From the NCBI RefSeq assembly GCF_003752135.1, contig NZ_RJVK01000001.1, positions 496,001 to 560,000 on the forward strand: a stretch of 64,000 nt of DNA, read 5' to 3'. A program made the translations under genes and the position numbers. The DNA is from Caminibacter pacificus. Its GTDB lineage: Bacteria; Campylobacterota; Campylobacteria; Campylobacterales; Nautiliaceae. The first letter of the stretch is position 1. Each line of letters starts with the position of its first letter. Positions 1 through 64,000 of this stretch are shown here, in pieces. The notes below the pieces were generated by a model that saw only the letters and a program-made list of their open reading frames with translations, was not told the DNA's origin and made no database searches.

Positions 1-846
1 CGTTAAGCCGGCCGCTCCCATATCTTGAATACCTACGATATAATCTGTCTTAAACAATTCCAAACACGCTTCCATTAATAATTTTTCAGTAAAAGGGTCT
101 CCCACTTGGACCGTCGGTCTTTGGTCTTCGTCTCCCTCTTTAAAACTATCACTACTCATAACAGCACCGCCAAGTCCGTCGCGTCCTGTTTTAGACCCTA
201 CGTAAATTACGGGATTTCCCACACCTTCGGCTTTTGCATAGAAAATCTCATCTTGAGGACAGATTCCAAGAGAAAAAGCGTTAACTAAAATATTTCCTTT
301 ATAGCACTCTTCAAATGCCGTTTCACCGCCAATTGTAGGCACTCCGATACAGTTTCCGTATCCTGCAATCCCGGCAACGACACCGCTTAGAAGATGTCTA
401 TGGAGTTTTGCGATTTCGTCGTTTCCTTTAATATGAGCGAATCTGATAGCGTTTAAATTCGCAACAGGTCTTGCTCCCATTGTGAAAATATCTCTTAATA
501 TCCCACCAACACCCGTAGCAGCACCTTGATAAGGTTCGATAAAACTCGGATGGTTATGAGATTCCATTTTAAAAACAGCCGCCATTCCGCCGCCGATATC
601 GATAACTCCGGCATTTTCACCAGGTCCCTGAATAACCCAAGGAGCCTCTGTAGGAAATCCTTTTAAATAACATTTACTTGATTTATAAGAGCAGTGCTCA
701 CTCCACATCGCAGAAAAAATCCCGAGTTCCACAAGATTAGGTTCTCTTCCCAAAATCTTAACTATATGCTCATAATCCTCTTTTGTAAGTTTATGTTTTT
801 CCAAAATTTCATCAAGCTGAGATTTATCAATTTCCATATATCCCAT
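1..846 (-). CDS. purL: Phosphoribosylformylglycinamidine synthase subunit PurL (3' end cut by the window)
   Basis: PurL converts FGAR plus glutamine-derived ammonia and ATP to FGAM in purine synthesis. The minus-strand frame is open from the ATG at 846 to the window edge (282 codons), so the C-terminal part is missing. The N-terminus carries the family signatures [13 protein letters not shown] and [13 protein letters not shown], followed by a glycine-rich ATP-binding segment around [12 protein letters not shown]. The start at 846 has AAAGG about six bases upstream; a second in-frame ATG lies at 837. It follows the LapB-like gene by 29 bases and is probably co-transcribed with it. The assignment is secure; the missing part cannot be judged. 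Confidence 0.93.
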
Positions 847-875
847 ATCAGACCTTTTTTAATTGAATTTTACCA

Positions 876-1838
876 TTAAAATTCAATATTCTCAATATTT
901 TTCTTTTCGGCAAGTTTCGTTATCAGTTTTTGTGAGAAAAGTTCATGGCAGTTAGGACATCTCGTAGAATAAAGAGGAAAGACCTTTTTACAAGCGTTAC
1001 AGATATATTCGAATTCAAGCTCACCTAAATTTTTAGGAATATATTTTAAAACTTCAAGCTCAAATGGCGCTTTAATATCGCATTTGGTTTCTTTTTTTGC
1101 GGCTAAAATATTACAAAACTTTTCGTTTTTAGGAATATCGTTCCTGTAAAAATATAAATCCAAATCCTCATAAACATCCAATACCTCATAAGCTTTTCGA
1201 GGGTCGTACTTAAAAAGATACGCAACATACTCACGTCTTACAAACGGATATTTTTTGTAGATATCTTCAAAACTCTCAAACCCTTTACAAAAGTCCTCTA
1301 TATTACATCCGCCGTGAGTTATGAGCTTGATTAAAGCGTTGGCTTTCTCTTTTGGCAAATCGACCCCAAGCTCGTTAAATACATCCAAAACATCGACTAT
1401 TTCTTTGTAATTGCCCAATTTTTCATCTATCCAAATAAGAAGTTTCAATGCCTCTTTGTCTCTTGGTTTTACTTTTAAAATATTATAAACCACCTTTTTG
1501 GATTTTTCCAAAAACCCGGCTTTAAAATACAAAAAAGCGATATTTCTCAAAATATCGATACTCTCATCGTTTTTGTTTATCCACAAATATATTTTCAAAG
1601 CCTTCTCATAATCTCCCGTCTTTTCATAAGCTTTAGCAAGAAGTAAAAGAGCGTTTTTGGAGGCTTTATCAAGTTTTAAATCCTCAATTTCGACATATTC
1701 GAAATCCAAAAGCAGTTTTTCAATCTCTTTTTGTCTGAAGTATTCCCGGATTCTACCTGCTATAAGAGTTACTATTACGCTTAAAAGTACAATAACGAAA
1801 AAAACTATTACACTAAAAAGCGGGTCTCTAAAATCCAT
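876..1838 (-). CDS. LapB-like membrane-anchored TPR protein with C-terminal zinc ribbon
   Basis: This 320-aa protein has one N-terminal transmembrane helix (residues ~8-27), then TPR-like helical repeats (for example LLLLAKAYEKTGDYEKALKIY at ~64-84) and a C-terminal rubredoxin-like knuckle with two CxxC pairs (CNAC and CPNC, ~285-300). That order is the one seen in LapB/YciM, an inner-membrane adaptor that controls LPS synthesis through LpxC turnover in enterobacteria. It is shorter than E. coli LapB, so the same role is inferred, not shown. GAGGG precedes the ATG. The start lies 40 bp from the divergent dnaG start, and purL follows downstream. Confidence 0.75.
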   Translation of the reverse strand: MDFRDPLFSVIVFFVIVLLSVIVTLIAGRIREYFRQKEIEKLLLDFEYVEIEDLKLDKASKNALLLLAKAYEKTGDYEKALKIYLWINKNDESIDILRNIAFLYFKAGFLEKSKKVVYNILKVKPRDKEALKLLIWIDEKLGNYKEIVDVLDVFNELGVDLPKEKANALIKLITHGGCNIEDFCKGFESFEDIYKKYPFVRREYVAYLFKYDPRKAYEVLDVYEDLDLYFYRNDIPKNEKFCNILAAKKETKCDIKAPFELEVLKYIPKNLGELEFEYICNACKKVFPLYSTRCPNCHELFSQKLITKLAEKKNIENIEF

Positions 1839-1867
1839 TTTTCCCTCGATGTTTTTTAAAATTATAG

Positions 1868-1873
1868 TATAAT
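1868..1873 (+). promoter_or_regulatory. Candidate -10 box of dnaG (possibly leaderless)
   Basis: A perfect TATAAT lies only five bases before the ATG at 1879. Transcription starting about seven bases downstream of this box would begin at or beside the start codon, leaving no room for a Shine-Dalgarno sequence. No convincing -35 box is visible, as is common in this phylum. Confidence 0.45.
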
Positions 1874-1878
1874 TGCGT

Positions 1879-3504
1879 ATGATTTCTAAAGCTTCTATCG
1901 AAAACCTAAAAAGTATAATTGATATCGTCGATGTTATCGGTAATTATCTGCAATTAAAAAAACAAGGCAGCAACTATACCGCACTTTGTCCTTTTCATGC
2001 CGAAAAAACACCTTCTTTTGTCGTAAGTCCCGCAAAACAGATATATCACTGCTTCGGATGCGGAGCAAGCGGTGATGCGATTAAATTCGTTATGGAAATA
2101 GAAAAACTAACCTACCCCGAAGCCATAGAAAAATTGGCTTCGATGTATAATTTCAAGCTCGAATATACAAAAGGCAATTTTTTACAAATAGATATCTTAG
2201 AAAAAGTAAACAACTTCTACAAAGGCGAGCTTTATAAAAATAATTTCGCACTAAAATACCTAAAAGATAGAGGACTTTTCGATTCCACCATAGAAAAATT
2301 CCAATTGGGATACGCTCCCGATTCAATTAAACAATTCAAATTCTTCAAAGACGCCAATCTAAACAAAAAAGAGCTTATATCTCTTGGTGTCTTATCGGAA
2401 AACGGAGAATATCCGAGACTCATCGAGAGGATAACATTTCCTATCTTTTCACAAAGCGGAAAGATTATAGCATTCGGGGGTAGGACTATCACAAACCACC
2501 CGGCAAAATACATCAACTTCACAAACACCAAAATATTCAACAAATCCAAAACGTTTTACGGGTTTAATTTCGCAAGAGAGCATATTTTAAGAAAAAAAGA
2601 GATGATTATCGTCGAGGGGTATATGGACGTTATTATGCTTCATCAAGCCGGAGTGGAAAACGCCGTAGCGACTCTGGGTACGGCTCTTACACCCGAACAC
2701 TTGCCGATAATTCAAAAACTAAAACCAAAAGTCATAGTAGCATACGACAGCGACTCGGCAGGTATAAACGCAGCACTTAAAGCGTCAAAACTTCTATATT
2801 CGAAATTTTTTGAAGGTAGCGTTTGTCTTTTCCCAGAAGGCCTCGACCCGGCGGATGTCGTAAAAAGAGGCGAAGATTTAGAAAAATATTTTAAAGAGAC
2901 TATTCCTTTTGATACTTTTATTATCGAATACACAATAAAAAAATACGACATCAAAAACCCGCTTCAAAAAAAAGCGGCGATTGACGAGCTAAGGGAATAT
3001 ATCGCAACGCTTGATGAGATATTAAAAGAGGATTTCGCTCTAAAAGCCTCGAGATATTTACAAATATCGCCTCAAAAACTGACTTCAAAATCAAAACCTC
3101 ACACTCAAAATATCAACCTCAACAAAAAAATAGACGTCGCCGAAGCGAGTATTATAAAAACACTTTATGAAAACAAAGAGTGGATGGATGAGATAGTGGA
3201 ATATTTAACTCCCGATATGTTTAAAACGCACCAAGAAGAGTTGCAGTTGGTTTATAAAGAGGACTTTGAAAATCCAAAACTCCTTGATATCGTGCTAAGA
3301 GATGATATAATTGTGCTCGATTACGAAAAACTCAAAAATCAAATAAGACTTATTTTAATCCCTTATTATCAACAAAAAATCATGATGTTAAAAAATGATT
3401 CGAAAATTGACAAACACGAAAAAATGCATCTTTTAAAAATATACAACCAAAAAATATCAGAACTTAAGAAAGGAAAATTAGTTGAAAGCTCTATCTCTTT
3501 TTAG
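1879..3504 (+). CDS. dnaG: DNA primase DnaG
   Basis: The primase makes RNA primers at the replication fork with the DnaB helicase. The protein is about 541 aa. It starts with a CHC2-type zinc-binding domain (CPFHAEKTPSF followed by YHCFGCGASGD), then the TOPRIM catalytic core (IIVEGYMDVI with the acidic residues, then VAYDSDSAG) and a C-terminal helicase-interaction region. I chose ATG 1879; a TTG two codons upstream (1873) is also in frame. No ribosome-binding site is visible. The 3' end overlaps the next gene by 23 bases. Confidence 0.95.
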   Translation: MISKASIENLKSIIDIVDVIGNYLQLKKQGSNYTALCPFHAEKTPSFVVSPAKQIYHCFGCGASGDAIKFVMEIEKLTYPEAIEKLASMYNFKLEYTKGNFLQIDILEKVNNFYKGELYKNNFALKYLKDRGLFDSTIEKFQLGYAPDSIKQFKFFKDANLNKKELISLGVLSENGEYPRLIERITFPIFSQSGKIIAFGGRTITNHPAKYINFTNTKIFNKSKTFYGFNFAREHILRKKEMIIVEGYMDVIMLHQAGVENAVATLGTALTPEHLPIIQKLKPKVIVAYDSDSAGINAALKASKLLYSKFFEGSVCLFPEGLDPADVVKRGEDLEKYFKETIPFDTFIIEYTIKKYDIKNPLQKKAAIDELREYIATLDEILKEDFALKASRYLQISPQKLTSKSKPHTQNINLNKKIDVAEASIIKTLYENKEWMDEIVEYLTPDMFKTHQEELQLVYKEDFENPKLLDIVLRDDIIVLDYEKLKNQIRLILIPYYQQKIMMLKNDSKIDKHEKMHLLKIYNQKISELKKGKLVESSISF

Positions 3505-4441
3505 CGGAGGACTTGACAGCGCTCTTGCCGTAAAAATCATACAAAACCAAGGTATCGAAGTTGAAGGAGTTTATGTAAATATAGGTTTTGAAGCCAATAA
3601 AGAAAAAATAAAAGACCTTCAAAAATTAGCCGATAATTTAGGCATCAAACTCACCGTAATAGACGCAGTAAACGAATATATCGAAAAAATTCTTTTTACT
3701 CCTCAATACGGATACGGAAAAAATATGAATCCGTGTATCGACTGCCACGCTTTTTTTATTAAAAAAGCTCTTGAATATATGGATAAAGCCGGAGCGAAAT
3801 TTATAATAAGCGGTGAAGTGGTGGGCCAAAGACCTATGAGCCAAAGACTTCCGGCACTTAATGCCGTAAATAAACTCGCAAACGCAAACGGACTTGTTTT
3901 AAGACCTCTAAGCGCAAAACTTTTACCGCCTACCATTCCCGAACTCAAAGGCTGGGTGGATAGAGAAAAACTCTATGCAATCAGAGGTAGAGATAGAAAA
4001 ATGCAACTTCAACTCGCAAAAGAGTTTAATTTGGAAGGTTTTGAATCTCCAAGCGGCGGATGTTTACTGACGGATATTAATTTTGCAAAAAGACTAAAAG
4101 ATTATCACGAAACCTTACCGCTAACTCCGAATGAGATAGATTTGCTAAAAGTCGGAAGACATTTTAATGTCGAGGGAGTAAAAATCATAATCTCAAGAAA
4201 TAAAGATGAAAACCCTTATTTCAAAGAGTATAAAGGCGAAATTTTTGAGATAATGAGAACAAACGGCTTTCCTGGACCTTTGGGAGCTATCTCCAAAAAC
4301 GCAGACAAAAACATCAAACAAATCGCAGCAGATATGATGGTAAGCTACACCAAATTCGACGAAGGCGAGATAATTATCGCAGATGAAATTTACAAAGGTA
4401 AAAAAAGAGATAAAAAAGAGTGGGCGAAATATTTGGTTTGA
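3482..4441 (+). CDS. PP-loop ATPase related to tRNA thiolation enzymes (MnmA/ThiI-like)
   Basis: A 319-aa protein with an N-terminal PP-loop SGGLDS (residues 8-13), which binds ATP and adenylates a substrate in N-type ATP pyrophosphatases. A first cysteine pair (NPCIDCH, ~residue 80) and a later SPSGGCLLTD cysteine are spaced like the two reactive cysteines of tRNA thiouridylases, so sulfur transfer to tRNA is the likely chemistry. The start is TTG at 3482 with AAGAAAGGA upstream, and it overlaps the end of dnaG by 23 bases, so translation is probably coupled. It is not a standard MnmA; the exact substrate is unknown. Confidence 0.65.
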   Translation: MKALSLFSGGLDSALAVKIIQNQGIEVEGVYVNIGFEANKEKIKDLQKLADNLGIKLTVIDAVNEYIEKILFTPQYGYGKNMNPCIDCHAFFIKKALEYMDKAGAKFIISGEVVGQRPMSQRLPALNAVNKLANANGLVLRPLSAKLLPPTIPELKGWVDREKLYAIRGRDRKMQLQLAKEFNLEGFESPSGGCLLTDINFAKRLKDYHETLPLTPNEIDLLKVGRHFNVEGVKIIISRNKDENPYFKEYKGEIFEIMRTNGFPGPLGAISKNADKNIKQIAADMMVSYTKFDEGEIIIADEIYKGKKRDKKEWAKYLV

Positions 4442-6217
4442 TTATTTTTTTATATATCCGTGGTCATATAGCCAGTTATAAATTTCACTAACGATTCCCC
4501 CGGCGGCACTCCCTCCGTGTCCTCCGTGCTCGATTAACACAGTAACAACAAACTGAGGATGTCTATAAGGCCCGTATGTAGTAAGCCACGCATGCGAGCG
4601 GTGAAAATATGCAAGTTCGTCTTCTCTTTTTCTTTTTTTAACCTCTTGCGGAATGGAATATACCTGAGCGGTACCCGTTTTTCCGGCGATTGTAATTTTT
4701 GTGTGTATATGTTTTGTAGCGGTACCTCCAGGTGCGTTACATACCATCCACATACCTCTTCTAACAAGCCTAAGAGCGTTTTTTTCTTTTTGGTTTAGTA
4801 CGTCTTTTAAAACAGGTTTTGTTTCGTTATTGTCGATATATTTTACGACATAAGGTTTTGGAAGTTTTCCGGTTGCAATAAGAGCCGTATTTACTGCGAC
4901 TTGCAAAGGCGTCGCAAGAAAATACCCCTGTCCGATTACGGCGTTCATCGTCTCACCGATAAACCAAGGCTGGTGAAATCTTCTTGCTTTCCACTCTTTA
5001 TCCGGTACGATTCCGGATTTTTCATTAGGCAAATCTATACCCGTTTTGTGTCCGAAACCCATTTTTTTAAGATTACTTGCTATGTAGTTAATACCGAGTT
5101 TTAACCCTAACTGATAAAAATAGGTATCCACACTCTCTTTAATAGCCTTAAACACATCGGCTTTTCCATGCCCCCAAGGTCTCCAATCCCTAAACTTCCT
5201 ATTACCTACCAAAATATATCCGGGACAATCGATTTTTTTCCAAGGATTCCATTTACCGCTTGCAATAGCTATTGCCGCTTCGGCAGGTTTTACGGTAGAA
5301 CCCGGAGGATATAATCCGCTTACAGGTTTATTCAAAAGAGGATTGTATATGTTATGAGCAAGAGCGTTCCACTCTTTGAAGCTAATACCTTTTACAAACA
5401 GATTGTTGTCATAACTCGGGTAAGTAACAAGCGCCAAAACCTCACCGTTCGTACGCATTACGACAACAGCGCCTTTTTTATCCTCTTTTTTTAGCAATTC
5501 GTATATGAATTTTTGTAAATCCGAATCGATACTTAATTTTAGCGTATGAGAAATCGGTGCTTTTGTTTCGGTAACTTTTAAAACGTTATTTCTTGCATTG
5601 ACTATCTCTTTTTTATACCCGAGCTCTCCTTGCAAAATATCGTCATAATATCTCTCAACTCCTCTTTTCCCCGAAATTTGCGTATATTCGATTACAGGGT
5701 TTCTTTGTAAATCTTTAACATTCGCTCTTGAGACATATCCTAAGACGTTTGAGAGATAAATTTTTTGAGGATATTTTCTAAGATACGTCGGAGTAATTTC
5801 TATATTATCGTCAAGTGACAAAAACGGCTCGATTTTATATACCAAATCTTCTTTTAGATACTTTAAAACGGTAATAGGCTTATGATTATATGGAGAGTTT
5901 TGCTTTTGATACTCTTTATACATTTTCGTCATATTCGCATCGGTCAAATCCGCGATTGAGCTTAACGTTTGATTTAGCTCTTTACCTTTTAAATGAGGTT
6001 TTATCTTTATATCGAATCTTAGCTCGTTAATTGCTATAGGTTTTCCGTTTCTATCAAATATTACGCCTCTAACGGCAGGAATATAGACCGTTTTTTCAAA
6101 GTTTTTTTGAGAAAGTTTTGTATATTTCTCATTTGAGAGTACACTCAAGTCATAAACCCTATAAATCAAAAGAGAATAAAAAACAAAAATTATAAACAAA
6201 ATTATTTTGGTTCGCAT
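4442..6217 (-). CDS. mrdA: Penicillin-binding protein 2 (peptidoglycan D,D-transpeptidase)
   Basis: PBP2 cross-links peptidoglycan during cell elongation. The 591-aa protein has an N-terminal membrane anchor (~5-23), a dimerisation domain with RGVIFDRNG (~50-58) and a transpeptidase domain with the active-site tetrad STVK (S307, K310), SVD in place of the usual SxN, and KTGTAQ near the C-terminus. It ends the long tatD-to-mrdA run and overlaps the upstream membrane gene by 16 bases. It converges with the PP-loop gene: the two reading frames abut with no spacer. Confidence 0.95.
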   Translation of the reverse strand: MRTKIILFIIFVFYSLLIYRVYDLSVLSNEKYTKLSQKNFEKTVYIPAVRGVIFDRNGKPIAINELRFDIKIKPHLKGKELNQTLSSIADLTDANMTKMYKEYQKQNSPYNHKPITVLKYLKEDLVYKIEPFLSLDDNIEITPTYLRKYPQKIYLSNVLGYVSRANVKDLQRNPVIEYTQISGKRGVERYYDDILQGELGYKKEIVNARNNVLKVTETKAPISHTLKLSIDSDLQKFIYELLKKEDKKGAVVVMRTNGEVLALVTYPSYDNNLFVKGISFKEWNALAHNIYNPLLNKPVSGLYPPGSTVKPAEAAIAIASGKWNPWKKIDCPGYILVGNRKFRDWRPWGHGKADVFKAIKESVDTYFYQLGLKLGINYIASNLKKMGFGHKTGIDLPNEKSGIVPDKEWKARRFHQPWFIGETMNAVIGQGYFLATPLQVAVNTALIATGKLPKPYVVKYIDNNETKPVLKDVLNQKEKNALRLVRRGMWMVCNAPGGTATKHIHTKITIAGKTGTAQVYSIPQEVKKRKREDELAYFHRSHAWLTTYGPYRHPQFVVTVLIEHGGHGGSAAGGIVSEIYNWLYDHGYIKK

Positions 6218-6639
6218 TTAAATACCTTGGCTAAAACTGAATCAAACATATAATTAAAAAGCAAATATATTGCTATAAATTTATTAAATGGAAAATAAAC
6301 AAAAGAAAAAAGTAAATAAATTACGAAAATCCCTACGAAATTTTGATATTGCTTATCAATATATGCCGCAATTCTTTCATGAATAAAAAATCTATACACG
6401 AAAAAAATAAATGCCAAATAAATTACCGGATATTTATGTAAAACGGCAAAAAGAGTCAAATAAAAAGCCGCTATAAAGACATTTTCGCAAAAAAAGACAA
6501 ACCCTATTAAAAGCGGAAAAAGATAATTACTGCTATTTAACAATAAAACCGCAATTAAAACTATAAGTTTTATAAATACGTAATAAGCGCTATTTCGTTG
6601 CAATTTGGAAAAAATTTGCATTTTATACAATCCGCCCAT
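6202..6639 (-). CDS. Small polytopic membrane protein of unknown function, upstream of PBP2
   Basis: About 139-145 aa, almost entirely hydrophobic, with around five predicted transmembrane helices. The frame opens at 6639, but the ATG at 6621 is a likely alternative start. It overlaps mrdA by 16 bases and the upstream acetyltransferase gene by 50-70 bases. A membrane protein in this position next to PBP2 recalls MreD of the elongasome, and Helicobacter also has a small unknown gene beside its PBP2 gene; I could not confirm MreD identity from sequence. Function is inferred from context only. Confidence 0.55.
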   Translation of the reverse strand: MGGLYKMQIFSKLQRNSAYYVFIKLIVLIAVLLLNSSNYLFPLLIGFVFFCENVFIAAFYLTLFAVLHKYPVIYLAFIFFVYRFFIHERIAAYIDKQYQNFVGIFVIYLLFSFVYFPFNKFIAIYLLFNYMFDSVLAKVFKCEPK

Positions 6640-7034
6640 ATTTTTTTTTCGGGAATTTCCTCTTTTTGTATTTCATTAAATCCCAATTTTTCAAAAAATT
6701 CTTTTTTATAAGTCAAAACCAAAACCTCTTTTAGTTTTAAAGATTTCGCTTCTTCAAGAAGTGAATTTACAAGCTTTTTTCCAATACCTTGACCTTGATA
6801 TTTCTCATTAACCGCCAAAGAGCGAATTTCTCCCAAAAACGGAGAATAAATATGTAACGCTCCTACGGCTATAGGTTGTTTATCGTCAAAAACAAGCTGA
6901 TAAGAGCGAATATTCATCGCTATTTCGTCTTCGTCTCTATTTAATATTATCCCTTCTTCAACATATGGTTTTAATACTCTTTGAATATCGATTATATTAT
7001 CAAGAGTCGGTTTTACTATCTTTATCATATTCAC
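6570..7034 (-). CDS. argA: GNAT acetyltransferase, probably a short N-acetylglutamate synthase
   Basis: A 154-aa GNAT-fold protein. The acetyl-CoA loop is visible as YQGQGIGKKL (~79-88), preceded by IRSLAVNEKY. The C-terminal block WADCIKCKFFPNC and NEIAL resembles the short ArgA-type N-acetylglutamate synthases of delta/epsilon-type proteobacteria that lack the kinase-like domain, so the first step of arginine synthesis is the likely role. Start at 7034 or at the next ATG, 7028. It overlaps engB by about 30 bases, indicating translational coupling. A different GNAT substrate cannot be excluded. Confidence 0.65.
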   Translation of the reverse strand: MNMIKIVKPTLDNIIDIQRVLKPYVEEGIILNRDEDEIAMNIRSYQLVFDDKQPIAVGALHIYSPFLGEIRSLAVNEKYQGQGIGKKLVNSLLEEAKSLKLKEVLVLTYKKEFFEKLGFNEIQKEEIPEKKIWADCIKCKFFPNCNEIALITYL

Positions 7035-7596
7035 CCCACAATATTTCGTTAATTTTTTTTCTTACTTGGTCTATTCCTCTTTTTTTAAGATTCGAGACAA
7101 AAAGCGCATTAGGATATTTTTGTTTTAATTTTGCAAGTTCGCTTTGTTTTAATTTGTCGATTTTAGTAAAAACAGTGAGCAATTGTTGGTCTTTTCTCAT
7201 AAAAGATTTCAAATACTCATCAACGTTATTATCGATATCCAAATCGGGATGTCTTGCGTCTCTTAGGTGGATGAAAAGTTTGATATTGAATCTGTTTTTC
7301 AAAAACTCATCAAGATTTTTGCCCCAATCTTTAAGCATGGATTTGCTAACTTTCGCATACCCGAATCCAGGCAAATCCACAAGCACGTATTTTTTCCCCT
7401 CGTCTTCCACTTCAAAAAAGTTAATAAGTTTTGTTTTTCCGGGAGTTTGAGAAACTTTGGCTATTTTTTGATTGGTAAAAGTATTTAAAAAGCTGCTTTT
7501 ACCCACATTACTTCTACCAAGCAATGCAACTTCGACGAAATTAGGCTCGATCGCTTCTTTTATCGTAGGCGCCGATTTAATAAACTTCACTTTCAT
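7000..7596 (-). CDS. engB: Ribosome biogenesis GTPase EngB (YihA/YsxC)
   Basis: A 198-aa TRAFAC-class GTPase needed for late assembly of the large ribosomal subunit. G-motifs are all visible: GRSNVGKSSF (G1), TPGKT (G2), DLPGFG (G3) and TKIDKL (G4). Length is typical of the family. The start codon overlaps the stop of lptA by four bases. It belongs to the compact envelope/LPS run, an arrangement also known in Helicobacter. Confidence 0.95.
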   Translation of the reverse strand: MKVKFIKSAPTIKEAIEPNFVEVALLGRSNVGKSSFLNTFTNQKIAKVSQTPGKTKLINFFEVEDEGKKYVLVDLPGFGYAKVSKSMLKDWGKNLDEFLKNRFNIKLFIHLRDARHPDLDIDNNVDEYLKSFMRKDQQLLTVFTKIDKLKQSELAKLKQKYPNALFVSNLKKRGIDQVRKKINEILWGEYDKDSKTDS

Positions 7597-8045
7597 TGAT
7601 TCACCTTTATGATTATATTTACCGGTTTGTTTTTATTTCCTAAAACTTCGATATTTTTTGTAATTCTATTGATTTTAATCCTATCACCGCTAATACTTTC
7701 GTTCGTTTCTATTTTTTTGATAAAAGCGTTTCCGATAAGGAGGATATCTCCTGTTTTTATGTAATAAAAAAGTTTATCGCACTTTCCGCTATACGTAGAA
7801 TTGTTATCCATAGATATTTTAAATTTAACATTGCCAATCGCTTCAATTTTTACCGGTTTTTTATCTTTATTAAAAAACACGGTCAATTTATCGGCGAAAA
7901 TATTATCATTGTCTTTTACAGCTTTTACATTACCGATAAAAACTGAAGTCATTGCTTTTGAGTTATAATAAAACTGCTTACTTGTAATTTTCAATTCGCT
8001 TGCAAATAAGATGACGGTTAATAGTAAAAATATCAATTTTTTCAT
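7593..8045 (-). CDS. lptA: LPS transport periplasmic protein LptA-like (OstA N-terminal domain)
   Basis: A 150-aa protein with a signal peptide (residues 1-15) followed by an OstA/LptA beta-jellyroll repeat pattern (MTSVFIGNVKAVKDND, FADKLTVFFNKD). LptA forms the periplasmic bridge that carries LPS to the outer membrane. It overlaps lptC and engB by four bases each, so it is translationally coupled to its functional partner lptC and follows kdsC of the LPS core pathway. Confidence 0.85.
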   Translation of the reverse strand: MKKLIFLLLTVILFASELKITSKQFYYNSKAMTSVFIGNVKAVKDNDNIFADKLTVFFNKDKKPVKIEAIGNVKFKISMDNNSTYSGKCDKLFYYIKTGDILLIGNAFIKKIETNESISGDRIKINRITKNIEVLGNKNKPVNIIIKVNQ

Positions 8046-8536
8046 TTTTTGACCTTTAAAAAGTATGTAATATCATCGGCTTTTATGTTTTTATTTTTAT
8101 CTACTATGAAATTAACGCCGAATCCCTTAAAACTTTGCGCTTGAAAAGCGAACTTTTCGCCTTTTAATATCGAGGTTTGAGTATTATATATACCCTTGTC
8201 GGTTGTCAGATTATACTCTTTGCTAACGAATTTTACATCCAATCCTTTTAAAACGGGCTTTTTATAAAAGGCTTTTTTTAAAAAAATTTTCTCCTCATTG
8301 CGTAAATTATTCAAAAAAACATCTCTTCCGAAATAATTAGTCTTATTTACTATAAATTCTTTAAACGAACCGCTTTTTGTAAGGTTCGGTTCGTACTCGT
8401 AAAATTTTCCGTTTTTCAATACAACGGGAGGAAGAGAAGTGTTGTATTCTTTTATTTTTTTAAAATTTCTACTCTCGAAAATCGGATATATCATTATACC
8501 CGCCAAAAGTAAAACAAAGATTAATATCTTCACCAT
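8042..8536 (-). CDS. lptC: LPS export protein LptC-like, membrane anchored
   Basis: A 164-aa protein with one N-terminal transmembrane helix (~3-20) and a periplasmic LptC-type beta domain (FVSKEYNLTTDKGIYN pattern). LptC hands LPS from the LptBFG transporter to LptA. Sequence conservation in this family is weak; the call rests on fold pattern, size and position between kdsC and lptA, with overlaps of seven and four bases. Confidence 0.8.
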   Translation of the reverse strand: MVKILIFVLLLAGIMIYPIFESRNFKKIKEYNTSLPPVVLKNGKFYEYEPNLTKSGSFKEFIVNKTNYFGRDVFLNNLRNEEKIFLKKAFYKKPVLKGLDVKFVSKEYNLTTDKGIYNTQTSILKGEKFAFQAQSFKGFGVNFIVDKNKNIKADDITYFLKVKK

Positions 8537-9021
8537 AACGCGATAAATTTATTAAATAGATTTTCTTCTTTTAAAAGTATCTCTATCATCTCGGCAACAG
8601 CTCCCTCTCCTCCTTTTTTCGTAAGAGGATACTCGACATAATCATAAACAAAAGCGCTTGCATCCGCCGGCGCGAATGTTTTGCTAACAAGTCTCATCAT
8701 AGACAAATCGTTCATATCATCACCTATAACAGCTACGTTACAAAAATCAATTCCGAGTTCGTTTATTATCTCTTTTAGCACTTCGGCTTTATTTCTAACT
8801 CCCTGTTTTACATACGTAATATCAAGTTCTTTCGCTCTTCTTTCGACTATTTTTGAAGTTCTACCGGTAATTATCGCACTTTTTTTACCAAGAGTGTTCC
8901 ATGATTTTATCATCAGACCGTCTTTAATATTAAAAGCCTTAATCTCATCACCTTCGTTGGAATAATAAATTTTTCCATCGGTCAATGTCCCGTCGACATC
9001 GATTACGATTAGCTCTATCAT
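8530..9021 (-). CDS. kdsC: 3-deoxy-D-manno-octulosonate 8-phosphate phosphatase KdsC
   Basis: A 163-aa HAD-superfamily phosphatase that dephosphorylates KDO-8-P on the way to LPS. The catalytic DVDGTLTDG motif is at residues 8-16, IITGRTS provides the second motif, and GDDMNDLSMM the acidic third motif. The C2-capless small size is typical. It shares one base with hisB upstream and overlaps lptC downstream; kdsB, the next enzyme in the pathway, is at 44534 in this window. Confidence 0.93.
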   Translation of the reverse strand: MIELIVIDVDGTLTDGKIYYSNEGDEIKAFNIKDGLMIKSWNTLGKKSAIITGRTSKIVERRAKELDITYVKQGVRNKAEVLKEIINELGIDFCNVAVIGDDMNDLSMMRLVSKTFAPADASAFVYDYVEYPLTKKGGEGAVAEMIEILLKEENLFNKFIALW

Positions 9022-9596
9022 TATAAAACTCCCTTAGTCGACGGAATTCCGCTTTCTCTATAGCTTAAAGCTCTTCTTAAAGCGACCGCAAAAGATTTAA
9101 ACGCACTCTCGACAATATGGTGTTTATTCGTACCTCTTTTATAAACTATATGAGCTGCGATTTTGAAATTAAATACAAGAGATTTAAAAAACTCCTCCAC
9201 AAGCTCCAAATCAAACTCTCTAATAGCTCCCTCTCTTGGCATTTCATAAACAAGATAAGGTCTTCCGCCTATATCCAAATCAACCTCAACAGCCGCTTCA
9301 TCCAAAATCGCTACCGCATTTGCAAATCTTTCGATATTTTTGATTGGAAAAACTTCCTCATAAAGAGCTTGCCCAAGAGCTATCCCCACATCTTCTACGG
9401 TATGATGAAAATCGACATCAATATCTCCGTCGCAAAAAATCTCCATATCTATTCCGCTGTGTTTTGCCAAAGTCTCAAGCATATGATCGAAAAAACCAAC
9501 ACCGGTAGATATATTCGCTTTGCCGCTTCCTTGAATATCCACTTTTATTTCAATTTTCGTCTCTTTTGTTTCTCTTTTTATTTCAGTCATTTTCAC
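9021..9596 (-). CDS. hisB: Imidazoleglycerol-phosphate dehydratase HisB
   Basis: A 191-aa single-domain enzyme of histidine synthesis. The two metal-binding histidine motifs, [16 protein letters not shown] and [19 protein letters not shown], define the family. ATG at 9596 or 9590 can serve as start. It lies inside the envelope run between rlpA and kdsC, overlapping rlpA by four bases; a metabolic gene in that place looks inserted compared with the arrangement I recall in Helicobacter. Confidence 0.95.
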
Positions 9597-10276
9597 TCTC
9601 CTACGATAAATCCGTTTATTCCGTGTGATAATTTGAATTTTTTAGCTTCTTGATACGTTTTGAAGCCCGTAATATAAACTTTATAAAGCATATTTCTTTT
9701 TATTACAGCAGTATTATATCCTAATTTTTGGTATTTTTTCGCTACTTTCCAAGCTCCGTTTTTATTCATAAAAGCGCCCACTTGCAGCATATACCCGCTA
9801 ACATAATTTTTACCTTTAAACTTAATCACCGTAATTTTTACAGGAGCCGTTCCCGTAACGTCAAGACCGATTTTTTTTCCGGCCGCATAGCTTAAATCGA
9901 TAATTCTTCCTTTTACAAAAGGTCCTCTGTCGTTTATTCTGACAATAACGCTTTTATGGTTTCTTAGATTGGTGACTTTAACTATCGTATTCATCGGAAG
10001 CGTCTTATGAGCCGCCGTATAAGCGTACATATTATATACTTCGCCGTTACTTGTGTATCTTCCGTGAAAATTAGGCCCGTACCAGCTTGCTATTCCCGTT
10101 TGTGTCCAACCGATAGGAACCCTATTCATAGGATAATACATTTTCCCGTTTACGGAATAAGGTTTTTTCGTGCCTTCTTTTACTCCGGGTACGTTATAAA
10201 CCTCGGTATGATAAGCTTTTTGAGCACATCCCGTAAAAAACACAACCGCCGCTAAAAAAAGTATATTTTTTTTCAT
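9593..10276 (-). CDS. rlpA: RlpA-like septal ring lipoprotein (lytic transglycosylase) with SPOR domain
   Basis: A 227-aa lipoprotein: the signal peptide ends in a lipobox FTGC (~14-17). The central double-psi beta-barrel carries [20 protein letters not shown] and VRINDRGPF, typical of RlpA, and the C-terminus forms a SPOR-like domain ([21 protein letters not shown]). RlpA cleaves denuded glycan strands at the septum. It directly follows mltD, another glycan-cleaving enzyme, with no intergenic space. Confidence 0.92.
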
Positions 10277-11611
10277 TTAATACCTTTGTGGAATTTTTAA
10301 TATTTGTCCTACTCTGATAACGGTTGATTTTAAATCGTTTAATTTCATGATTTTTTTATAAGAAATATTGAATCTTCTTGCAATTCCCGCCAAAGAATCT
10401 CCGTTTCTAACTCTATATTTTACGAATTTGGAATTCATAGGAATTACCAGCCTTTGTCCGACTCTTAAATATCTTCCGAGTCTGTTATAATCTCTGATAT
10501 ATCTTATTTTCGTATCGAATTTACGAGCTATTTTCAGTAAAGTGTCCCCTTTTTTAACTTTATACACGTAAAAAAAGTGTTTCGGTTTAAAATGTTCTTT
10601 GAAATAAGCAATTTTTTTATATGGAATATAAATGTAATATTTATACGGCGGAGTAAATGAATTTTTCAGATGTAAATTATGCTCTCTAAGCTCCTTATAA
10701 CTCATATGCAAAAGTTTTGCAACATAAAAAAGAGACGTACCTCCGGGCACGGTAACCTTATCAAAAGAAGGAGTAACTCCGCTATTTAAAATATAAGAAT
10801 TCGAATATTTTAAAAATTCGTCGTTATTAAATAAAAAAGACATAGCAAGGATTTTTATTATATATTTTCTCGTCTCTTTTGGAAGATATTGCCTTTTTAA
10901 TCCCGGCTGATATCTCAATAAATCATCAAGCGTAATGTGTATATGCGAAAGTTTTTTATATAACTTGTACAGAGGTAAATATGCTCTGCTTCCTTTTTGC
11001 TGATATTCTCTTATTATTTTTCTGTATTTTTTAATATCCGGGTCGTTTTTGCAACTTTTCCCCTCTATTTTGCAAAGTTTATCGACTTTTGCCCTTACAA
11101 CAGCCTCGACTACTCTAGCTTCTCCGGCATTATAAGCCATAATCGCCAAATACCATTTTCCGAAATAGTCATGCAAATATTTAAGATAATCGATTGCGGC
11201 TTGAGTCGATTTGATAGGGTCAAGCCTTTCATCCACATATGAATCTATCCTAAGACCGAATCTCTTAGCGGTTTTTGGCATAAATTGCCAAAGGCCTCTT
11301 GCTCTTTTATGAGATTTTGCATCAAGCATAAAATAACTCTCGGCCATTGCCACGGCAATGAGTTCGGGGGGAATATTTGATTTTTGAATACTTTTTCTGA
11401 TTATCGGCAAAATATCGTATCCGTTTTCAAGTATATTTAGAAAATATCGCTTTTTTCTGTAAGCATACTCTTTGTATTGTTTTTGAAGGGTAGGATTTAA
11501 TAAAAAACTATCTTCAATATTCAAAGCCTCCAAAACATTAATATTCGAATCGTTCACAACATCCGCACGTAAAATTAAAAAAACAAAGAAAATTAAAAAA
11601 AGCTTTTTCAT
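10277..11611 (-). CDS. mltD: Membrane-bound lytic murein transglycosylase D with LysM repeats
   Basis: A 444-aa secreted enzyme: signal peptide at 1-16, SLT domain with catalytic glutamate in AVAMAESYF and the companion motifs RGLWQFMPKTA and AIMAYNAGEARV, then LysM modules at the C-terminus (YKVKKGDTLLKIARKF and YRVRNGDSLAGIARRF) that bind peptidoglycan. It cuts glycan strands to 1,6-anhydro-muropeptides. The start overlaps the end of tatD by four bases. Confidence 0.93.
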   Translation of the reverse strand: MKKLFLIFFVFLILRADVVNDSNINVLEALNIEDSFLLNPTLQKQYKEYAYRKKRYFLNILENGYDILPIIRKSIQKSNIPPELIAVAMAESYFMLDAKSHKRARGLWQFMPKTAKRFGLRIDSYVDERLDPIKSTQAAIDYLKYLHDYFGKWYLAIMAYNAGEARVVEAVVRAKVDKLCKIEGKSCKNDPDIKKYRKIIREYQQKGSRAYLPLYKLYKKLSHIHITLDDLLRYQPGLKRQYLPKETRKYIIKILAMSFLFNNDEFLKYSNSYILNSGVTPSFDKVTVPGGTSLFYVAKLLHMSYKELREHNLHLKNSFTPPYKYYIYIPYKKIAYFKEHFKPKHFFYVYKVKKGDTLLKIARKFDTKIRYIRDYNRLGRYLRVGQRLVIPMNSKFVKYRVRNGDSLAGIARRFNISYKKIMKLNDLKSTVIRVGQILKIPQRY

Positions 11612-12357
11612 ATTTTAAAAAGCCTTTTTGCGTTTTGTGTCGTAATCTCTTCGACTTCTTGAGGAGTAACTCCCCAAAGCTCTGCGATTTTATCTCTTAT
11701 ATAAATAGTATAGTAAGGTTCGTTTCTTTTTCCTCTGTGCGGATGAGGAGTAAGGTACGGCGCGTCCGTTTCTATAATAACCCTGTCTTTTGGAATTTTA
11801 GGAAAAACTTCGAGAAGTTTTCTCGCGTTTTTAAAAGTAATGACTCCGCCTATTCCGTAATAAAATCTATCGCTGAATTTCAAAAGATGATGAGCCGCGT
11901 TATAGCAATGAAAAACACCTTTTATATCCGGATGAGCTTCGATAACTTTTACGCTATCTTCGGTAGCGTCTCTAATATGGACGATGATAGGTTTATTATA
12001 TTCTTTTGCGATTTCTATTTGTCTATGAAAAAGCTCTATTTGTTTTTGGCGTTTTTCGGGCTCTTTTACCCAGTGATAATCAAGCCCTATTTCACCCACC
12101 GCAACACATTTCGGGTGTGTGATAAAGCAAGTAATAAGTTTTTCGTCGTATTTGTCAATATCGACCGGATGAAACCCTACGGCAAAATATACGTCTTCGT
12201 AATTTTGAGCGAGTTCTATCGCTCTTGGCAAATCTTTCGGGTCCGCCGCAGGGATTATAAACTTCTCCACTCCGGCATCTTTGGCACGCCTGATAACCTC
12301 ATCGACATCATCGATAAATTTTTCGTTATCCAAGTGCGTATGAGTATCTATTATCAT
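11608..12357 (-). CDS. tatD: TatD-family metal-dependent hydrolase (DNase)
   Basis: A 249-aa TIM-barrel hydrolase with the metal ligands IDTHTHLD (N-terminus), GEIGLDYHW, HIRDA and ETDAPYLTPHPHRG. TatD enzymes act as Mg-dependent 3'-5' exonucleases or quality-control nucleases. It opens the minus-strand envelope run and faces maeB across a ~100-bp divergent spacer that contains two TGTTACW-type motifs. Confidence 0.93.
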   Translation of the reverse strand: MIIDTHTHLDNEKFIDDVDEVIRRAKDAGVEKFIIPAADPKDLPRAIELAQNYEDVYFAVGFHPVDIDKYDEKLITCFITHPKCVAVGEIGLDYHWVKEPEKRQKQIELFHRQIEIAKEYNKPIIVHIRDATEDSVKVIEAHPDIKGVFHCYNAAHHLLKFSDRFYYGIGGVITFKNARKLLEVFPKIPKDRVIIETDAPYLTPHPHRGKRNEPYYTIYIRDKIAELWGVTPQEVEEITTQNAKRLFKI

Positions 12358-12374
12358 TTATCTCCTTTACTTTT

Positions 12375-12443
12375 AGTAACACTTTTAGGTAAAAAAACTC
12401 CCTATCTTGTAAAGATTCGTAACTTTTAAATATAATTGTAACA
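12375..12443. promoter_or_regulatory. maeB/tatD divergent region: TTGTAA-N18-TATAAT promoter and two TGTTACW motifs
   Basis: TTGTAA (12407-12412) and TATAAT (12431-12436) form a plausible sigma70 promoter for maeB, followed by AAAAGGAG before its ATG. AGTAACA (12375-12381) and TGTAACA (12437-12443) are reverse complements of TGTTACT and TGTTACA, matching the TGTT[AT]C[AT] box described for the campylobacterial regulator HP1021/CemR. Confidence 0.5.
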
Positions 12444-12458
12444 AAAAAAGGAGCTGTA

Positions 12459-13775
12459 ATGGCAAACAAACCTACTTTCACTAAAGAAGAAGCATTAGAA
12501 TACCATGCAAAGCCGGTCCCTGGTAAAATCGCTATCGAAGTAACAAAACCGGTAAGAGATAGTAGAGACTTATCAATCGCTTACTCACCTGGTGTTGCTA
12601 TTCCTTGTCTTGAAATCGACAAAGACGAAGAACTTGCATACACTTACACAAACAAAGCTAACCTTGTAGCTGTAGTATCTGATTCTACTGCGGTATTAGG
12701 ACTTGGTACTCTTAAACCTGTAGCTGGTAAACCTGTTATGGAAGGTAAAGCGGTACTATTCAAAAAATTCGCATTTATCGATGCTTATGACATTATGTTA
12801 AAAGAAAGAGACCCTGACAAAATCGTAGAAATCGTTGAAGCAATTTCTCCGACATTCGGTGGTATCAACCTTGAAGACATTAAAGCGCCTAAATGTTTCG
12901 ACATCGAAAAAAACGCTCAAGCAAGATGTGATATTCCTGTATTCCACGACGACCAACACGGAACTGCTATTATCTCTTCTGCGGCTATTATCAACTGGTG
13001 TAAACTTGAAGGTAAAAAACTTGAAGACCTTAGAGTTGTAGTAATCGGTGCTGGTGCTGCCGGACTTGCAGCGGCTGAAATGTATAAGGCTCTCGGAATC
13101 AAAAATATGGTTCTAACTGATAGTAGAGGTCCTGTAACTACAAAAAGAGACGACCTAAACAAATATAAACAACCTTGGGCGGTTGACGAAGACCTTGAAA
13201 CACTGGCTGACGCACTAAAAGGTGCCGATGTTGTAGTAGGTAACTCAGTAGCGAATTGTATTACTCAAGATATGGTTAAAACACTTGCACCAAACGCACT
13301 ACTTCTAACTCTTGCAAACCCGGATCCTGAAATCAAACCTGAACTTGCTCTGGAAGTAAGACCTGACCTTTACATCGGTACAGGTAGAAGTGACTACCCT
13401 AACCAAGTAAATAACGTTTTAGGATTCCCGTTCATCTTCAGAGGTGCGCTTGATACTCACGCAAAAGCAGTAAATATGGAAATGAAAATCGCAGCTGCTT
13501 ACGCACTTGCCGACCTTGCTGAAAAACCTGTTCCACAATACGTAAAAGACGCTTATGGTGGAGCGGACTTAAAATTTGGAAAAGATTACATCCTTCCAAA
13601 ACCATTCGATAGAAGAGTATTCGTTGACGAATCTGTAGCGGTTGCAAGAGCTGCGCTTGAGAGCGGTGTTGCGAGAATTAAAGTTGATGATATCGATAAA
13701 TGGGTAGAAGGATACAAACAACACCTAATCAATATGCTAAAAGAAAAAGAAGGTATCGATTACGACGCAAAATAA
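12459..13775 (+). CDS. maeB: Malic enzyme (malate dehydrogenase, oxaloacetate-decarboxylating)
   Basis: A 438-aa malic enzyme of the short, MaeB-like type without the C-terminal phosphotransacetylase domain. [13 protein letters not shown] and [11 protein letters not shown] mark the malate/metal site, and [13 protein letters not shown] is the NAD(P)-binding loop. It interconverts malate and pyruvate plus CO2, linking the C4 acids of the carbon cycle to pyruvate. It has its own promoter and a strong ribosome-binding site. Codon choice looks biased (frequent CTT, GGT, GTA), consistent with high expression. Confidence 0.93.
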
Positions 13776-13821
13776 TCCTCTTTTTCTTCTTTTTTTTACA
13801 TTTCGCCTATCATCATAAATC

Positions 13822-14300
13822 CACCTAATACCCAACACCTATTGCCTTACACCTAAAACCTATTACCTTATGCCTATTAACATTACCCAATCCGAAACCT
13901 ATCACCTAACACCTGTAACCAAAACCCTAATACTTAACACCTTACACCCATCACCCAACACTTATACCTAAAACCTTATACCATCACTTACATATAACCC
14001 AATACCAATCATCCGATATCTCAACTTGACAAAAATTACATATAACCTATCTTCAAATGCTTAACAACCAATACCCATTACCCAAGACCAATACCTAACA
14101 CCCTACACCCAAAACATAAAATCCAATACCTATTACCTTTTACCTACCACCCAAAACACTACACCTAAAACCCAATACCTGTTACCCAACACCTTAAACC
14201 TAAAACCTAACACTCAACACCTTAAACCCAATACCTGTTACCAAATCCCCCAACACCTCCATTACCAAATACCCAACACTTTAAACCTAAACCCAACTAA
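13822..14300. repeat. Degenerate heptanucleotide tandem-repeat field (consensus about NACCTAN)
   Basis: The gap between maeB and mogA (about 630 bp) has no credible gene. From 13822 the plus strand reads in units of seven, such as CACCTAA, TACCCAA, CACCTAT, TGCCTTA, AACCTAT and TACCTTA, with drift and occasional phase shifts through to about 14300. The strand is nearly free of G, so the opposite strand is rich in TAGGT/TGGGT runs. It does not match an insertion sequence or CRISPR. Origin and function are unknown. Confidence 0.8.
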
Positions 14301-14373
14301 TATCTTTACCAATTCAATCATCCCCATAACTTAACATAATAATCTTACTCTACTTTTATTTGCCCTTTTCATA

Positions 14374-14382
14374 TGCTATAAT
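14374..14382 (+). promoter_or_regulatory. Extended -10 promoter of mogA
   Basis: TGCTATAAT is an extended -10 element (TGN-TATAAT) 20 bases before the mogA start; AAAAAAGGA provides the ribosome-binding site. It lies just after the heptanucleotide repeat field. Confidence 0.6.
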
Positions 14383-14402
14383 CGCCTCAAAAAAGGACAA
14401 CT

Positions 14403-14915
14403 ATGACAAAAATTGCAATAGTTACGATGAGCGATAGAGCAAGCCAAGGAATCTATGAAGATAAAAGCGGAAAAGAGATAGAAAAATTCTTAAGCGAAAA
14501 CATAACAAACGACTATGAAATCGTTTATAGATTAATCCCGGACGATTACGACACAATCGTAAAAACACTAAAAGAACTTGTCGATATGAACTGCTCCCTA
14601 ATCCTAACAACAGGCGGAACGGGACCCGCACCAAGAGACGTCACGCCCGAAGCTACAAAAGAGGTAATCGAAAAAGAACTACCCGGATTCGGAGAGCTTA
14701 TGAGAATGCACAGCCTAAAATACGTCCCTACTTCAATCCTTGCCAGAGGTACCGCAGGTGTCGTTAAAAAAAGCTTCATTCTAAACCTACCGGGAAGCCC
14801 TAAAGCTATCAAAGAAAACCTCGAAGCCGTATGGGCTGCTATTCCGTACGCTATAGATTTAATCGGCGGTAATTATATCGAATCCCCTACCGCATTCAGA
14901 CCTAAGAAAAAATAA
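14403..14915 (+). CDS. mogA: Molybdopterin adenylyltransferase MogA
   Basis: A 170-aa MoaB/MogA-fold protein with TTGGTGPAPRDVTPEAT (~65-81), the molybdopterin-binding signature, and NLPGSPKAIKE near the C-terminus. It adenylates molybdopterin before metal insertion; molybdo-enzymes such as nitrate reductase would be the consumers. Its stop codon overlaps the start of the next gene by one base (TAATG). Confidence 0.92.
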   Translation: MTKIAIVTMSDRASQGIYEDKSGKEIEKFLSENITNDYEIVYRLIPDDYDTIVKTLKELVDMNCSLILTTGGTGPAPRDVTPEATKEVIEKELPGFGELMRMHSLKYVPTSILARGTAGVVKKSFILNLPGSPKAIKENLEAVWAAIPYAIDLIGGNYIESPTAFRPKKK

Positions 14916-15670
14916 TGAAACTCACAAAAGAGATTATTATCTCAATTGCGGCGTTAATCGCCTTTGCTTTTACGCCGCTTTTTAATAAAATTTCTCAAAA
15001 CTATATCGATAATTCCCTAAAACAAGCCGCCGTTTCATATGCTATAACAAGAAGTATCAACGCAGCAGTCTCAATCGTTCAAAACTCATCCGTATCTCTT
15101 GGCGTAGGAATACAAGGAAACGTTGCAATCGGAGAAGCTCTCGACCCGATAAACGACGCTACCGAAAGATTCTCAGACCTTTTAACTCTAAGTATTTGGA
15201 CTTTAGGAGCTGAAAAAGTACTTTTCGAACTATCTAATTTACCGCTTTTTATTGCTATAGTGATAGTTTTGGCACTGATAAATATCTATTTTAAGTCGAA
15301 ATTTTTATCAAAACTCTTAATTTTAATGATAGTCCTTAAAATTTTTATTCCATTTAGCAGCGCCGTATCGTTTTATTCCGACAAATATCTATTTTCCCCG
15401 CAGATTCAAAAAATAAACAAAGAGCTAAAACCATACGTAAAAGAGATAAAAATAGAACAAAAAAACCAAAGTTTTTGGGATAGAATAAAACAAAAAGCCA
15501 CAACATTCGAAGAGATTAAAGCATACGCAGCCTATTACCTAAGCAATACCGCAAAAATCATTAACGCACTGATAAATTTAGGTTCGATTTATCTTGGAAA
15601 GTTACTTTTGAATATTTTAATACTACCGCTGATATTCGTATATATCGTAAAAAATATAAGGTTAGAGTAA
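14915..15670 (+). CDS. Uncharacterised integral membrane protein
   Basis: A 251-aa protein I do not recognise. It has an N-terminal hydrophobic helix (~7-25), a long segment with a glycine-rich patch (VSLGVGIQGNVAIGEALDP, ~80-98), two central transmembrane helices (~126-165) and a C-terminal hydrophobic stretch. It is translationally coupled to mogA by a one-base overlap, but nothing in it points to cofactor work. Its 3' end overlaps the convergent coiled-coil gene by nine bases. Confidence 0.6.
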   Translation: MKLTKEIIISIAALIAFAFTPLFNKISQNYIDNSLKQAAVSYAITRSINAAVSIVQNSSVSLGVGIQGNVAIGEALDPINDATERFSDLLTLSIWTLGAEKVLFELSNLPLFIAIVIVLALINIYFKSKFLSKLLILMIVLKIFIPFSSAVSFYSDKYLFSPQIQKINKELKPYVKEIKIEQKNQSFWDRIKQKATTFEEIKAYAAYYLSNTAKIINALINLGSIYLGKLLLNILILPLIFVYIVKNIRLE

Positions 15671-15994
15671 AGCTTCGATTTTGTTTTCGAGTTCTCTGAT
15701 TTTTCTTTTTAGCTGGTCGTTTTCGACTCTTAGCTGAGCGTTTCTGTTTTTGATAGCTTTTAGGTCGTTTTTGAGCTTATTTACCTCTTCATCCAAAAGC
15801 TCTAAGTTTCCAAGTGAGCGTTGCAGTTGGATTTGGTATTTTTTTATAAGAAGTTCGGCCTCGTTCAAAGCAGCTTGAAGCTGCTTTTTTTGAGTGTTTG
15901 TTTTTTCGTAAAGATGTTTGTAATAAAACATCTTAAAGAGCAATATCAAAATTACTAAAATTACAATGGTTAGAAAAATCCAATTAAATATCAA
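15662..15994 (-). CDS. Small membrane-anchored coiled-coil protein
   Basis: A 110-aa protein with an N-terminal transmembrane helix (~3-21) and a long heptad-patterned helix for the rest (for example ELLDEEVNKLKNDLKAIKN, LRVENDQLKRKIRELE). This looks like a FtsB/FtsL-type bitopic topology, but no family is recognisable. It overlaps the end of rpiB by 11 bases and is probably expressed with it. Confidence 0.6.
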   Translation of the reverse strand: MIFNWIFLTIVILVILILLFKMFYYKHLYEKTNTQKKQLQAALNEAELLIKKYQIQLQRSLGNLELLDEEVNKLKNDLKAIKNRNAQLRVENDQLKRKIRELENKIEALL

Positions 15995-16412
15995 TTTTTT
16001 CTACCCTTCTTAAATGTCTTCCGCCTTCGAAATCGTGAGTGAGCCATGCTTCGAGGATAGATTCTATCACACCAAGTCCTACGATTCTCGCTCCGAAGCA
16101 TAAAATATTGGCGTCATTGTGTCTTCTTGCCATTTCCGCTGTATAGTAGTCGTGGCATAATGCGGCTCTGATGCCTTTGTGTTTGTTTGCGGCAAGACTC
16201 ATTCCAATACCGCTACCGCAAATCAAAATCCCCATACTTCCGGGATTTGCAAGGACGGCTTCGGCTACTTTGTGAGCATAATCGGGATAATCCACACTCT
16301 CTTTTGAGTACGTTCCCAAATCTTCTACTTCGATGCCTCTTTTTTCAAGATATTCGATAACGAAAGGTTTTACTTCGAATCCGGCATGGTCGGTACCGAT
16401 AAAATATTTCAT
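15984..16412 (-). CDS. rpiB: Ribose 5-phosphate isomerase B
   Basis: A 142-aa RpiB with GTDHAGFEVK at the N-terminus and LICGSGIGMSLAANKHKGIRA, which carries the catalytic cysteine. It interconverts ribose 5-phosphate and ribulose 5-phosphate. I chose ATG 16412, which is preceded by GGGAG; a ten-residue longer frame from 16442 lacks a site. It is divergent from pdxJ across a 44-bp spacer. Confidence 0.93.
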   Translation of the reverse strand: MKYFIGTDHAGFEVKPFVIEYLEKRGIEVEDLGTYSKESVDYPDYAHKVAEAVLANPGSMGILICGSGIGMSLAANKHKGIRAALCHDYYTAEMARRHNDANILCFGARIVGLGVIESILEAWLTHDFEGGRHLRRVEKIDI

Positions 16413-16429
16413 TTGCTCCCTTTTTTTAC

Positions 16430-16439
16430 TACAATTATA
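16430..16439. promoter_or_regulatory. Overlapping divergent -10 boxes for rpiB and pdxJ
   Basis: TACAAT on the plus strand (16430-16435) and TATAAT on the minus strand (16434-16439) overlap in the short spacer. The two genes therefore probably compete for polymerase. Confidence 0.4.
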
Positions 16440-16456
16440 CAAAAAAAGGAAAATTT

Positions 16457-17236
16457 ATGAAACTCGGAGTAAATATCGACCATATCGCGACGTTAAGAAA
16501 CGCCCGCAGAATTAACGAACCCGACCCTTTAATGGCTCTTGAAATCCTAAAAGAAGCCGGTGCCGACCAAGTAACCATCCACCTCAGAGAAGACAGACGT
16601 CATATTACCGATTTCGATGCACAAAGAATAGTTCAAAACAGCTTTTTACCCGTAAATATGGAATGTTCGATAAATCCTGAAATTATTGATATTATCTGCA
16701 CTCTAAAACCTCACAGAGCTACATTGGTACCCGAAAGAAGAGAAGAAGTCACTACCGAAGGCGGTCTTGATGTTGTGAAATTCGAAAAAGAGATAAAAAA
16801 CGCAATAGAAAAACTCCACAAAAACGATATTGAAGTTTCATTATTTATAGACCCCGATACAAAACAAATAGAAAAAAGCGCGGAATTAAAAGCCGAAATG
16901 ATAGAACTACACACCGGAAGGTATGCAAACTTATTCTTAGCGCTTAACACAAACATCAACGAAACACCTTTTAAAATTTTTGAAAATTTAGATAGAAAAA
17001 CTCTAAAAAAAGAACTCGAATTGGAACTAAAACTCCTAAAAGACGCCACACTTTACGCAAACGACCTAAATCTTGAGGTAGCTGCCGGCCACGGGCTAAA
17101 TTATCAAAACGTAAAAGAAATAGCAAACATAAAAGAAATCGTAGAACTGAATATCGGGCATAGTATCATTGCAAATTCGGTATTCTTGGGACTAAAAGAA
17201 GCTATCATAAAAATGAAAAAACTCATCTCTTCTTAA
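16457..17236 (+). CDS. pdxJ: Pyridoxine 5'-phosphate synthase PdxJ
   Basis: A 259-aa TIM-barrel enzyme that condenses 1-deoxyxylulose 5-phosphate and aminoacetone phosphate to form pyridoxine phosphate. N-terminal LGVNIDHIATLRNAR and HLREDRRHI are family signatures; AAGHGLNYQNV and ELNIGHSIIA lie near the active site. Its pathway partner pdxA is at 45234 in this window rather than beside it. AAAGGAAAATTT precedes the ATG. Confidence 0.95.
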   Translation: MKLGVNIDHIATLRNARRINEPDPLMALEILKEAGADQVTIHLREDRRHITDFDAQRIVQNSFLPVNMECSINPEIIDIICTLKPHRATLVPERREEVTTEGGLDVVKFEKEIKNAIEKLHKNDIEVSLFIDPDTKQIEKSAELKAEMIELHTGRYANLFLALNTNINETPFKIFENLDRKTLKKELELELKLLKDATLYANDLNLEVAAGHGLNYQNVKEIANIKEIVELNIGHSIIANSVFLGLKEAIIKMKKLISS

Positions 17237-17326
17237 CTCCCTCTCTTTCTCGGATAAATTTTATATCATTTTAATATCATCCTTTGTCACTACAATAATC
17301 TTGCAAAAACACAATAAAGGAACAGA

Positions 17327-17764
17327 ATGAAAAAAACACTTTTAGCATTAGCATTTGCTCTTTCAAGCTTAATGGCTATCGATTTTAATACGGCTTCAAA
17401 AGCTGAACTTATGAAAGTAAAAGGTATCGGACCTAAAAAAGCGGAAGCTATCATCCAATACAGAAAAACTCACAAAATCAAAAGTATTAACGACCTTAAA
17501 AACATCAAAGGTTTCAACAGCAAAACAATCAGCAAAATCAAAAATCAAAAAAGCGCACTAAAAGATAAAGCAAACGCAAAAAAAGCCGCTCTAAAAAACA
17601 AAAAATCAAAAATGAAAGCAAAAATGAACTCAAAAAAAGAAGCTTTAAAAAACAAAAAAGCAAAACTAAACGCAAAAAAATCTCAACTTAAAAAAATGAA
17701 AAAAGAGAAAATGGAAAAATTAGACAGCAAAAAATCAGCTTTCAAAAATAAAGTAAAATTCTAA
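17327..17764 (+). CDS. Secreted ComEA-like helix-hairpin-helix protein with lysine-rich tail
   Basis: A 145-aa protein. A signal peptide (1-17) precedes a helix-hairpin-helix domain of the ComEA/SLBB type (FNTASKAELMKVKGIGPKKA, ~20-39, then LKNIKGFNSKTISKI). The last 80 residues are almost entirely lysine, alanine, asparagine and serine in a repetitive helix. ComEA binds incoming DNA in the periplasm during natural transformation, so DNA binding outside the cytoplasm is the likely role; the basic tail is unusual. AAAGGAAC precedes the start. Confidence 0.75.
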   Translation: MKKTLLALAFALSSLMAIDFNTASKAELMKVKGIGPKKAEAIIQYRKTHKIKSINDLKNIKGFNSKTISKIKNQKSALKDKANAKKAALKNKKSKMKAKMNSKKEALKNKKAKLNAKKSQLKKMKKEKMEKLDSKKSAFKNKVKF

Positions 17765-17786
17765 GCGAACCTTTCGCTTAGTTTTT
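17761..17786 (+). terminator. Rho-independent terminator after the ComEA-like gene
   Basis: CTAAGCGAA (17761-17769) pairs perfectly with TTCGCTTAG (17773-17781) around a three-base loop and is followed by five T. The stop codon lies inside the stem. Confidence 0.88.
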
Positions 17787-17894
17787 CTACTTTTCTACAA
17801 AATTCTCAATAATACTACTACAAATTAAATAATTTCAAAAAATTCAAGTTTAACACATATGTTTATTCGGGAAAATTTAAAAGAAAAGGAGAGA

Positions 17895-18560
17895 TTAGTT
17901 TAAGATTTTTGTAAATCCGCCGCCGACTTCTTTGTTTTTATGTCCAAGTCCGCAGCCAACCGCAGTAAATGCAAGTTTTTGTGAAATTTCGTCTTCTTTA
18001 GGGTTGATTAAAACTTTGTAACCGAAATATTTTTTATCGTCATACATATAACTAAAAGGTTTTTCGTTTTTGATATTCATAATTTTAATAAAAGACTTAA
18101 CGTCTTCAAGTTTTTCTCCGAAGTTTCTTTCGTATTTTTCTACTAAATCGTCAAGAATTAATTTTTCAAGCAGTTCAAAATCACCGCTTGATTTAAACGT
18201 CCAGAAAATATTTTCGTCAATTAAAACGAATGCAGGGTTTAAAGTATACAATGTATTAATCGGCTGAAAACTGCTTGTAAAAGTGTAGATGTTTTTTGTT
18301 TTGAAGTGTTCGTTTTCAAAATCGAGTAGGTTTTTTACCGCTTTGTCGATGAATTCTTGAGAGAAACTTCTAAGTGCGATTACTCCGTCGTATTCGAACA
18401 TTCCCTCGCTGTTCGCTTTACCTAAATTCGAAAAAACATAGTCGTAGTTTTCACTATCGCTTACCGCTTCTTTGATGTAATTTGAGATTAACTCCGGTGC
18501 GTATTGGAAATGTACCGGTTTTTTTAGTTCAACACTGATTTTTGCTTCGATGTACTTCAT
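17895..18560 (-). CDS. cas6: Cas6 endoribonuclease, second copy (island distal side)
   Basis: A 221-aa RAMP protein. The C-terminal glycine-rich loop GCGLGHKNKEVGGGF is the Cas6 hallmark, and the N-terminus has the matching ferredoxin-like strand EAKISVELKKPVHFQYAPE. Cas6 cuts pre-crRNA in each repeat. It has its own strong ribosome-binding site (AGAGGAG) and sits 105 bp after the ThiF-like gene, about 15 kb from the other cas6 (33474-34172), with which it is clearly paralogous but divergent. It is not next to effector genes, so it may be a spare or the remnant of another system. Confidence 0.88.
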   Translation of the reverse strand: MKYIEAKISVELKKPVHFQYAPELISNYIKEAVSDSENYDYVFSNLGKANSEGMFEYDGVIALRSFSQEFIDKAVKNLLDFENEHFKTKNIYTFTSSFQPINTLYTLNPAFVLIDENIFWTFKSSGDFELLEKLILDDLVEKYERNFGEKLEDVKSFIKIMNIKNEKPFSYMYDDKKYFGYKVLINPKEDEISQKLAFTAVGCGLGHKNKEVGGGFTKILN

Positions 18561-18665
18561 CTTCTCCTCTTTTTTGTTTTTTTATTTGAAATCATACCAA
18601 CGCAAAATGACATTAAAAAGACATTAAACGAAAATTTTTCTTAATTGAAATTATTGAATCAATAT

Positions 18666-19295
18666 TCAAAAACTAAACTTCTTTATCTCTAAATCTTCAG
18701 AAAAATCGACATAATAAAGCACTTCTTTGCACTCCCCTATCAAACATTTAAGTCCCGACATCGAAGCAATCGAACCGATTAAATTTACCATAGGAGGCAG
18801 CTGGCCTTTGACTTCGTGAGCTTTTGTAGCAAATATCTCAAAAGAAGTTTTTCTAAAAACACCGACTTGACCTCTTGTCTCTTCAACACTCGCATATATC
18901 CAAGGAATCTTTTTAGCTTTCGCGAAAGAATCTATCTTTTTTCTTACTTCAAAATTATCGGTCGCATCAAAAACCAAATCGACATCAATTTTCATATTTT
19001 CATCAAACATCCCCTCAAGTGCAATAATTTCGGTATTTTCGCATCTATTTATCTTCTCGCAAAGGGTTTTTGATTTGCTTTTTCCGATATCTGCTTTTGA
19101 AAACTGAAATTGACGATGAATATTGTGAAGCTCTATCGTATCATAGTCTATCAAGTAGATTTTACGAAGCCCGATACAAGAAATAGTAGTGGCGATTATA
19201 TTCCCAAGCCCCCCACACCCGACTATCAATACGCTTTTTTCAGATAACTTTTCTTGATTTTTTTCACCTATTACTTCGATTTGCCTTCTAAACAT
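18666..19295 (-). CDS. ThiF/MoeB/HesA-family E1-like adenylyltransferase
   Basis: A 209-aa Rossmann-fold E1-like protein. VLIVGCGGLGN (~28-38) binds ATP, LIDYDTIELHNIHRQFQF carries the conserved Asp and Arg residues, and DLVFDATDNFEVRKKID follows. The cysteine pairs that bind zinc in ThiF and MoeB are absent. Such enzymes adenylate the C-terminus of a ubiquitin-like sulfur carrier. No carrier protein is visible nearby, and its place between the Doc-type gene and cas6 does not settle whether it serves cofactor synthesis or defence. Confidence 0.75.
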   Translation of the reverse strand: MFRRQIEVIGEKNQEKLSEKSVLIVGCGGLGNIIATTISCIGLRKIYLIDYDTIELHNIHRQFQFSKADIGKSKSKTLCEKINRCENTEIIALEGMFDENMKIDVDLVFDATDNFEVRKKIDSFAKAKKIPWIYASVEETRGQVGVFRKTSFEIFATKAHEVKGQLPPMVNLIGSIASMSGLKCLIGECKEVLYYVDFSEDLEIKKFSF

Positions 19296-19331
19296 ATACC
19301 CTCTTTTTGTAAATTATAACAAATAAATGAT

Positions 19332-20303
19332 TTACTCCCCTATTAAATTCATAATGAGTTTAATTATCAAATCTTTTTCATTCGGATTTGAATGGGCTAT
19401 CAAAAGAGCAAGTGATACAAGAGCGTTGGAATTGATTTTAAGCTCACCGTTTTCATCATACAAATAATTATTTTTACTCAAAAAAAATACGAACATAAAA
19501 GCGCCTATTCTTTTGTTTCCGTCCACAAACGGATGGTCTTTTACAATGTAATAAAACAGATTTGCGGCTTTTTCTTCAATAGTAGGTAATAAATCAACAC
19601 TACCGAATGTCTGGTAAATATTACGGATAATACCTTTAAAGCTGTTTTCCCTTTCCTGTCCGAATAGCTCGGTTGCTTCTTTTTTGTTTATAAGCTCATT
19701 TTTTAATTTTTCTATTTCTCTAACCGCTTCATAATAATCAAGTATAAATTTTGCTTCTTTACCTTTTGGGATTTCGAGTCTATTTTCATCAAATTGATTC
19801 AGTAAAATCCAGCTTTTTGCGTATTTTGTGATAATATCAAGAAATCCTTTTGCCTCAATTTCATTTAAATTTTGCTTAATTGCTTTTTGTAAAAGCTCAA
19901 TTTCCTGCTTAAATTCATTAAAGTTTTGCTCCAACCTTTTTTGATTTAGAGCATATCCTTTTAAAATATAATCTTTCAAAATTTTCGTAGCCCATTGTCT
20001 GAATTTCGTTGCTTTTTTACTGTTTACCCTGTATCCCACCGAGATTATTACGTCAAGATTGTAATATTCAATATTTCTTGAAACTTTTCTGTTTCCTTCC
20101 ATTTTAACTGTTCGGAATTTCCGAACAGTTGATTCTCTGTTTAATTCACCACTTTCAAAAATGTTTTTTAAGTGTTCGCTAATAGTAGATTTTGCAGTTC
20201 CAAAAAGCTCACACATCTGCTTTTGCGTAATCCATACCGTTTCGTTTTCCACTTTTGTCTCAATCTCAATTTCCCCGTCTATAAATTTTACAATATCTTT
20301 CAT
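19332..20303 (-). CDS. RhuM-family protein with C-terminal Doc/Fic domain
   Basis: A 323-aa two-domain protein. Residues ~1-125 match the RhuM/virulence-factor pattern (WITQKQMCELFGTAKSTISEH, then ISVGYRVNSKKATKFRQWA), containing a helix-turn-helix-like start. The C-terminal domain has the Doc-type Fic motif HPFVDGNKRIG (~264-274), with the catalytic histidine and the lysine-containing variant seen in Doc kinases; Fic/Doc enzymes modify proteins by transferring phosphate or AMP. No separate antitoxin gene is adjacent. It lies 89 bp beyond the leader-distal end of the CRISPR array, on the strand the array is transcribed from. Confidence 0.82.
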   Translation of the reverse strand: MKDIVKFIDGEIEIETKVENETVWITQKQMCELFGTAKSTISEHLKNIFESGELNRESTVRKFRTVKMEGNRKVSRNIEYYNLDVIISVGYRVNSKKATKFRQWATKILKDYILKGYALNQKRLEQNFNEFKQEIELLQKAIKQNLNEIEAKGFLDIITKYAKSWILLNQFDENRLEIPKGKEAKFILDYYEAVREIEKLKNELINKKEATELFGQERENSFKGIIRNIYQTFGSVDLLPTIEEKAANLFYYIVKDHPFVDGNKRIGAFMFVFFLSKNNYLYDENGELKINSNALVSLALLIAHSNPNEKDLIIKLIMNLIGE

Positions 20304-20392
20304 AAAAATCCCTAAAATATATTTTATTTGACAATAGTAACAAAGAAAAATAATAAAGTCTATTTTTTTAGAAATAGCTCTCTGACTCTAAC

Positions 20393-22264
20393 ATTTCAAT
20401 ACTACAAATGTATCGGTGTTATTAGCACCTCCTCAATTTTTTCTCTTACAATTTCTTTATTTCAATACTCCAAATGTATCGGTGTTATTAAATACACAAA
20501 TAGCGGCAAATCCCTTGCCGTGTTATTTCAATACTCCAAATGTATCGGTGTTATAAAAAATGAGTATGAAAATGACGCACTAAGGGCTATATTTCAATAC
20601 TCCAAATGTATCGGTGTTATTGTTCTAGATGAGTGTCATAATTTTTTGGCTAAAGAATTTCAATACTCCAAATGTATCGGTGTTATTAGACAATCTAAAT
20701 TACCGTTCGGAATCCAAGTTATTATTTCAATACTCCAAATGTATCGGTGTTATTAAATAAGCAAAAAGAAAATGAAACGCTTAAAACATTTCAATACTCC
20801 AAATGTATCGGTGTTATATAGGGAAGAAATTTGTTCGTAGCTCTCTTCAAAATTTCAATACTCCAAATGTATCGGTGTTATGTATTTTTAGTATTAACAA
20901 AAAGCACTAAATGCAAAATTTCAATACTCCAAATGTATCGGTGTTATTTTACCAGAAGGAAGTGTAACATACTTAAAACGAATTTCAATACTCCAAATGT
21001 ATCGGTGTTATTTTTTAAAAATAACTTTACATATGGTAAAAAATTATTTCAATACTCCAAATGTATCGGTGTTATATTTTTAATGATAATTTTGATTTTG
21101 CTTTTTATAATCTATTTCAATACTCCAAATGTATCGGTGTTATGGAAAGGGCATTACTTCTTTTAGCATATGCGTTTAATTTCAATACTCCAAATGTATC
21201 GGTGTTATGTGGTTGAGAAAGAAGAAGTCGAAAGACAGGCGTAATTTCAATACTCCAAATGTATCGGTGTTATCCACAACGGGAAATTCAGGGTGCTTAA
21301 TCTCTTTTTGGATTTCAATACTCCAAATGTATCGGTGTTATTTTTCTCCTGCATTAATTATCTCGACTTCTCCTTCCTATTTCAATACTCCAAATGTATC
21401 GGTGTTATTAAATAAGCAAAAAGAAAATGAAACGCTTAAAACATTTCAATACTCCAAATGTATCGGTGTTATATAGGGAAGAAATTTGTTCGTAGCTCTC
21501 TTCAAAATTTCAATACTCCAAATGTATCGGTGTTATCCGACCCTCTTCGTCAAGTCCAAGCATTTCTAAAATTTCAATACTCCAAATGTATCGGTGTTAT
21601 ATAACACAAGAAGATGTAAAGAGCTGGAGATTTGACTAATTTCAATACTCCAAATGTATCGGTGTTATTGTTACTAAGTATTTAACTAAGTCTTTAGATT
21701 ATAAATTTCAATACTCCAAATGTATCGGTGTTATCTTAAAAAGTACGTTAAAACTGCCTATTCTAAGAATTTCAATACTCCAAATGTATCGGTGTTATCG
21801 ATTGATTTGAGTGAGCTTGACGCTGTTGCTTTATTTCAATACTCCAAATGTATCGGTGTTATTTAAAAGGAGTTAAATTGGAAAAATTAAAATACGAAAA
21901 TTTCAATACTCCAAATGTATCGGTGTTATGCCTTCAAGTTCAGGCTCAACCCCCGTTAGGGAATATATTTCAATACTCCAAATGTATCGGTGTTATCCGA
22001 GCAGACTTTTGAGAAAGAGTTTAAACATAATCTATTTCAATACTCCAAATGTATCGGTGTTATTTGCTCGGGAACAAAGACACGGAAAAACTTATAAAAA
22101 AATTTCAATACTCCAAATGTATCGGTGTTATTACAACCGCAACAGACAAAGTCGAAAACCTTACAGCATTTCAATACTCCAAATGTATCGGTGTTATATA
22201 AAGATATAGCAATACCTCGTAATGCAAGAATTGGATTTCAATACTCCAAATGTATCGGTGTTAT
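20393..22264 (-). CRISPR. CRISPR array, 29 repeats of 30 bp, 28 spacers
   Basis: On the plus strand each repeat begins ATTTCAATACTCC and ends GTATCGGTGTTAT (30 bp); spacers are 34-38 bp. The reverse complement ends in ATTGAAAT, the expected 8-nt crRNA 5' handle, so the array is transcribed on the minus strand from the leader at 22265-22416. The leftmost repeat (20393-20422) carries one substitution (C to A at its twelfth base), as expected at the old, leader-distal end. Two adjacent spacers (20754-20787, 20818-20851) occur again identically at 21409-21442 and 21473-21506, leaving 26 distinct spacers. Reading frames across the array only translate the repeat. Confidence 0.99.
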
Positions 22265-22292
22265 ACATTGAATTTTGGGATTTTTTATATAT

Positions 22293-22315
22293 AAAATGCG
22301 ATTTTATCGCCTTTT
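22293..22315. terminator. Hairpin in the CRISPR leader, bidirectional terminator-like
   Basis: GCGAT (22298-22302), loop TTT, ATCGC (22306-22310), with AAAA and TTTT runs that extend the stem on both sides across one mismatch. It lies 29 bp from the first repeat and downstream of the leader promoter, so any array transcript must pass it. It could stop cas read-through, or act in leader recognition during spacer acquisition. Confidence 0.5.
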
Positions 22316-22416
22316 TCCAACCAAAACAATTATAACATTAAATTGTCAAAAAAATTTTTATTTTTACGATTATATCGAAGTTTTTAAAAGATTGTCAATA
22401 AAAAGAGGTTGGAAAA
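22313..22416. repeat. 10-bp perfect inverted repeat flanking the leader core
   Basis: TTTTCCAACC (22313-22322) and its exact complement GGTTGGAAAA (22407-22416) bracket 84 bp that contain the promoter elements. They could be paired protein sites or a long-range stem. Confidence 0.5.
22369..22398 (-). promoter_or_regulatory. Promoter of the CRISPR array
   Basis: On the minus strand TTGACA (22393-22398) and TATAAT (22369-22374) are separated by 18 bp, a perfect sigma70-type pair, and fire towards the array. A second TTGACA (22344-22349) and TATAAT (22329-22334) lie further on but are only nine bases apart. Confidence 0.8.
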
Positions 22417-23704
<1,288 letters not shown>

Positions 23705-23708
<4 letters not shown>

Positions 23709-24700
23709 ATTTTAACCTTAAAATTTTCTTTTTCAATTTTAAAAATATAATCATCAACCTCCAAAAAGTAATAATAATCCCCTTCTAAAATATTACAAAG
23801 CTTTACTTCATCATCTTTAATAAACAAATCGATTTTAGAGTTTATTATCTTGGCATTAACATTGCATTCAAACCCCTCTTTTAATAAAAATGGAATATTG
23901 TTTATCAAAGCTACATTTTTATTTCCAATATTTACAATTTCAAACGTATCAATATGCTTTAGGTCCTGTTTGGTTTTATATAAAAAACAATCTTCAATCT
24001 TTTTTGAATAAAACGCTTTTAAATTAAATTCATAATGCACGGAATAAATTTCTTCATATAACAAATCCAAAATGACATTTATTTTTGTTTCTATAGATGT
24101 GTTTTCATCATAAATAGAAACTGGTATTTTCGTTTTTAGATTTTCTTTTTTGGCTAAATAAATTAACTCGTCAATATCAAATTTTTCCAATTCAAAAAGA
24201 TATTTTTCCAACCCTCCGAGAAAATATTTCAAATCTTTATATTTATCAAACAAAAGCTTTATTATTTCATATTGACTTAAATCTTTACCGATTAATTTTC
24301 TTACAGCATCTATAACACTAAAACTTTCGCACTCTTTTTCATTGTACTTATCCGAATATGCGTAAAGCATAAAAGTTTTATAAATTTCACTGACAAATTT
24401 TTCCTTACTGAGTCGTTTTTCAAAAATAAGCTCATCATCGTCAAAAATTTTTAAAACATACCTGTCATCATAATAAAAGTAAGGTTTAGAATAAAAAAAT
24501 TCAAATCTTTTTTCATTTCCTTCCTCATCTATTTCAAAAGTAATATTTTCACAGCCGCAAATTAATTTTTCAAGAGATTCTTTTATTTCAAACAAAGGAT
24601 TATACGCAAAAGAAATATAAATTTTAATATCGTTTATATAAAACTCAATCCAGCCGTATTCACATTTCTTTATATATGCTTTAAAATCACTCATCATCAC
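23705..24700 (-). CDS. Unknown 331-aa protein embedded between cas4 and cas1
   Basis: I do not recognise this protein. It is acidic and soluble. The first ~110 residues form a beta-rich unit (WIEFYINDIKIYISFAYNP, later LKIFDDDELIFEKRLSKEKF) whose pattern faintly recalls small immunity-type domains; the middle (~120-235) is helical and the C-terminus beta-rich. It begins ATGATGATG, overlapping the membrane-protein gene by 14 bases, and overlaps cas1 by four. It is therefore produced together with the adaptation proteins. It is not a Cas8, Cas7, Cas5 or Csn-type protein as far as can be seen. A role as CRISPR accessory factor is inferred from position only. Confidence 0.6.
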
Positions 24701-24953
24701 TCCCGATTATCCATCCAATTCCAAGCCCAATTAAAATCCCCGCCAAAAGTCCACTTTTTGTTTTTTCATCAATATTTGAAACTTTTTCTTCTAATCCACT
24801 TACAAATACAAACAGTAATTTAAAAAATCCTAAAAAAATAAAAACAACTATCAAATTTGCAAAAAAAATTTCTATAAAACTTTTTCTTTCAAAATAATAA
24901 AATATTCCGCTAAATACTAAACTTAAAAATATTACGTTAAAAATAAACCTCAT
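24687..24953 (-). CDS. Small two- to three-helix membrane protein in the cas operon
   Basis: An 88-aa protein: hydrophobic helices at ~4-20 and ~28-52, a short charged linker (EEKVSNIDEKTK), then a glycine-zipper-like C-terminal helix LLAGILIGLGIGWIIG (~69-84) and an acidic tail. GxxxG-type helices often oligomerise in membranes. CAGGAG precedes the ATG. It overlaps the next gene by 14 bases and lies 63 bp after cas4. No family recognised; it could anchor the 331-aa partner or form a membrane-acting effector. Confidence 0.6.
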   Translation of the reverse strand: MRFIFNVIFLSLVFSGIFYYFERKSFIEIFFANLIVVFIFLGFFKLLFVFVSGLEEKVSNIDEKTKSGLLAGILIGLGIGWIIGSDDE

Positions 24954-24996
24954 TTAAACTCCTGTTTTGCAATATACAAATTCTGCACTTTTGAAT

Positions 24997-25015
24997 TGTT
25001 GCATTTTTTGCAACA
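24997..25015 (-). other. Hairpin between cas4 and the accessory cassette
   Basis: TGTTGCA (24997-25003), a five-base T loop, then TGCAACA (25009-25015): a perfect 7-bp stem one base after the cas4 stop. On the transcribed strand it is not followed by a U-tract, so it looks more like an RNA processing or stability element than a terminator. Confidence 0.5.
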
Positions 25016-25016
25016 G

Positions 25017-25502
25017 TTACAAAAAACAGTATTCATAATATGCACACTTCCTGCATTTGCCCTCAAACTTCGGCTTTAGAGGTGTATCACTTCTTAAAAT
25101 TTTCTCAATATCATCTAAAATCTCAAGAAGTTTCATCTCATTTTCCTCAGTCAGTTCTATAACGAACCTCTTTTTATCCTGCTTGTTTTTCTCAAACACC
25201 TCCAAACGACCTTTTTTCTCGACACCTTTTTGCTTTAAAATATAAAGGTAATATAAAAGCTGCCACTTTCCAGCCTCTATGTCACTGTCTGACTTTTTAA
25301 CCTCAACCACATAATCTTTTGTAATTTTATCTACCTTAATCCCCTCGAAACTCACCTCATCTACTTTTGTTTCGCTTATTTCGTGTAAAACTTTCCCGAT
25401 TCTAACATCTTCGCTGTTGTCTTCAAGGTTGATTTTGTGGTAATGCAACCACATCTGGGTTTTGCAGTGGAAATAATAGTTTACAATTGTACCTGTAATC
25501 AT
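25017..25502 (-). CDS. cas4: CRISPR-associated exonuclease Cas4
   Basis: A 161-aa RecB-like nuclease that trims prespacers and checks the PAM. An early cysteine (YYFHCKTQ) plus the C-terminal cluster CRKCAYYEYC bind an iron-sulfur cluster; GIKVDKI and YVVEVKKSD carry the catalytic Asp and the ExK motif, followed by the conserved Gln (GKWQLLYYLY). Its start overlaps cas3 by four bases. Confidence 0.94.
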   Translation of the reverse strand: MITGTIVNYYFHCKTQMWLHYHKINLEDNSEDVRIGKVLHEISETKVDEVSFEGIKVDKITKDYVVEVKKSDSDIEAGKWQLLYYLYILKQKGVEKKGRLEVFEKNKQDKKRFVIELTEENEMKLLEILDDIEKILRSDTPLKPKFEGKCRKCAYYEYCFL

Positions 25503-27775
25503 AAAAATATCCCTTTCTGATACTCACCAAAAGCCTTTCTATCAAATTTAAGTTCATCATCTACAAACTCTTCATAGTCCTTAATCAAATATATCCCGCC
25601 AACTAAATCATTATACTTTTTGATATCCACATAAGAATAAACATTAAAAGTAAAAAACTGCATAAGCGACATAACCTGAGATAATACGATTTTTCTTTTT
25701 GCGTAATTTTCTATTTCGTTAGCTTCTTTATACGCTTCCCATACCTTACACCCGTCAAGCATACCGTCAGTTAAAAATTCATCTTTAACCTCAATATCAA
25801 ATTCACTAATATCAATATTAAAAGACAGGAAAATCGTATGAGTTTTGACATTGATAAGTTTCATCTCTTTCCTCACCCATTCAAAATCAAGATTTATAAC
25901 TTTACTTTTAAAAATTTCAATTTCGCTTTTTGTGGATTTAATTTTTTCTTTTTCTTTCTTCAGTGCATCAAGTACGTCAATATAATATTTCTCATACTCT
26001 TTTCTCAAAAACACTTCTTTATAACTCTTTATAGAAAATCCAAGCCTAATATCACCTCTGTAAATATCCGCCTCTTTGTCCATATCAAAAAAATAAACTT
26101 TTGAATTTTTCTTTGCATTCCTATTAACCCGCCCGATAAACTGCTCTTCGCTCTCAAGCAAACTTATATCTTTAAGCCCCAAATCCATATCAATATCCAC
26201 CCCCGCCTCAATCACCTGAGTTGAAATTAAAAGGATTCTTGCCTCACTTTTACATCTTTTGATAACTTTTTCGCGGTAAAGTTTATTGTCATCACCTGTT
26301 AAAAGATAAACTTCATAACCATCAGTATCTTTCATATACTCATAAAACTCTTTTGCCCTATCTTTTTTTATAAATTCAACCAAAACTTTTTGTTTGTTTT
26401 CACTTAGTATCACTTCTTCAATATCTTCAAAATTTATTTCTTTATCAAGCAAAGAAAAATCAACCTCAACCCTGTCTTTAAATACCGGATGTTTAAGATA
26501 CCCACTCCCAAGCAAATCAACAAACCTCTTTTCATTCAGTAGCCTATCAAGCCTTGGTAAAGTCGCGGACATTATGATAAGTTTAAACCCGATTATTTTG
26601 CTATAAACATTCAACATCTTAACCATATACCACCACTTATCGACATTGTAGCTTTGTATCTCATCAAGAATCACAACACTGCCCGCAAGCTGCCAAAAAG
26701 GAAAATTCTCTTCTTTCCCCACCCCAAACAAAAGCTCAAAAAAATTAACGTGAGTTGTCAAAATAAATGGATAATGATAAAAGGCTCTATTTAGATATGC
26801 TATCTCATACTGCCTTATATCACTTTCATCAAACTCAATAGGAGTAGTTGAGTTTATCACCACTACATCATCAAAAATCTCCTTAAACACTCCCGCCGTC
26901 TGCTCCACAAGCGTATTAAAAGGAAAAACATAAAAAATCTTTTTCGGCTCAAACTGCAAAGCCAAATTCATACTCATAAGAGTTTTCCCGGCACCTGTTG
27001 GGGCATTAAGATAGAAGATATTTTTATCAAGGTTTTGAAGCAGTTTTTCTTCGCTTTTTTTATACATCTCCCGCCTGATTTTATTAAGCTCTCCTTCAAA
27101 CTTATCCATATTTTTAATTACTTCATATTCGTAAAACTTTTCTTTCTCCCTAAACTCTCCAAAATTATCAACCTCAATTTCTGCCATGTACTCTAAAGTA
27201 GCATAATAATCCGCACTTATAAGTATGCTGTAAATAAGCTTCATTACAACATAAAACTCAATCCCAAAATAGATATCAACACTTTGATATTGAAGAATAC
27301 CTTTTAAATCAAATTCATCCGAAAAATCATCAACAAACTTCTCAAACTCCCCTAACTTTGAATGGTGCTTTGATATTACGTAACTTAATCCAAGCAAAAA
27401 ATAAAATTTCTTATAAAACTCATTATCATCTACTTCCTTATCCACCTTATCAAAATACTTCTCAAAAAATATCTTAGCCGACAGATACGAATGCTTCGTA
27501 TCCCCTTTGTCCGTAACTAAATCTTTAAAATCTTTGTTTTTCATAATGTAATACTGAAAATTCGGATTTCTTTTTCCTTCATCGTGCATTACCACAGCAT
27601 CAATTATCATCTGCTTAACTAACTCTTTATCTTCTATCCCTAAACTATCAATAACCCTATCCAAATCCACCTTCTGCAAAATCTTATCAAGGTATTTTTG
27701 GGTAAGTTTTTTATGGTCTTTAAGAAGCTCAGGTGGTTTTTGGTGGTGGATGTGGGAAAAAAAAGAAAAAAACAT
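25499..27775 (-). CDS. cas3: Cas3 nuclease-helicase (HD domain plus DExD/H helicase)
   Basis: A 758-aa protein that unwinds and shreds target DNA recruited by Cascade. HD nuclease residues are seen at H64-D65 (VVMHDEGKRNPN), HSYLSAK and SKHHSK. Helicase motifs: APTGAGKT (257-264), DEIQ (370-373), SAT (402-404) and QFIGRVNRNAK towards the C-terminus. The start follows the SIR2 gene stop by a single base (TAATATG), so Cas3 translation depends on ribosomes coming from that gene. cas4 overlaps its end. Confidence 0.95.
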   Translation of the reverse strand: MFFSFFSHIHHQKPPELLKDHKKLTQKYLDKILQKVDLDRVIDSLGIEDKELVKQMIIDAVVMHDEGKRNPNFQYYIMKNKDFKDLVTDKGDTKHSYLSAKIFFEKYFDKVDKEVDDNEFYKKFYFLLGLSYVISKHHSKLGEFEKFVDDFSDEFDLKGILQYQSVDIYFGIEFYVVMKLIYSILISADYYATLEYMAEIEVDNFGEFREKEKFYEYEVIKNMDKFEGELNKIRREMYKKSEEKLLQNLDKNIFYLNAPTGAGKTLMSMNLALQFEPKKIFYVFPFNTLVEQTAGVFKEIFDDVVVINSTTPIEFDESDIRQYEIAYLNRAFYHYPFILTTHVNFFELLFGVGKEENFPFWQLAGSVVILDEIQSYNVDKWWYMVKMLNVYSKIIGFKLIIMSATLPRLDRLLNEKRFVDLLGSGYLKHPVFKDRVEVDFSLLDKEINFEDIEEVILSENKQKVLVEFIKKDRAKEFYEYMKDTDGYEVYLLTGDDNKLYREKVIKRCKSEARILLISTQVIEAGVDIDMDLGLKDISLLESEEQFIGRVNRNAKKNSKVYFFDMDKEADIYRGDIRLGFSIKSYKEVFLRKEYEKYYIDVLDALKKEKEKIKSTKSEIEIFKSKVINLDFEWVRKEMKLINVKTHTIFLSFNIDISEFDIEVKDEFLTDGMLDGCKVWEAYKEANEIENYAKRKIVLSQVMSLMQFFTFNVYSYVDIKKYNDLVGGIYLIKDYEEFVDDELKFDRKAFGEYQKGIFL

Positions 27776-27776
27776 A

Positions 27777-30160
27777 TTATAATAATCGTTCTTTATCTAA
27801 TATGTATCTTAATGCATTCTCGCATTTACTATATTCATTGCACATTATATACAAATCAGATGCATCTTGCTTTATTTTTAATATATCATTATATATATTT
27901 CGTACAATGTCTAAAAATTGTCTTTTATCATTTTTTGCAAATAACCTAAATTTTTCTTTATATAGATTTTTATAAGTAGCAATATGTTTTACACTATATC
28001 TATCTAATTTAGTAGTTAATAAACTATTCGCTTTTTGAAAATAATCAAAAATTTTTTTACCATTATTTTCTTGTAAAGCAAATAATAAATATAATCTTGC
28101 CTGCTGATTATCAATATATGAAAAATCATATTTTGAACTTTTTAATGCATAAGCAGTATCTAATTTTTGTTGTGCACTTTGTAAATTTTTATTTGCCATT
28201 TCTGCCATTGCATACTGTAACCAATAATGAGGTTCATTTTTCAACCATTGCAATTTATCTTTCGATTTTAATTTTTCAAAATATTGTTTTAAAAATATTT
28301 TTTTATGTTCTTTTGGAATTATTTGTTCTATAAAGTGAAATCTTAATAATTCTCTTTCAATTTTTTGCCAAAACACATCGTATTTTTTATAATCTTGTGC
28401 TTTTTCAACAATTTTTAACAAAATCTCTTTAATAAAAGAATAAGTAAAATAATTTGAAATTATAAATTTTGATAATAATGAAGAATTAATTTTAAAATCT
28501 TTGCCAAAAAGTTCATTAAAACTTATATTCATAATTACATCATTTCCTGAAACTTCTTCTACTAAACTTTTTGTAATTTCTACATCTATTAAATTTAAAA
28601 GTAAGATTGCAAAAAAAGTTTCTTTTAAATTTTTTTCTTTAATAAAAGGTTTTACCAAGCTTTCAATTTCTTTTTTTATTTGCTCAGATTCAAAAATATC
28701 GAGTAATAATAAAGAAAATTGTTTATAATACTCTTGAATTATTTTATTTTTAATAACCCTTTTATTGTTACTATATTTCCCCCATATTCCAATATGAAAT
28801 AATATTTCTATAATTTTTTCTATTTCTCGCTCAGTTAACATATCTAAATTAAACTCATAAAATTTTAAATCATTAAAATTATTTTCTATAAAATGATTGT
28901 GATTTGAAGTTCTATCACTCAAAATCACTTTAATTTTTTCAGAATTATATATTTTTAAATAATTTAATAAATCAACATTATCACAATATCTATCAATAAA
29001 AATTATAGATTGGTTTTGAAGATTATTAATTAATTCAATATCATTTTTAAAATCAAGCTCATAATCAATTAATTCAAAAACGTTATAACCGTTTTTATAT
29101 ATGTAATATTTTAATTCTTCCATAAAGATGCTCTTCCCATTGCCAAATTCAGAATAAATAAAAACAAAATTATATTCATTAATTTTTTCAATAACTTTTT
29201 CTACTATATTTCTTTTTACAACATAATATTTATTAGGATTATTTAAAGACTCAATTAATTTATTTTTATCCAACAATCCTCTTGTAAATAAATAATCGAT
29301 ATCTTTATCTTTTATTTCTATATTTGAGTTTATATCTATCTCATATTTCTTAAAAACTTGTAAATCATTTTTTGATTTATTTGGTGCAACACTTTTTAAT
29401 ATTTTTGAAAAATCTTTTATTCCAATATTGATAATTTTTCCATATTTTTTATATTTAAAAGCTTCTTTTTCTTTTAAATCTGTTTTCGTTATAAAATAAG
29501 TTTTTTCTTTAAAAGGATTATTATATAATAATTTTTTAATTTCAATATCATATAATGAGTAACCAACAAAGATTATTGCATTACTCGCTTCTAAATCCTT
29601 TTTAAATGAATACCACCATTTTGATCTTTCAAAACTATCTGGTTCCAAATATGAATTTTCAGACAATTTAAATGATTTATCAAAATTATTTTCATTAAGA
29701 TTTTTTATATATCCATTGATATGAACACATATATTCAAAAATTTAAAATAATTTTCAGGGGAAGTTTCTGCATCGATAGATTTTCTGTTAATAGACAAAC
29801 AATTTGACACTTGTTCTATAACATCATCATAGTTTGTAGTATATATTCTTCTAAAATTAAATTTTAAAATCTCTTTTAAAATTGGGTCAAATTTTTTTGT
29901 TTTAAAAATCTCTTCCAAAAAAGATATTAATTCATTTTTTGATGATTTTTCTAAAAATTTTTCAACTGCATAAAACAAATCTCCATCAGCTTCAAAATTA
30001 TTTTTTTTGGCAATTTTATCTGCTAACTCTCTTCCAGTAGGCATAGGTTCATTTAATAAATTTGTTGCAAAAGTCGAAAAACCTGCTCCAATAAAAAGTA
30101 AAGAATTACCCTGTGATATTAATATTTTTAATTTTTCAAGATCATTTTCTGTATAATAAT

Positions 30161-30164
<4 letters not shown>
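27777..30164 (-). CDS. SIR2-STAND-TPR protein inserted in the type I-B cas operon
   Basis: A 795-aa protein with three parts. Residues ~10-260 are a SIR2 domain: IGAGFS (25-30), TTNYDD with N111, HINGY with H148, and FVGYSLYD (199-206); the Asn/His pair matches the NAD-cleaving residues of Thoeris ThsA-type SIR2 proteins. Residues ~320-470 form a P-loop NTPase with SEFGNGKS (338-345), SIIFID (386-391) and a SDRTS sensor-like arginine. The C-terminus is helical and TPR-like (~640-760). This order matches SIR2-STAND defence proteins such as Avs5. It overlaps cas5 by four bases and is one base from cas3. Composition is visibly more AT-rich than the housekeeping genes. Function in NAD depletion on phage sensing is inferred. 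Confidence 0.85.
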
Positions 30165-33407
<3,243 letters not shown>

Positions 33408-33473
33408 TTCTTACTCTTTTTTGACATTTTAAGAATCATTATTCATAATTATTTTAACACCGCACTCTTAAAA

Positions 33474-34172
33474 TTAACTTAATGTTTTATATACGCAAAA
33501 ACCGCCTCCTACCGAGCTGTTTTTGTGTCCGAGGCCGGTAGCCAAAGCAGTAAAGGCAAGCTTTTGAGATTCTTCGTCATCTCGGGGTTTTATCTCAAGT
33601 TTGTATCCGAAAAATTTGGCTCCTTTATAGGTAAATGTTTGAGGTTTTTGGTTTTTGATTTGCAGGTATTCTATAAAATTATTCTCAGGCTTTATTTTTT
33701 TATTAAAAGTCGTTTCGTATTTTCGGATAAGGTTGTCTTGTAGGGCTGAGAGAAGTGTAGTAATATCTCCGCTTTTTTCAAAAGTCCAAAACAATCCGTT
33801 TTCTTTCATTACTACAAAAACCGGATTTTGAGTGAATATTTCTTTTATATGTTTTTGAGGCACGACCTTAAAATCGACACCTTTTATCTTAAAAATATTA
33901 TCTTCGTATAAAAAAAGAGACTTTGCAATTTTTTGAGCGAGGTCTTCTTTGAACGTTCTGAAATAAAAAACTTTATCACCTTGATAAATTCCCTTTTCAT
34001 CTGCTCTTCCCATATTTGAAAAGATGTAATTTTTTGGCTTTTTTTCATTGTGCTCTGTATATCCGGAGTTTATAAGGGCTGTAGCTATCAGCTTCGAGAG
34101 GGCTTCAGGAGATTTTCTAAAGTGAATAGGAGCTTTTAGATTTGTTTTTATTTTTAGCTCGTAAAAATGCAT
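33474..34172 (-). CDS. cas6: Cas6 pre-crRNA endoribonuclease, first gene of the cas operon
   Basis: A 232-aa Cas6: the N-terminal strand YELKIKTNLKAPIHFRKSPE and the C-terminal glycine-rich loop ATGLGHKNSSVGGGF define the family. It opens the cas operon; AAGGAAAG and an upstream TATAAT (34196-34201) are in place. The paralog at 17895-18560 keeps the same architecture (KPVHFQYAPE, GCGLGHKNKEVGGGF) but differs at many positions. Confidence 0.93.
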   Translation of the reverse strand: MHFYELKIKTNLKAPIHFRKSPEALSKLIATALINSGYTEHNEKKPKNYIFSNMGRADEKGIYQGDKVFYFRTFKEDLAQKIAKSLFLYEDNIFKIKGVDFKVVPQKHIKEIFTQNPVFVVMKENGLFWTFEKSGDITTLLSALQDNLIRKYETTFNKKIKPENNFIEYLQIKNQKPQTFTYKGAKFFGYKLEIKPRDDEESQKLAFTALATGLGHKNSSVGGGFCVYKTLS

Positions 34173-34195
34173 AATCTTTCCTTGATTTTTGAAAA

Positions 34196-34201
34196 ATTAT
34201 A
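34196..34201 (-). promoter_or_regulatory. -10 box of the cas operon
   Basis: TATAAT on the minus strand, 23 bases before the first cas6 start. No clear -35 box is visible, which is usual for this phylum. Confidence 0.5.
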
Positions 34202-34242
34202 TCATTTCCAGGTTAATTCGTACCGATACACGCCAAAATTTA

Positions 34243-34270
34243 TTGTAAAACCATAATAATCGGATATAAT
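34243..34270 (+). promoter_or_regulatory. Promoter of the 102-aa gene
   Basis: TTGTAA (34243-34248) and TATAAT (34265-34270) with a 16-bp spacer, in the divergent region shared with the cas operon. Confidence 0.5.
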
Positions 34271-34311
34271 TGATAATCAAATATTAAGTTTCAAAAATCA
34301 AAAGAGATAAA

Positions 34312-34620
34312 ATGGAAGAAAAAACAAAAGTTACCGAAAAATTTATAAAAGAAACACTCTACAAAAAACTCTCGGAATCCAAAAATCCCAAAAAACTCAA
34401 ATCTTTAGACGAAATATTACGAAAAACAATAAACGAATTAACGATTGATATCGATAAATTTAGCAACCTTGATGAAGAATACATGAAAAAACTCGCAATA
34501 GAAATAGATAGCAAACTTTTAGAAAAAGTTACAAAAAATGAAGCTTTGGCAAAAGTTTTAGAAGAAAGTCAAAAAAACAGAAGTTGGTTACGAAGAATAT
34601 TAAATTTCTTTAAAAAATAA
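34312..34620 (+). CDS. Uncharacterised small helical protein
   Basis: A 102-aa charged, helical protein without signal peptide or membrane span; it ends in an amphipathic basic segment (RSWLRRILNFFKK) that might touch membrane or nucleic acid. No family recognised. It is the only plus-strand gene at this edge of the defence island and is divergent from the cas operon, with AAAAGAGAT before its ATG. It converges on folP with a three-base gap. Confidence 0.6.
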   Translation: MEEKTKVTEKFIKETLYKKLSESKNPKKLKSLDEILRKTINELTIDIDKFSNLDEEYMKKLAIEIDSKLLEKVTKNEALAKVLEESQKNRSWLRRILNFFKK

Positions 34621-34623
34621 TAG

Positions 34624-35784
34624 TTATATATCAAACTCTCTTAATTCTTCAAATACCTTTAACGCTTGAAAATGCTCTTTTACGTCGTGACACCTTACTA
34701 TGCTCACTCCGTTTCCAACAGCTTGGGCGTGTAGTATTAACGTACCGGGCAGTCTCTCTTGAGGAGTGGTTGATAGTCCTTCTTTTTTCATTATCATATC
34801 GATCATACTCTTTCTACTCGCGCCGATTAACAGCTCATATCCGAAATGCAAAAAATGCTCCATATGTTTTATCAAAGCCAAATTATCCTCAAGCCTTTTA
34901 CCAAACCCAATTCCGACATCCAAAATAATATCTTTCACACCGAAACTTTTGGCTTTTTCGATTCGTTCTTTAAAAAAGTCGTCAACTTCCAAAATCACGT
35001 TTTCGTAAAAAGGATTTTTTTGCATATTTTTCGGATCGCCTTTTTTATGCATAATTACGACGCTTGCGTTGTATTTTGCTGCTATCTTGGCATATTCGTC
35101 ACTCTCAAGACCTGTAATGTCGTTTGCTATTTTAAATCCTCTATCAAGTGCGTATTCAAGAACTTCGGGTACGAAAGTATCGATACTAAAAAGTGCTTTT
35201 TCATAAAGTCTTGAATCGTATATTTCGTCGATAATAGGCTTAACACGTCTGAGTTCCTCATCAACTCCCGGATATTCGCTTCCCGGACGACTTGAGACGC
35301 CTCCGATATCTATTATTTTCGCACCGTCGTTAATCATTTTTTCGATAGCGCTTAGCGCTTCTTTTCCTTGAAATCTGCTTCCTTCAAAAAAGCTATCGTC
35401 GTTTGCGTTAATAACTCCCATAATTTTCAAAGGAAACTTAGGTAATTTTGTAAATTCTTTGAGCTGTTTTGCGAGTTCTTTTAGTTTAAAAGGCTGGGCG
35501 AGTTCTTTTTTGCTTAAAATTTCAAGTTGCTTTTTGTTACATAAAAGCAATGCGTCGAAAATTTTGTTTTGACAATTAGGCACACCTATAGGCACGGCAA
35601 GTTCGGCGCCTATACTCAAAGCGTCTTGTTTTAGGATATTAGCCGCTCCGCAAGAGATATCTTTTATATAAAAAACATATTCGCATTTCTTTTTTTTCAT
35701 AATCTCGATACCGGGCTTATCCACCCCCATTTTTTGCATTAATTTCGCAAGGTCTATATCACAGCTCATTTTGTAAAGTTTCAT
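34624..35784 (-). CDS. folP: Dihydropteroate synthase FolP, with N-terminal extension
   Basis: A 386-aa protein. The C-terminal ~270 residues are DHPS: LKIMGVINANDDSFFEGSR, AKIIDIGGVSSRPGSE, DVGIGFGKRLEDNL and LIGASRKSMI surround the pterin and pABA sites. The first ~110 residues are an extension often seen in Campylobacterota. It makes dihydropteroate in folate synthesis. It overlaps holB by four bases; the order folP-holB-hobA-lysC is conserved in Helicobacter. Confidence 0.93.
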   Translation of the reverse strand: MKLYKMSCDIDLAKLMQKMGVDKPGIEIMKKKKCEYVFYIKDISCGAANILKQDALSIGAELAVPIGVPNCQNKIFDALLLCNKKQLEILSKKELAQPFKLKELAKQLKEFTKLPKFPLKIMGVINANDDSFFEGSRFQGKEALSAIEKMINDGAKIIDIGGVSSRPGSEYPGVDEELRRVKPIIDEIYDSRLYEKALFSIDTFVPEVLEYALDRGFKIANDITGLESDEYAKIAAKYNASVVIMHKKGDPKNMQKNPFYENVILEVDDFFKERIEKAKSFGVKDIILDVGIGFGKRLEDNLALIKHMEHFLHFGYELLIGASRKSMIDMIMKKEGLSTTPQERLPGTLILHAQAVGNGVSIVRCHDVKEHFQALKVFEELREFDI

Positions 35785-36326
35785 TGTTTCACCTTTAGGC
35801 TTAGCATTATTAAAGAAAGTACGGCTTTTGGGTCGATATTGAGCTCTATCATCATAACCGCGTCGTTTAATATTTTGAGTTGCTCTTCGTTTAGGTCTTT
35901 TTTTAATAGTTCTTTTAAAATAGCCAAAATCTCCTCTTTTTCCAAATCTTTTTGCAATAGTTCCAATATTTTTTCATTTGTAATATTGTCTATTTTTATA
36001 TCGGCTTTTTGAGATTCGTATGTTCTTTTTTCTAAAGCGAGACGAGAAAGAATAGTATCCAAAAGAAGATGTTTTGAGCTCGCAAGTACGATAAATTCGA
36101 TATTTTTAGGAGATTCTTCAAGTATTTTCAAAAGTGCGTTTTGGGCGTATATATTATATTTTTTTGCGGCTATGAGGATTATTTTTTTGTTTTTTTCTGC
36201 TATGTAAGCCGTTCTTTTTATATCTTGGACATCTTCCATTTTGAGCTCGTCTCTTAAAAAAAGTTCGTTGTGAGGTATCTCCTCGATAGCTTTTTGAAAA
36301 TCGTTTGTTATTATGAGCTTGTTCAA
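35781..36326 (-). CDS. holB: DNA polymerase III delta' subunit-like protein (short HolB)
   Basis: A 181-aa protein carrying the clamp-loader segment AQNALLKILEESPKNIEFI and LLLDTILSRL, which is the delta' signature. It is much shorter than E. coli HolB (334 aa) and lacks the zinc module and most of the C-terminal collar, as do the short campylobacterial versions. It lies between hobA and folP with four-base overlaps on both sides. Confidence 0.82.
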   Translation of the reverse strand: MNKLIITNDFQKAIEEIPHNELFLRDELKMEDVQDIKRTAYIAEKNKKIILIAAKKYNIYAQNALLKILEESPKNIEFIVLASSKHLLLDTILSRLALEKRTYESQKADIKIDNITNEKILELLQKDLEKEEILAILKELLKKDLNEEQLKILNDAVMMIELNIDPKAVLSLIMLSLKVKQ

Positions 36327-36853
36327 ATCTCTACTTCTCCGAAAATCGCGGCTTTTATCGATTCGTTTATCAAATCGGCGAGATTTAAAAGTTTCATATC
36401 GAGTTTTTCGTCGATAGATTTTAAATAGAAGTTTTTAGACAAATCGACATCCATAATCCAAAAAAACGACTCAGGTTTTCTTCTTGCGAATTTCAAAAGA
36501 GGCGTCTCGACACCTATATACCAAAAAATATAATCGTTAAACGAAATATTCAGCATATCCTCTATCATATCGTATTGTTCGGGATGTTTTGCCGTATGGA
36601 TTTGAGGTACTATTTTGGATAGATTAAAAAAAGGTAAAAATGAAGGTTTGAATTCGTTAAAGTTATTGATTTTATTTATCATATAATCCGCATACCACTC
36701 TCTTGGAGTGTCGGTGATGATAAGTACGCTTTTACCCTCTATCACCTGCGATAAAAAGTCCGAAAGAAGAGGCACCAAATCAAGCCTCCTCTCTTCAAGC
36801 CATTTTATGTTTTTTTTACGAATATAATCGATAACGAAGCGGTTTAAATCCAT
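36323..36853 (-). CDS. hobA: HobA, DnaA-binding replication initiation regulator
   Basis: A 176-aa SIS-fold-like protein. HobA tetramers bind DnaA domain I and promote orisome assembly, the functional counterpart of DiaA. Recognition rests on size, the N-terminal segment (DYIRKKNIKWLEERRLDLVP), the central VLIITDTPREWYADYMINKI and the position between lysC and holB, exactly as in Helicobacter. HobA is restricted to this phylum, so it is a strong taxonomic marker. Confidence 0.88.
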   Translation of the reverse strand: MDLNRFVIDYIRKKNIKWLEERRLDLVPLLSDFLSQVIEGKSVLIITDTPREWYADYMINKINNFNEFKPSFLPFFNLSKIVPQIHTAKHPEQYDMIEDMLNISFNDYIFWYIGVETPLLKFARRKPESFFWIMDVDLSKNFYLKSIDEKLDMKLLNLADLINESIKAAIFGEVEI

Positions 36854-38061
36854 TATTTATCCAATTCGTAAGCTTTATGTAATGCCCTAACGGCAAGTTC
36901 TCCGTATTTTTCATCAATTACCATTGAAATTTTAATTTCGCTTGTAGAAATCATTAAGATATTGATATTTTCATCAGCCAATGTTTTAAAAGCTGTAGCG
37001 GCAACACCGCTGTGAGATTTCATCCCGACACCCACAACGCTCACTTTTGCTATAGAATCGTCATATTCGATTGCTTCTGATTTGCTTTCGTACTCTTTTA
37101 ATACTTCTTTTGTAAGCTCAAGTTCAGTTTGAGGCACTGTAAATGTCAGATTCGCTTTATTGTCTTTTCCTACGTTTTGCACTATCATATCCACGTTTAT
37201 GTTTTTATCGGCAAGTTTTCCGAAAATTTCGGCACTGATTCCCGGTCTGTCCTCAACACCGAAAATACTAACTCTCGCTTGGTTTTTATCAAGTGCAATT
37301 CCGCTTACAAGTACTTTTTCCATATCTGGTGTCTCCTTTGTGATTAGTGTTCCTTTGATTTCCGGTTTGAAGCTTGATTTCACTTCGATATCAACTCCGA
37401 GTTTTTTAGCAAGCTCAACAGAGCGACTTTGCATTACTTTCGCCCCGAGACTCGCAAGTTCGAGCATTTCGTCATAGCTTATTACGTCTATTTTTTTAGC
37501 TTTCGGCTCAATTCTCGGGTCTGTAGTGTAGATTCCGTCTACGTCCGTATAAATTTCGCATTTATCCGCATTAACGGCTCCCGCAATAGCCACGGCTGTC
37601 AAATCGCTTCCGCCTCTACCAAGAGTCGTTACGTCTCCGTTTTCGTTGATTCCCTGAAATCCGGCTACGATTACGACTTTGCCTTCTCTTAGGTGTTTTT
37701 TCATTTTTTCAGGGTCGATATCCATAATTCTGGCTTTTGTGTGGTCGCTTGTAGTTTTTATTCCCGCTTGTCTTCCGGTAAGCGCAATAGCCGGGATTCC
37801 CATAGCTTGAAGAGCGATACTCAAAAGCGCACTCGTTACTCTCTCTCCGCTACTTACCAACAAATCCACTTCTCTTTGAGGTGGTGTTTTTGAGAAATGA
37901 TGAGCGAAATCGAGAAGTTTGTTCGTCTCACCAGCCATCGCGGATACGACAACCACAACGTCATCACCTTTTTCTTTATAACTTTTTACGATATTCGCTA
38001 CGTTTTGGATTCTATCCAAATCTCCAACGCTTGTGCCTCCGAATTTTTGAACTACTAACAT
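36853..38061 (-). CDS. lysC: Aspartate kinase LysC
   Basis: A 402-aa aspartokinase: VQKFGGTSVGD at the N-terminus, TTLGRGGSDLTAVAIA for nucleotide and aspartate binding, and two C-terminal ACT domains (VEDRPGISAEIFGKLA and VGVGMKSHSGVAATAF) for feedback control by lysine or threonine. It phosphorylates aspartate for lysine, threonine and methionine synthesis. It shares one base with hobA. Confidence 0.95.
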   Translation of the reverse strand: MLVVQKFGGTSVGDLDRIQNVANIVKSYKEKGDDVVVVVSAMAGETNKLLDFAHHFSKTPPQREVDLLVSSGERVTSALLSIALQAMGIPAIALTGRQAGIKTTSDHTKARIMDIDPEKMKKHLREGKVVIVAGFQGINENGDVTTLGRGGSDLTAVAIAGAVNADKCEIYTDVDGIYTTDPRIEPKAKKIDVISYDEMLELASLGAKVMQSRSVELAKKLGVDIEVKSSFKPEIKGTLITKETPDMEKVLVSGIALDKNQARVSIFGVEDRPGISAEIFGKLADKNINVDMIVQNVGKDNKANLTFTVPQTELELTKEVLKEYESKSEAIEYDDSIAKVSVVGVGMKSHSGVAATAFKTLADENINILMISTSEIKISMVIDEKYGELAVRALHKAYELDK

Positions 38062-38080
38062 TAATCTCCTTTAATCGCTT

Positions 38081-38539
38081 TTATAAATAGCCTTCTTTTT
38101 TAAAATAATCTATCACTTTTTTATAAACCGGTCTTTTAAACGACTTGACGTATTCGAAAACTTTATCAAGACTTACGAATTTATAATCTCTGAATTCCGG
38201 TATTTCGGTGTTAAGGTTTATTTTTGCTCCGGGTTTTAATCTCACCAAAAAATATTTTTGCGTCTGCCCGTCAAAAGGATACATTTTTTTTGCAATCCTC
38301 GGTGGAAAATCATAACTCAGCCACTCAGGCATCTCTGCGATAATTTCCACTTCGTCAGTACCTATTTCTTCTTTTAGTTCTCTTAAAAGCGCTTCTCTCG
38401 CACTCTCCCCTTTATCAATCCCTCCCTGAGGAAATTGCCATGCATCCACATCCGTTCTTTTAGCAATTAAAACCTCAACCTTTTCAGGATATTTAGGTGA
38501 AAGTACTATAGCCGCAACATTTGGTCTATATTTTTTCAA
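38081..38539 (-). CDS. rppH: RNA pyrophosphohydrolase RppH (NudH)
   Basis: A 152-aa Nudix hydrolase. The Nudix box runs from [20 protein letters not shown] (~39-58), and AWQFPQGG precedes it, the typical RppH context. It removes pyrophosphate from 5' ends of transcripts to trigger decay. It precedes lysC by 19 bases and diverges from hemW. Confidence 0.92.
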
Positions 38540-38595
38540 AACTTCACCTTTTTTAGATAAAATTATAGCTAAAATTGTGAAATGGAAAACGTTAA

Positions 38596-39771
38596 ATGAC
38601 AGATAATAAAAGAAAAAAATACAATTTTACAACCTCAAACGACGATTTTCCGCTTCTTTATATTCATATTCCGTTTTGCGATAGCAAATGCAACTACTGC
38701 GCTTTTAATTCCTATACAAATATAAACCACTTAAAAAAAGAGTACTTCGAAGCGATAAAAAAGCAGTTTTTAAACGACGTAAAAAAAGAAAATTTCAAAA
38801 CCGTCTTTATAGGAGGCGGTACACCGTCGACTATGAGCGTGGAGTTTTACGAAAAACTTTTTGGGCTTTTAGCGCCTCATATAAAAAACTGCCGTGAAAT
38901 TACGATAGAATGCAACCCGAACACCTCTTACGAATGGCTTAGAGAGATAAAAAACTTGGGAGTGAATAGGATAAGCTTCGGCGTTCAGAGTTTTAACGAT
39001 GAAAAACTAAAATTCCTAAATAGAAACCACTCTCCATCCCAAGCGATAAATGCAATCCAAAACGCAAAAAAAGCCGGCTTTGAAAACATAAATTTAGACC
39101 TCATCTACTCTACCGCACTTGATACGAAAGAGCTTTTATCGCAAGATTTGAAAATCGCTTTTTCTCTTCCGATCACACACATCAGCGCCTATTCTTTGAC
39201 AATAGAAGAAAATACGAAATGGGAAGGTGATTTTTCAAAAAGAAAATATGACGAAGAACTTGAAATTTGGTTTATTGAAAAGATTAAAGAAAAATTCCCT
39301 CAATACGAAATATCGAATTTCGGAAAACCTTGCGAGCATAATTTGGGATATTGGAGAGGAGACGAATATATAGGTATCGGTGCCGGGGCGGTAGGGTTTA
39401 GGGAATGGAGAATGGGGAATGGAGAATGGGGAATGGAAAATAGAGAATGTACAATGTACAATGGAAAATGGGATATGAAGAATGAAAAAAGAAAAATATT
39501 TAGATACTACACCCAAAACGACGTTTACGAATACCTAAAAAACCCTACGAAATACAATTACGAATATTTAAGCCTTGAAGATATAAAAAAAGAAAAAGTA
39601 TTTTTAGGGCTTCGCTCCATTTTAGGCTTTGAAGAGAATATTTTAAACGAAGAAGAGAAAAAAAGAGTCGAAATTTTGATAGAAGAAAAAAAATTATTCA
39701 AAAAACAAAATAAAATCCACGCTTACGACTTCTTGCTTGCAGACGCTCTTAGCGCTTATATTTTAGACTGA
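38596..39771 (+). CDS. hemW: HemW-like radical SAM protein with in-frame heptamer-repeat insertion
   Basis: A 391-aa radical SAM protein with CDSKCNYC (~29-36) ligating the 4Fe-4S cluster, IGGGTPS and [12 protein letters not shown]. HemW is a heme chaperone related to coproporphyrinogen dehydrogenase HemN. After GIGAGAVGF the reading frame runs through twelve 7-bp repeats (39401-39484) that encode a tryptophan-, glycine- and methionine-rich stretch, then resumes at [12 protein letters not shown]. The insertion falls where family members have a short loop, so the enzyme may still work. Confidence 0.85.
39401..39484 (+). repeat. Twelve degenerate heptamers (GRGAATG-like) inside hemW
   Basis: Units in order: GGGAATG, GAGAATG, GGGAATG, GAGAATG, GGGAATG, GAAAATA, GAGAATG, TACAATG, TACAATG, GAAAATG, GGATATG, AAGAATG. 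Twelve units total 84 bp, that is 28 codons, so the frame is kept although each unit shifts it. Confidence 0.93.
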
Positions 39772-39785
39772 CTTTTTCGTACAAT

Positions 39786-39835
39786 ACCCACAATTTCACT
39801 ATATCACTATTCACAAACTCACCATTTCACTACCC
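39786..39835. repeat. Degenerate TTTCACTA-type repeat between hemW and flgH
   Basis: The convergent gap between hemW and flgH reads as imperfect 7-8 base units such as TTTCACTA, TATCACTA and TTTCACTA again, similar to the ATTTCACC units at 42105-42155. Confidence 0.5.
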
Positions 39836-39841
39836 CACTTC

Positions 39842-40555
39842 TTACCACGGCACAATCGCACTCCACAATTTAGCAAACCAATTTTGTTCGGTATACCTTT
39901 TGATATCTCCTTGGGTTTTATATGCAATTTTCGCATCGGCGATATATTTGCTGTCTATCGTATTATCGGGGCTGATGTCTTCTGGTCTAACTACACCGCT
40001 TATTTGAATAATCTGTTTTTGTCCGTCCACATACAGCTCGCGAGTGCCGTAGATGTAGTAGTTTCCGTTTGCGAGTACTTTTACTATTCTTGCCGTAATT
40101 GTCGTTTGAAATTTTTCGTTTCTTTGTTGAGTGCCGCTACCTTGAAAAGTTCTTGTTGAATTCATACTTGGAAAATTAATACCGATACCGGTTTTTGAGA
40201 GTTTATACTCTTTTCCTCCCACATACGCACCGCCCGAAATCGTGGCGTCAAAAAGCCCTCCGGCATCAGTATTGGATTCGTTTAGTTTTTTGCTGGCTTG
40301 TGAGGATTGAGTGATTTGTTCGGTAATTACAACCGTTACGACGTCATTTACTCTTTTTGCTTTGGTATCGGAAAAAAGATTGGTTCCGTTTGAAAATAAA
40401 GAGCCCGGATTGTTTGATACGTTGTCCGTATCTTTACTCGGCATTTCCTGAACGTATTTCGGAGGAGTCATAGAAATAGTAGGGTCCATCGGGTGAGACG
40501 CACAACCAATAAATAGCATCCCACCCGCAATTGCTACGGCGGTTAAGGTTTTCAA
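39842..40555 (-). CDS. flgH: Flagellar L-ring lipoprotein FlgH
   Basis: A 237-aa lipoprotein (lipobox FIGC, ~15-18). LFSDTKAKRVNDVVTVVITE and FQTTITARIVKVLANGNYYIYG are classic FlgH segments, as is QIIQISGVVRPEDISPDNTI. It forms the outer-membrane ring of the flagellar basal body. It stands alone here, apart from other flagellar genes, downstream of the GGDEF gene. Confidence 0.95.
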   Translation of the reverse strand: MKTLTAVAIAGGMLFIGCASHPMDPTISMTPPKYVQEMPSKDTDNVSNNPGSLFSNGTNLFSDTKAKRVNDVVTVVITEQITQSSQASKKLNESNTDAGGLFDATISGGAYVGGKEYKLSKTGIGINFPSMNSTRTFQGSGTQQRNEKFQTTITARIVKVLANGNYYIYGTRELYVDGQKQIIQISGVVRPEDISPDNTIDSKYIADAKIAYKTQGDIKRYTEQNWFAKLWSAIVPW

Positions 40556-40569
40556 TTTGAATCCTTTTT

Positions 40570-41298
40570 TTACTCAAAAAGCAAAAACTGTTCCAAAAAG
40601 TCTACCCTGTTACCGCCTTTTTCTTTTGCTAAGATTACGGCTTCATCAGCTCTTTTTATTAAGTTATTTAAAGTGTCTTGGTCTTTTTTTTCTGTAATAC
40701 CAATACTTAGAGAAAGTGCGATAGGTTTTCCTTCCACTTCGATAATTTTTAGCATATTTCTTATTCTGTTGGCTAAATTAATCAATTCTTCTTTATTTGA
40801 AAAACTCATAATTATAAAACTATCACCGCCGTATCTACCGATAATATCCATACCCCTAAGAGACGTTTTCAGTTTCGAACCGATTGTATGTAGGATTTTG
40901 TCGCTGAATTCAAGCCCGTATTTGTTATTAAAAAACGAAAAATCGTCAATATCGATAATCATAACGCTAAGAGGCAATTTTTTTCTTTTTGAAATATCAA
41001 AATATTTATAGGCCATCTCAAAAAAGTAAATTCTCTTATAAACATCAGTAGTTTCGTCAAATTTTGCAAGTTTAGAGAGTTTTTCGTTTAGGTCGTTTAT
41101 TTTTAGCTTAAGTTTAAACATAACAAATGATGCCGTTATCGATACGGCAAAGACAAAAATAAACATAAAACTAACCGCATAAGGTATTATTTTCTTATCG
41201 GCGTTTAGATATCTGAGTAGAAAATAAAACACCGTACTCGATACTATCGAAATCAGTAAATCTTTAATCGCGTTTTTTAAAAAAACCCCGTTTAACAA
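40570..41298 (-). CDS. Membrane-bound GGDEF-domain protein with degenerate active site
   Basis: A 242-aa protein with two N-terminal transmembrane helices (~10-28 and ~38-60), a short coiled linker and a GGDEF domain (~78-240). The active-site loop reads GGDSF in place of GGDEF/GGEEF, with an RGMD inhibitory-site motif exactly five residues before it. Diguanylate cyclase activity is uncertain because the fourth residue is altered; a c-di-GMP-binding role through the RxxD site is possible. It lies 14 bases before flgH and three after trpC. Confidence 0.85.
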   Translation of the reverse strand: MLNGVFLKNAIKDLLISIVSSTVFYFLLRYLNADKKIIPYAVSFMFIFVFAVSITASFVMFKLKLKINDLNEKLSKLAKFDETTDVYKRIYFFEMAYKYFDISKRKKLPLSVMIIDIDDFSFFNNKYGLEFSDKILHTIGSKLKTSLRGMDIIGRYGGDSFIIMSFSNKEELINLANRIRNMLKIIEVEGKPIALSLSIGITEKKDQDTLNNLIKRADEAVILAKEKGGNRVDFLEQFLLFE

Positions 41299-41301
41299 TT
41301 T

Positions 41302-42072
41302 CTATTCTCCTTTTAATTTTAAAACAGCATTTTTAATATCGGTTTGTCTCATAAAATGCTCCCCGACCAAAAAGGCGTCAACTCCGTTTTGATGAAGCCT
41401 TTTTACGGTATCGAAATCATTAATACCGCTTTCGGCTACTATTATACAATTTTTTGGCAAAAACGGAATAAGTTTTTTGCTCAAATCCATATCCATTTTG
41501 AAAGTTTTCAAATCTCTGTGGTTAAATCCGATAATCTCAGCTCCCACTTCCAATGCTTTTTGCAAATCTTCTTTATCGTGAATCTCAAATAACACTTCAA
41601 GACCGATATTTTTTGCAAAGTCGTATAATTTTTTAAGCTCATCAACTTCAAGCGCTTTTGCAATCAAAAGCACAAAATCAGCCCCTGCTGCATAGGCTTC
41701 GGCGATTTGAAACTCATCTACGATAAAATCTTTTCTAAGGAGCGGAATATTACTAAATTCGTTAATTTTTTTCAAATATTCCAAACTACCCTGAAAAAAA
41801 TGAGGCTCGGTTAATATACTCATAGCATCGGCAGTTTCGTTATAAATTTTAGCAATTTCCAAAGGATTAAAATCTTCTCTTATAATTCCCTTTGAGGGAC
41901 TCGCTTTTTTTACTTCCGCAATTATTCTATAAGGATTTTCCGGAGTGGATTTTAGAGCTTTTTTTACATCTCTAAAATCCCTCTTAACATTCAAAAATTT
42001 CTTAAAATCCTCTTCGTTTTTTCTTTTTTGCAAATCTTTTTTCGTCTGCGTTATTATCTTTTCTAAAATCAT
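41302..42072 (-). CDS. trpC: Indole-3-glycerol phosphate synthase TrpC
   Basis: A 256-aa TIM-barrel enzyme of tryptophan synthesis. IIAEVKKASPSKGII, LLRKDFIVDEFQI and VAESGIND carry the catalytic Lys and Glu residues and phosphate site. It stands alone, away from other trp genes, followed closely by the GGDEF gene. Confidence 0.95.
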   Translation of the reverse strand: MILEKIITQTKKDLQKRKNEEDFKKFLNVKRDFRDVKKALKSTPENPYRIIAEVKKASPSKGIIREDFNPLEIAKIYNETADAMSILTEPHFFQGSLEYLKKINEFSNIPLLRKDFIVDEFQIAEAYAAGADFVLLIAKALEVDELKKLYDFAKNIGLEVLFEIHDKEDLQKALEVGAEIIGFNHRDLKTFKMDMDLSKKLIPFLPKNCIIVAESGINDFDTVKRLHQNGVDAFLVGEHFMRQTDIKNAVLKLKGE

Positions 42073-42104
42073 ATATCCCCTTTCTTTCGATTATATTATA
42101 CAAC

Positions 42105-42155
42105 TTCACAACCACAATCTTTCTAATTCACTATTTCACCATTTCACCTTCTCTT
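42105..42155. repeat. ATTTCACC octamer-type repeat at the end of the TPR lipoprotein gene
   Basis: Reads as ATTCACT, ATTTCACC, ATTTCACC with flanking relics; the last codons and stop of the lipoprotein gene are written by the complementary repeat, so the repeat has moved into the coding end. Confidence 0.5.
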
Positions 42156-43399
42156 TTCCCTCTCCTCACACACTTCTCAATCAAACGTTTATGTTTTAAA
42201 ATCTCTTTGTCTTTTGTTTGAATGTATCTTATTATATCCCAAGCTTCCTTGCATTTTCCAAGCTTATAATACCCCCAAGCAAGAGAGTCGATATATTCGA
42301 TATTTTCAGGTTGCAATTCCACCGCTTTTTGTACGAAATAAAGACCTTTTTTTACATTTATGTCGTTATCAATCAATACATATCCCAAAAAATTATACAA
42401 ATATGCATTCGGATAAAAAGCTATTAAATATTCGAGTTTTTTAGCGATATCTTTTATCTCCTCTTTTGTTGGGTGGTCGTAATAGAGATATTCGCAATAT
42501 TTTAATAAATATTTCGGATTCGATGTTTTTTCATAAAGCTCGTACGCAACGGCCGAAGCTTTTCTGAATTTTTTTTCTTGTACATAAACCATCATTAAAT
42601 ATTCTTTATTTAAGCCGTATTTTTTAATTAAATTTATCGCTTTTTTGTATTCGCCGTTTTCCATATAGATGTTGATTGCATAAACTAAATATTTTTCATC
42701 GTAAATACCGAGTTTTTCGTATATATTGGCGAGATTGTCGTAATCATACGTTTGTTTATAAATAACGGCAAGCCTTTTACATACGTCAAAATCACAGCCG
42801 TATAAATCGAGATGAGTTCTCAAATACGCAAGCGCTTCGTTGTATTTTTTTAGTCTGATAAGGACATCACTAAGTTCTAAAAGAACGTTTTTAGAGTGGT
42901 TTAGTGCATACAATGACTTCAAATAATATACGGCTTCATCGAGTTTATTTTGTTTGATTAAAATATAAGACATCATCATATAATAAAACTCGTCTTTTTT
43001 GTTAAATTTCTCTTTTAGCAGATTTTTCGCTTTTTCATACTCTTTTTTTTCAAGTAAAGCGAATATTTCATATTCGAATATTTTTTTATCGAAGTGTTCT
43101 TTGTTAAATTCTTCGGCTTTTTTTATAACTTCGTCAAATTTTCTTTCCCTAAACAAATCTTCGACTATCTTTTCATAATAAACTGGCTTTTTCGTTTTTT
43201 GATACAAATATTTATAAATAGCTATCGATTTGTTAAACTCGCCGCTATCTTCAGCCAAAAGAGCTTTTATAATATACTCGTCTTCATTGGGAATTACTTT
43301 TTTTCCGATAGGCGGAGGCGTTTGTTTTGTCGCACAACCCGTAATAATAAAAATACCCGCGATTAAAAGGCTAATTTTTCTTCTCAATCTCTTCTCCAT
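42131..43399 (-). CDS. Outer-membrane-type lipoprotein with TPR repeats
   Basis: A 422-aa lipoprotein (lipobox ITGC, ~19-22) built of TPR-like helical pairs, for example YDYDNLANIYEKLGIYDEKY and a final canonical repeat around PENIEYIDSLAWGYYKLGKC. Similar proteins in Campylobacterota are uncharacterised and may scaffold envelope complexes. It overlaps the upstream cysteine-cluster gene by 29 bases. The extreme C-terminus (GEMVK) is encoded by repeat sequence. Confidence 0.75.
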   Translation of the reverse strand: MEKRLRRKISLLIAGIFIITGCATKQTPPPIGKKVIPNEDEYIIKALLAEDSGEFNKSIAIYKYLYQKTKKPVYYEKIVEDLFRERKFDEVIKKAEEFNKEHFDKKIFEYEIFALLEKKEYEKAKNLLKEKFNKKDEFYYMMMSYILIKQNKLDEAVYYLKSLYALNHSKNVLLELSDVLIRLKKYNEALAYLRTHLDLYGCDFDVCKRLAVIYKQTYDYDNLANIYEKLGIYDEKYLVYAINIYMENGEYKKAINLIKKYGLNKEYLMMVYVQEKKFRKASAVAYELYEKTSNPKYLLKYCEYLYYDHPTKEEIKDIAKKLEYLIAFYPNAYLYNFLGYVLIDNDINVKKGLYFVQKAVELQPENIEYIDSLAWGYYKLGKCKEAWDIIRYIQTKDKEILKHKRLIEKCVRRGKREGEMVK

Positions 43400-43766
43400 T
43401 CTCCACGATACCCGGGCACTCTTTTTTTAATTCGTCGATTTTGTCTTTGAAATAATCCCAAAACGGAAACGTCCTACATTGTCTCGGTCTAACCGGATAT
43501 ATTTTACATCCGTTTTCGAAAAAAATACAAGCAAATCCGTTTTTGTAAGGTCTTTCCTTTATAGAATATTTATACCCCACTTTAATTAAAAAGCGATTAA
43601 TAAATAACGATTTGTCAATTTTTAAAAAATTTGCGATATCCTCTATCTCTTTTGGAGAGACCCAAATATACCCGCTTTCACCGATACAACAATTCCCCTC
43701 GCAACTCTCGCAAGCACTCGGGTCGAATTTATACGGAAATCCCTCTTTTTCGATTAAATTTTTCAT
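43371..43766 (-). CDS. YkgJ-type cysteine-cluster protein
   Basis: A 131-aa protein with the cysteine pattern CESCEGNCC near residue 18 and CRTFPFWDY later (preceded by CKIYPVRPRQ), the YkgJ/zinc- or iron-chelating family signature. Function of the family is poorly known. It overlaps the TPR lipoprotein gene by 29 bases and begins seven bases after the methyltransferase gene. Confidence 0.8.
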   Translation of the reverse strand: MKNLIEKEGFPYKFDPSACESCEGNCCIGESGYIWVSPKEIEDIANFLKIDKSLFINRFLIKVGYKYSIKERPYKNGFACIFFENGCKIYPVRPRQCRTFPFWDYFKDKIDELKKECPGIVENGEEIEKKN

Positions 43767-43773
43767 CTCTCAC

Positions 43774-44487
43774 CTACACTTTTATACTATTTGTCGCGGC
43801 TTTTTTATAAATTTCTGCCGCTTCTTTCGAATATTCTTCCCCCTCAAAACCTATTAAAGGAGGATGAATAACCACCATAGATTTTGCGTGTCTTTTTGCT
43901 CTTATCATAACAAGCGTGGCTTTTTTATCGATTTTCGGGTGCATAAATCTCATATCGGTAATTTTTAGAGGTTTAGGCAATTTTTTTATTATTTCATCAA
44001 CTCTTTTTGCATCATAACAAAAAATAAACTCCCCTCTTTCGCTCAAAACTCTATTCACTTTTTCAAAAAATTTATCCATTGGCAAAAACTCTTCGTATCT
44101 TGCGATTTTTTTTATTTCGTTTTCGCTTTTTAGAGTTCCTTGATAAAAAGGGGGATTAGAGATAATAAAATCAAATCTTTTTTTAAACTCATAATCCAAA
44201 AAATCATCGTTAATCACTTCGGCTTTTAGCGAGTTTTCTTTTAGATTTTTTTCTATAAATTCGGTCATTATTTTTTGCTTTTCGATAATGGTTAGATTGA
44301 TTTTTGGAAAATCTCTTTTTATCAAAAGACCCAAAACCCCACAACCTCCACCGACTTCTAAAACCTCGCCTTTAATATTGAATTTCGTTATAAAATCGTA
44401 CAAAAACATCGTATCGGAGTTATAACAATATCCGTTTTTAGGTTGATAGAGGTTCAAAGATTTCCTTTTTTGATAAAATTTTATCAT
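43774..44487 (-). CDS. TrmN6/YfiC-like N6-adenine tRNA methyltransferase
   Basis: About 237 aa. After an N-terminal YQPKNGYCYNSDTMFLYDFI comes the SAM-binding Rossmann fold (VLEVGGGCGVLGLLI) and the catalytic NPPF motif (IISNPPFYQG). That combination fits tRNA1(Val) A37 N6-methyltransferases. The frame stays open to 44730, but those 81 codons run antisense to kdsB and are hydrophobic noise; I place the start at ATG 44487, preceded by a short divergent spacer to kdsB. Confidence 0.82.
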   Translation of the reverse strand: MIKFYQKRKSLNLYQPKNGYCYNSDTMFLYDFITKFNIKGEVLEVGGGCGVLGLLIKRDFPKINLTIIEKQKIMTEFIEKNLKENSLKAEVINDDFLDYEFKKRFDFIISNPPFYQGTLKSENEIKKIARYEEFLPMDKFFEKVNRVLSERGEFIFCYDAKRVDEIIKKLPKPLKITDMRFMHPKIDKKATLVMIRAKRHAKSMVVIHPPLIGFEGEEYSKEAAEIYKKAATNSIKV

Positions 44488-44533
44488 AATGGCAATGAAT
44501 AAAAAATGACAAAAATCAAAAAAAGGCGTATAA

Positions 44534-45253
44534 ATGATTATTATTCCCGCAAGATTAAGCTCAAGCAGACTTCCTAATAAAGTTTTAGCCGAAATAGAAA
44601 ACAAACCTATGATAATTTGGTGTGCGCAAGTCGCAAGCCAAGTTGACGACGTATGTATAGCAACAGACAGCCAAGAAGTAATAGAAGTAGCGAAAAAATA
44701 CGGATTTAACGCCGTAATGACAAGCGACAAACACCAAAGCGGTAGCGACAGAATAAAAGAAGCGGCCGATATTTTGGGATTAAAAGATGATGATTTGGTA
44801 ATAAATATGCAAGGCGACGAGCCGTTTTTGGAGCCTGAAATATTAAACGAAGTAAAAAATAAACTTTTAGAAATAAAAAAAAGAGATTTCGTAATGGTAA
44901 GCTGTTATAAAGAGATAAGTGAAATTCAAGCCGAAGACCCTAATCTTGTAAAAGTAATACTCGATAAAAACGGCGATGCGATATATTTTTCAAGAAGCAA
45001 AATCCCATACAACCGCGACAACACCCCGCACCAATACTTCGGACATATCGGTATTTACGGATTCGATAAAAAAAGTCTCGATATGTTCGTAAAAATGCAA
45101 GGAGAGATAGAACATATCGAAAAATTGGAACAATTAAGAGTTATAGAAAACGGCAAAAAAATAGCAATGATTAAAGTTAAAACCCAAAGCTTCGGAATAG
45201 ATACAAAAGACGACCTTGAAAAGGCAAGAGCATATGCAAAAAGTCGCAATTAG
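44534..45253 (+). CDS. kdsB: CMP-KDO synthetase (3-deoxy-manno-octulosonate cytidylyltransferase)
   Basis: A 239-aa nucleotidyltransferase: IIIPARLSSSRLPNKVLAEI at the N-terminus, NMQGDEPFLEPEIL and YFSRSKIPYNRD are KdsB signatures. It activates KDO for LPS assembly, downstream of kdsC in the pathway. pdxA starts inside its last codons. Confidence 0.95.
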   Translation: MIIIPARLSSSRLPNKVLAEIENKPMIIWCAQVASQVDDVCIATDSQEVIEVAKKYGFNAVMTSDKHQSGSDRIKEAADILGLKDDDLVINMQGDEPFLEPEILNEVKNKLLEIKKRDFVMVSCYKEISEIQAEDPNLVKVILDKNGDAIYFSRSKIPYNRDNTPHQYFGHIGIYGFDKKSLDMFVKMQGEIEHIEKLEQLRVIENGKKIAMIKVKTQSFGIDTKDDLEKARAYAKSRN

Positions 45254-46136
45254 CATTGGAGATTTAAACGGCGTAGGGATAGAGATAGCTCTAAAAGCAC
45301 ATGAAAAAATAAAAAAAATAGTCAATCCGATATATTGTATTAACAAAAAAATGTTAAAAAAAGCCGCTAAGTTATTAAATACCGAAATTCCAGATGATTT
45401 CGAAATTTTTGAGGTTGAGGGTGATTTTGAAATAAACCCCGGAAAAATAGACGAAAAAGCTGGAAAATACTCTTTTTATAGTTTTATAAGTGCTATTAAC
45501 TTAGCAAAAGAAAAAAAAGTCGATGCCATATGTACGTTGCCTATCAATAAAGAGAGTTGGAGCAAGGCCGGGATAAAATACAAAGGTCATACCGAAGTTT
45601 TAAGAGATATCTTCAAAAAAGAAGCGATAATGATGCTCGGGTGTGAAAAAATGTATGTCGCTTTATTTACCGAGCATATTCCGCTAAAAGAAGTACCGAA
45701 AAAAATCAAAAAAGAAAAGCTTATTCAGTTTTTTTCGGACTTTTATAGAAGTACGGGATTTGAAAAAGTAGGAGTTTTGGGGCTCAATCCTCATGCAGGA
45801 GATGGAGGAGTGTTGGGAGATGAAGAGATAAAAGAGATATTGCCGGCAATAATCGAAACAAACGAAATGCTAAATAAAGAGATTTTTTACGGCCCTCTTG
45901 TGCCGGATATCGCATTTACGGCTAAAAAAGGGGTGTTTATTGCAATGTATCACGACCAAGGACTCGCACCTTTAAAAGCATTATATTTCGACGAAAGCAT
46001 AAACGTATCATTGAATCTGCCGATTCTAAGAACATCCGTCGACCACGGGACGGCATTTGACATCGCATACAAAGGTATTGCTAAAACCAAAAGTTACGAA
46101 AATGCGATAAAATATATCTTAAATCACAAAAATTGA
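45234..46136 (+). CDS. pdxA: 4-hydroxythreonine-4-phosphate dehydrogenase PdxA
   Basis: About 300 aa. VAISIGDLNGVGIEIALKA, GHTEVLRDIF, GLNPHAGDGGVLGDEE and MYHDQGLAPLKAL carry the metal and substrate ligands of PdxA, which feeds PdxJ in vitamin B6 synthesis. I chose ATG 45234 (preceded by AAGGCAAGAG), overlapping kdsB by 20 bases; the frame also opens at 45216. Its stop codon overlaps an FNR-like box. Confidence 0.93.
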   Translation: MQKVAISIGDLNGVGIEIALKAHEKIKKIVNPIYCINKKMLKKAAKLLNTEIPDDFEIFEVEGDFEINPGKIDEKAGKYSFYSFISAINLAKEKKVDAICTLPINKESWSKAGIKYKGHTEVLRDIFKKEAIMMLGCEKMYVALFTEHIPLKEVPKKIKKEKLIQFFSDFYRSTGFEKVGVLGLNPHAGDGGVLGDEEIKEILPAIIETNEMLNKEIFYGPLVPDIAFTAKKGVFIAMYHDQGLAPLKALYFDESINVSLNLPILRTSVDHGTAFDIAYKGIAKTKSYENAIKYILNHKN

Positions 46137-46146
46137 CCTACATCAA
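46133..46146. promoter_or_regulatory. FNR/CRP-family-like box TTGACCTACATCAA
   Basis: TTGAC-N4-ATCAA is close to the FNR consensus TTGAT-N4-ATCAA. It overlaps the pdxA stop and lies about 50 bases before the ferritin-like gene, which it would be placed to control. Confidence 0.5.
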
Positions 46147-46196
46147 GTTTTTTCCCCCTCTTGTTTGATATACTAAAACAAAAAAAGGAGCTTTTG

Positions 46197-47039
46197 ATGG
46201 ATTATCAAAAACTAATAAGATATCAGCACGAAAGTTTTATCAAATTTATTTATGCAAGCGTAATGGTAAAAGAAGAACTCGCAAGACACAAACTATACGA
46301 CCTTGCTATGTTTAAATACAGACACATGGTATGGGCGATGACCGATGCCGCAAGAGAAGGTATTAAATTTAATATGGATTTCGACGAAAAAGAGATTGCG
46401 AAATTAAAAGTAGCGGAAACTGAAGAAGATTTGCTTGAATTATTGCTTGATGATTTAGACCAAAATATCGCTCTTTACGAAGGTATCGACAATCCTACTA
46501 TCAATAGACTAAGAAGCGACGACACTTATTTTATAAGAGAATTAAGAGCTCTTGATTTAGAAGGTGAAATTACTGCATTCAATGACAACAAAACTCTCCC
46601 TGGCGTAGAACTTGAAGAGAGCTCAAAAGCGGCGCTCGTATTTTTCTTAATGGAAGAAACATTTAAAGAGTACGAACTAATTACAATTTATAGCTACCTA
46701 AAAGTACATACGGATATTACTATTGCCGAGAGTGCGTTTACCGACCTTGCATATGATTCTATATATCATCTAAAAAGATTCGCAGAACTTGCAAGCAAAA
46801 TGGGAGTACTTACATTACCAAGACCTATACCTCACGAAAAATACGAAAACATCGGTATTGTAGAATTTTTAAAAGAAAACATCGAAGAAGAGATGGACGC
46901 TGAAAAACAATGCTTAATCTTAGCTGAAAAAATCGGAAACGACGATTTAAGCGAATTTTTACTATTTATCTCTCGCCAAGAAGTATATCACGGAGAACTT
47001 CTACAAAGAGCGCTTGATGCTATAAACGCATCAAAATAA
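46197..47039 (+). CDS. Ferritin-like diiron-type protein of unknown role
   Basis: About 280 aa, all-helical. Several E/H pairs spaced as in ferritin-like bundles are visible (IRYQHESFIKFIYASVMVKEE, EETFKEYELITIYSYLK, EEMDAEKQCLILAEKI, RQEVYHGELL). It may bind iron or handle oxygen or peroxide; no exact family is recognised. I chose ATG 46197 with AAAAAGGAG before it, not the longer frame from 46161. The upstream FNR-like box suggests redox control. Confidence 0.65.
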   Translation: MDYQKLIRYQHESFIKFIYASVMVKEELARHKLYDLAMFKYRHMVWAMTDAAREGIKFNMDFDEKEIAKLKVAETEEDLLELLLDDLDQNIALYEGIDNPTINRLRSDDTYFIRELRALDLEGEITAFNDNKTLPGVELEESSKAALVFFLMEETFKEYELITIYSYLKVHTDITIAESAFTDLAYDSIYHLKRFAELASKMGVLTLPRPIPHEKYENIGIVEFLKENIEEEMDAEKQCLILAEKIGNDDLSEFLLFISRQEVYHGELLQRALDAINASK

Positions 47040-47052
47040 GCCTCTTTTTTCT

Positions 47053-47538
47053 TCAGAATTTCTTATTAAATTTCGGTAGTTTTTTGTATTTAAAAAAGTA
47101 CTCTTGAATATAATACGCTTCTAAAAATGCCGGTAAAATATCTTTAGGCGTTATAATTATTTCAAATTTCAAAATATTATATTCTTTTAGCATATCCTCA
47201 AAAGTAACTTCTCTATAATTCGTAAGCCTTCCTAACAATCCTTGATTGTAAAATTTACCGCTGTTATCTACGCTTCCTGCTTTTCCGATATAAATAAGCT
47301 CGAAAGTATCACACTTTTTAGCATATATTTTATAAACACCTTTTTGTTTATCCGTAATAGAATGTTTTTTTAGATTTTGAAGTAGCTCATTTATGGAGGT
47401 TATCTCAAAAGTAATTGTTTGAAATGAAAAAAAAGAGGAAGAATTAAGAAAGTCTTGCAAGTACTTCCTCAGCTTCTTGATATCCGAGTTCGAAAGCTTT
47501 TTTGTTAATTTCAACCGCTTTGCTCGGTACTGTTTCAA
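47053..47538 (-). CDS. GIY-YIG-domain protein with uncertain start
   Basis: Up to 161 aa. The C-terminal part has a GIY-YIG-like nuclease core: GVYKIYAKK, then LIYIGKAG and QGLLGRLTNYR, with a glutamate (LEAYYIQEYF) near the end. GIY-YIG domains cut DNA in repair and mobile elements. The only ATG (47538) lies inside oorC, giving a 95-base same-strand overlap; no ATG or good site follows after the oorC stop. Either the overlap is real, a rare start is used, or the 5' end has been lost. Confidence 0.55.
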   Translation of the reverse strand: MKQYRAKRLKLTKKLSNSDIKKLRKYLQDFLNSSSFFSFQTITFEITSINELLQNLKKHSITDKQKGVYKIYAKKCDTFELIYIGKAGSVDNSGKFYNQGLLGRLTNYREVTFEDMLKEYNILKFEIIITPKDILPAFLEAYYIQEYFFKYKKLPKFNKKF

Positions 47539-48001
47539 TCATTGCTTGGAATACCAAATCTTTATCGATGTTGTTCATTCTTGTAGCAATTGCAAGCGCT
47601 ACAACTGACTGAGTAATAACGTTTCCTACTTTTTCTTTTGCAATAGTAATTACTTCGATAGGGAACATTTTCCATCTTGCTTTATCATCTTCAGTAGGAT
47701 AAACAAGATTAGGTTCATATACGATAATTCCGCCTTCTTTTACTCCGTCTTTGAATAGATGATATGACTTATCAGCAACGCTTAACATAAAGTCGATTTC
47801 ACCGTCAACTGCGTAAGGATATAAAATTTCATGATCGTCAAGAATAATATCAACTTTTGTAGGCCCACCTCTTACTTGAGAAGTATAAGTACCTACTTGC
47901 ACTCCGTATTTTCCAGCTTTTACATACGCTCTTGCCAAAATTTCACCAGCAAGAAGGACACCTTGTCCTCCTACCCCTGTAAATCTTAATTGCTTTCTCA
48001 T
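47444..48001 (-). CDS. oorC: 2-oxoglutarate:acceptor oxidoreductase gamma subunit OorC
   Basis: A 185-aa protein of the pyruvate/ketoisovalerate oxidoreductase gamma family: FTGVGGQGVLLAGEILARA at the N-terminus and SQVRGGPTKVDI. With OorA, OorB and OorD it forms 2-oxoglutarate:ferredoxin oxidoreductase, which in the reductive TCA cycle carboxylates succinyl-CoA to 2-oxoglutarate. It shares one base with oorB. Confidence 0.93.
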   Translation of the reverse strand: MRKQLRFTGVGGQGVLLAGEILARAYVKAGKYGVQVGTYTSQVRGGPTKVDIILDDHEILYPYAVDGEIDFMLSVADKSYHLFKDGVKEGGIIVYEPNLVYPTEDDKARWKMFPIEVITIAKEKVGNVITQSVVALAIATRMNNIDKDLVFQAMIETVPSKAVEINKKAFELGYQEAEEVLARLS

Positions 48002-48831
48002 TAGTTACCCCTTACTCTGTCGATAAGTTTGTAATATTCTTCGCAGTATTCAGGCTCTTCTTTTTGATATAGAACGCCTCTTGGGAATTTACCTTGTTTT
48101 TTAAGCTCGTATTTTTCTTCTTCGCTTAGTTTGTCCCATTTAGCTTTCGGAATAAGATTTTCTTCAATCCAATCCATATTTTTCTTAGCTTGTCCCAATT
48201 TATTTTTTCTACCGAAGTTTACGTGACAGTTAGAGTGAATATCAAAGAAACTGAATCCTTTATGTTGGAAACCTTTGATAAATAATCTTTCAAGTTTTTG
48301 AGCTTCCGCAACACTCTCTCTACCTACGAATGTAGCACCTGCACCGATTGCCAAATCAGCAGGGTCGAATGTAGGGTCGATATTTCCGTATTGAGTAGTT
48401 ACAGACCATGCACCTTTTGGTGTAGTAGGTGAAACTTGGCTGTTAGTTAATCCGTAAATGAAGTTATTGATAAGTACGAAATTTAAGTCGATATTTCTTC
48501 TACATCCGTGAATTGTGTGGTTACCACCGATTGCAAGTCCGTCACCGTCCCCTGCAACAACAATTACGTGTTTATCAGGATGAGCAAGTTTAATACCTGT
48601 TGCGTATGCTACCGTTCTTCCGTGTGTAGTATGAACCGTATTTGCGTCGATATAACTACTAAATCTTCCGGAACATCCGATACCAGATACGATACAAATG
48701 TCGTTTTTATCCCATCCGAGTTTTGCGAATGCTCTAATCATAGCTTTCATAATAATACCGTCACCACATCCCCAACACCATAGTGTTGGCATTTTATCAG
48801 TTCTTAAATAATAATCATAATTAAATGCCAT
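48001..48831 (-). CDS. oorB: 2-oxoglutarate:acceptor oxidoreductase beta subunit OorB (TPP-binding)
   Basis: A 276-aa subunit with the thiamine pyrophosphate motif VVAGDGDGLAIGGNH...NID (~100-120) and cysteines at WCWGCGDG and SGIGCSGRF that ligate an iron-sulfur cluster. It holds the catalytic cofactor of the complex. Expression with oorA is supported by the 24-base spacing and the shared strand. Confidence 0.94.
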   Translation of the reverse strand: MAFNYDYYLRTDKMPTLWCWGCGDGIIMKAMIRAFAKLGWDKNDICIVSGIGCSGRFSSYIDANTVHTTHGRTVAYATGIKLAHPDKHVIVVAGDGDGLAIGGNHTIHGCRRNIDLNFVLINNFIYGLTNSQVSPTTPKGAWSVTTQYGNIDPTFDPADLAIGAGATFVGRESVAEAQKLERLFIKGFQHKGFSFFDIHSNCHVNFGRKNKLGQAKKNMDWIEENLIPKAKWDKLSEEEKYELKKQGKFPRGVLYQKEEPEYCEEYYKLIDRVRGN

Positions 48832-48855
48832 TGTTACTCCTTATAATTTATTTGT

Positions 48856-50001
48856 TTATTTTCCTGCCATTTCTTTAAGTTTAGCTTTAATTTCAGCCGG
48901 TGAAATAGGTCTACCGTTTGCTTTGAATAACGTATCGAAAGTTTCAGCTTTTCTTCCGCTTGCTCTTTGAATTTCTTTGAAATATTGACCTTTGTTCATT
49001 TCTGTTACAAGTACTTTGTCGAATTTTTTACAAAGTTCGTCAATTTTTTCTTCCGGAGATGGCCATAATGTAATAGGTCTGAATAGTCCTACTTTAATAC
49101 CTTCTTCTCTAAGTTGTTTAATAGCTTCTTTTACTGCAAGAGATACGCTTCCGTATGCGATTACAAGAATATCCGCATCATCAATCATAAACTCTTCATA
49201 GCTTTCGATTTCGTCTTTATGAGCTAAAATTTTATTAAATAGTCTGTCAATCAGCTCTTGACACATTTTAGCGTCTTCTGTAGGGAATCCTGTCGGACCA
49301 TGGTGTAATCCGGTTACGTGATATCTGTATCCTTTGAAGAACGGATTTAGAACTGCCGGCTCATCAGGTCCTACGTTATACGGTTCATAAGTTAGAGGGT
49401 CACCTTCATAAACTTTTCTATTTACGATATTTTTTTCAACTTCTTCTTTATCAGGAAGTACCGCTTTACCAACCATATGACCAAGTGTTTCGTCAAGTAA
49501 CACGAATACAGGAGTCATAAATCTCTCAGCAAGATTAAATGCTCTAACAGTTTCAGTGTAGCACTCTTCCAAACTTCCAGCACATAGTGTAATTGATTGA
49601 TAATCCCCGTGAGTCGGAGCTTGTGCTTGAAGAATATCACCTTGTTGCGGTCTTGTCGGAAGACCGGTACTCGGACCACCCCTCATTACGTTTGTAATTA
49701 CAAGTGGTACTTCAGCCATAAATGCAAGCCCGATTTGCTCAGCTTTTAGTGAAATACCGGGACCAGATGTGTTAGTCATTGATTTTACACCGCTCATACT
49801 TGCACCAAGTGCAACAGAAATACCTGCAATTTCATCTTCCATTTGGATAAATACACCGCCTACTTTAGGAAGTAATTTACTCATTTCATGAGCAACTTCA
49901 CTTGAAGGTGTAATAGGATATCCACCAAAAAATCTACATCCAGCATCAATTGCCGCTAATGCTGCTAATTGGTTTCCTGTACTTACGATTTCTCTTGGCA
50001 T
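48856..50001 (-). CDS. oorA: 2-oxoglutarate:acceptor oxidoreductase alpha subunit OorA
   Basis: A 381-aa subunit: GYPITPSSEVAHEMSKLL and QMEDEIAGISVALGASMSG mark the pyrimidine-binding domain, TSGPGISLKAEQIGLA follows, and the C-terminal transketolase-like domain has the pattern ILVIAYGSVS. The start overlaps the last base of oorD. Confidence 0.95.
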   Translation of the reverse strand: MPREIVSTGNQLAALAAIDAGCRFFGGYPITPSSEVAHEMSKLLPKVGGVFIQMEDEIAGISVALGASMSGVKSMTNTSGPGISLKAEQIGLAFMAEVPLVITNVMRGGPSTGLPTRPQQGDILQAQAPTHGDYQSITLCAGSLEECYTETVRAFNLAERFMTPVFVLLDETLGHMVGKAVLPDKEEVEKNIVNRKVYEGDPLTYEPYNVGPDEPAVLNPFFKGYRYHVTGLHHGPTGFPTEDAKMCQELIDRLFNKILAHKDEIESYEEFMIDDADILVIAYGSVSLAVKEAIKQLREEGIKVGLFRPITLWPSPEEKIDELCKKFDKVLVTEMNKGQYFKEIQRASGRKAETFDTLFKANGRPISPAEIKAKLKEMAGK

Positions 50002-50300
50002 TACGCTTCTCCTTTAAGCTTTTTAACTTCGTTAAGTTTTTTAAATTTATATTCGTCTCTTTCTGCTACGAAAATACAAAAATCAGGACACTCAAGTTCG
50101 CACTCTTTACATCCGATACACCATTCAGGGTGTGTTACTTTTACCATTTGACCTAAAATATTATGAGGATCCGGTACCATTTCAAGTACACCTGTCGGAC
50201 AAAAATCTACGCAAAGTTCACAACTTTTACAAATTGCTTCATCAACCCATACAGGCGTGTTTTCCGGAGCTTTTAATTTAAAATCTACATTTAAAGCCAT
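50001..50300 (-). CDS. oorD: 2-oxoglutarate:acceptor oxidoreductase delta subunit OorD (2x[4Fe-4S] ferredoxin)
   Basis: A 99-aa ferredoxin-like subunit with two cluster motifs, CKSCELCVDFCPTG and CIGCKECELECPD. It passes electrons between ferredoxin and the catalytic subunits. It leads the oorDABC unit; its upstream region holds an FNR-like box and a TGTTAC/GTAACA dyad, after the sucD terminator. Confidence 0.95.
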   Translation of the reverse strand: MALNVDFKLKAPENTPVWVDEAICKSCELCVDFCPTGVLEMVPDPHNILGQMVKVTHPEWCIGCKECELECPDFCIFVAERDEYKFKKLNEVKKLKGEA

Positions 50301-50367
50301 TTAATCTCCTTTTTATTTTCTTTACATATTTATAATATCAAAATCCGTACTAAAAGAGTCCTAAAAA

Positions 50368-50381
50368 TTGACGCAAATCAA
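50368..50381. promoter_or_regulatory. FNR/CRP-family-like box TTGACGCAAATCAA upstream of oorDABC
   Basis: TTGAC-N4-ATCAA, the same half-sites as the box at 46133-46146, 68 bases before the oorD start. Confidence 0.5.
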
Positions 50382-50395
50382 GAAATTGTGTAAAA

Positions 50396-50416
50396 ATGTT
50401 ACATTTATCGTAACAT
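50396..50416. promoter_or_regulatory. Perfect dyad ATGTTAC-N7-GTAACAT upstream of oorDABC
   Basis: Seven-base arms with seven bases between, about 96 bases before oorD. One arm reads TGTTACA, a match to the HP1021/CemR-type box TGTT[AT]C[AT]. Confidence 0.5.
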
Positions 50417-50496
50417 TGGTTTAATGTTTGAAAATTTCCGAATTTTAGGGAATTAAAAAAAGAAAAAAAGTGAAGGAATTACACAGTGAAAGTAGG

Positions 50497-50520
50497 AAAA
50501 AAGAAGGGATTATTTCCCTT
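50497..50520 (-). terminator. Rho-independent terminator overlapping the sucD stop
   Basis: On the minus strand AAGGGA, loop AATAA, TCCCTT is followed by C and a run of T. It ends the sucC-sucD transcript before oorDABC. Confidence 0.75.
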
Positions 50521-51391
50521 TTTCTTTAAGAGCTTTTACTACAGTAGCACCGATATCCGCAGGAGATTTTACTACATATACTCCGGCTTCTTCAAGTGCT
50601 GCCATTTTCTCAGCCGCAGTACCTTTGCTTCCGCTAATAATTGCACCTGCATGCCCCATTCTTTTACCTTTTGGAGCAGTTTGACCTGCGATGAATGCGA
50701 TTACAGGTTTAGTGATTTTTTCTTTAATAAGTTTTGCCGCTTGAATTTCCAAATCCCCACCGATTTCACCAATCATAACGATTGCTTCGGTTTCAGGGTC
50801 TTCTTCAAACATAGGAAGAAGTTCTTTGTAGCTTAGACCGATAATAGGGTCACCACCGATACCTACCGCTGTCGTAATACCAAGACCTTCTTTTACAACT
50901 TGGTTACTTGCTTCGTATGTTAAAGTACCTGATTTAGAGATAAGACCAACATTTCCTTTTTTGAAAATGTGACCAGGCATAATTCCGATTTTACACTCTT
51001 CAGCCGTGATGATACCAGGACAGTTAGGTCCGATTGTTTTCATACCTTTTTTAACTGCGTAGTGTTTCGCCATCATCATATCTTTTACAGGCGCACCCTC
51101 AGTAATGATTACGGCAAGCTCGATTCCAGCATCAGCCGCTTCCATTACCGCATCCGCAACGAATGCAGGCGGTACGAAAATCATACTTACAGTAGCACCC
51201 GTAGCTTTTACAGCTTCTTCAACAGTATTGAATACAGGTTTTCCAAGATGAGTCATCCCACCTTTGTTAGGTGTAACACCACCGACGATTTGAGTTCCGT
51301 ACGCTATACATTGCTCAGCGTGGAAAGTACCCTCTTTTCCTGTAAATCCTTGAACGATTACTTTTGTATCTTTATTTACTAAAATACTCAT
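50510..51391 (-). CDS. sucD: Succinyl-CoA synthetase alpha subunit SucD
   Basis: A 293-aa subunit: [19 protein letters not shown] binds Co[21 protein letters not shown] follows, and GHAGAIISG carries the phosphorylated histidine. With SucC it interconverts succinate and succinyl-CoA at the expense of ATP, here feeding OorDABC. It shares one base with sucC. Confidence 0.95.
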
Positions 51392-52563
51392 TATAGCTCT
51401 CCTTTCGCAGCTTTTACGGCTTTTTGCGCTCCGTCTTTTAGGTCTGTTGCCGGAATAATATTTTTAATATTTGCGTTTCTTAAAATTTCAGCAGCTTCTT
51501 CTGCGTTTGTTCCGTCAAGTCTTACGATTACAGGTACGTTTACTTCTACCTTTTCAGTTGCTTGAAGAATTCCGTTAGCAATTCTGTCACATCTAACGAT
51601 ACCACCGAAAATATTTACGAAAATTGATTTTACGTTAGGGTCGCTTAGAATGATTTCAAATCCTTTTGCAACAGTATCAGGATTCGCTCCACCACCAACG
51701 TCAAGGAAGTTAGCAGGCTCTCCACCTTCGTGTTTAATAATATCCATAGTAGCCATAGCAAGTCCAGCACCGTTAACCATACATCCTACGTTTCCGTCAA
51801 GTTTGATGTAGCTTAGCCCGTATTTTTTAGCTTCGATTTCAGTCGGCTCTTCTTCGTCCAAGTCTCTCATTTCAGCAATTTCAGGATGTCTGTATAGTGC
51901 GTTGTCATCAAATCCCATTTTCGCATCAAGTGCTAAAAATCTTCCGTCTCCCGTTTTGATTAGAGGGTTGATTTCGATCATTTCAGCGTCGTTATCCATA
52001 TAAACATTGTAAAGTGCCGTTGCGAATTTAATGAATTCTTTTTGCTCGTCTTTTCCAAGCCCTAGTCCAAATGCAAGTTTTCTTGCATGGAAAGGTTGGA
52101 ATCCGATTGTAGGGTCAATTGCCACTTTTACGATTTTTTCAGGAGTTTTTTCAGCTACTTCTTCAATCTCCATACCACCTTCGGTAGAAGCCATCATTAC
52201 AGGCATTTCAAGCGCTCTATCAAGCACCATTCCAAGATAATATTCCGCTTTAATATCGGCACCTTCTTCGATATACACTTTTTTTACCACTTTACCCTCA
52301 GGGCCTGTTTGGTGAGTTACAAGTGTCATTCCGAGCATTTCTTCAGCGATTTTTTCTACTTCGTCAAGAGTTTTAGCAAGTTTTACACCACCTGCTTTTC
52401 CTCTACCACCTGCGTGAATTTGAGCTTTTACAACCCAAAGGTTTCCACCAAGCTCTTCAGCTACTTTTCTTGCTTCAGGTCCGCTAAAAGCCACTCCACC
52501 TCTTGGAGTAGGCACTCCGTATTTTCTAAATATCTCTTTTGCTTGATACTCATGTATATTCAT
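51391..52563 (-). CDS. sucC: Succinyl-CoA synthetase beta subunit SucC
   Basis: A 390-aa ATP-grasp subunit: [18 protein letters not shown] at the start, [16 protein letters not shown] and [16 protein letters not shown], with the phosphate loop [12 protein letters not shown]. Gene order sucC-sucD matches most bacteria. It follows the fumarase beta gene by 29 bases. Confidence 0.96.
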
Positions 52564-52592
52564 TTACTCTCCTTTCTAAAAGTTAAATTATT

Positions 52593-53147
52593 TTATTCTT
52601 GCTCCCATTGTTTTCTACCTTGCTCGTATAAGTCATTTCCATAGCAGTCGTTTACTACAACTACCGGGAAGTCTTCTACTTCAAGCTTTCTTACGGCTTC
52701 AGGTCCGAGTTCAGGATATGCGATAACTTCAGCGTTTTTGATTCTCTCGGCAAGAAGTGCACCGGCTCCTCCGGTAGCTCCGAAATATACCGCTTTATAT
52801 TTTTTACACGCTTCTCTAACAGCTTCGTTTCTTTTCCCCTTACCTATCATTCCCTTTTGTCCGTGCTCGATTAAGATAGGCGCGTAGCTGTCCATTCTGT
52901 ATGAAGTAGTAGGGCCGGCACTACCAATCGGCTCTCCGGGTTTTGGAGGAGTAGGCCCTACGTAATAAATCACTGCACCTTTAAGGTCGAATGGCAAAGG
53001 CTCACCTTTTTCGATCAAATCTACAAGTCTTTTATGAGCCGCGTCTCTTGCCGTATAAATAGTACCCGTAAGATATACGATATCTCCGGCTTTTAATTTT
53101 TCTACATCTTCGTCAGTTAAAGGTGTTTTTAGTCTGTATTCAGCCAT
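52593..53147 (-). CDS. Class I fumarate hydratase, C-terminal (beta) subunit
   Basis: A 184-aa subunit of the two-subunit iron-sulfur fumarase/tartrate dehydratase family: LTGTIYTARDAAHKRLVDLI and GPTTSYRMDSYAP bind substrate. It interconverts fumarate and malate with the alpha subunit encoded 11 bases upstream. Confidence 0.93.
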   Translation of the reverse strand: MAEYRLKTPLTDEDVEKLKAGDIVYLTGTIYTARDAAHKRLVDLIEKGEPLPFDLKGAVIYYVGPTPPKPGEPIGSAGPTTSYRMDSYAPILIEHGQKGMIGKGKRNEAVREACKKYKAVYFGATGGAGALLAERIKNAEVIAYPELGPEAVRKLEVEDFPVVVVNDCYGNDLYEQGRKQWEQE

Positions 53148-53158
53148 TTTCTAATCCT

Positions 53159-54022
53159 TTAGATTGTAATATGAGAGTGTCTTGAGCTGTGACATTGGAT
53201 ATTCACCGCAACAGGCAGTGATGCGATATGACACATTCTTCCAGGCTGGAATGTTTCTATATGTACCGCAAGTACGGTTTCTGTACCACCCATACCCATA
53301 GCACCGATTCCGAGTTTGTTAAGTTCGTTTTTAATCTCTTCTTCGAATTCAGCCATTTCAGGGTCAGGATTTTTGCTTCCGATATCTCTAAATAGTGCGT
53401 GTTTGCTCATAACAGCCGCATAATCAAAGCTTCCACCGATTCCTACACCCACTACCAAAGGAGGACACGGATTCGGACCAGCGTCACTAACTACTTTTTT
53501 AACGAATTCCAAAATACCTTTTTTACCTTGAGCCGGTGCTAAAACCGTAGCGCGAGATACGTTTTCGCTTCCTCCGCCTTTTGCCGCATATTCGATTTCG
53601 ATTTTATCTCCCGGTACGATATCGAAATAGATTACCGGAGGTAAGTTGTATCCAACTTTATCTTTAAGATTCGCTCTTGTAAAACAATCACAAGTACTTG
53701 CTCTTAAATATCCTTCTTTATAGCCTTGTTCGGTACCTTCGTAAATTGCATCTTTTAGCGTTCCGCCTTCTACTTTTACGTCTTCTCCCACTTTTACGAA
53801 ATAAATAGCAAGACCCGTATCTTGGCAAAGAGGCTTCCATTCGGTCTCTGCAATTTTTGCGTTATCAAGAAGTTGTTTAAGTACTGCTTTTGAAACTTCA
53901 CTTTTTTCGTTTTTATACGCTTCTTCAAGCGCTTTTTTCATATCCGGCGATAAGTGTGTCGCCGAATAGATAATCATATCTTTTATCGCTTTTACGATAT
54001 CGTCATATTTTACGACTCTCAT
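53159..54022 (-). CDS. Class I fumarate hydratase, N-terminal (alpha) subunit
   Basis: A 287-aa subunit that holds the oxygen-sensitive 4Fe-4S cluster: cysteines in [28 protein letters not shown] and [16 protein letters not shown], with [14 protein letters not shown]. The [4Fe-4S] class fits an anaerobic or microaerobic autotroph. Its ATG overlaps the mdh stop by four bases. Confidence 0.94.
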
Positions 54023-54972
54023 TTATTCTCCTTAAAAAAGTCTCTTTCAAGTACGTCGATCATCTCTTTTACAGCTGCTGTAGAGCGTCTGAATTGCTCT
54101 TTTTCGCAAGGGTCAAGAGTAACTTCGATAACTTTCTCAGCTCCGTCTTTTCCGAGCATTACAGGTACGCCGTTTACAACTCCCTCAACTTCGTATTCAC
54201 CATCAAGCAATACCGCACATGGGAATATCTGTTTTGAATCTTTCAAAATAGCCTCTACCATTATAGCAGTAGATTTGCCCGGCGCAAAATAAGCACTTCC
54301 CGTTTTTAAATATCCGACGATTTCCGCACCAGCGTGTCTTGTTCTTTCGACTACTTCTTCAATCTCTTTTTGAGTTAAAAGGTCGCTAAGAGGCACACCG
54401 GCAACAGTTGAATATCTCGGAAGCGGCACCATAAAATCACCATGCCCGCCAATTACGCTCGCTCTAATTTGTCCGGCTCCGTAGCCGAGTTTTTCATAAA
54501 TAAAATATGCCATTCTCGCACTATCTAAGATTCCGGCCATACCGATTACTTGATTTCTCGGAAAACCACCCACTCTTAGTGCCGTGTAAGTCATTGCATC
54601 AAGAGGATTTGAAACTGTAATAATGATTGCATCGGGAGCCACTTCTTTTACGTTAGTGATAACATCTTTCATTATTTCGGCATTTTTTAGAAGTAAATCT
54701 TCTCTTGTCATTCCAGGTTTTCTTGGGAATCCAGCAGTAATAACGACAACTTTTGAGCCTCTGACATCCTCATAGCTCTCAGCTGCTCTTACAATGGAAT
54801 GGCTTCTCACGGCACTTGCGGCATGAGACATATCAAGTGCTTTTCCTTTTGCTCTATCGGTATCTCTATCTACCAAAATAATTTCATGAGCAAGCCCTTG
54901 CATTGCAAGAGAATAACCAACTATACTACCTACATTTCCTGCACCGATAATTGATACTTTATTTGACATCAT
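54019..54972 (-). CDS. mdh: Malate dehydrogenase
   Basis: A 317-aa LDH-like [20 protein letters not shown] binds [15 protein letters not shown] follows, and GGHGDFMVP carries the catalytic histidine. In the reductive direction it turns oxaloacetate into malate. It heads the mdh-fum-suc group, after a terminator-like hairpin that separates it from icd. Confidence 0.95.
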
Positions 54973-54983
54973 TATCCTTTAAA

Positions 54984-55014
54984 TAAAAAGAGATAACCCC
55001 AAAAGGGATTATCT
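54984..55014 (-). terminator. Rho-independent terminator at the end of icd
   Basis: On the minus strand AGATAATCCC, loop TTTT, GGGGTTATCT (one G-U pair) is followed by CTTTTTATTT. The icd stop codon lies in the left arm. It should stop or attenuate transcription between icd and mdh. Confidence 0.82.
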
Positions 55015-57231
55015 TAAAGCATCAATAATTTTGTTGAATGTTTCGCTCGGTCTCATATATTTAGCTACTTTTTCTTCATTCGGATGATAGTATCCTTCGA
55101 TATCAGCCGGTTTACCTTCAACAGCTGCGATTTCTCCAAGGATTTTTTCTTCATTTTCTACAAGTTCTTTTGCTACAGGTTTGAATTTAGCTTCAAGTTC
55201 CGCATCACCGCAGTTTGCAAGCTCTTCAGCCCAATATCTTGCTAAATAGTAATGACTTCCTCTGTTGTCAAGTTGTCCTACTTTTCTTTTCGGAGTTTTG
55301 TCGTTTTGTAGGTATTTTCCTACCGCTTTACTTAATGCGTCGGCAATAACTTCAGTTTTTTCGTTCGCACCTTGTTTTCTTGCAAGTTTAAGTGATTCTA
55401 CTGTTGCAAGGAATTCACCTAAACTATCCCATCTTAAGTGACCTTCTTTGATGAATTGCTCAACGTGTTTAGGAGCAGAACCACCAGCACCTGTTTCATA
55501 CAGACCACCACCTGCAAGTAACGGAACGATTGAAAGTGTTCTTGCACTCGTACCAACTTCGATAATCGGGAATAAGTCTGTTAGGTAGTCTCTTAATACG
55601 TTACCTGTTACAGAAATAGTACCAAGACCTTTTCTAAATCTTCTAAGTGTGTATCTCATAGCTTTTTCAGGAGCCATAATGTGATATTCAACATCACTTA
55701 GGTCGTATTTTGCAAGTTCGCTAACTACGTATTTGATTAGGTTAGCATCGTGCGCTCTGTTGCTATCAAGCCAGAATACGATAGGAAGTCCGCTTTCTTT
55801 CGCTCTTTCAACAGCAAGTTTAATCCAGTCGATAATAGCTACTTCTTTAGCTGTGTATGCTCTCCAGATATCTCCGGCTTCTGTTTCGAATTCCATTAAT
55901 ACTTCGTTGTTTTCAGTATCGACAACTCTGATAATTCCGTCTTCTGGTGGGAAGAATGTTTTGTCGTGGCTTCCGTATTCTTCAGCTTTTTTAGCCATAA
56001 GACCTACGTTTTGAACAGTACCTACTTTTGTAGGGTCGAATTGTCCGTTCTTAACGATATCAGCTACGATTTCTTTATACATTCTTGCATATGTTCTATC
56101 AGGAACAGTAATTACAGTATCTTCAACTTCACCATCAGGTCCCCAACCTTTAAGTCCGTTTTTGATTGTAGCAGGGATAGACGCGTCGATAATTACGTCA
56201 TTTGGTCTGTGAAGGTTTGTAATTCCGTTATCGCTATCAACCATATAAAGTCTTGGTTGTTTTTTATAAATTTCAGCGATTGTTTCTTTAATGGCTTTTT
56301 GTTTGTCTTCAGGAAGTTTTGCAAGTTTAGCTTCTAAATCGCTCATACCGTTGTTAGGGTTAAATCCGATTTCTTCAAGTTCTTTTCCGAATTTATCGAA
56401 AAGTTCTTTGTAATATACTCTAATAGCATCCCCGAACATTACAGGGTCACTAACTTTCATCATTGTAGCTTTTACGTGTAAGCTGAATAGGATATCTTTT
56501 TCTTTAGCGTCTTGGATAGTTTTTTCATAAAACTCTCTTAGAGTTTTTCTATTTAGGAAAGTACCAGAGAATACTTCACCTTTTTCAAGTTCAACTTCTT
56601 TGAATACTTTTTTAGTTCCGTTTTTACCTTCGAATTCGATAGCAACCGTCATATTTCTTGGAGCGATGAAACTTTGCTCGTTTTGATAGAAGTCGTTTTT
56701 ATCCATATGAGCAACATAAGATTTGCTTGTAGGCTCAACAGGTTTCATCGGATGCGGATGCATTTTTGCGTATTCTTTTACAGGTTCCGCAAGTCTTCTA
56801 TCAGAGTTTCCTTCTCTTAGTACAGGGTTTACGTTTGAACCTACGCATTTTAAATATTTAAGTCTGATTTTTTCTTCTTCAGCGTTTTGAGGTTCTTCCG
56901 GAAAATCAGGTAACGGATAACCTTGGCTTTGAAGTTCTTTAATTGTCGCTTTTAATTGAGGTACAGATGCAGAAATGTTCGGAAGTTTGATTACGTTTGC
57001 TTCCGGTTTTTTTACAAGCTCACCAAGATATGCAAGCTCGTCGCTTTGTCTTAGATTTTCAGGCAACATATCACTGAATTCCGCGATAACTCTTCCCGCA
57101 AGTGAAATATCTCTAAGTTCCCAATTAATTCCGGCATCTTTAGTAAACGCCTCCATAATTGGTAGTAGGCTGAACGTAGCTAAGTATGGAGCTTCGTCGA
57201 TCTTCGTCCATACGATTGTTGGATTTGCCAT
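55009..57231 (-). CDS. icd: Monomeric NADP-dependent isocitrate dehydrogenase
   Basis: A 740-aa enzyme of the monomeric IDH-II class, almost twice the length of dimeric Icd. PTIVWTKIDEAPYLATFSLL at the N-terminus and VRVYYKE-like, MVDSDNGITNLHRPNDVIID and GTSARTLSIVPLLAGGGL segments are typical. In the reductive TCA cycle it carboxylates 2-oxoglutarate made by OorDABC. AAAAAGGAG precedes the start. Its upstream spacer carries two TGTTACT motifs in opposite orientation. Confidence 0.95.
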   Translation of the reverse strand: MANPTIVWTKIDEAPYLATFSLLPIMEAFTKDAGINWELRDISLAGRVIAEFSDMLPENLRQSDELAYLGELVKKPEANVIKLPNISASVPQLKATIKELQSQGYPLPDFPEEPQNAEEEKIRLKYLKCVGSNVNPVLREGNSDRRLAEPVKEYAKMHPHPMKPVEPTSKSYVAHMDKNDFYQNEQSFIAPRNMTVAIEFEGKNGTKKVFKEVELEKGEVFSGTFLNRKTLREFYEKTIQDAKEKDILFSLHVKATMMKVSDPVMFGDAIRVYYKELFDKFGKELEEIGFNPNNGMSDLEAKLAKLPEDKQKAIKETIAEIYKKQPRLYMVDSDNGITNLHRPNDVIIDASIPATIKNGLKGWGPDGEVEDTVITVPDRTYARMYKEIVADIVKNGQFDPTKVGTVQNVGLMAKKAEEYGSHDKTFFPPEDGIIRVVDTENNEVLMEFETEAGDIWRAYTAKEVAIIDWIKLAVERAKESGLPIVFWLDSNRAHDANLIKYVVSELAKYDLSDVEYHIMAPEKAMRYTLRRFRKGLGTISVTGNVLRDYLTDLFPIIEVGTSARTLSIVPLLAGGGLYETGAGGSAPKHVEQFIKEGHLRWDSLGEFLATVESLKLARKQGANEKTEVIADALSKAVGKYLQNDKTPKRKVGQLDNRGSHYYLARYWAEELANCGDAELEAKFKPVAKELVENEEKILGEIAAVEGKPADIEGYYHPNEEKVAKYMRPSETFNKIIDALR

Positions 57232-57281
57232 ATAAATCTCCTTTTTTTGGTTTTTTAAATTTTATCCTTTTCATAACAAAA

Positions 57282-57320
57282 AGTAACATTTTTAAGAGAT
57301 TTTTTTTGGCGAGTGTTACT
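57282..57320. promoter_or_regulatory. Inverted pair of TGTTACT motifs upstream of icd
   Basis: AGTAACA (57282-57288) and TGTTACT (57314-57320) are exact reverse complements, 25 bases apart, 50-90 bases before icd. Both match TGTT[AT]C[AT], the HP1021/CemR-type box. Confidence 0.5.
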
Positions 57321-57332
57321 ATTATAAACAGC

Positions 57333-58271
57333 TTATTTTTTACACCTGCGTATATTATTTACATGCGCTTTGTAACTCGTCGCAAAAAGATGATGATTCC
57401 CGCATTTATAAAAATAGAGATATTTCACTTTCGCAGGAAAAATAGCCGCAATTATCGCTTCTTTACTGACAACACAAACTGGTTTTGGAGGAAGTCCTTT
57501 GTATTTATAGGTATTGTATCTGCTTTTGTCGGTTTTGATTCTTTTGGCCGTTATCGGAGTGTGAGAATATTTGCCGTAATTAAGACTTCCGTCCATTTGT
57601 AAAGGCATTCCTTTTTTGAGTCTGTTGTATATGACGGCGGAGACGTATTTCATTTCGTTCGTATTTGCCGCTTCTTTTTGAATGATTGAAGCTATTATCA
57701 AATATTTTTCGTATCTTTTGTAATTCCAAACACCGAATATTTTTTTGCTGATATCCTTATGCCACTTCAGAGAAACATCATATAAAAGCTTACATAAGTC
57801 TTCTCTTTTCATACCGATAGGAAGATAATACGTATCGGGTTTTATAAAACCTTCTTCGATATTAGGACAATACATATTTTTGATTTTCAGTTTTTTTTCT
57901 ATTTGTTTATAGATGAAATAGTTCGTCTCTCCCGGAATTATCATCACTTTTGCAAGAGCCGCTTTTGATTTTGTCAGTCTATATAAAAAATCAAGCTTAG
58001 TCATACGAGTCGATTTCAAATCTATCCAACCGGCCTGAGGATAACCGAACATTCTTATGAAGATTTTATCGATATATGATATGTCATACCCGCGATTATG
58101 GAGATATTTTATTGTATAATTAGTGTTACCTTTTGGTACATATATTATACGTTTTACATTTACTTCTCGTGTCAGATAAAAAAGGATAAAAATAATGAAA
58201 AGCAACAACGCTTCTATAAGCGCAATAATTTTTGTAATTTTATATTTTTCGTTTGCTGTTTTTATATCCAT
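57333..58271 (-). CDS. mltG: Endolytic murein transglycosylase MltG
   Basis: A 312-aa YceG/MltG protein: N-terminal transmembrane helix (~15-33), a LysM-like domain, and the catalytic domain with the glutamate in IIASIIQKEAANTNEM, then AVIYNRLKKGMPLQMDGSLNYG. It cuts nascent glycan strands and sets their length. The first 25 codons overlap, antisense, the start of the AsmA-like gene; an internal TTG (58208) would reduce but not remove the overlap. Confidence 0.92.
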   Translation of the reverse strand: MDIKTANEKYKITKIIALIEALLLFIIFILFYLTREVNVKRIIYVPKGNTNYTIKYLHNRGYDISYIDKIFIRMFGYPQAGWIDLKSTRMTKLDFLYRLTKSKAALAKVMIIPGETNYFIYKQIEKKLKIKNMYCPNIEEGFIKPDTYYLPIGMKREDLCKLLYDVSLKWHKDISKKIFGVWNYKRYEKYLIIASIIQKEAANTNEMKYVSAVIYNRLKKGMPLQMDGSLNYGKYSHTPITAKRIKTDKSRYNTYKYKGLPPKPVCVVSKEAIIAAIFPAKVKYLYFYKCGNHHLFATSYKAHVNNIRRCKK

Positions 58272-61062
58272 GTTTAAAGGCCTTCATTTTTATAATCTCA
58301 AATTTTCAACTCTTCGAATTAAACATCTTTTTATTAAAATCGACAAAAAGCTTATTTTAGAAGCTGATAATATCATAATTTTGCCAACAAACTACAAAAC
58401 CGACATCACAAATCTTCATAAACAATTTTATTATATCTTTAACGTCTCTAAAATTTTCCAAAAAATAGATTTCAAAAACATTAAATATAAAAAAATTAAA
58501 GTAAAAGAGTTTTTGTTTCAAAACCACAAAATCACTCTCAAATCAAATCTATTAACACTAAACGGAACGATTATACCAAAGCACAACTATTCCGAACTTT
58601 TCATAAACGAAATAAAATATGCAAATTATAAAATCAAAGATTTAACCGGAAGTATAAAATATGAAAATAATATAAAAATTACAACTCGCTTCAGATTTCA
58701 AGATTTTTTATACAATCTAAAAGCAACACTTGCCGATAACATTATTACGGGTGTTTTATCCACAAAAGAGTCTCAAATACATTTTAATAAAATCAATATT
58801 TTCACAAAAAACCTAAACCTAAACTTCACTTATGACGTCCAAGCCAAAAAATATTTCGTCACCTCAAAATCAAACAGCCTTAAAATCCAAAAAAACAAAA
58901 CTGAAATTCAGACAAAAAATCCGTTTTTCGATATCACAAACGATAAAGTTTCGTTCAAACTTTACGACACTCATCTAAAAGACGACTTTAAAATCGACTC
59001 CAAAAAAATAATAGGTACTTATTTTTTCAACTCCTATCTTTTCGCAAGAGCTTTTGATTCGACAATTTTTTACAAAAACGAAAAAATAGACGTCTCGTTT
59101 CTTGATATCTCATACAAAAATCTAAAAAACATAAACGCTATAATCAAAAATATAAAAATCCATAACAACGTCCAAGCAAGCACAAAAGTTTGCAAAGTAA
59201 TAATCTATAACAATTACAAAAACATAAACTGCTCGAATAATAAATTCAAATATAAATTCATCTCTTTAACCACACAACTAATCCAACTACTAAATAACGA
59301 CTTATCTTCAAAAACCATAACCGGAAAAATCAAAAACTTACCCATCACAATAACAAACACCAAAATAAACATTAAAGAAAAAACTCTAAATATAAACAAA
59401 ATCAATCTAAATAACCTGATTTTTGATAATATCCATGCAAAAACAGATGATTTTAAAACTTATATCATCAAACTCCACACAAACGCCTCAATCGATAAAC
59501 ATCTAAAATCGACGCTAAAAGAATTCAATATCACAATCCCAATCACTCAACTCTCAGGCAAAAACGACCTAAACACAACGCTTATCTATTCTAAAAAATT
59601 GGATTATAATATTTCTATTTCTTCAAAAAAACCTATTATTCAATATAAAGACATCCTACTCTCAAGCGATAATCTTTTTGCAAAATACAGCTCGATTACA
59701 AAAAACGGAGAATTTAATACTACAAATCTTTATATCCCTTTTGACTTTTTAAAAATAAAAACTTCATTTAACGGCAAATATTTACAAAACAAATACTTAA
59801 ACATTTACGCAAAAATAATTAATTTAAAACTTTTAAATCTCTTACATATCACAAACTACGACGAAAAAATTGCCGTTAATTTGAAAAGAAAAGTATTTTA
59901 TTTGATAAACCTTGCGATTATGGGAGATTATGCTCATAATAGATTTTATTTTTACTCTCTAAAACAGATATTAAAATTCACTCCTTTTAGCGGAATTATC
60001 ACAAACGGAACTTCGGTAATCAATATATATAAAAATTCGGTAAAAATATTACTTACTCTTTATCTTAAAAAACCTCTTGTTTTAAACAACAAACCGAGTA
60101 AAAACTCTATTTTTGCGATTATGGATATAGACAAAAACAATATAAAAATATACAACCAATTCGCTCACGTAAATATCCAAAACCTAAATAAACTCGACGC
60201 AACGATAAAAAACGCCGATATCAACGTAAATATGATTATAGATATCATCCATACGGTAACACCTCTGACTTCAAAGAAAAAAACTCAAAACAAAAATTCT
60301 AAATTCACAGCAAAAGTAGTCGGCATCAATACAAACTTTATTTATAACAAACACAAATTTTTATCTGAAAAATTCACCGTTAATTACGACAAAGAATTAA
60401 ATATAACCTCAAAATATAAACAAAGCTCTCTTATAGGTTATACAAAACACAAATACTTTTTGCTTTCGGGAAAAAATTATTCAAAAAAAGAACTCGTACC
60501 ATTGCTTGATATTTTTAATCATTTTTATAAAATCAATCTCGATTTCGTACTCGTAAAATCACCCGAAGATTTCTACACCGGAAAGGTTTATATCAATAAA
60601 GGAGTGGTAAAAGATTTAAAAGCGCTAAATAACTTAATTGCGTTTTTGAATACGATTCCATCTTTATTGTCCTTAAAATCTCCCGGATTTTCGGCCGAAG
60701 GATATAAAATCAAAAAAGGATACATCGACTTTCTTTATTACAAAAATATTTTATATTTCAAACAAATCAAAATTGACGGCGTTAATTTGGATTTTACGGG
60801 GAAAGGTTATATCGATTTTAATACGATGACTATGAATCTTAAAATTATGGCTTATATGAAACTAAACATCAAAAATATCCCTGTTATCGGAAAAGGACTT
60901 AGTTATTTACTTCTTGGAAAAGACGGAAGTATTGATGTTAAAGTAGTTGTCAGTGGAAAACTTGACGACCCGAAAGTTACTCAGGATTTAGGTACGAGTA
61001 TAATAAAAACGCCTTTTGAATTGTTTAAAAGAGTAATTACGTTACCGTTTAATTTGTTTTAG
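58195..61062 (+). CDS. Giant AsmA/YhdP-like inner-membrane protein
   Basis: A 955-aa protein with an N-terminal membrane helix (~8-25) and a very long beta-rich periplasmic body. The C-terminal ~150 residues (GYIDFNTMTMNLKIMAYMKL, IPVIGKGLSYLLLGKDGSID, GKLDDPKVTQDLGTSIIKTP) match the conserved end of AsmA-like/DUF3971 proteins, which are thought to form bridges for lipid transport to the outer membrane. AAAAAGGA precedes the ATG. It overlaps mltG head-to-head by 77 bp. Confidence 0.82.
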   Translation: MKSNNASISAIIFVILYFSFAVFISMFKGLHFYNLKFSTLRIKHLFIKIDKKLILEADNIIILPTNYKTDITNLHKQFYYIFNVSKIFQKIDFKNIKYKKIKVKEFLFQNHKITLKSNLLTLNGTIIPKHNYSELFINEIKYANYKIKDLTGSIKYENNIKITTRFRFQDFLYNLKATLADNIITGVLSTKESQIHFNKINIFTKNLNLNFTYDVQAKKYFVTSKSNSLKIQKNKTEIQTKNPFFDITNDKVSFKLYDTHLKDDFKIDSKKIIGTYFFNSYLFARAFDSTIFYKNEKIDVSFLDISYKNLKNINAIIKNIKIHNNVQASTKVCKVIIYNNYKNINCSNNKFKYKFISLTTQLIQLLNNDLSSKTITGKIKNLPITITNTKINIKEKTLNINKINLNNLIFDNIHAKTDDFKTYIIKLHTNASIDKHLKSTLKEFNITIPITQLSGKNDLNTTLIYSKKLDYNISISSKKPIIQYKDILLSSDNLFAKYSSITKNGEFNTTNLYIPFDFLKIKTSFNGKYLQNKYLNIYAKIINLKLLNLLHITNYDEKIAVNLKRKVFYLINLAIMGDYAHNRFYFYSLKQILKFTPFSGIITNGTSVINIYKNSVKILLTLYLKKPLVLNNKPSKNSIFAIMDIDKNNIKIYNQFAHVNIQNLNKLDATIKNADINVNMIIDIIHTVTPLTSKKKTQNKNSKFTAKVVGINTNFIYNKHKFLSEKFTVNYDKELNITSKYKQSSLIGYTKHKYFLLSGKNYSKKELVPLLDIFNHFYKINLDFVLVKSPEDFYTGKVYINKGVVKDLKALNNLIAFLNTIPSLLSLKSPGFSAEGYKIKKGYIDFLYYKNILYFKQIKIDGVNLDFTGKGYIDFNTMTMNLKIMAYMKLNIKNIPVIGKGLSYLLLGKDGSIDVKVVVSGKLDDPKVTQDLGTSIIKTPFELFKRVITLPFNLF

Positions 61063-61067
61063 GAGTA

Positions 61068-61100
61068 AAACGAAAGAAGATTATTTCTCCTCTTTCGTTT
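61068..61100. terminator. Stem-loop between the AsmA-like gene and hspR
   Basis: AAACGAAAGA (61068-61077) and TCTTTCGTTT (61091-61100) form a perfect 10-bp stem with a 13-base loop. The right arm lies in the last codons of hspR, so one structure may end both convergent transcripts. Confidence 0.6.
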
Positions 61101-61452
61101 CAGGAACTAAGATAAGTTGGTAGTTTTCTTTTTTGATTACTACGCTTCTGTTTCTTGGAATTTGACCTTGTTGTTTTTTAAGAGTTTCAATCTCTTTTTG
61201 GAGTCTTTCAATCTCTTCTTTCAATTGAAGAATAATCTCAACTCCGGCTAAATTTACACCCAAGTCTCTTACAAGAGAGAGAATAAGCTTTAATCTGTCG
61301 ATGTCTCTTTGAGAGTAAAGTCTCATTTTACCCTCTGTTCTGCTCGGCTTAATAAGCCCTTCTCTTTCATATTGTCTTAGAGTTTGCGGGTGGATATTAA
61401 GTATTTTACTTACAACACTAATTAGATATACCGGTTCATCATAACTATACAT
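61081..61452 (-). CDS. hspR: Heat-shock repressor HspR (MerR family)
   Basis: A 123-aa MerR-type regulator: helix-turn-helix VVSKILNIHPQTLRQYEREG followed by RLYSQRDIDRLKLILSLV and a coiled-coil tail (EEIERLQKEIETLKKQQ). HspR represses chaperone genes by binding HAIR elements with DnaK or chaperone help. AAAGGAGG precedes its ATG. It lies 44 bases after cbpA/dnaJ, as in the Helicobacter cbpA-hspR unit, so it probably represses its own operon through the operator at 62407-62433. Confidence 0.9.
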   Translation of the reverse strand: MYSYDEPVYLISVVSKILNIHPQTLRQYEREGLIKPSRTEGKMRLYSQRDIDRLKLILSLVRDLGVNLAGVEIILQLKEEIERLQKEIETLKKQQGQIPRNRSVVIKKENYQLILVPETKEEK

Positions 61453-61496
61453 TTCTCACCTCCTTTCCCTGCTTACGCAGGATAATAAATGTTATG

Positions 61497-62354
61497 TTAT
61501 GACGGGAGCTTTTCCTCCATCATTTTTGCAAGTTCGGGATCAAGCTCCTCAACTTTTGGCAATATCGGTCTTAATTCAAGATATAAATTTCCACCTTTAA
61601 CTCCGTATCCTTTAACCCTAAGTTTCTGACAGCACTTAGAGTTTTTAGGAACTTTTACGTTGATATGACCTTTGAAAGTATCAACTCCGACTTTACCGCC
61701 GAACATCATTGTTTTTAAAGGTACGTCGATTTTTTTGTATAAATCGTCACCTTTTCTTTCCCATTCGTTTGAAGGCATAACTTCGATTTCGAGGATTAAA
61801 TCTCCTCTTTTACCTTGGAAAGTTTTACCTTTTCCTCTAACTCTTAATTTTTGTCCCGTTCTTATGCCTTCAGGGATTTTGATTTTTATAGTCTCTCCGT
61901 TATAGTTAATCGGATAAACACCACCTGTTACAGCTATATCAAAAGGGATTTGAATTCTCGCATGGACGTCCAAATCTGGCGCAAATCCGCCTCCGAATCC
62001 ATACTCGTCAAATCCGAAACCTCCGAAGCCAAAACCTCCTCTGCTTCTTCCAAAACCGCCGCCGAAAATAGAATTTAAAATCTCTTCTAAATCCACATCT
62101 TTATGTTGGCGATAGAAGTCTTGGAAGTTTTGACCGTTAAACATACTATCACCCATTGCATCATACTGCTTTCTTTTTTCAGGGTCTCCTAAAATTTCAT
62201 AAGCAGTATTTATCTCTTTGAATTTCTCCTCGCATTCGGGCTTTTTACAAATATCAGGATGATATTTTCTTGCTAATTTTCTATATGCTTTTTTTATTTC
62301 GTCTTGCGTAGCGTTTTCGCTAACTCCAAGCACCTCATACAAACTTTTTGACAT
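61497..62354 (-). CDS. cbpA: DnaJ-type co-chaperone (CbpA-like, no zinc finger)
   Basis: A 285-aa J-protein: J domain with YHPDICKK (HPD triad ~32-34), a glycine/phenylalanine-rich linker ([19 protein letters not shown]) and the two C-terminal substrate-binding beta domains. The four CxxCxGxG zinc repeats of true DnaJ are absent, which makes it CbpA-like. It stimulates DnaK. It forms an operon with hspR. Confidence 0.9.
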
Positions 62355-62406
62355 TTCCCCTCCTTAAACAATACTACACCAATTTTTCATATAGTAATTA
62401 TATAAT

Positions 62407-62433
62407 AAAATTGAGTAAATGTCAATCAATTTT
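62407..62433. promoter_or_regulatory. HAIR-like operator upstream of cbpA-hspR
   Basis: AAAATTGAGT-N7-AATCAATTTT is an inverted repeat with nine of ten arm positions matching. The core TTGAGT-N7-AATCAA differs by one base from the HspR HAIR consensus (CTTGAGT-N7-ACTCAAG). It lies 53 bases before the cbpA start. Confidence 0.75.
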
Positions 62434-62558
62434 ATTAATTACAAAAATGTTAAGCTTATATTTTACAACAATAATATGACAAAAAAATTATATTTTCTAA
62501 ATAAACAGACTAAACAAAAATAAAATATAAGATTTAATAAAGAAAAAAAGAGGAGAAA

Positions 62559-63923
62559 TTAGAGGAATTTATTTAATAAATCAGTGATAGTTTTTTGAAT
62601 CTTTTCAAGCGCTTCTTTACTTTTAGCTTCAAATCTCGTAACAAGTACCGGAGTCGTGTTACTTGCCCTAACAAGTCCCCAACCCTCTTGGAAAATAACT
62701 CTAACGCCGTCCACGTCGATAATATCTTTGATTTTTAATTCGCTTTTTCTTTTTTCAAGCTCTTCTTTTAGTTTTTTAACGATTTCGAATTTTTTATCTT
62801 CCGTTGTTTTTACTTTAAGTTCGTCAGTATTATATACTTGAGGCAGTTTTTCGTATTCGCCCGCAAAATCAAAACCTTCTTTAATTAGCTCCATAATTCT
62901 AAACGCTACATAAATAGCATCGTCAACACCGAAATATCTATCGTTAAAAAATATATGACCGCTAACTTCGGCCGCAAAATCGCAGTTTTCTTTTTTAAGC
63001 AATACTTTTAAGTTACTATGACCCGTTTTATACATAATAGCACGCCCGAACTTATTAATCTCGTCATACATCACTTGCGTCGCTTTTACTTCACTTATTA
63101 CGCAAGGATTTTTCATCGTTTTTGCAAAAAAGTAAGCTAAAATATCGCCTTTGTAGTTATATTTTTTATCAAGAAAAGCGATTCTATCGGCATCTCCGTC
63201 AAACGCAAACGCAAAATCTCTTCCTTTTTTCAGTTCTTCTTTTACCCAGGCAAGATTCTCTTCTTCTGTAGGGTCGGGGTGGTGATTCGGGAAAGTTCCG
63301 TCGGGTTCTTCAAATAAAATCTCATAATTTTCAATACCTATTTTTTCCAAAAGCTCTCTTAAAACAACTCCGGCAACCCCGTTTCCGCAATCAAAAACGG
63401 CATTTAAATTCATTCCTTTTAAATGAGAAAACTGATTTGAAATATAATCGATATAATCAGCTTTTAAGTCGTATTTTATAACTTCGGTGTTTGTAGGGAT
63501 ATCTTCTTTTGAAGCTATAATCTCATCACCCAAAGCATAGATATCTTTTCCGTAAAACGGCGCTTTATCAACAGTTATTTTAAATCCGTTATATTCAGGA
63601 GGATTGTGTGAGCCGGTAATTTGGATGCTTCCTCCGATTTCAACAGGTCCGACATTTTCCAAACAAAGTTTTCTAAAGTTAGCAAAATAATTCGCACCCG
63701 TAGGTAACATACCTCCGCTTATTACTTTTTTTCCGGCATAATTAAGCCCGCTAACAAGCCAATCGTGAAGAATAGGAGAGTGAGTTCTTGCATCATAGCT
63801 TACAAAAACATAGTCGCCTTTTATCTTTTTTCCCAAATGATAACCGATTTTTTTTACGACATCTTCCGTTAAATCTTTTTGAAAAATCCCTCTTATGTCA
63901 TATTCTCTAAAAATATGCTTCAT
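62559..63923 (-). CDS. Phosphomannomutase/phosphoglucomutase (AlgC-like)
   Basis: A 454-aa alpha-D-phosphohexomutase. The four domain signatures are visible: IREYDIRGIF at the start, TGSHNPPEYNGFK with the phosphoserine, FAFDGDADRI for metal binding and EVSGHIFFND plus RASNTTPVLVTRFEA for sugar and phosphate binding. It supplies mannose- or glucose-1-phosphate for envelope sugars. AAGGAG precedes its ATG. The 77 bases beyond it to the window end hold no credible gene. Confidence 0.93.
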   Translation of the reverse strand: MKHIFREYDIRGIFQKDLTEDVVKKIGYHLGKKIKGDYVFVSYDARTHSPILHDWLVSGLNYAGKKVISGGMLPTGANYFANFRKLCLENVGPVEIGGSIQITGSHNPPEYNGFKITVDKAPFYGKDIYALGDEIIASKEDIPTNTEVIKYDLKADYIDYISNQFSHLKGMNLNAVFDCGNGVAGVVLRELLEKIGIENYEILFEEPDGTFPNHHPDPTEEENLAWVKEELKKGRDFAFAFDGDADRIAFLDKKYNYKGDILAYFFAKTMKNPCVISEVKATQVMYDEINKFGRAIMYKTGHSNLKVLLKKENCDFAAEVSGHIFFNDRYFGVDDAIYVAFRIMELIKEGFDFAGEYEKLPQVYNTDELKVKTTEDKKFEIVKKLKEELEKRKSELKIKDIIDVDGVRVIFQEGWGLVRASNTTPVLVTRFEAKSKEALEKIQKTITDLLNKFL

Positions 63924-64000
63924 CCGTTCTCCTTTTTATTTATTTTTTTCAAACTCTTTTTTAACATCTTCACCCTATTTTCCGTTTCTTTTCCCTACCT

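Follow-up and report, generated by a model that had tools for sequence, protein, structure and literature searches.

The gene lying between cas5 and cas3 in the type I-B operon of Caminibacter pacificus is intact and encodes an Avs5 related to EfAvs5; it was probably gained horizontally, occupies an exchangeable slot of the operon, is co-expressed with the cas genes and works as a stand-alone Avs5. The gene was analysed in a stretch of 64,000 nucleotides (referred to here as the window). The type I-B system of this operon is complete (cas6b, cas8b, cas7b, cas5b, cas3b, cas4b, cas1b, cas2b and an array) and follows the order cas6-cas8b-cas7-cas5-[Avs5]-cas3-cas4-[88 aa, 331 aa]-cas1-cas2, followed by the array (Table 1). 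The Avs5 open reading frame contains no internal stop. Its start overlaps the stop of cas5 by four bases (ATGA) and a single spacer base (27776) separates it from the start of cas3, which bears out the exact coupling reported by the first-pass annotation. A promoter-like match (27915-27888) is found within the Avs5 gene, a little before cas3, and speaks somewhat against the favoured reading given below, although AT-rich DNA often yields matches of this kind.

The strand of the array was inferred from a cas2-proximal promoter-like match. Among its 28 spacers 26 are distinct, and a block containing two spacers is exactly duplicated (20723-20881 and 21378-21536). No family and no clear relative were found for the pair of 88 and 331 residues at the cas4-cas1 joint; the 88-residue ORF is hydrophobic and a single weak partial match to this cargo (E 8.5e-4) was obtained in 100 relatives. 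Beside the distal end of the array, an ORF of 323 residues (19332-20303, minus strand) has, by eye, a RhuM/Fic-type look.

Table 1. Features of the window and cargo found at the cas joints of related type I-B operons.
Feature	Locus	Position	Strand	Basis or detail
Avs5 gene (SIR2-STAND-helical repeat, 795 aa)	window	27777..30164	-	ORF, Pfam, sequence and fold match
SIR2 domain, residues about 1-260	window	29385..30164	-	Pfam, motifs, AlphaFold2 model
Asn111 codon	window	29832-29834	-	in SIR2 domain
His148 codon	window	29721-29723	-	in SIR2 domain
STAND NTPase region, residues about 286-480	window	28725..29309	-	Pfam, conservation, model
P-loop GNGKS, residues 341-345	window	29130-29144	-	in STAND NTPase region
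All-helical C-terminal region, residues 481-795, presumed sensor	window	27780..28724	-	AlphaFold2 model; sensor role by Avs5 homology
Ribosome-binding-like sequence GAGAAAGGGATAGA	window	30165..30178	-	cas5 end, directly 5' of Avs5 start
cas6b	window	33474..34172	-	
cas8b	window	31758..33407	-	
cas7b	window	30877..31761	-	
cas5b	window	30161..30880	-	
cas3b	window	25499..27775	-	
cas4b	window	25017..25502	-	
Second low-GC cargo	window	23705..24953	-	cas4-cas1 joint; ORFs of 88 aa (24687-24953) and 331 aa (23705-24700)
cas1b	window	22713..23708	-	
cas2b	window	22417..22716	-	
CRISPR array	window	20393..22264	-	29 repeats of 30 nt, 28 spacers of 34-38 nt
UG13a defence reverse transcriptase	L124	cas5-cas3		E 3.5e-207
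Type I methylase, HsdS-like subunit, unassigned ORF, AAA-TOPRIM ATPase	L127	cas5-cas3		
778-aa protein	L128	cas5-cas3		SEC-C motif, weak NERD match
ParE-type toxin and small partner	L170	cas5-cas3		
GmrSD gene	L125	after cas5, at contig end		E 1.8e-23; left out of the 5/25 count
PtuA-like ATPase and small partner	L129	cas8b-cas7, 3956-6159		
PtuA-like ATPase and small partner	L131	cas8b-cas7, 3807-5956		
PtuA-like ATPase and small partner	L170	cas8b-cas7, 6218-8375		
DUF1016/PDC-S02 nuclease	L124, L125	other joints		
Fic	L130, L131	other joints		
Metallo-beta-lactamase fold protein	L128	other joint		
Nucleotidyltransferase pair	L133	other joint		
PIN	L124	other joint		
PemK	L178	other joint		
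GNAT	L171	other joint		
Bro-N gene, about 270 aa	L132	directly 3' of cas3, 8805-9617		
Bro-N gene, about 270 aa	L179	directly 3' of cas3, 9676-10494		
Bro-N gene, about 270 aa	L180	directly 3' of cas3, 9567-10379		

The SIR2-STAND make-up proposed by the first-pass annotation is confirmed by a SIR2_2 match above the Pfam cut-off (E 1e-7), by a conserved P-loop and by the fold match to Avs5; the nSTAND3 match (E 5e-5) lies under the curated cut-off. The motifs that had been named (IGAGFS, N111, H148 and the P-loop) were all recovered at their positions: GAGFS corresponds to the residues 26-30, TTNYD to the residues 109-113, which include Asn111, and His148 is included in an HxNG stretch. Concerning the TPR-like repeats that had also been described, their helical nature stands, as AlphaFold confidently models the C-terminal part with helices only, whereas no TPR family was called by Pfam.

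A phmmer search of Protein Data Bank sequences aligned the protein with EfAvs5 (PDB 9jap) over the residues 6-756 with an E-value of 4e-102, and this full-length match excludes a chance resemblance. An AlphaFold2 model built from 50 homologues (mean pLDDT 90) was compared with known structures by Foldseek. The top rank was again 9jap, "Helical structure of EfAvs5(SIR2-STAND)" (E 1.8e-48), so that the likeness to Avs5 expected earlier was recovered both by sequence and by fold; the AVAST5 filament 9nc9 (E 1.6e-17), SAMD9 and DSR2 came next. TM-scores remained low, with 0.36 for 9jap, perhaps reflecting a differing domain arrangement between a single predicted chain and a filament. The models of PADLOC-DB 2.0.0 gave no Avs5 match for the protein, which we attribute to a limit of the library because plasmid homologues close to EfAvs5 are missed too. 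Judged on its sequence, the protein is an Avs5 of the EfAvs5 group, with a SIR2_2 domain carrying the NAD-binding and catalytic motifs, a P-loop STAND NTPase and a helical C-terminus.

EfAvs5 (AVAST type 5; Wang et al. 2025, cited in PMC12700824) shares the SIR2-STAND-helical repeat organisation over nearly its full length. In contrast to the Caminibacter gene, EfAvs5 stands alone. The Caminibacter protein is about 32% identical to that of L008, a plasmid relative resembling 9jap. PaAvs5-1 likewise combines SIR2_2, nSTAND3 and a repeat C-terminus, with the catalytic Asn in TTNxD; in that protein NG replaces the usual HG motif, whereas the Caminibacter Avs5 has a His at that place (PMC12931631). 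PaAvs5-1 senses the jumbo-phage protein JADA, and Avs5 enzymes are triggered by a phage protein, hydrolyse NAD and depend for defence on the catalytic Asn of TTNxD and on the NTPase (PMC12931631). Their activity is stated to be conditional on filament formation (PMC12700824).

When 84,980 genomes (GTDB) were scanned with a sequence pattern, 127 relatives were detected, and 79 of their loci were retained for analysis. The first-pass annotation had made its reading depend on the conservation of the catalytic Asn and His, and these residues are kept: Asn111 is present in 78/78 homologues and His148 in 76/78, while the GK of the P-loop is found in 78/78. Asn111, Tyr112, Asp113, Gly201, Asp206, Gly343, Lys344, Trp648 and Gln650 are invariant in the 78 homologues. 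The closest homologue displays 37% identity and the Caminibacter protein forms a long branch in the tree, where its neighbours are two Campylobacterota homologues (modest support, 84).

The base composition points to a foreign origin, as do the long branch and the 37% identity. The GC content of the Avs5 gene is 20.3% (GC3 11.4%), against 33.9% for cas5 and 32.1% for cas3, and this difference supports a horizontal and recent acquisition. A sharp GC shift at gene boundaries would also be produced by an assembly or binning chimera; the boundaries, however, coincide with exact gene ends, the contig measures 700 kb and the genome is 99.99% complete. As both junctions keep the ORFs intact and relatives bear other cargo at the same joint, a chimera is extremely improbable.

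The genomic setting of the homologues in the GTDB loci was searched by tblastn with the cas proteins of the window and with profiles of cas1 to cas8 from related operons. No cas gene was found near the homologues in the 79 GTDB loci (0/79) nor in seven plasmid loci (0/7), and no CRISPR-like array was detected in the 79 loci. One weak cas3-like match in L061 is included in a long open frame that was taken for another helicase. In the seven plasmid loci that were opened, the gene of the Avs5 family stands by itself, and insertion sequences or further plasmid genes are frequently close by. No full-length homologue of Avs5 occurs in 200 relatives, and 397 genomes of the phylum contain only three substantial homologues, all from one genus and none beside cas genes. 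The order cas5-SIR2-cas3 was found nowhere else in these two sets, and Avs5 in the cas5-cas3 slot is thus known from a single genome. No homologue was present in phage records, nor was any recovered when viral contigs were scanned with a pattern from a single protein. In three genomes of one Campylobacterota genus (L135-L137), an Avs5-like gene lies in the same stand-alone neighbourhood; one of these copies has an internal stop and another is split.

These results bear on the dedicated guard or effector advanced by the first-pass annotation, in which the STAND part watches Cascade/Cas3 and triggers NAD loss if CRISPR is inhibited, or in which target recognition activates the protein. The cas5-cas3 position with its start/stop coupling and the intact active sites agree with such a role, and CreTA shows that type I CRISPR systems can be protected by a killing module (PMC10097628, PMC8730458), in that case too a module that stops growth and resides at a cas locus. 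CreTA, however, consists of a toxin and an antitoxin made of RNA, under repression by Cascade, and no such repeat was found at the Avs5 gene: the best repeat-like match in a search for a CreTA-like degenerate repeat-spacer nearby was within chance (crude test), and CreTA-type control of Avs5 was set aside on that basis. Recurrent linkage to cas genes, the mark of a CRISPR-dependent accessory effector, is absent from the homologues, which lie outside cas operons in all 79 GTDB and seven plasmid loci, a distribution that the first-pass annotation had itself named as contrary to its reading. Near relatives carry unrelated modules at the same joint, leaving position as the one argument for a guard, and the low GC implies a recent arrival. 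The functional link to Cas3/Cascade drawn from position and coupling is therefore not supported, and a dedicated guard is distinctly unlikely. Because the homologues lie outside cas operons, the Avs5 family is not tied to CRISPR in general, and its occurrence in this operon is a local event; an interaction peculiar to these particular Cas proteins would be compatible with the single-genome distribution.

The joint itself was examined in 27 loci, consisting of the window and 26 further I-B operons or part-operons of the phylum, in which every joint was parsed. The ORFs were called mechanically and the cargo roles were assigned by family names. Since the operons were picked by similarity to the cas genes of the window, the following occupancies hold for this lineage and not for type I-B at large. 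In 16/27 loci, window included, one or more additional ORFs lie between cas genes. The occupied joints are cas5-cas3 (5/25), cas8-cas7 (5/27), cas7-cas5 (4/27), cas3-cas4 (5/21), cas6-cas8 (3/26) and cas4-cas1 (2/20), while cas1-cas2 is always free (0/19). Tight start/stop overlaps occur with cargo of all sorts, so the coupling reflects the slot and not the partner.

Several loci deserve a separate description. L124 carries four cargoes in one operon (5584-13127), namely the DUF1016 nuclease, the UG13a reverse transcriptase, a PIN module and a 179-residue ORF. Two of the Septu-like pairs of L129, L131 and L170 include weak endonuclease-type matches. The Bro-N genes after cas3 are a recurrent cargo in three operons and have no obvious defence role. 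L130 (1333-16581) has a tandem pair of class 1 effector cassettes, with a second cas6, a 559-residue ORF, a DevR/Csa2-like cas7, cas5 and cas3 between the first cas3 and cas4. Matches of some cargo to the PADLOC models "ATPase_I-A" and "ATPase-Toprim_I-B", which we take to be retron subtypes and not CRISPR subtypes, were not counted as evidence.

In a tree of Cas8b, Cas7 and Cas5, the window groups with L124, L125, L127 and L128 (support 0.993), and L126 is their sister. Among these six nearest operons, five have cargo behind cas5 (the window, L124, L125, L127 and L128), a different one in each case; in L126, cas5 and cas3 overlap with nothing between them. No further operon of the same kind with a readable joint was found in the two whole families concerned (22 and 21 genomes). 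The recurrent pattern is thus cas5-[different cargo]-cas3 instead of the repeated cas5-SIR2-cas3 that had been expected. L124 and L125 share 90% identity in Cas8/7/5 and a common cas7-cas5 cargo, and differ by the gene after cas5. Along cas5 their DNA identity, taken per 60 bases, is 82-97% as far as GAGGGGAAAGGGGT, a ribosome-binding-like stretch before the cas5 stop whose counterpart in the window is GAGAAAGGGATAGA, and then falls to background; L127 lacks such a stretch at its cas5 end. As the identity ends at this point, cargo appears to be swapped just behind the translation signal borne by cas5, on the evidence of a few operons.

The same survey bears on a neutral passenger, landed by chance in a permissive joint, whose placement has no selected effect and which, if it defends at all, does so like any Avs5. 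Single occurrence and foreign GC agree with it, as does the varied cargo of the cas joints, including Bro-N genes without clear defence role. Defence and toxin-antitoxin families nevertheless dominate the cargo, the insertions left the cas genes intact and tightly coupled, and one small clade uses the same joint five times; we consider a mere passenger unlikely.

In the favoured reading, that of a stand-alone Avs5 in an exchangeable slot, the gene would be translated from the ribosome-binding-like sequence at the cas5 end and expressed together with Cascade and Cas3, gaining the cas promoter and translational coupling. Most economically, the protein would keep its own trigger and effector and act independently of the Cas proteins: the helical C-terminus would sense a phage protein, the STAND NTPase would assemble, probably into filaments, and the SIR2 domain would hydrolyse NAD. 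The link to CRISPR would then consist of shared expression and layered defence, in which CRISPR deals with known phages by cutting their DNA and those that escape are stopped by Avs5. With low probability, the joint could moreover be a selected plug-in site, where modules are recombined behind the ribosome-binding-like sequence of cas5 and, because their level is tied to Cascade and Cas3, serve as back-up when CRISPR interference fails.

No earlier description of such exchangeable slots at cas joints was found in the open-licence literature. Altae-Tran et al. 2023 (PMC10910872) link toxin-antitoxin and other genes to cas loci and name a SIR2 domain in a figure legend; no account was found in its main text of genes for Avs5, Septu, reverse transcriptase and restriction replacing one another at a single cas joint. 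A tight coupling to a cas gene is no proof of a CRISPR-dependent function. The Caminibacter operon brings adaptive (CRISPR) and innate (Avs5) immunity within one tight operon and, with its relatives, points to a recurrent and exchangeable defence slot in the cas operons of Campylobacterota, the operon resembling a rack of swappable immune modules. If this is general, cas joints would be places to find new defence genes, and the question of layered versus fail-safe immunity through shared expression would become directly askable.
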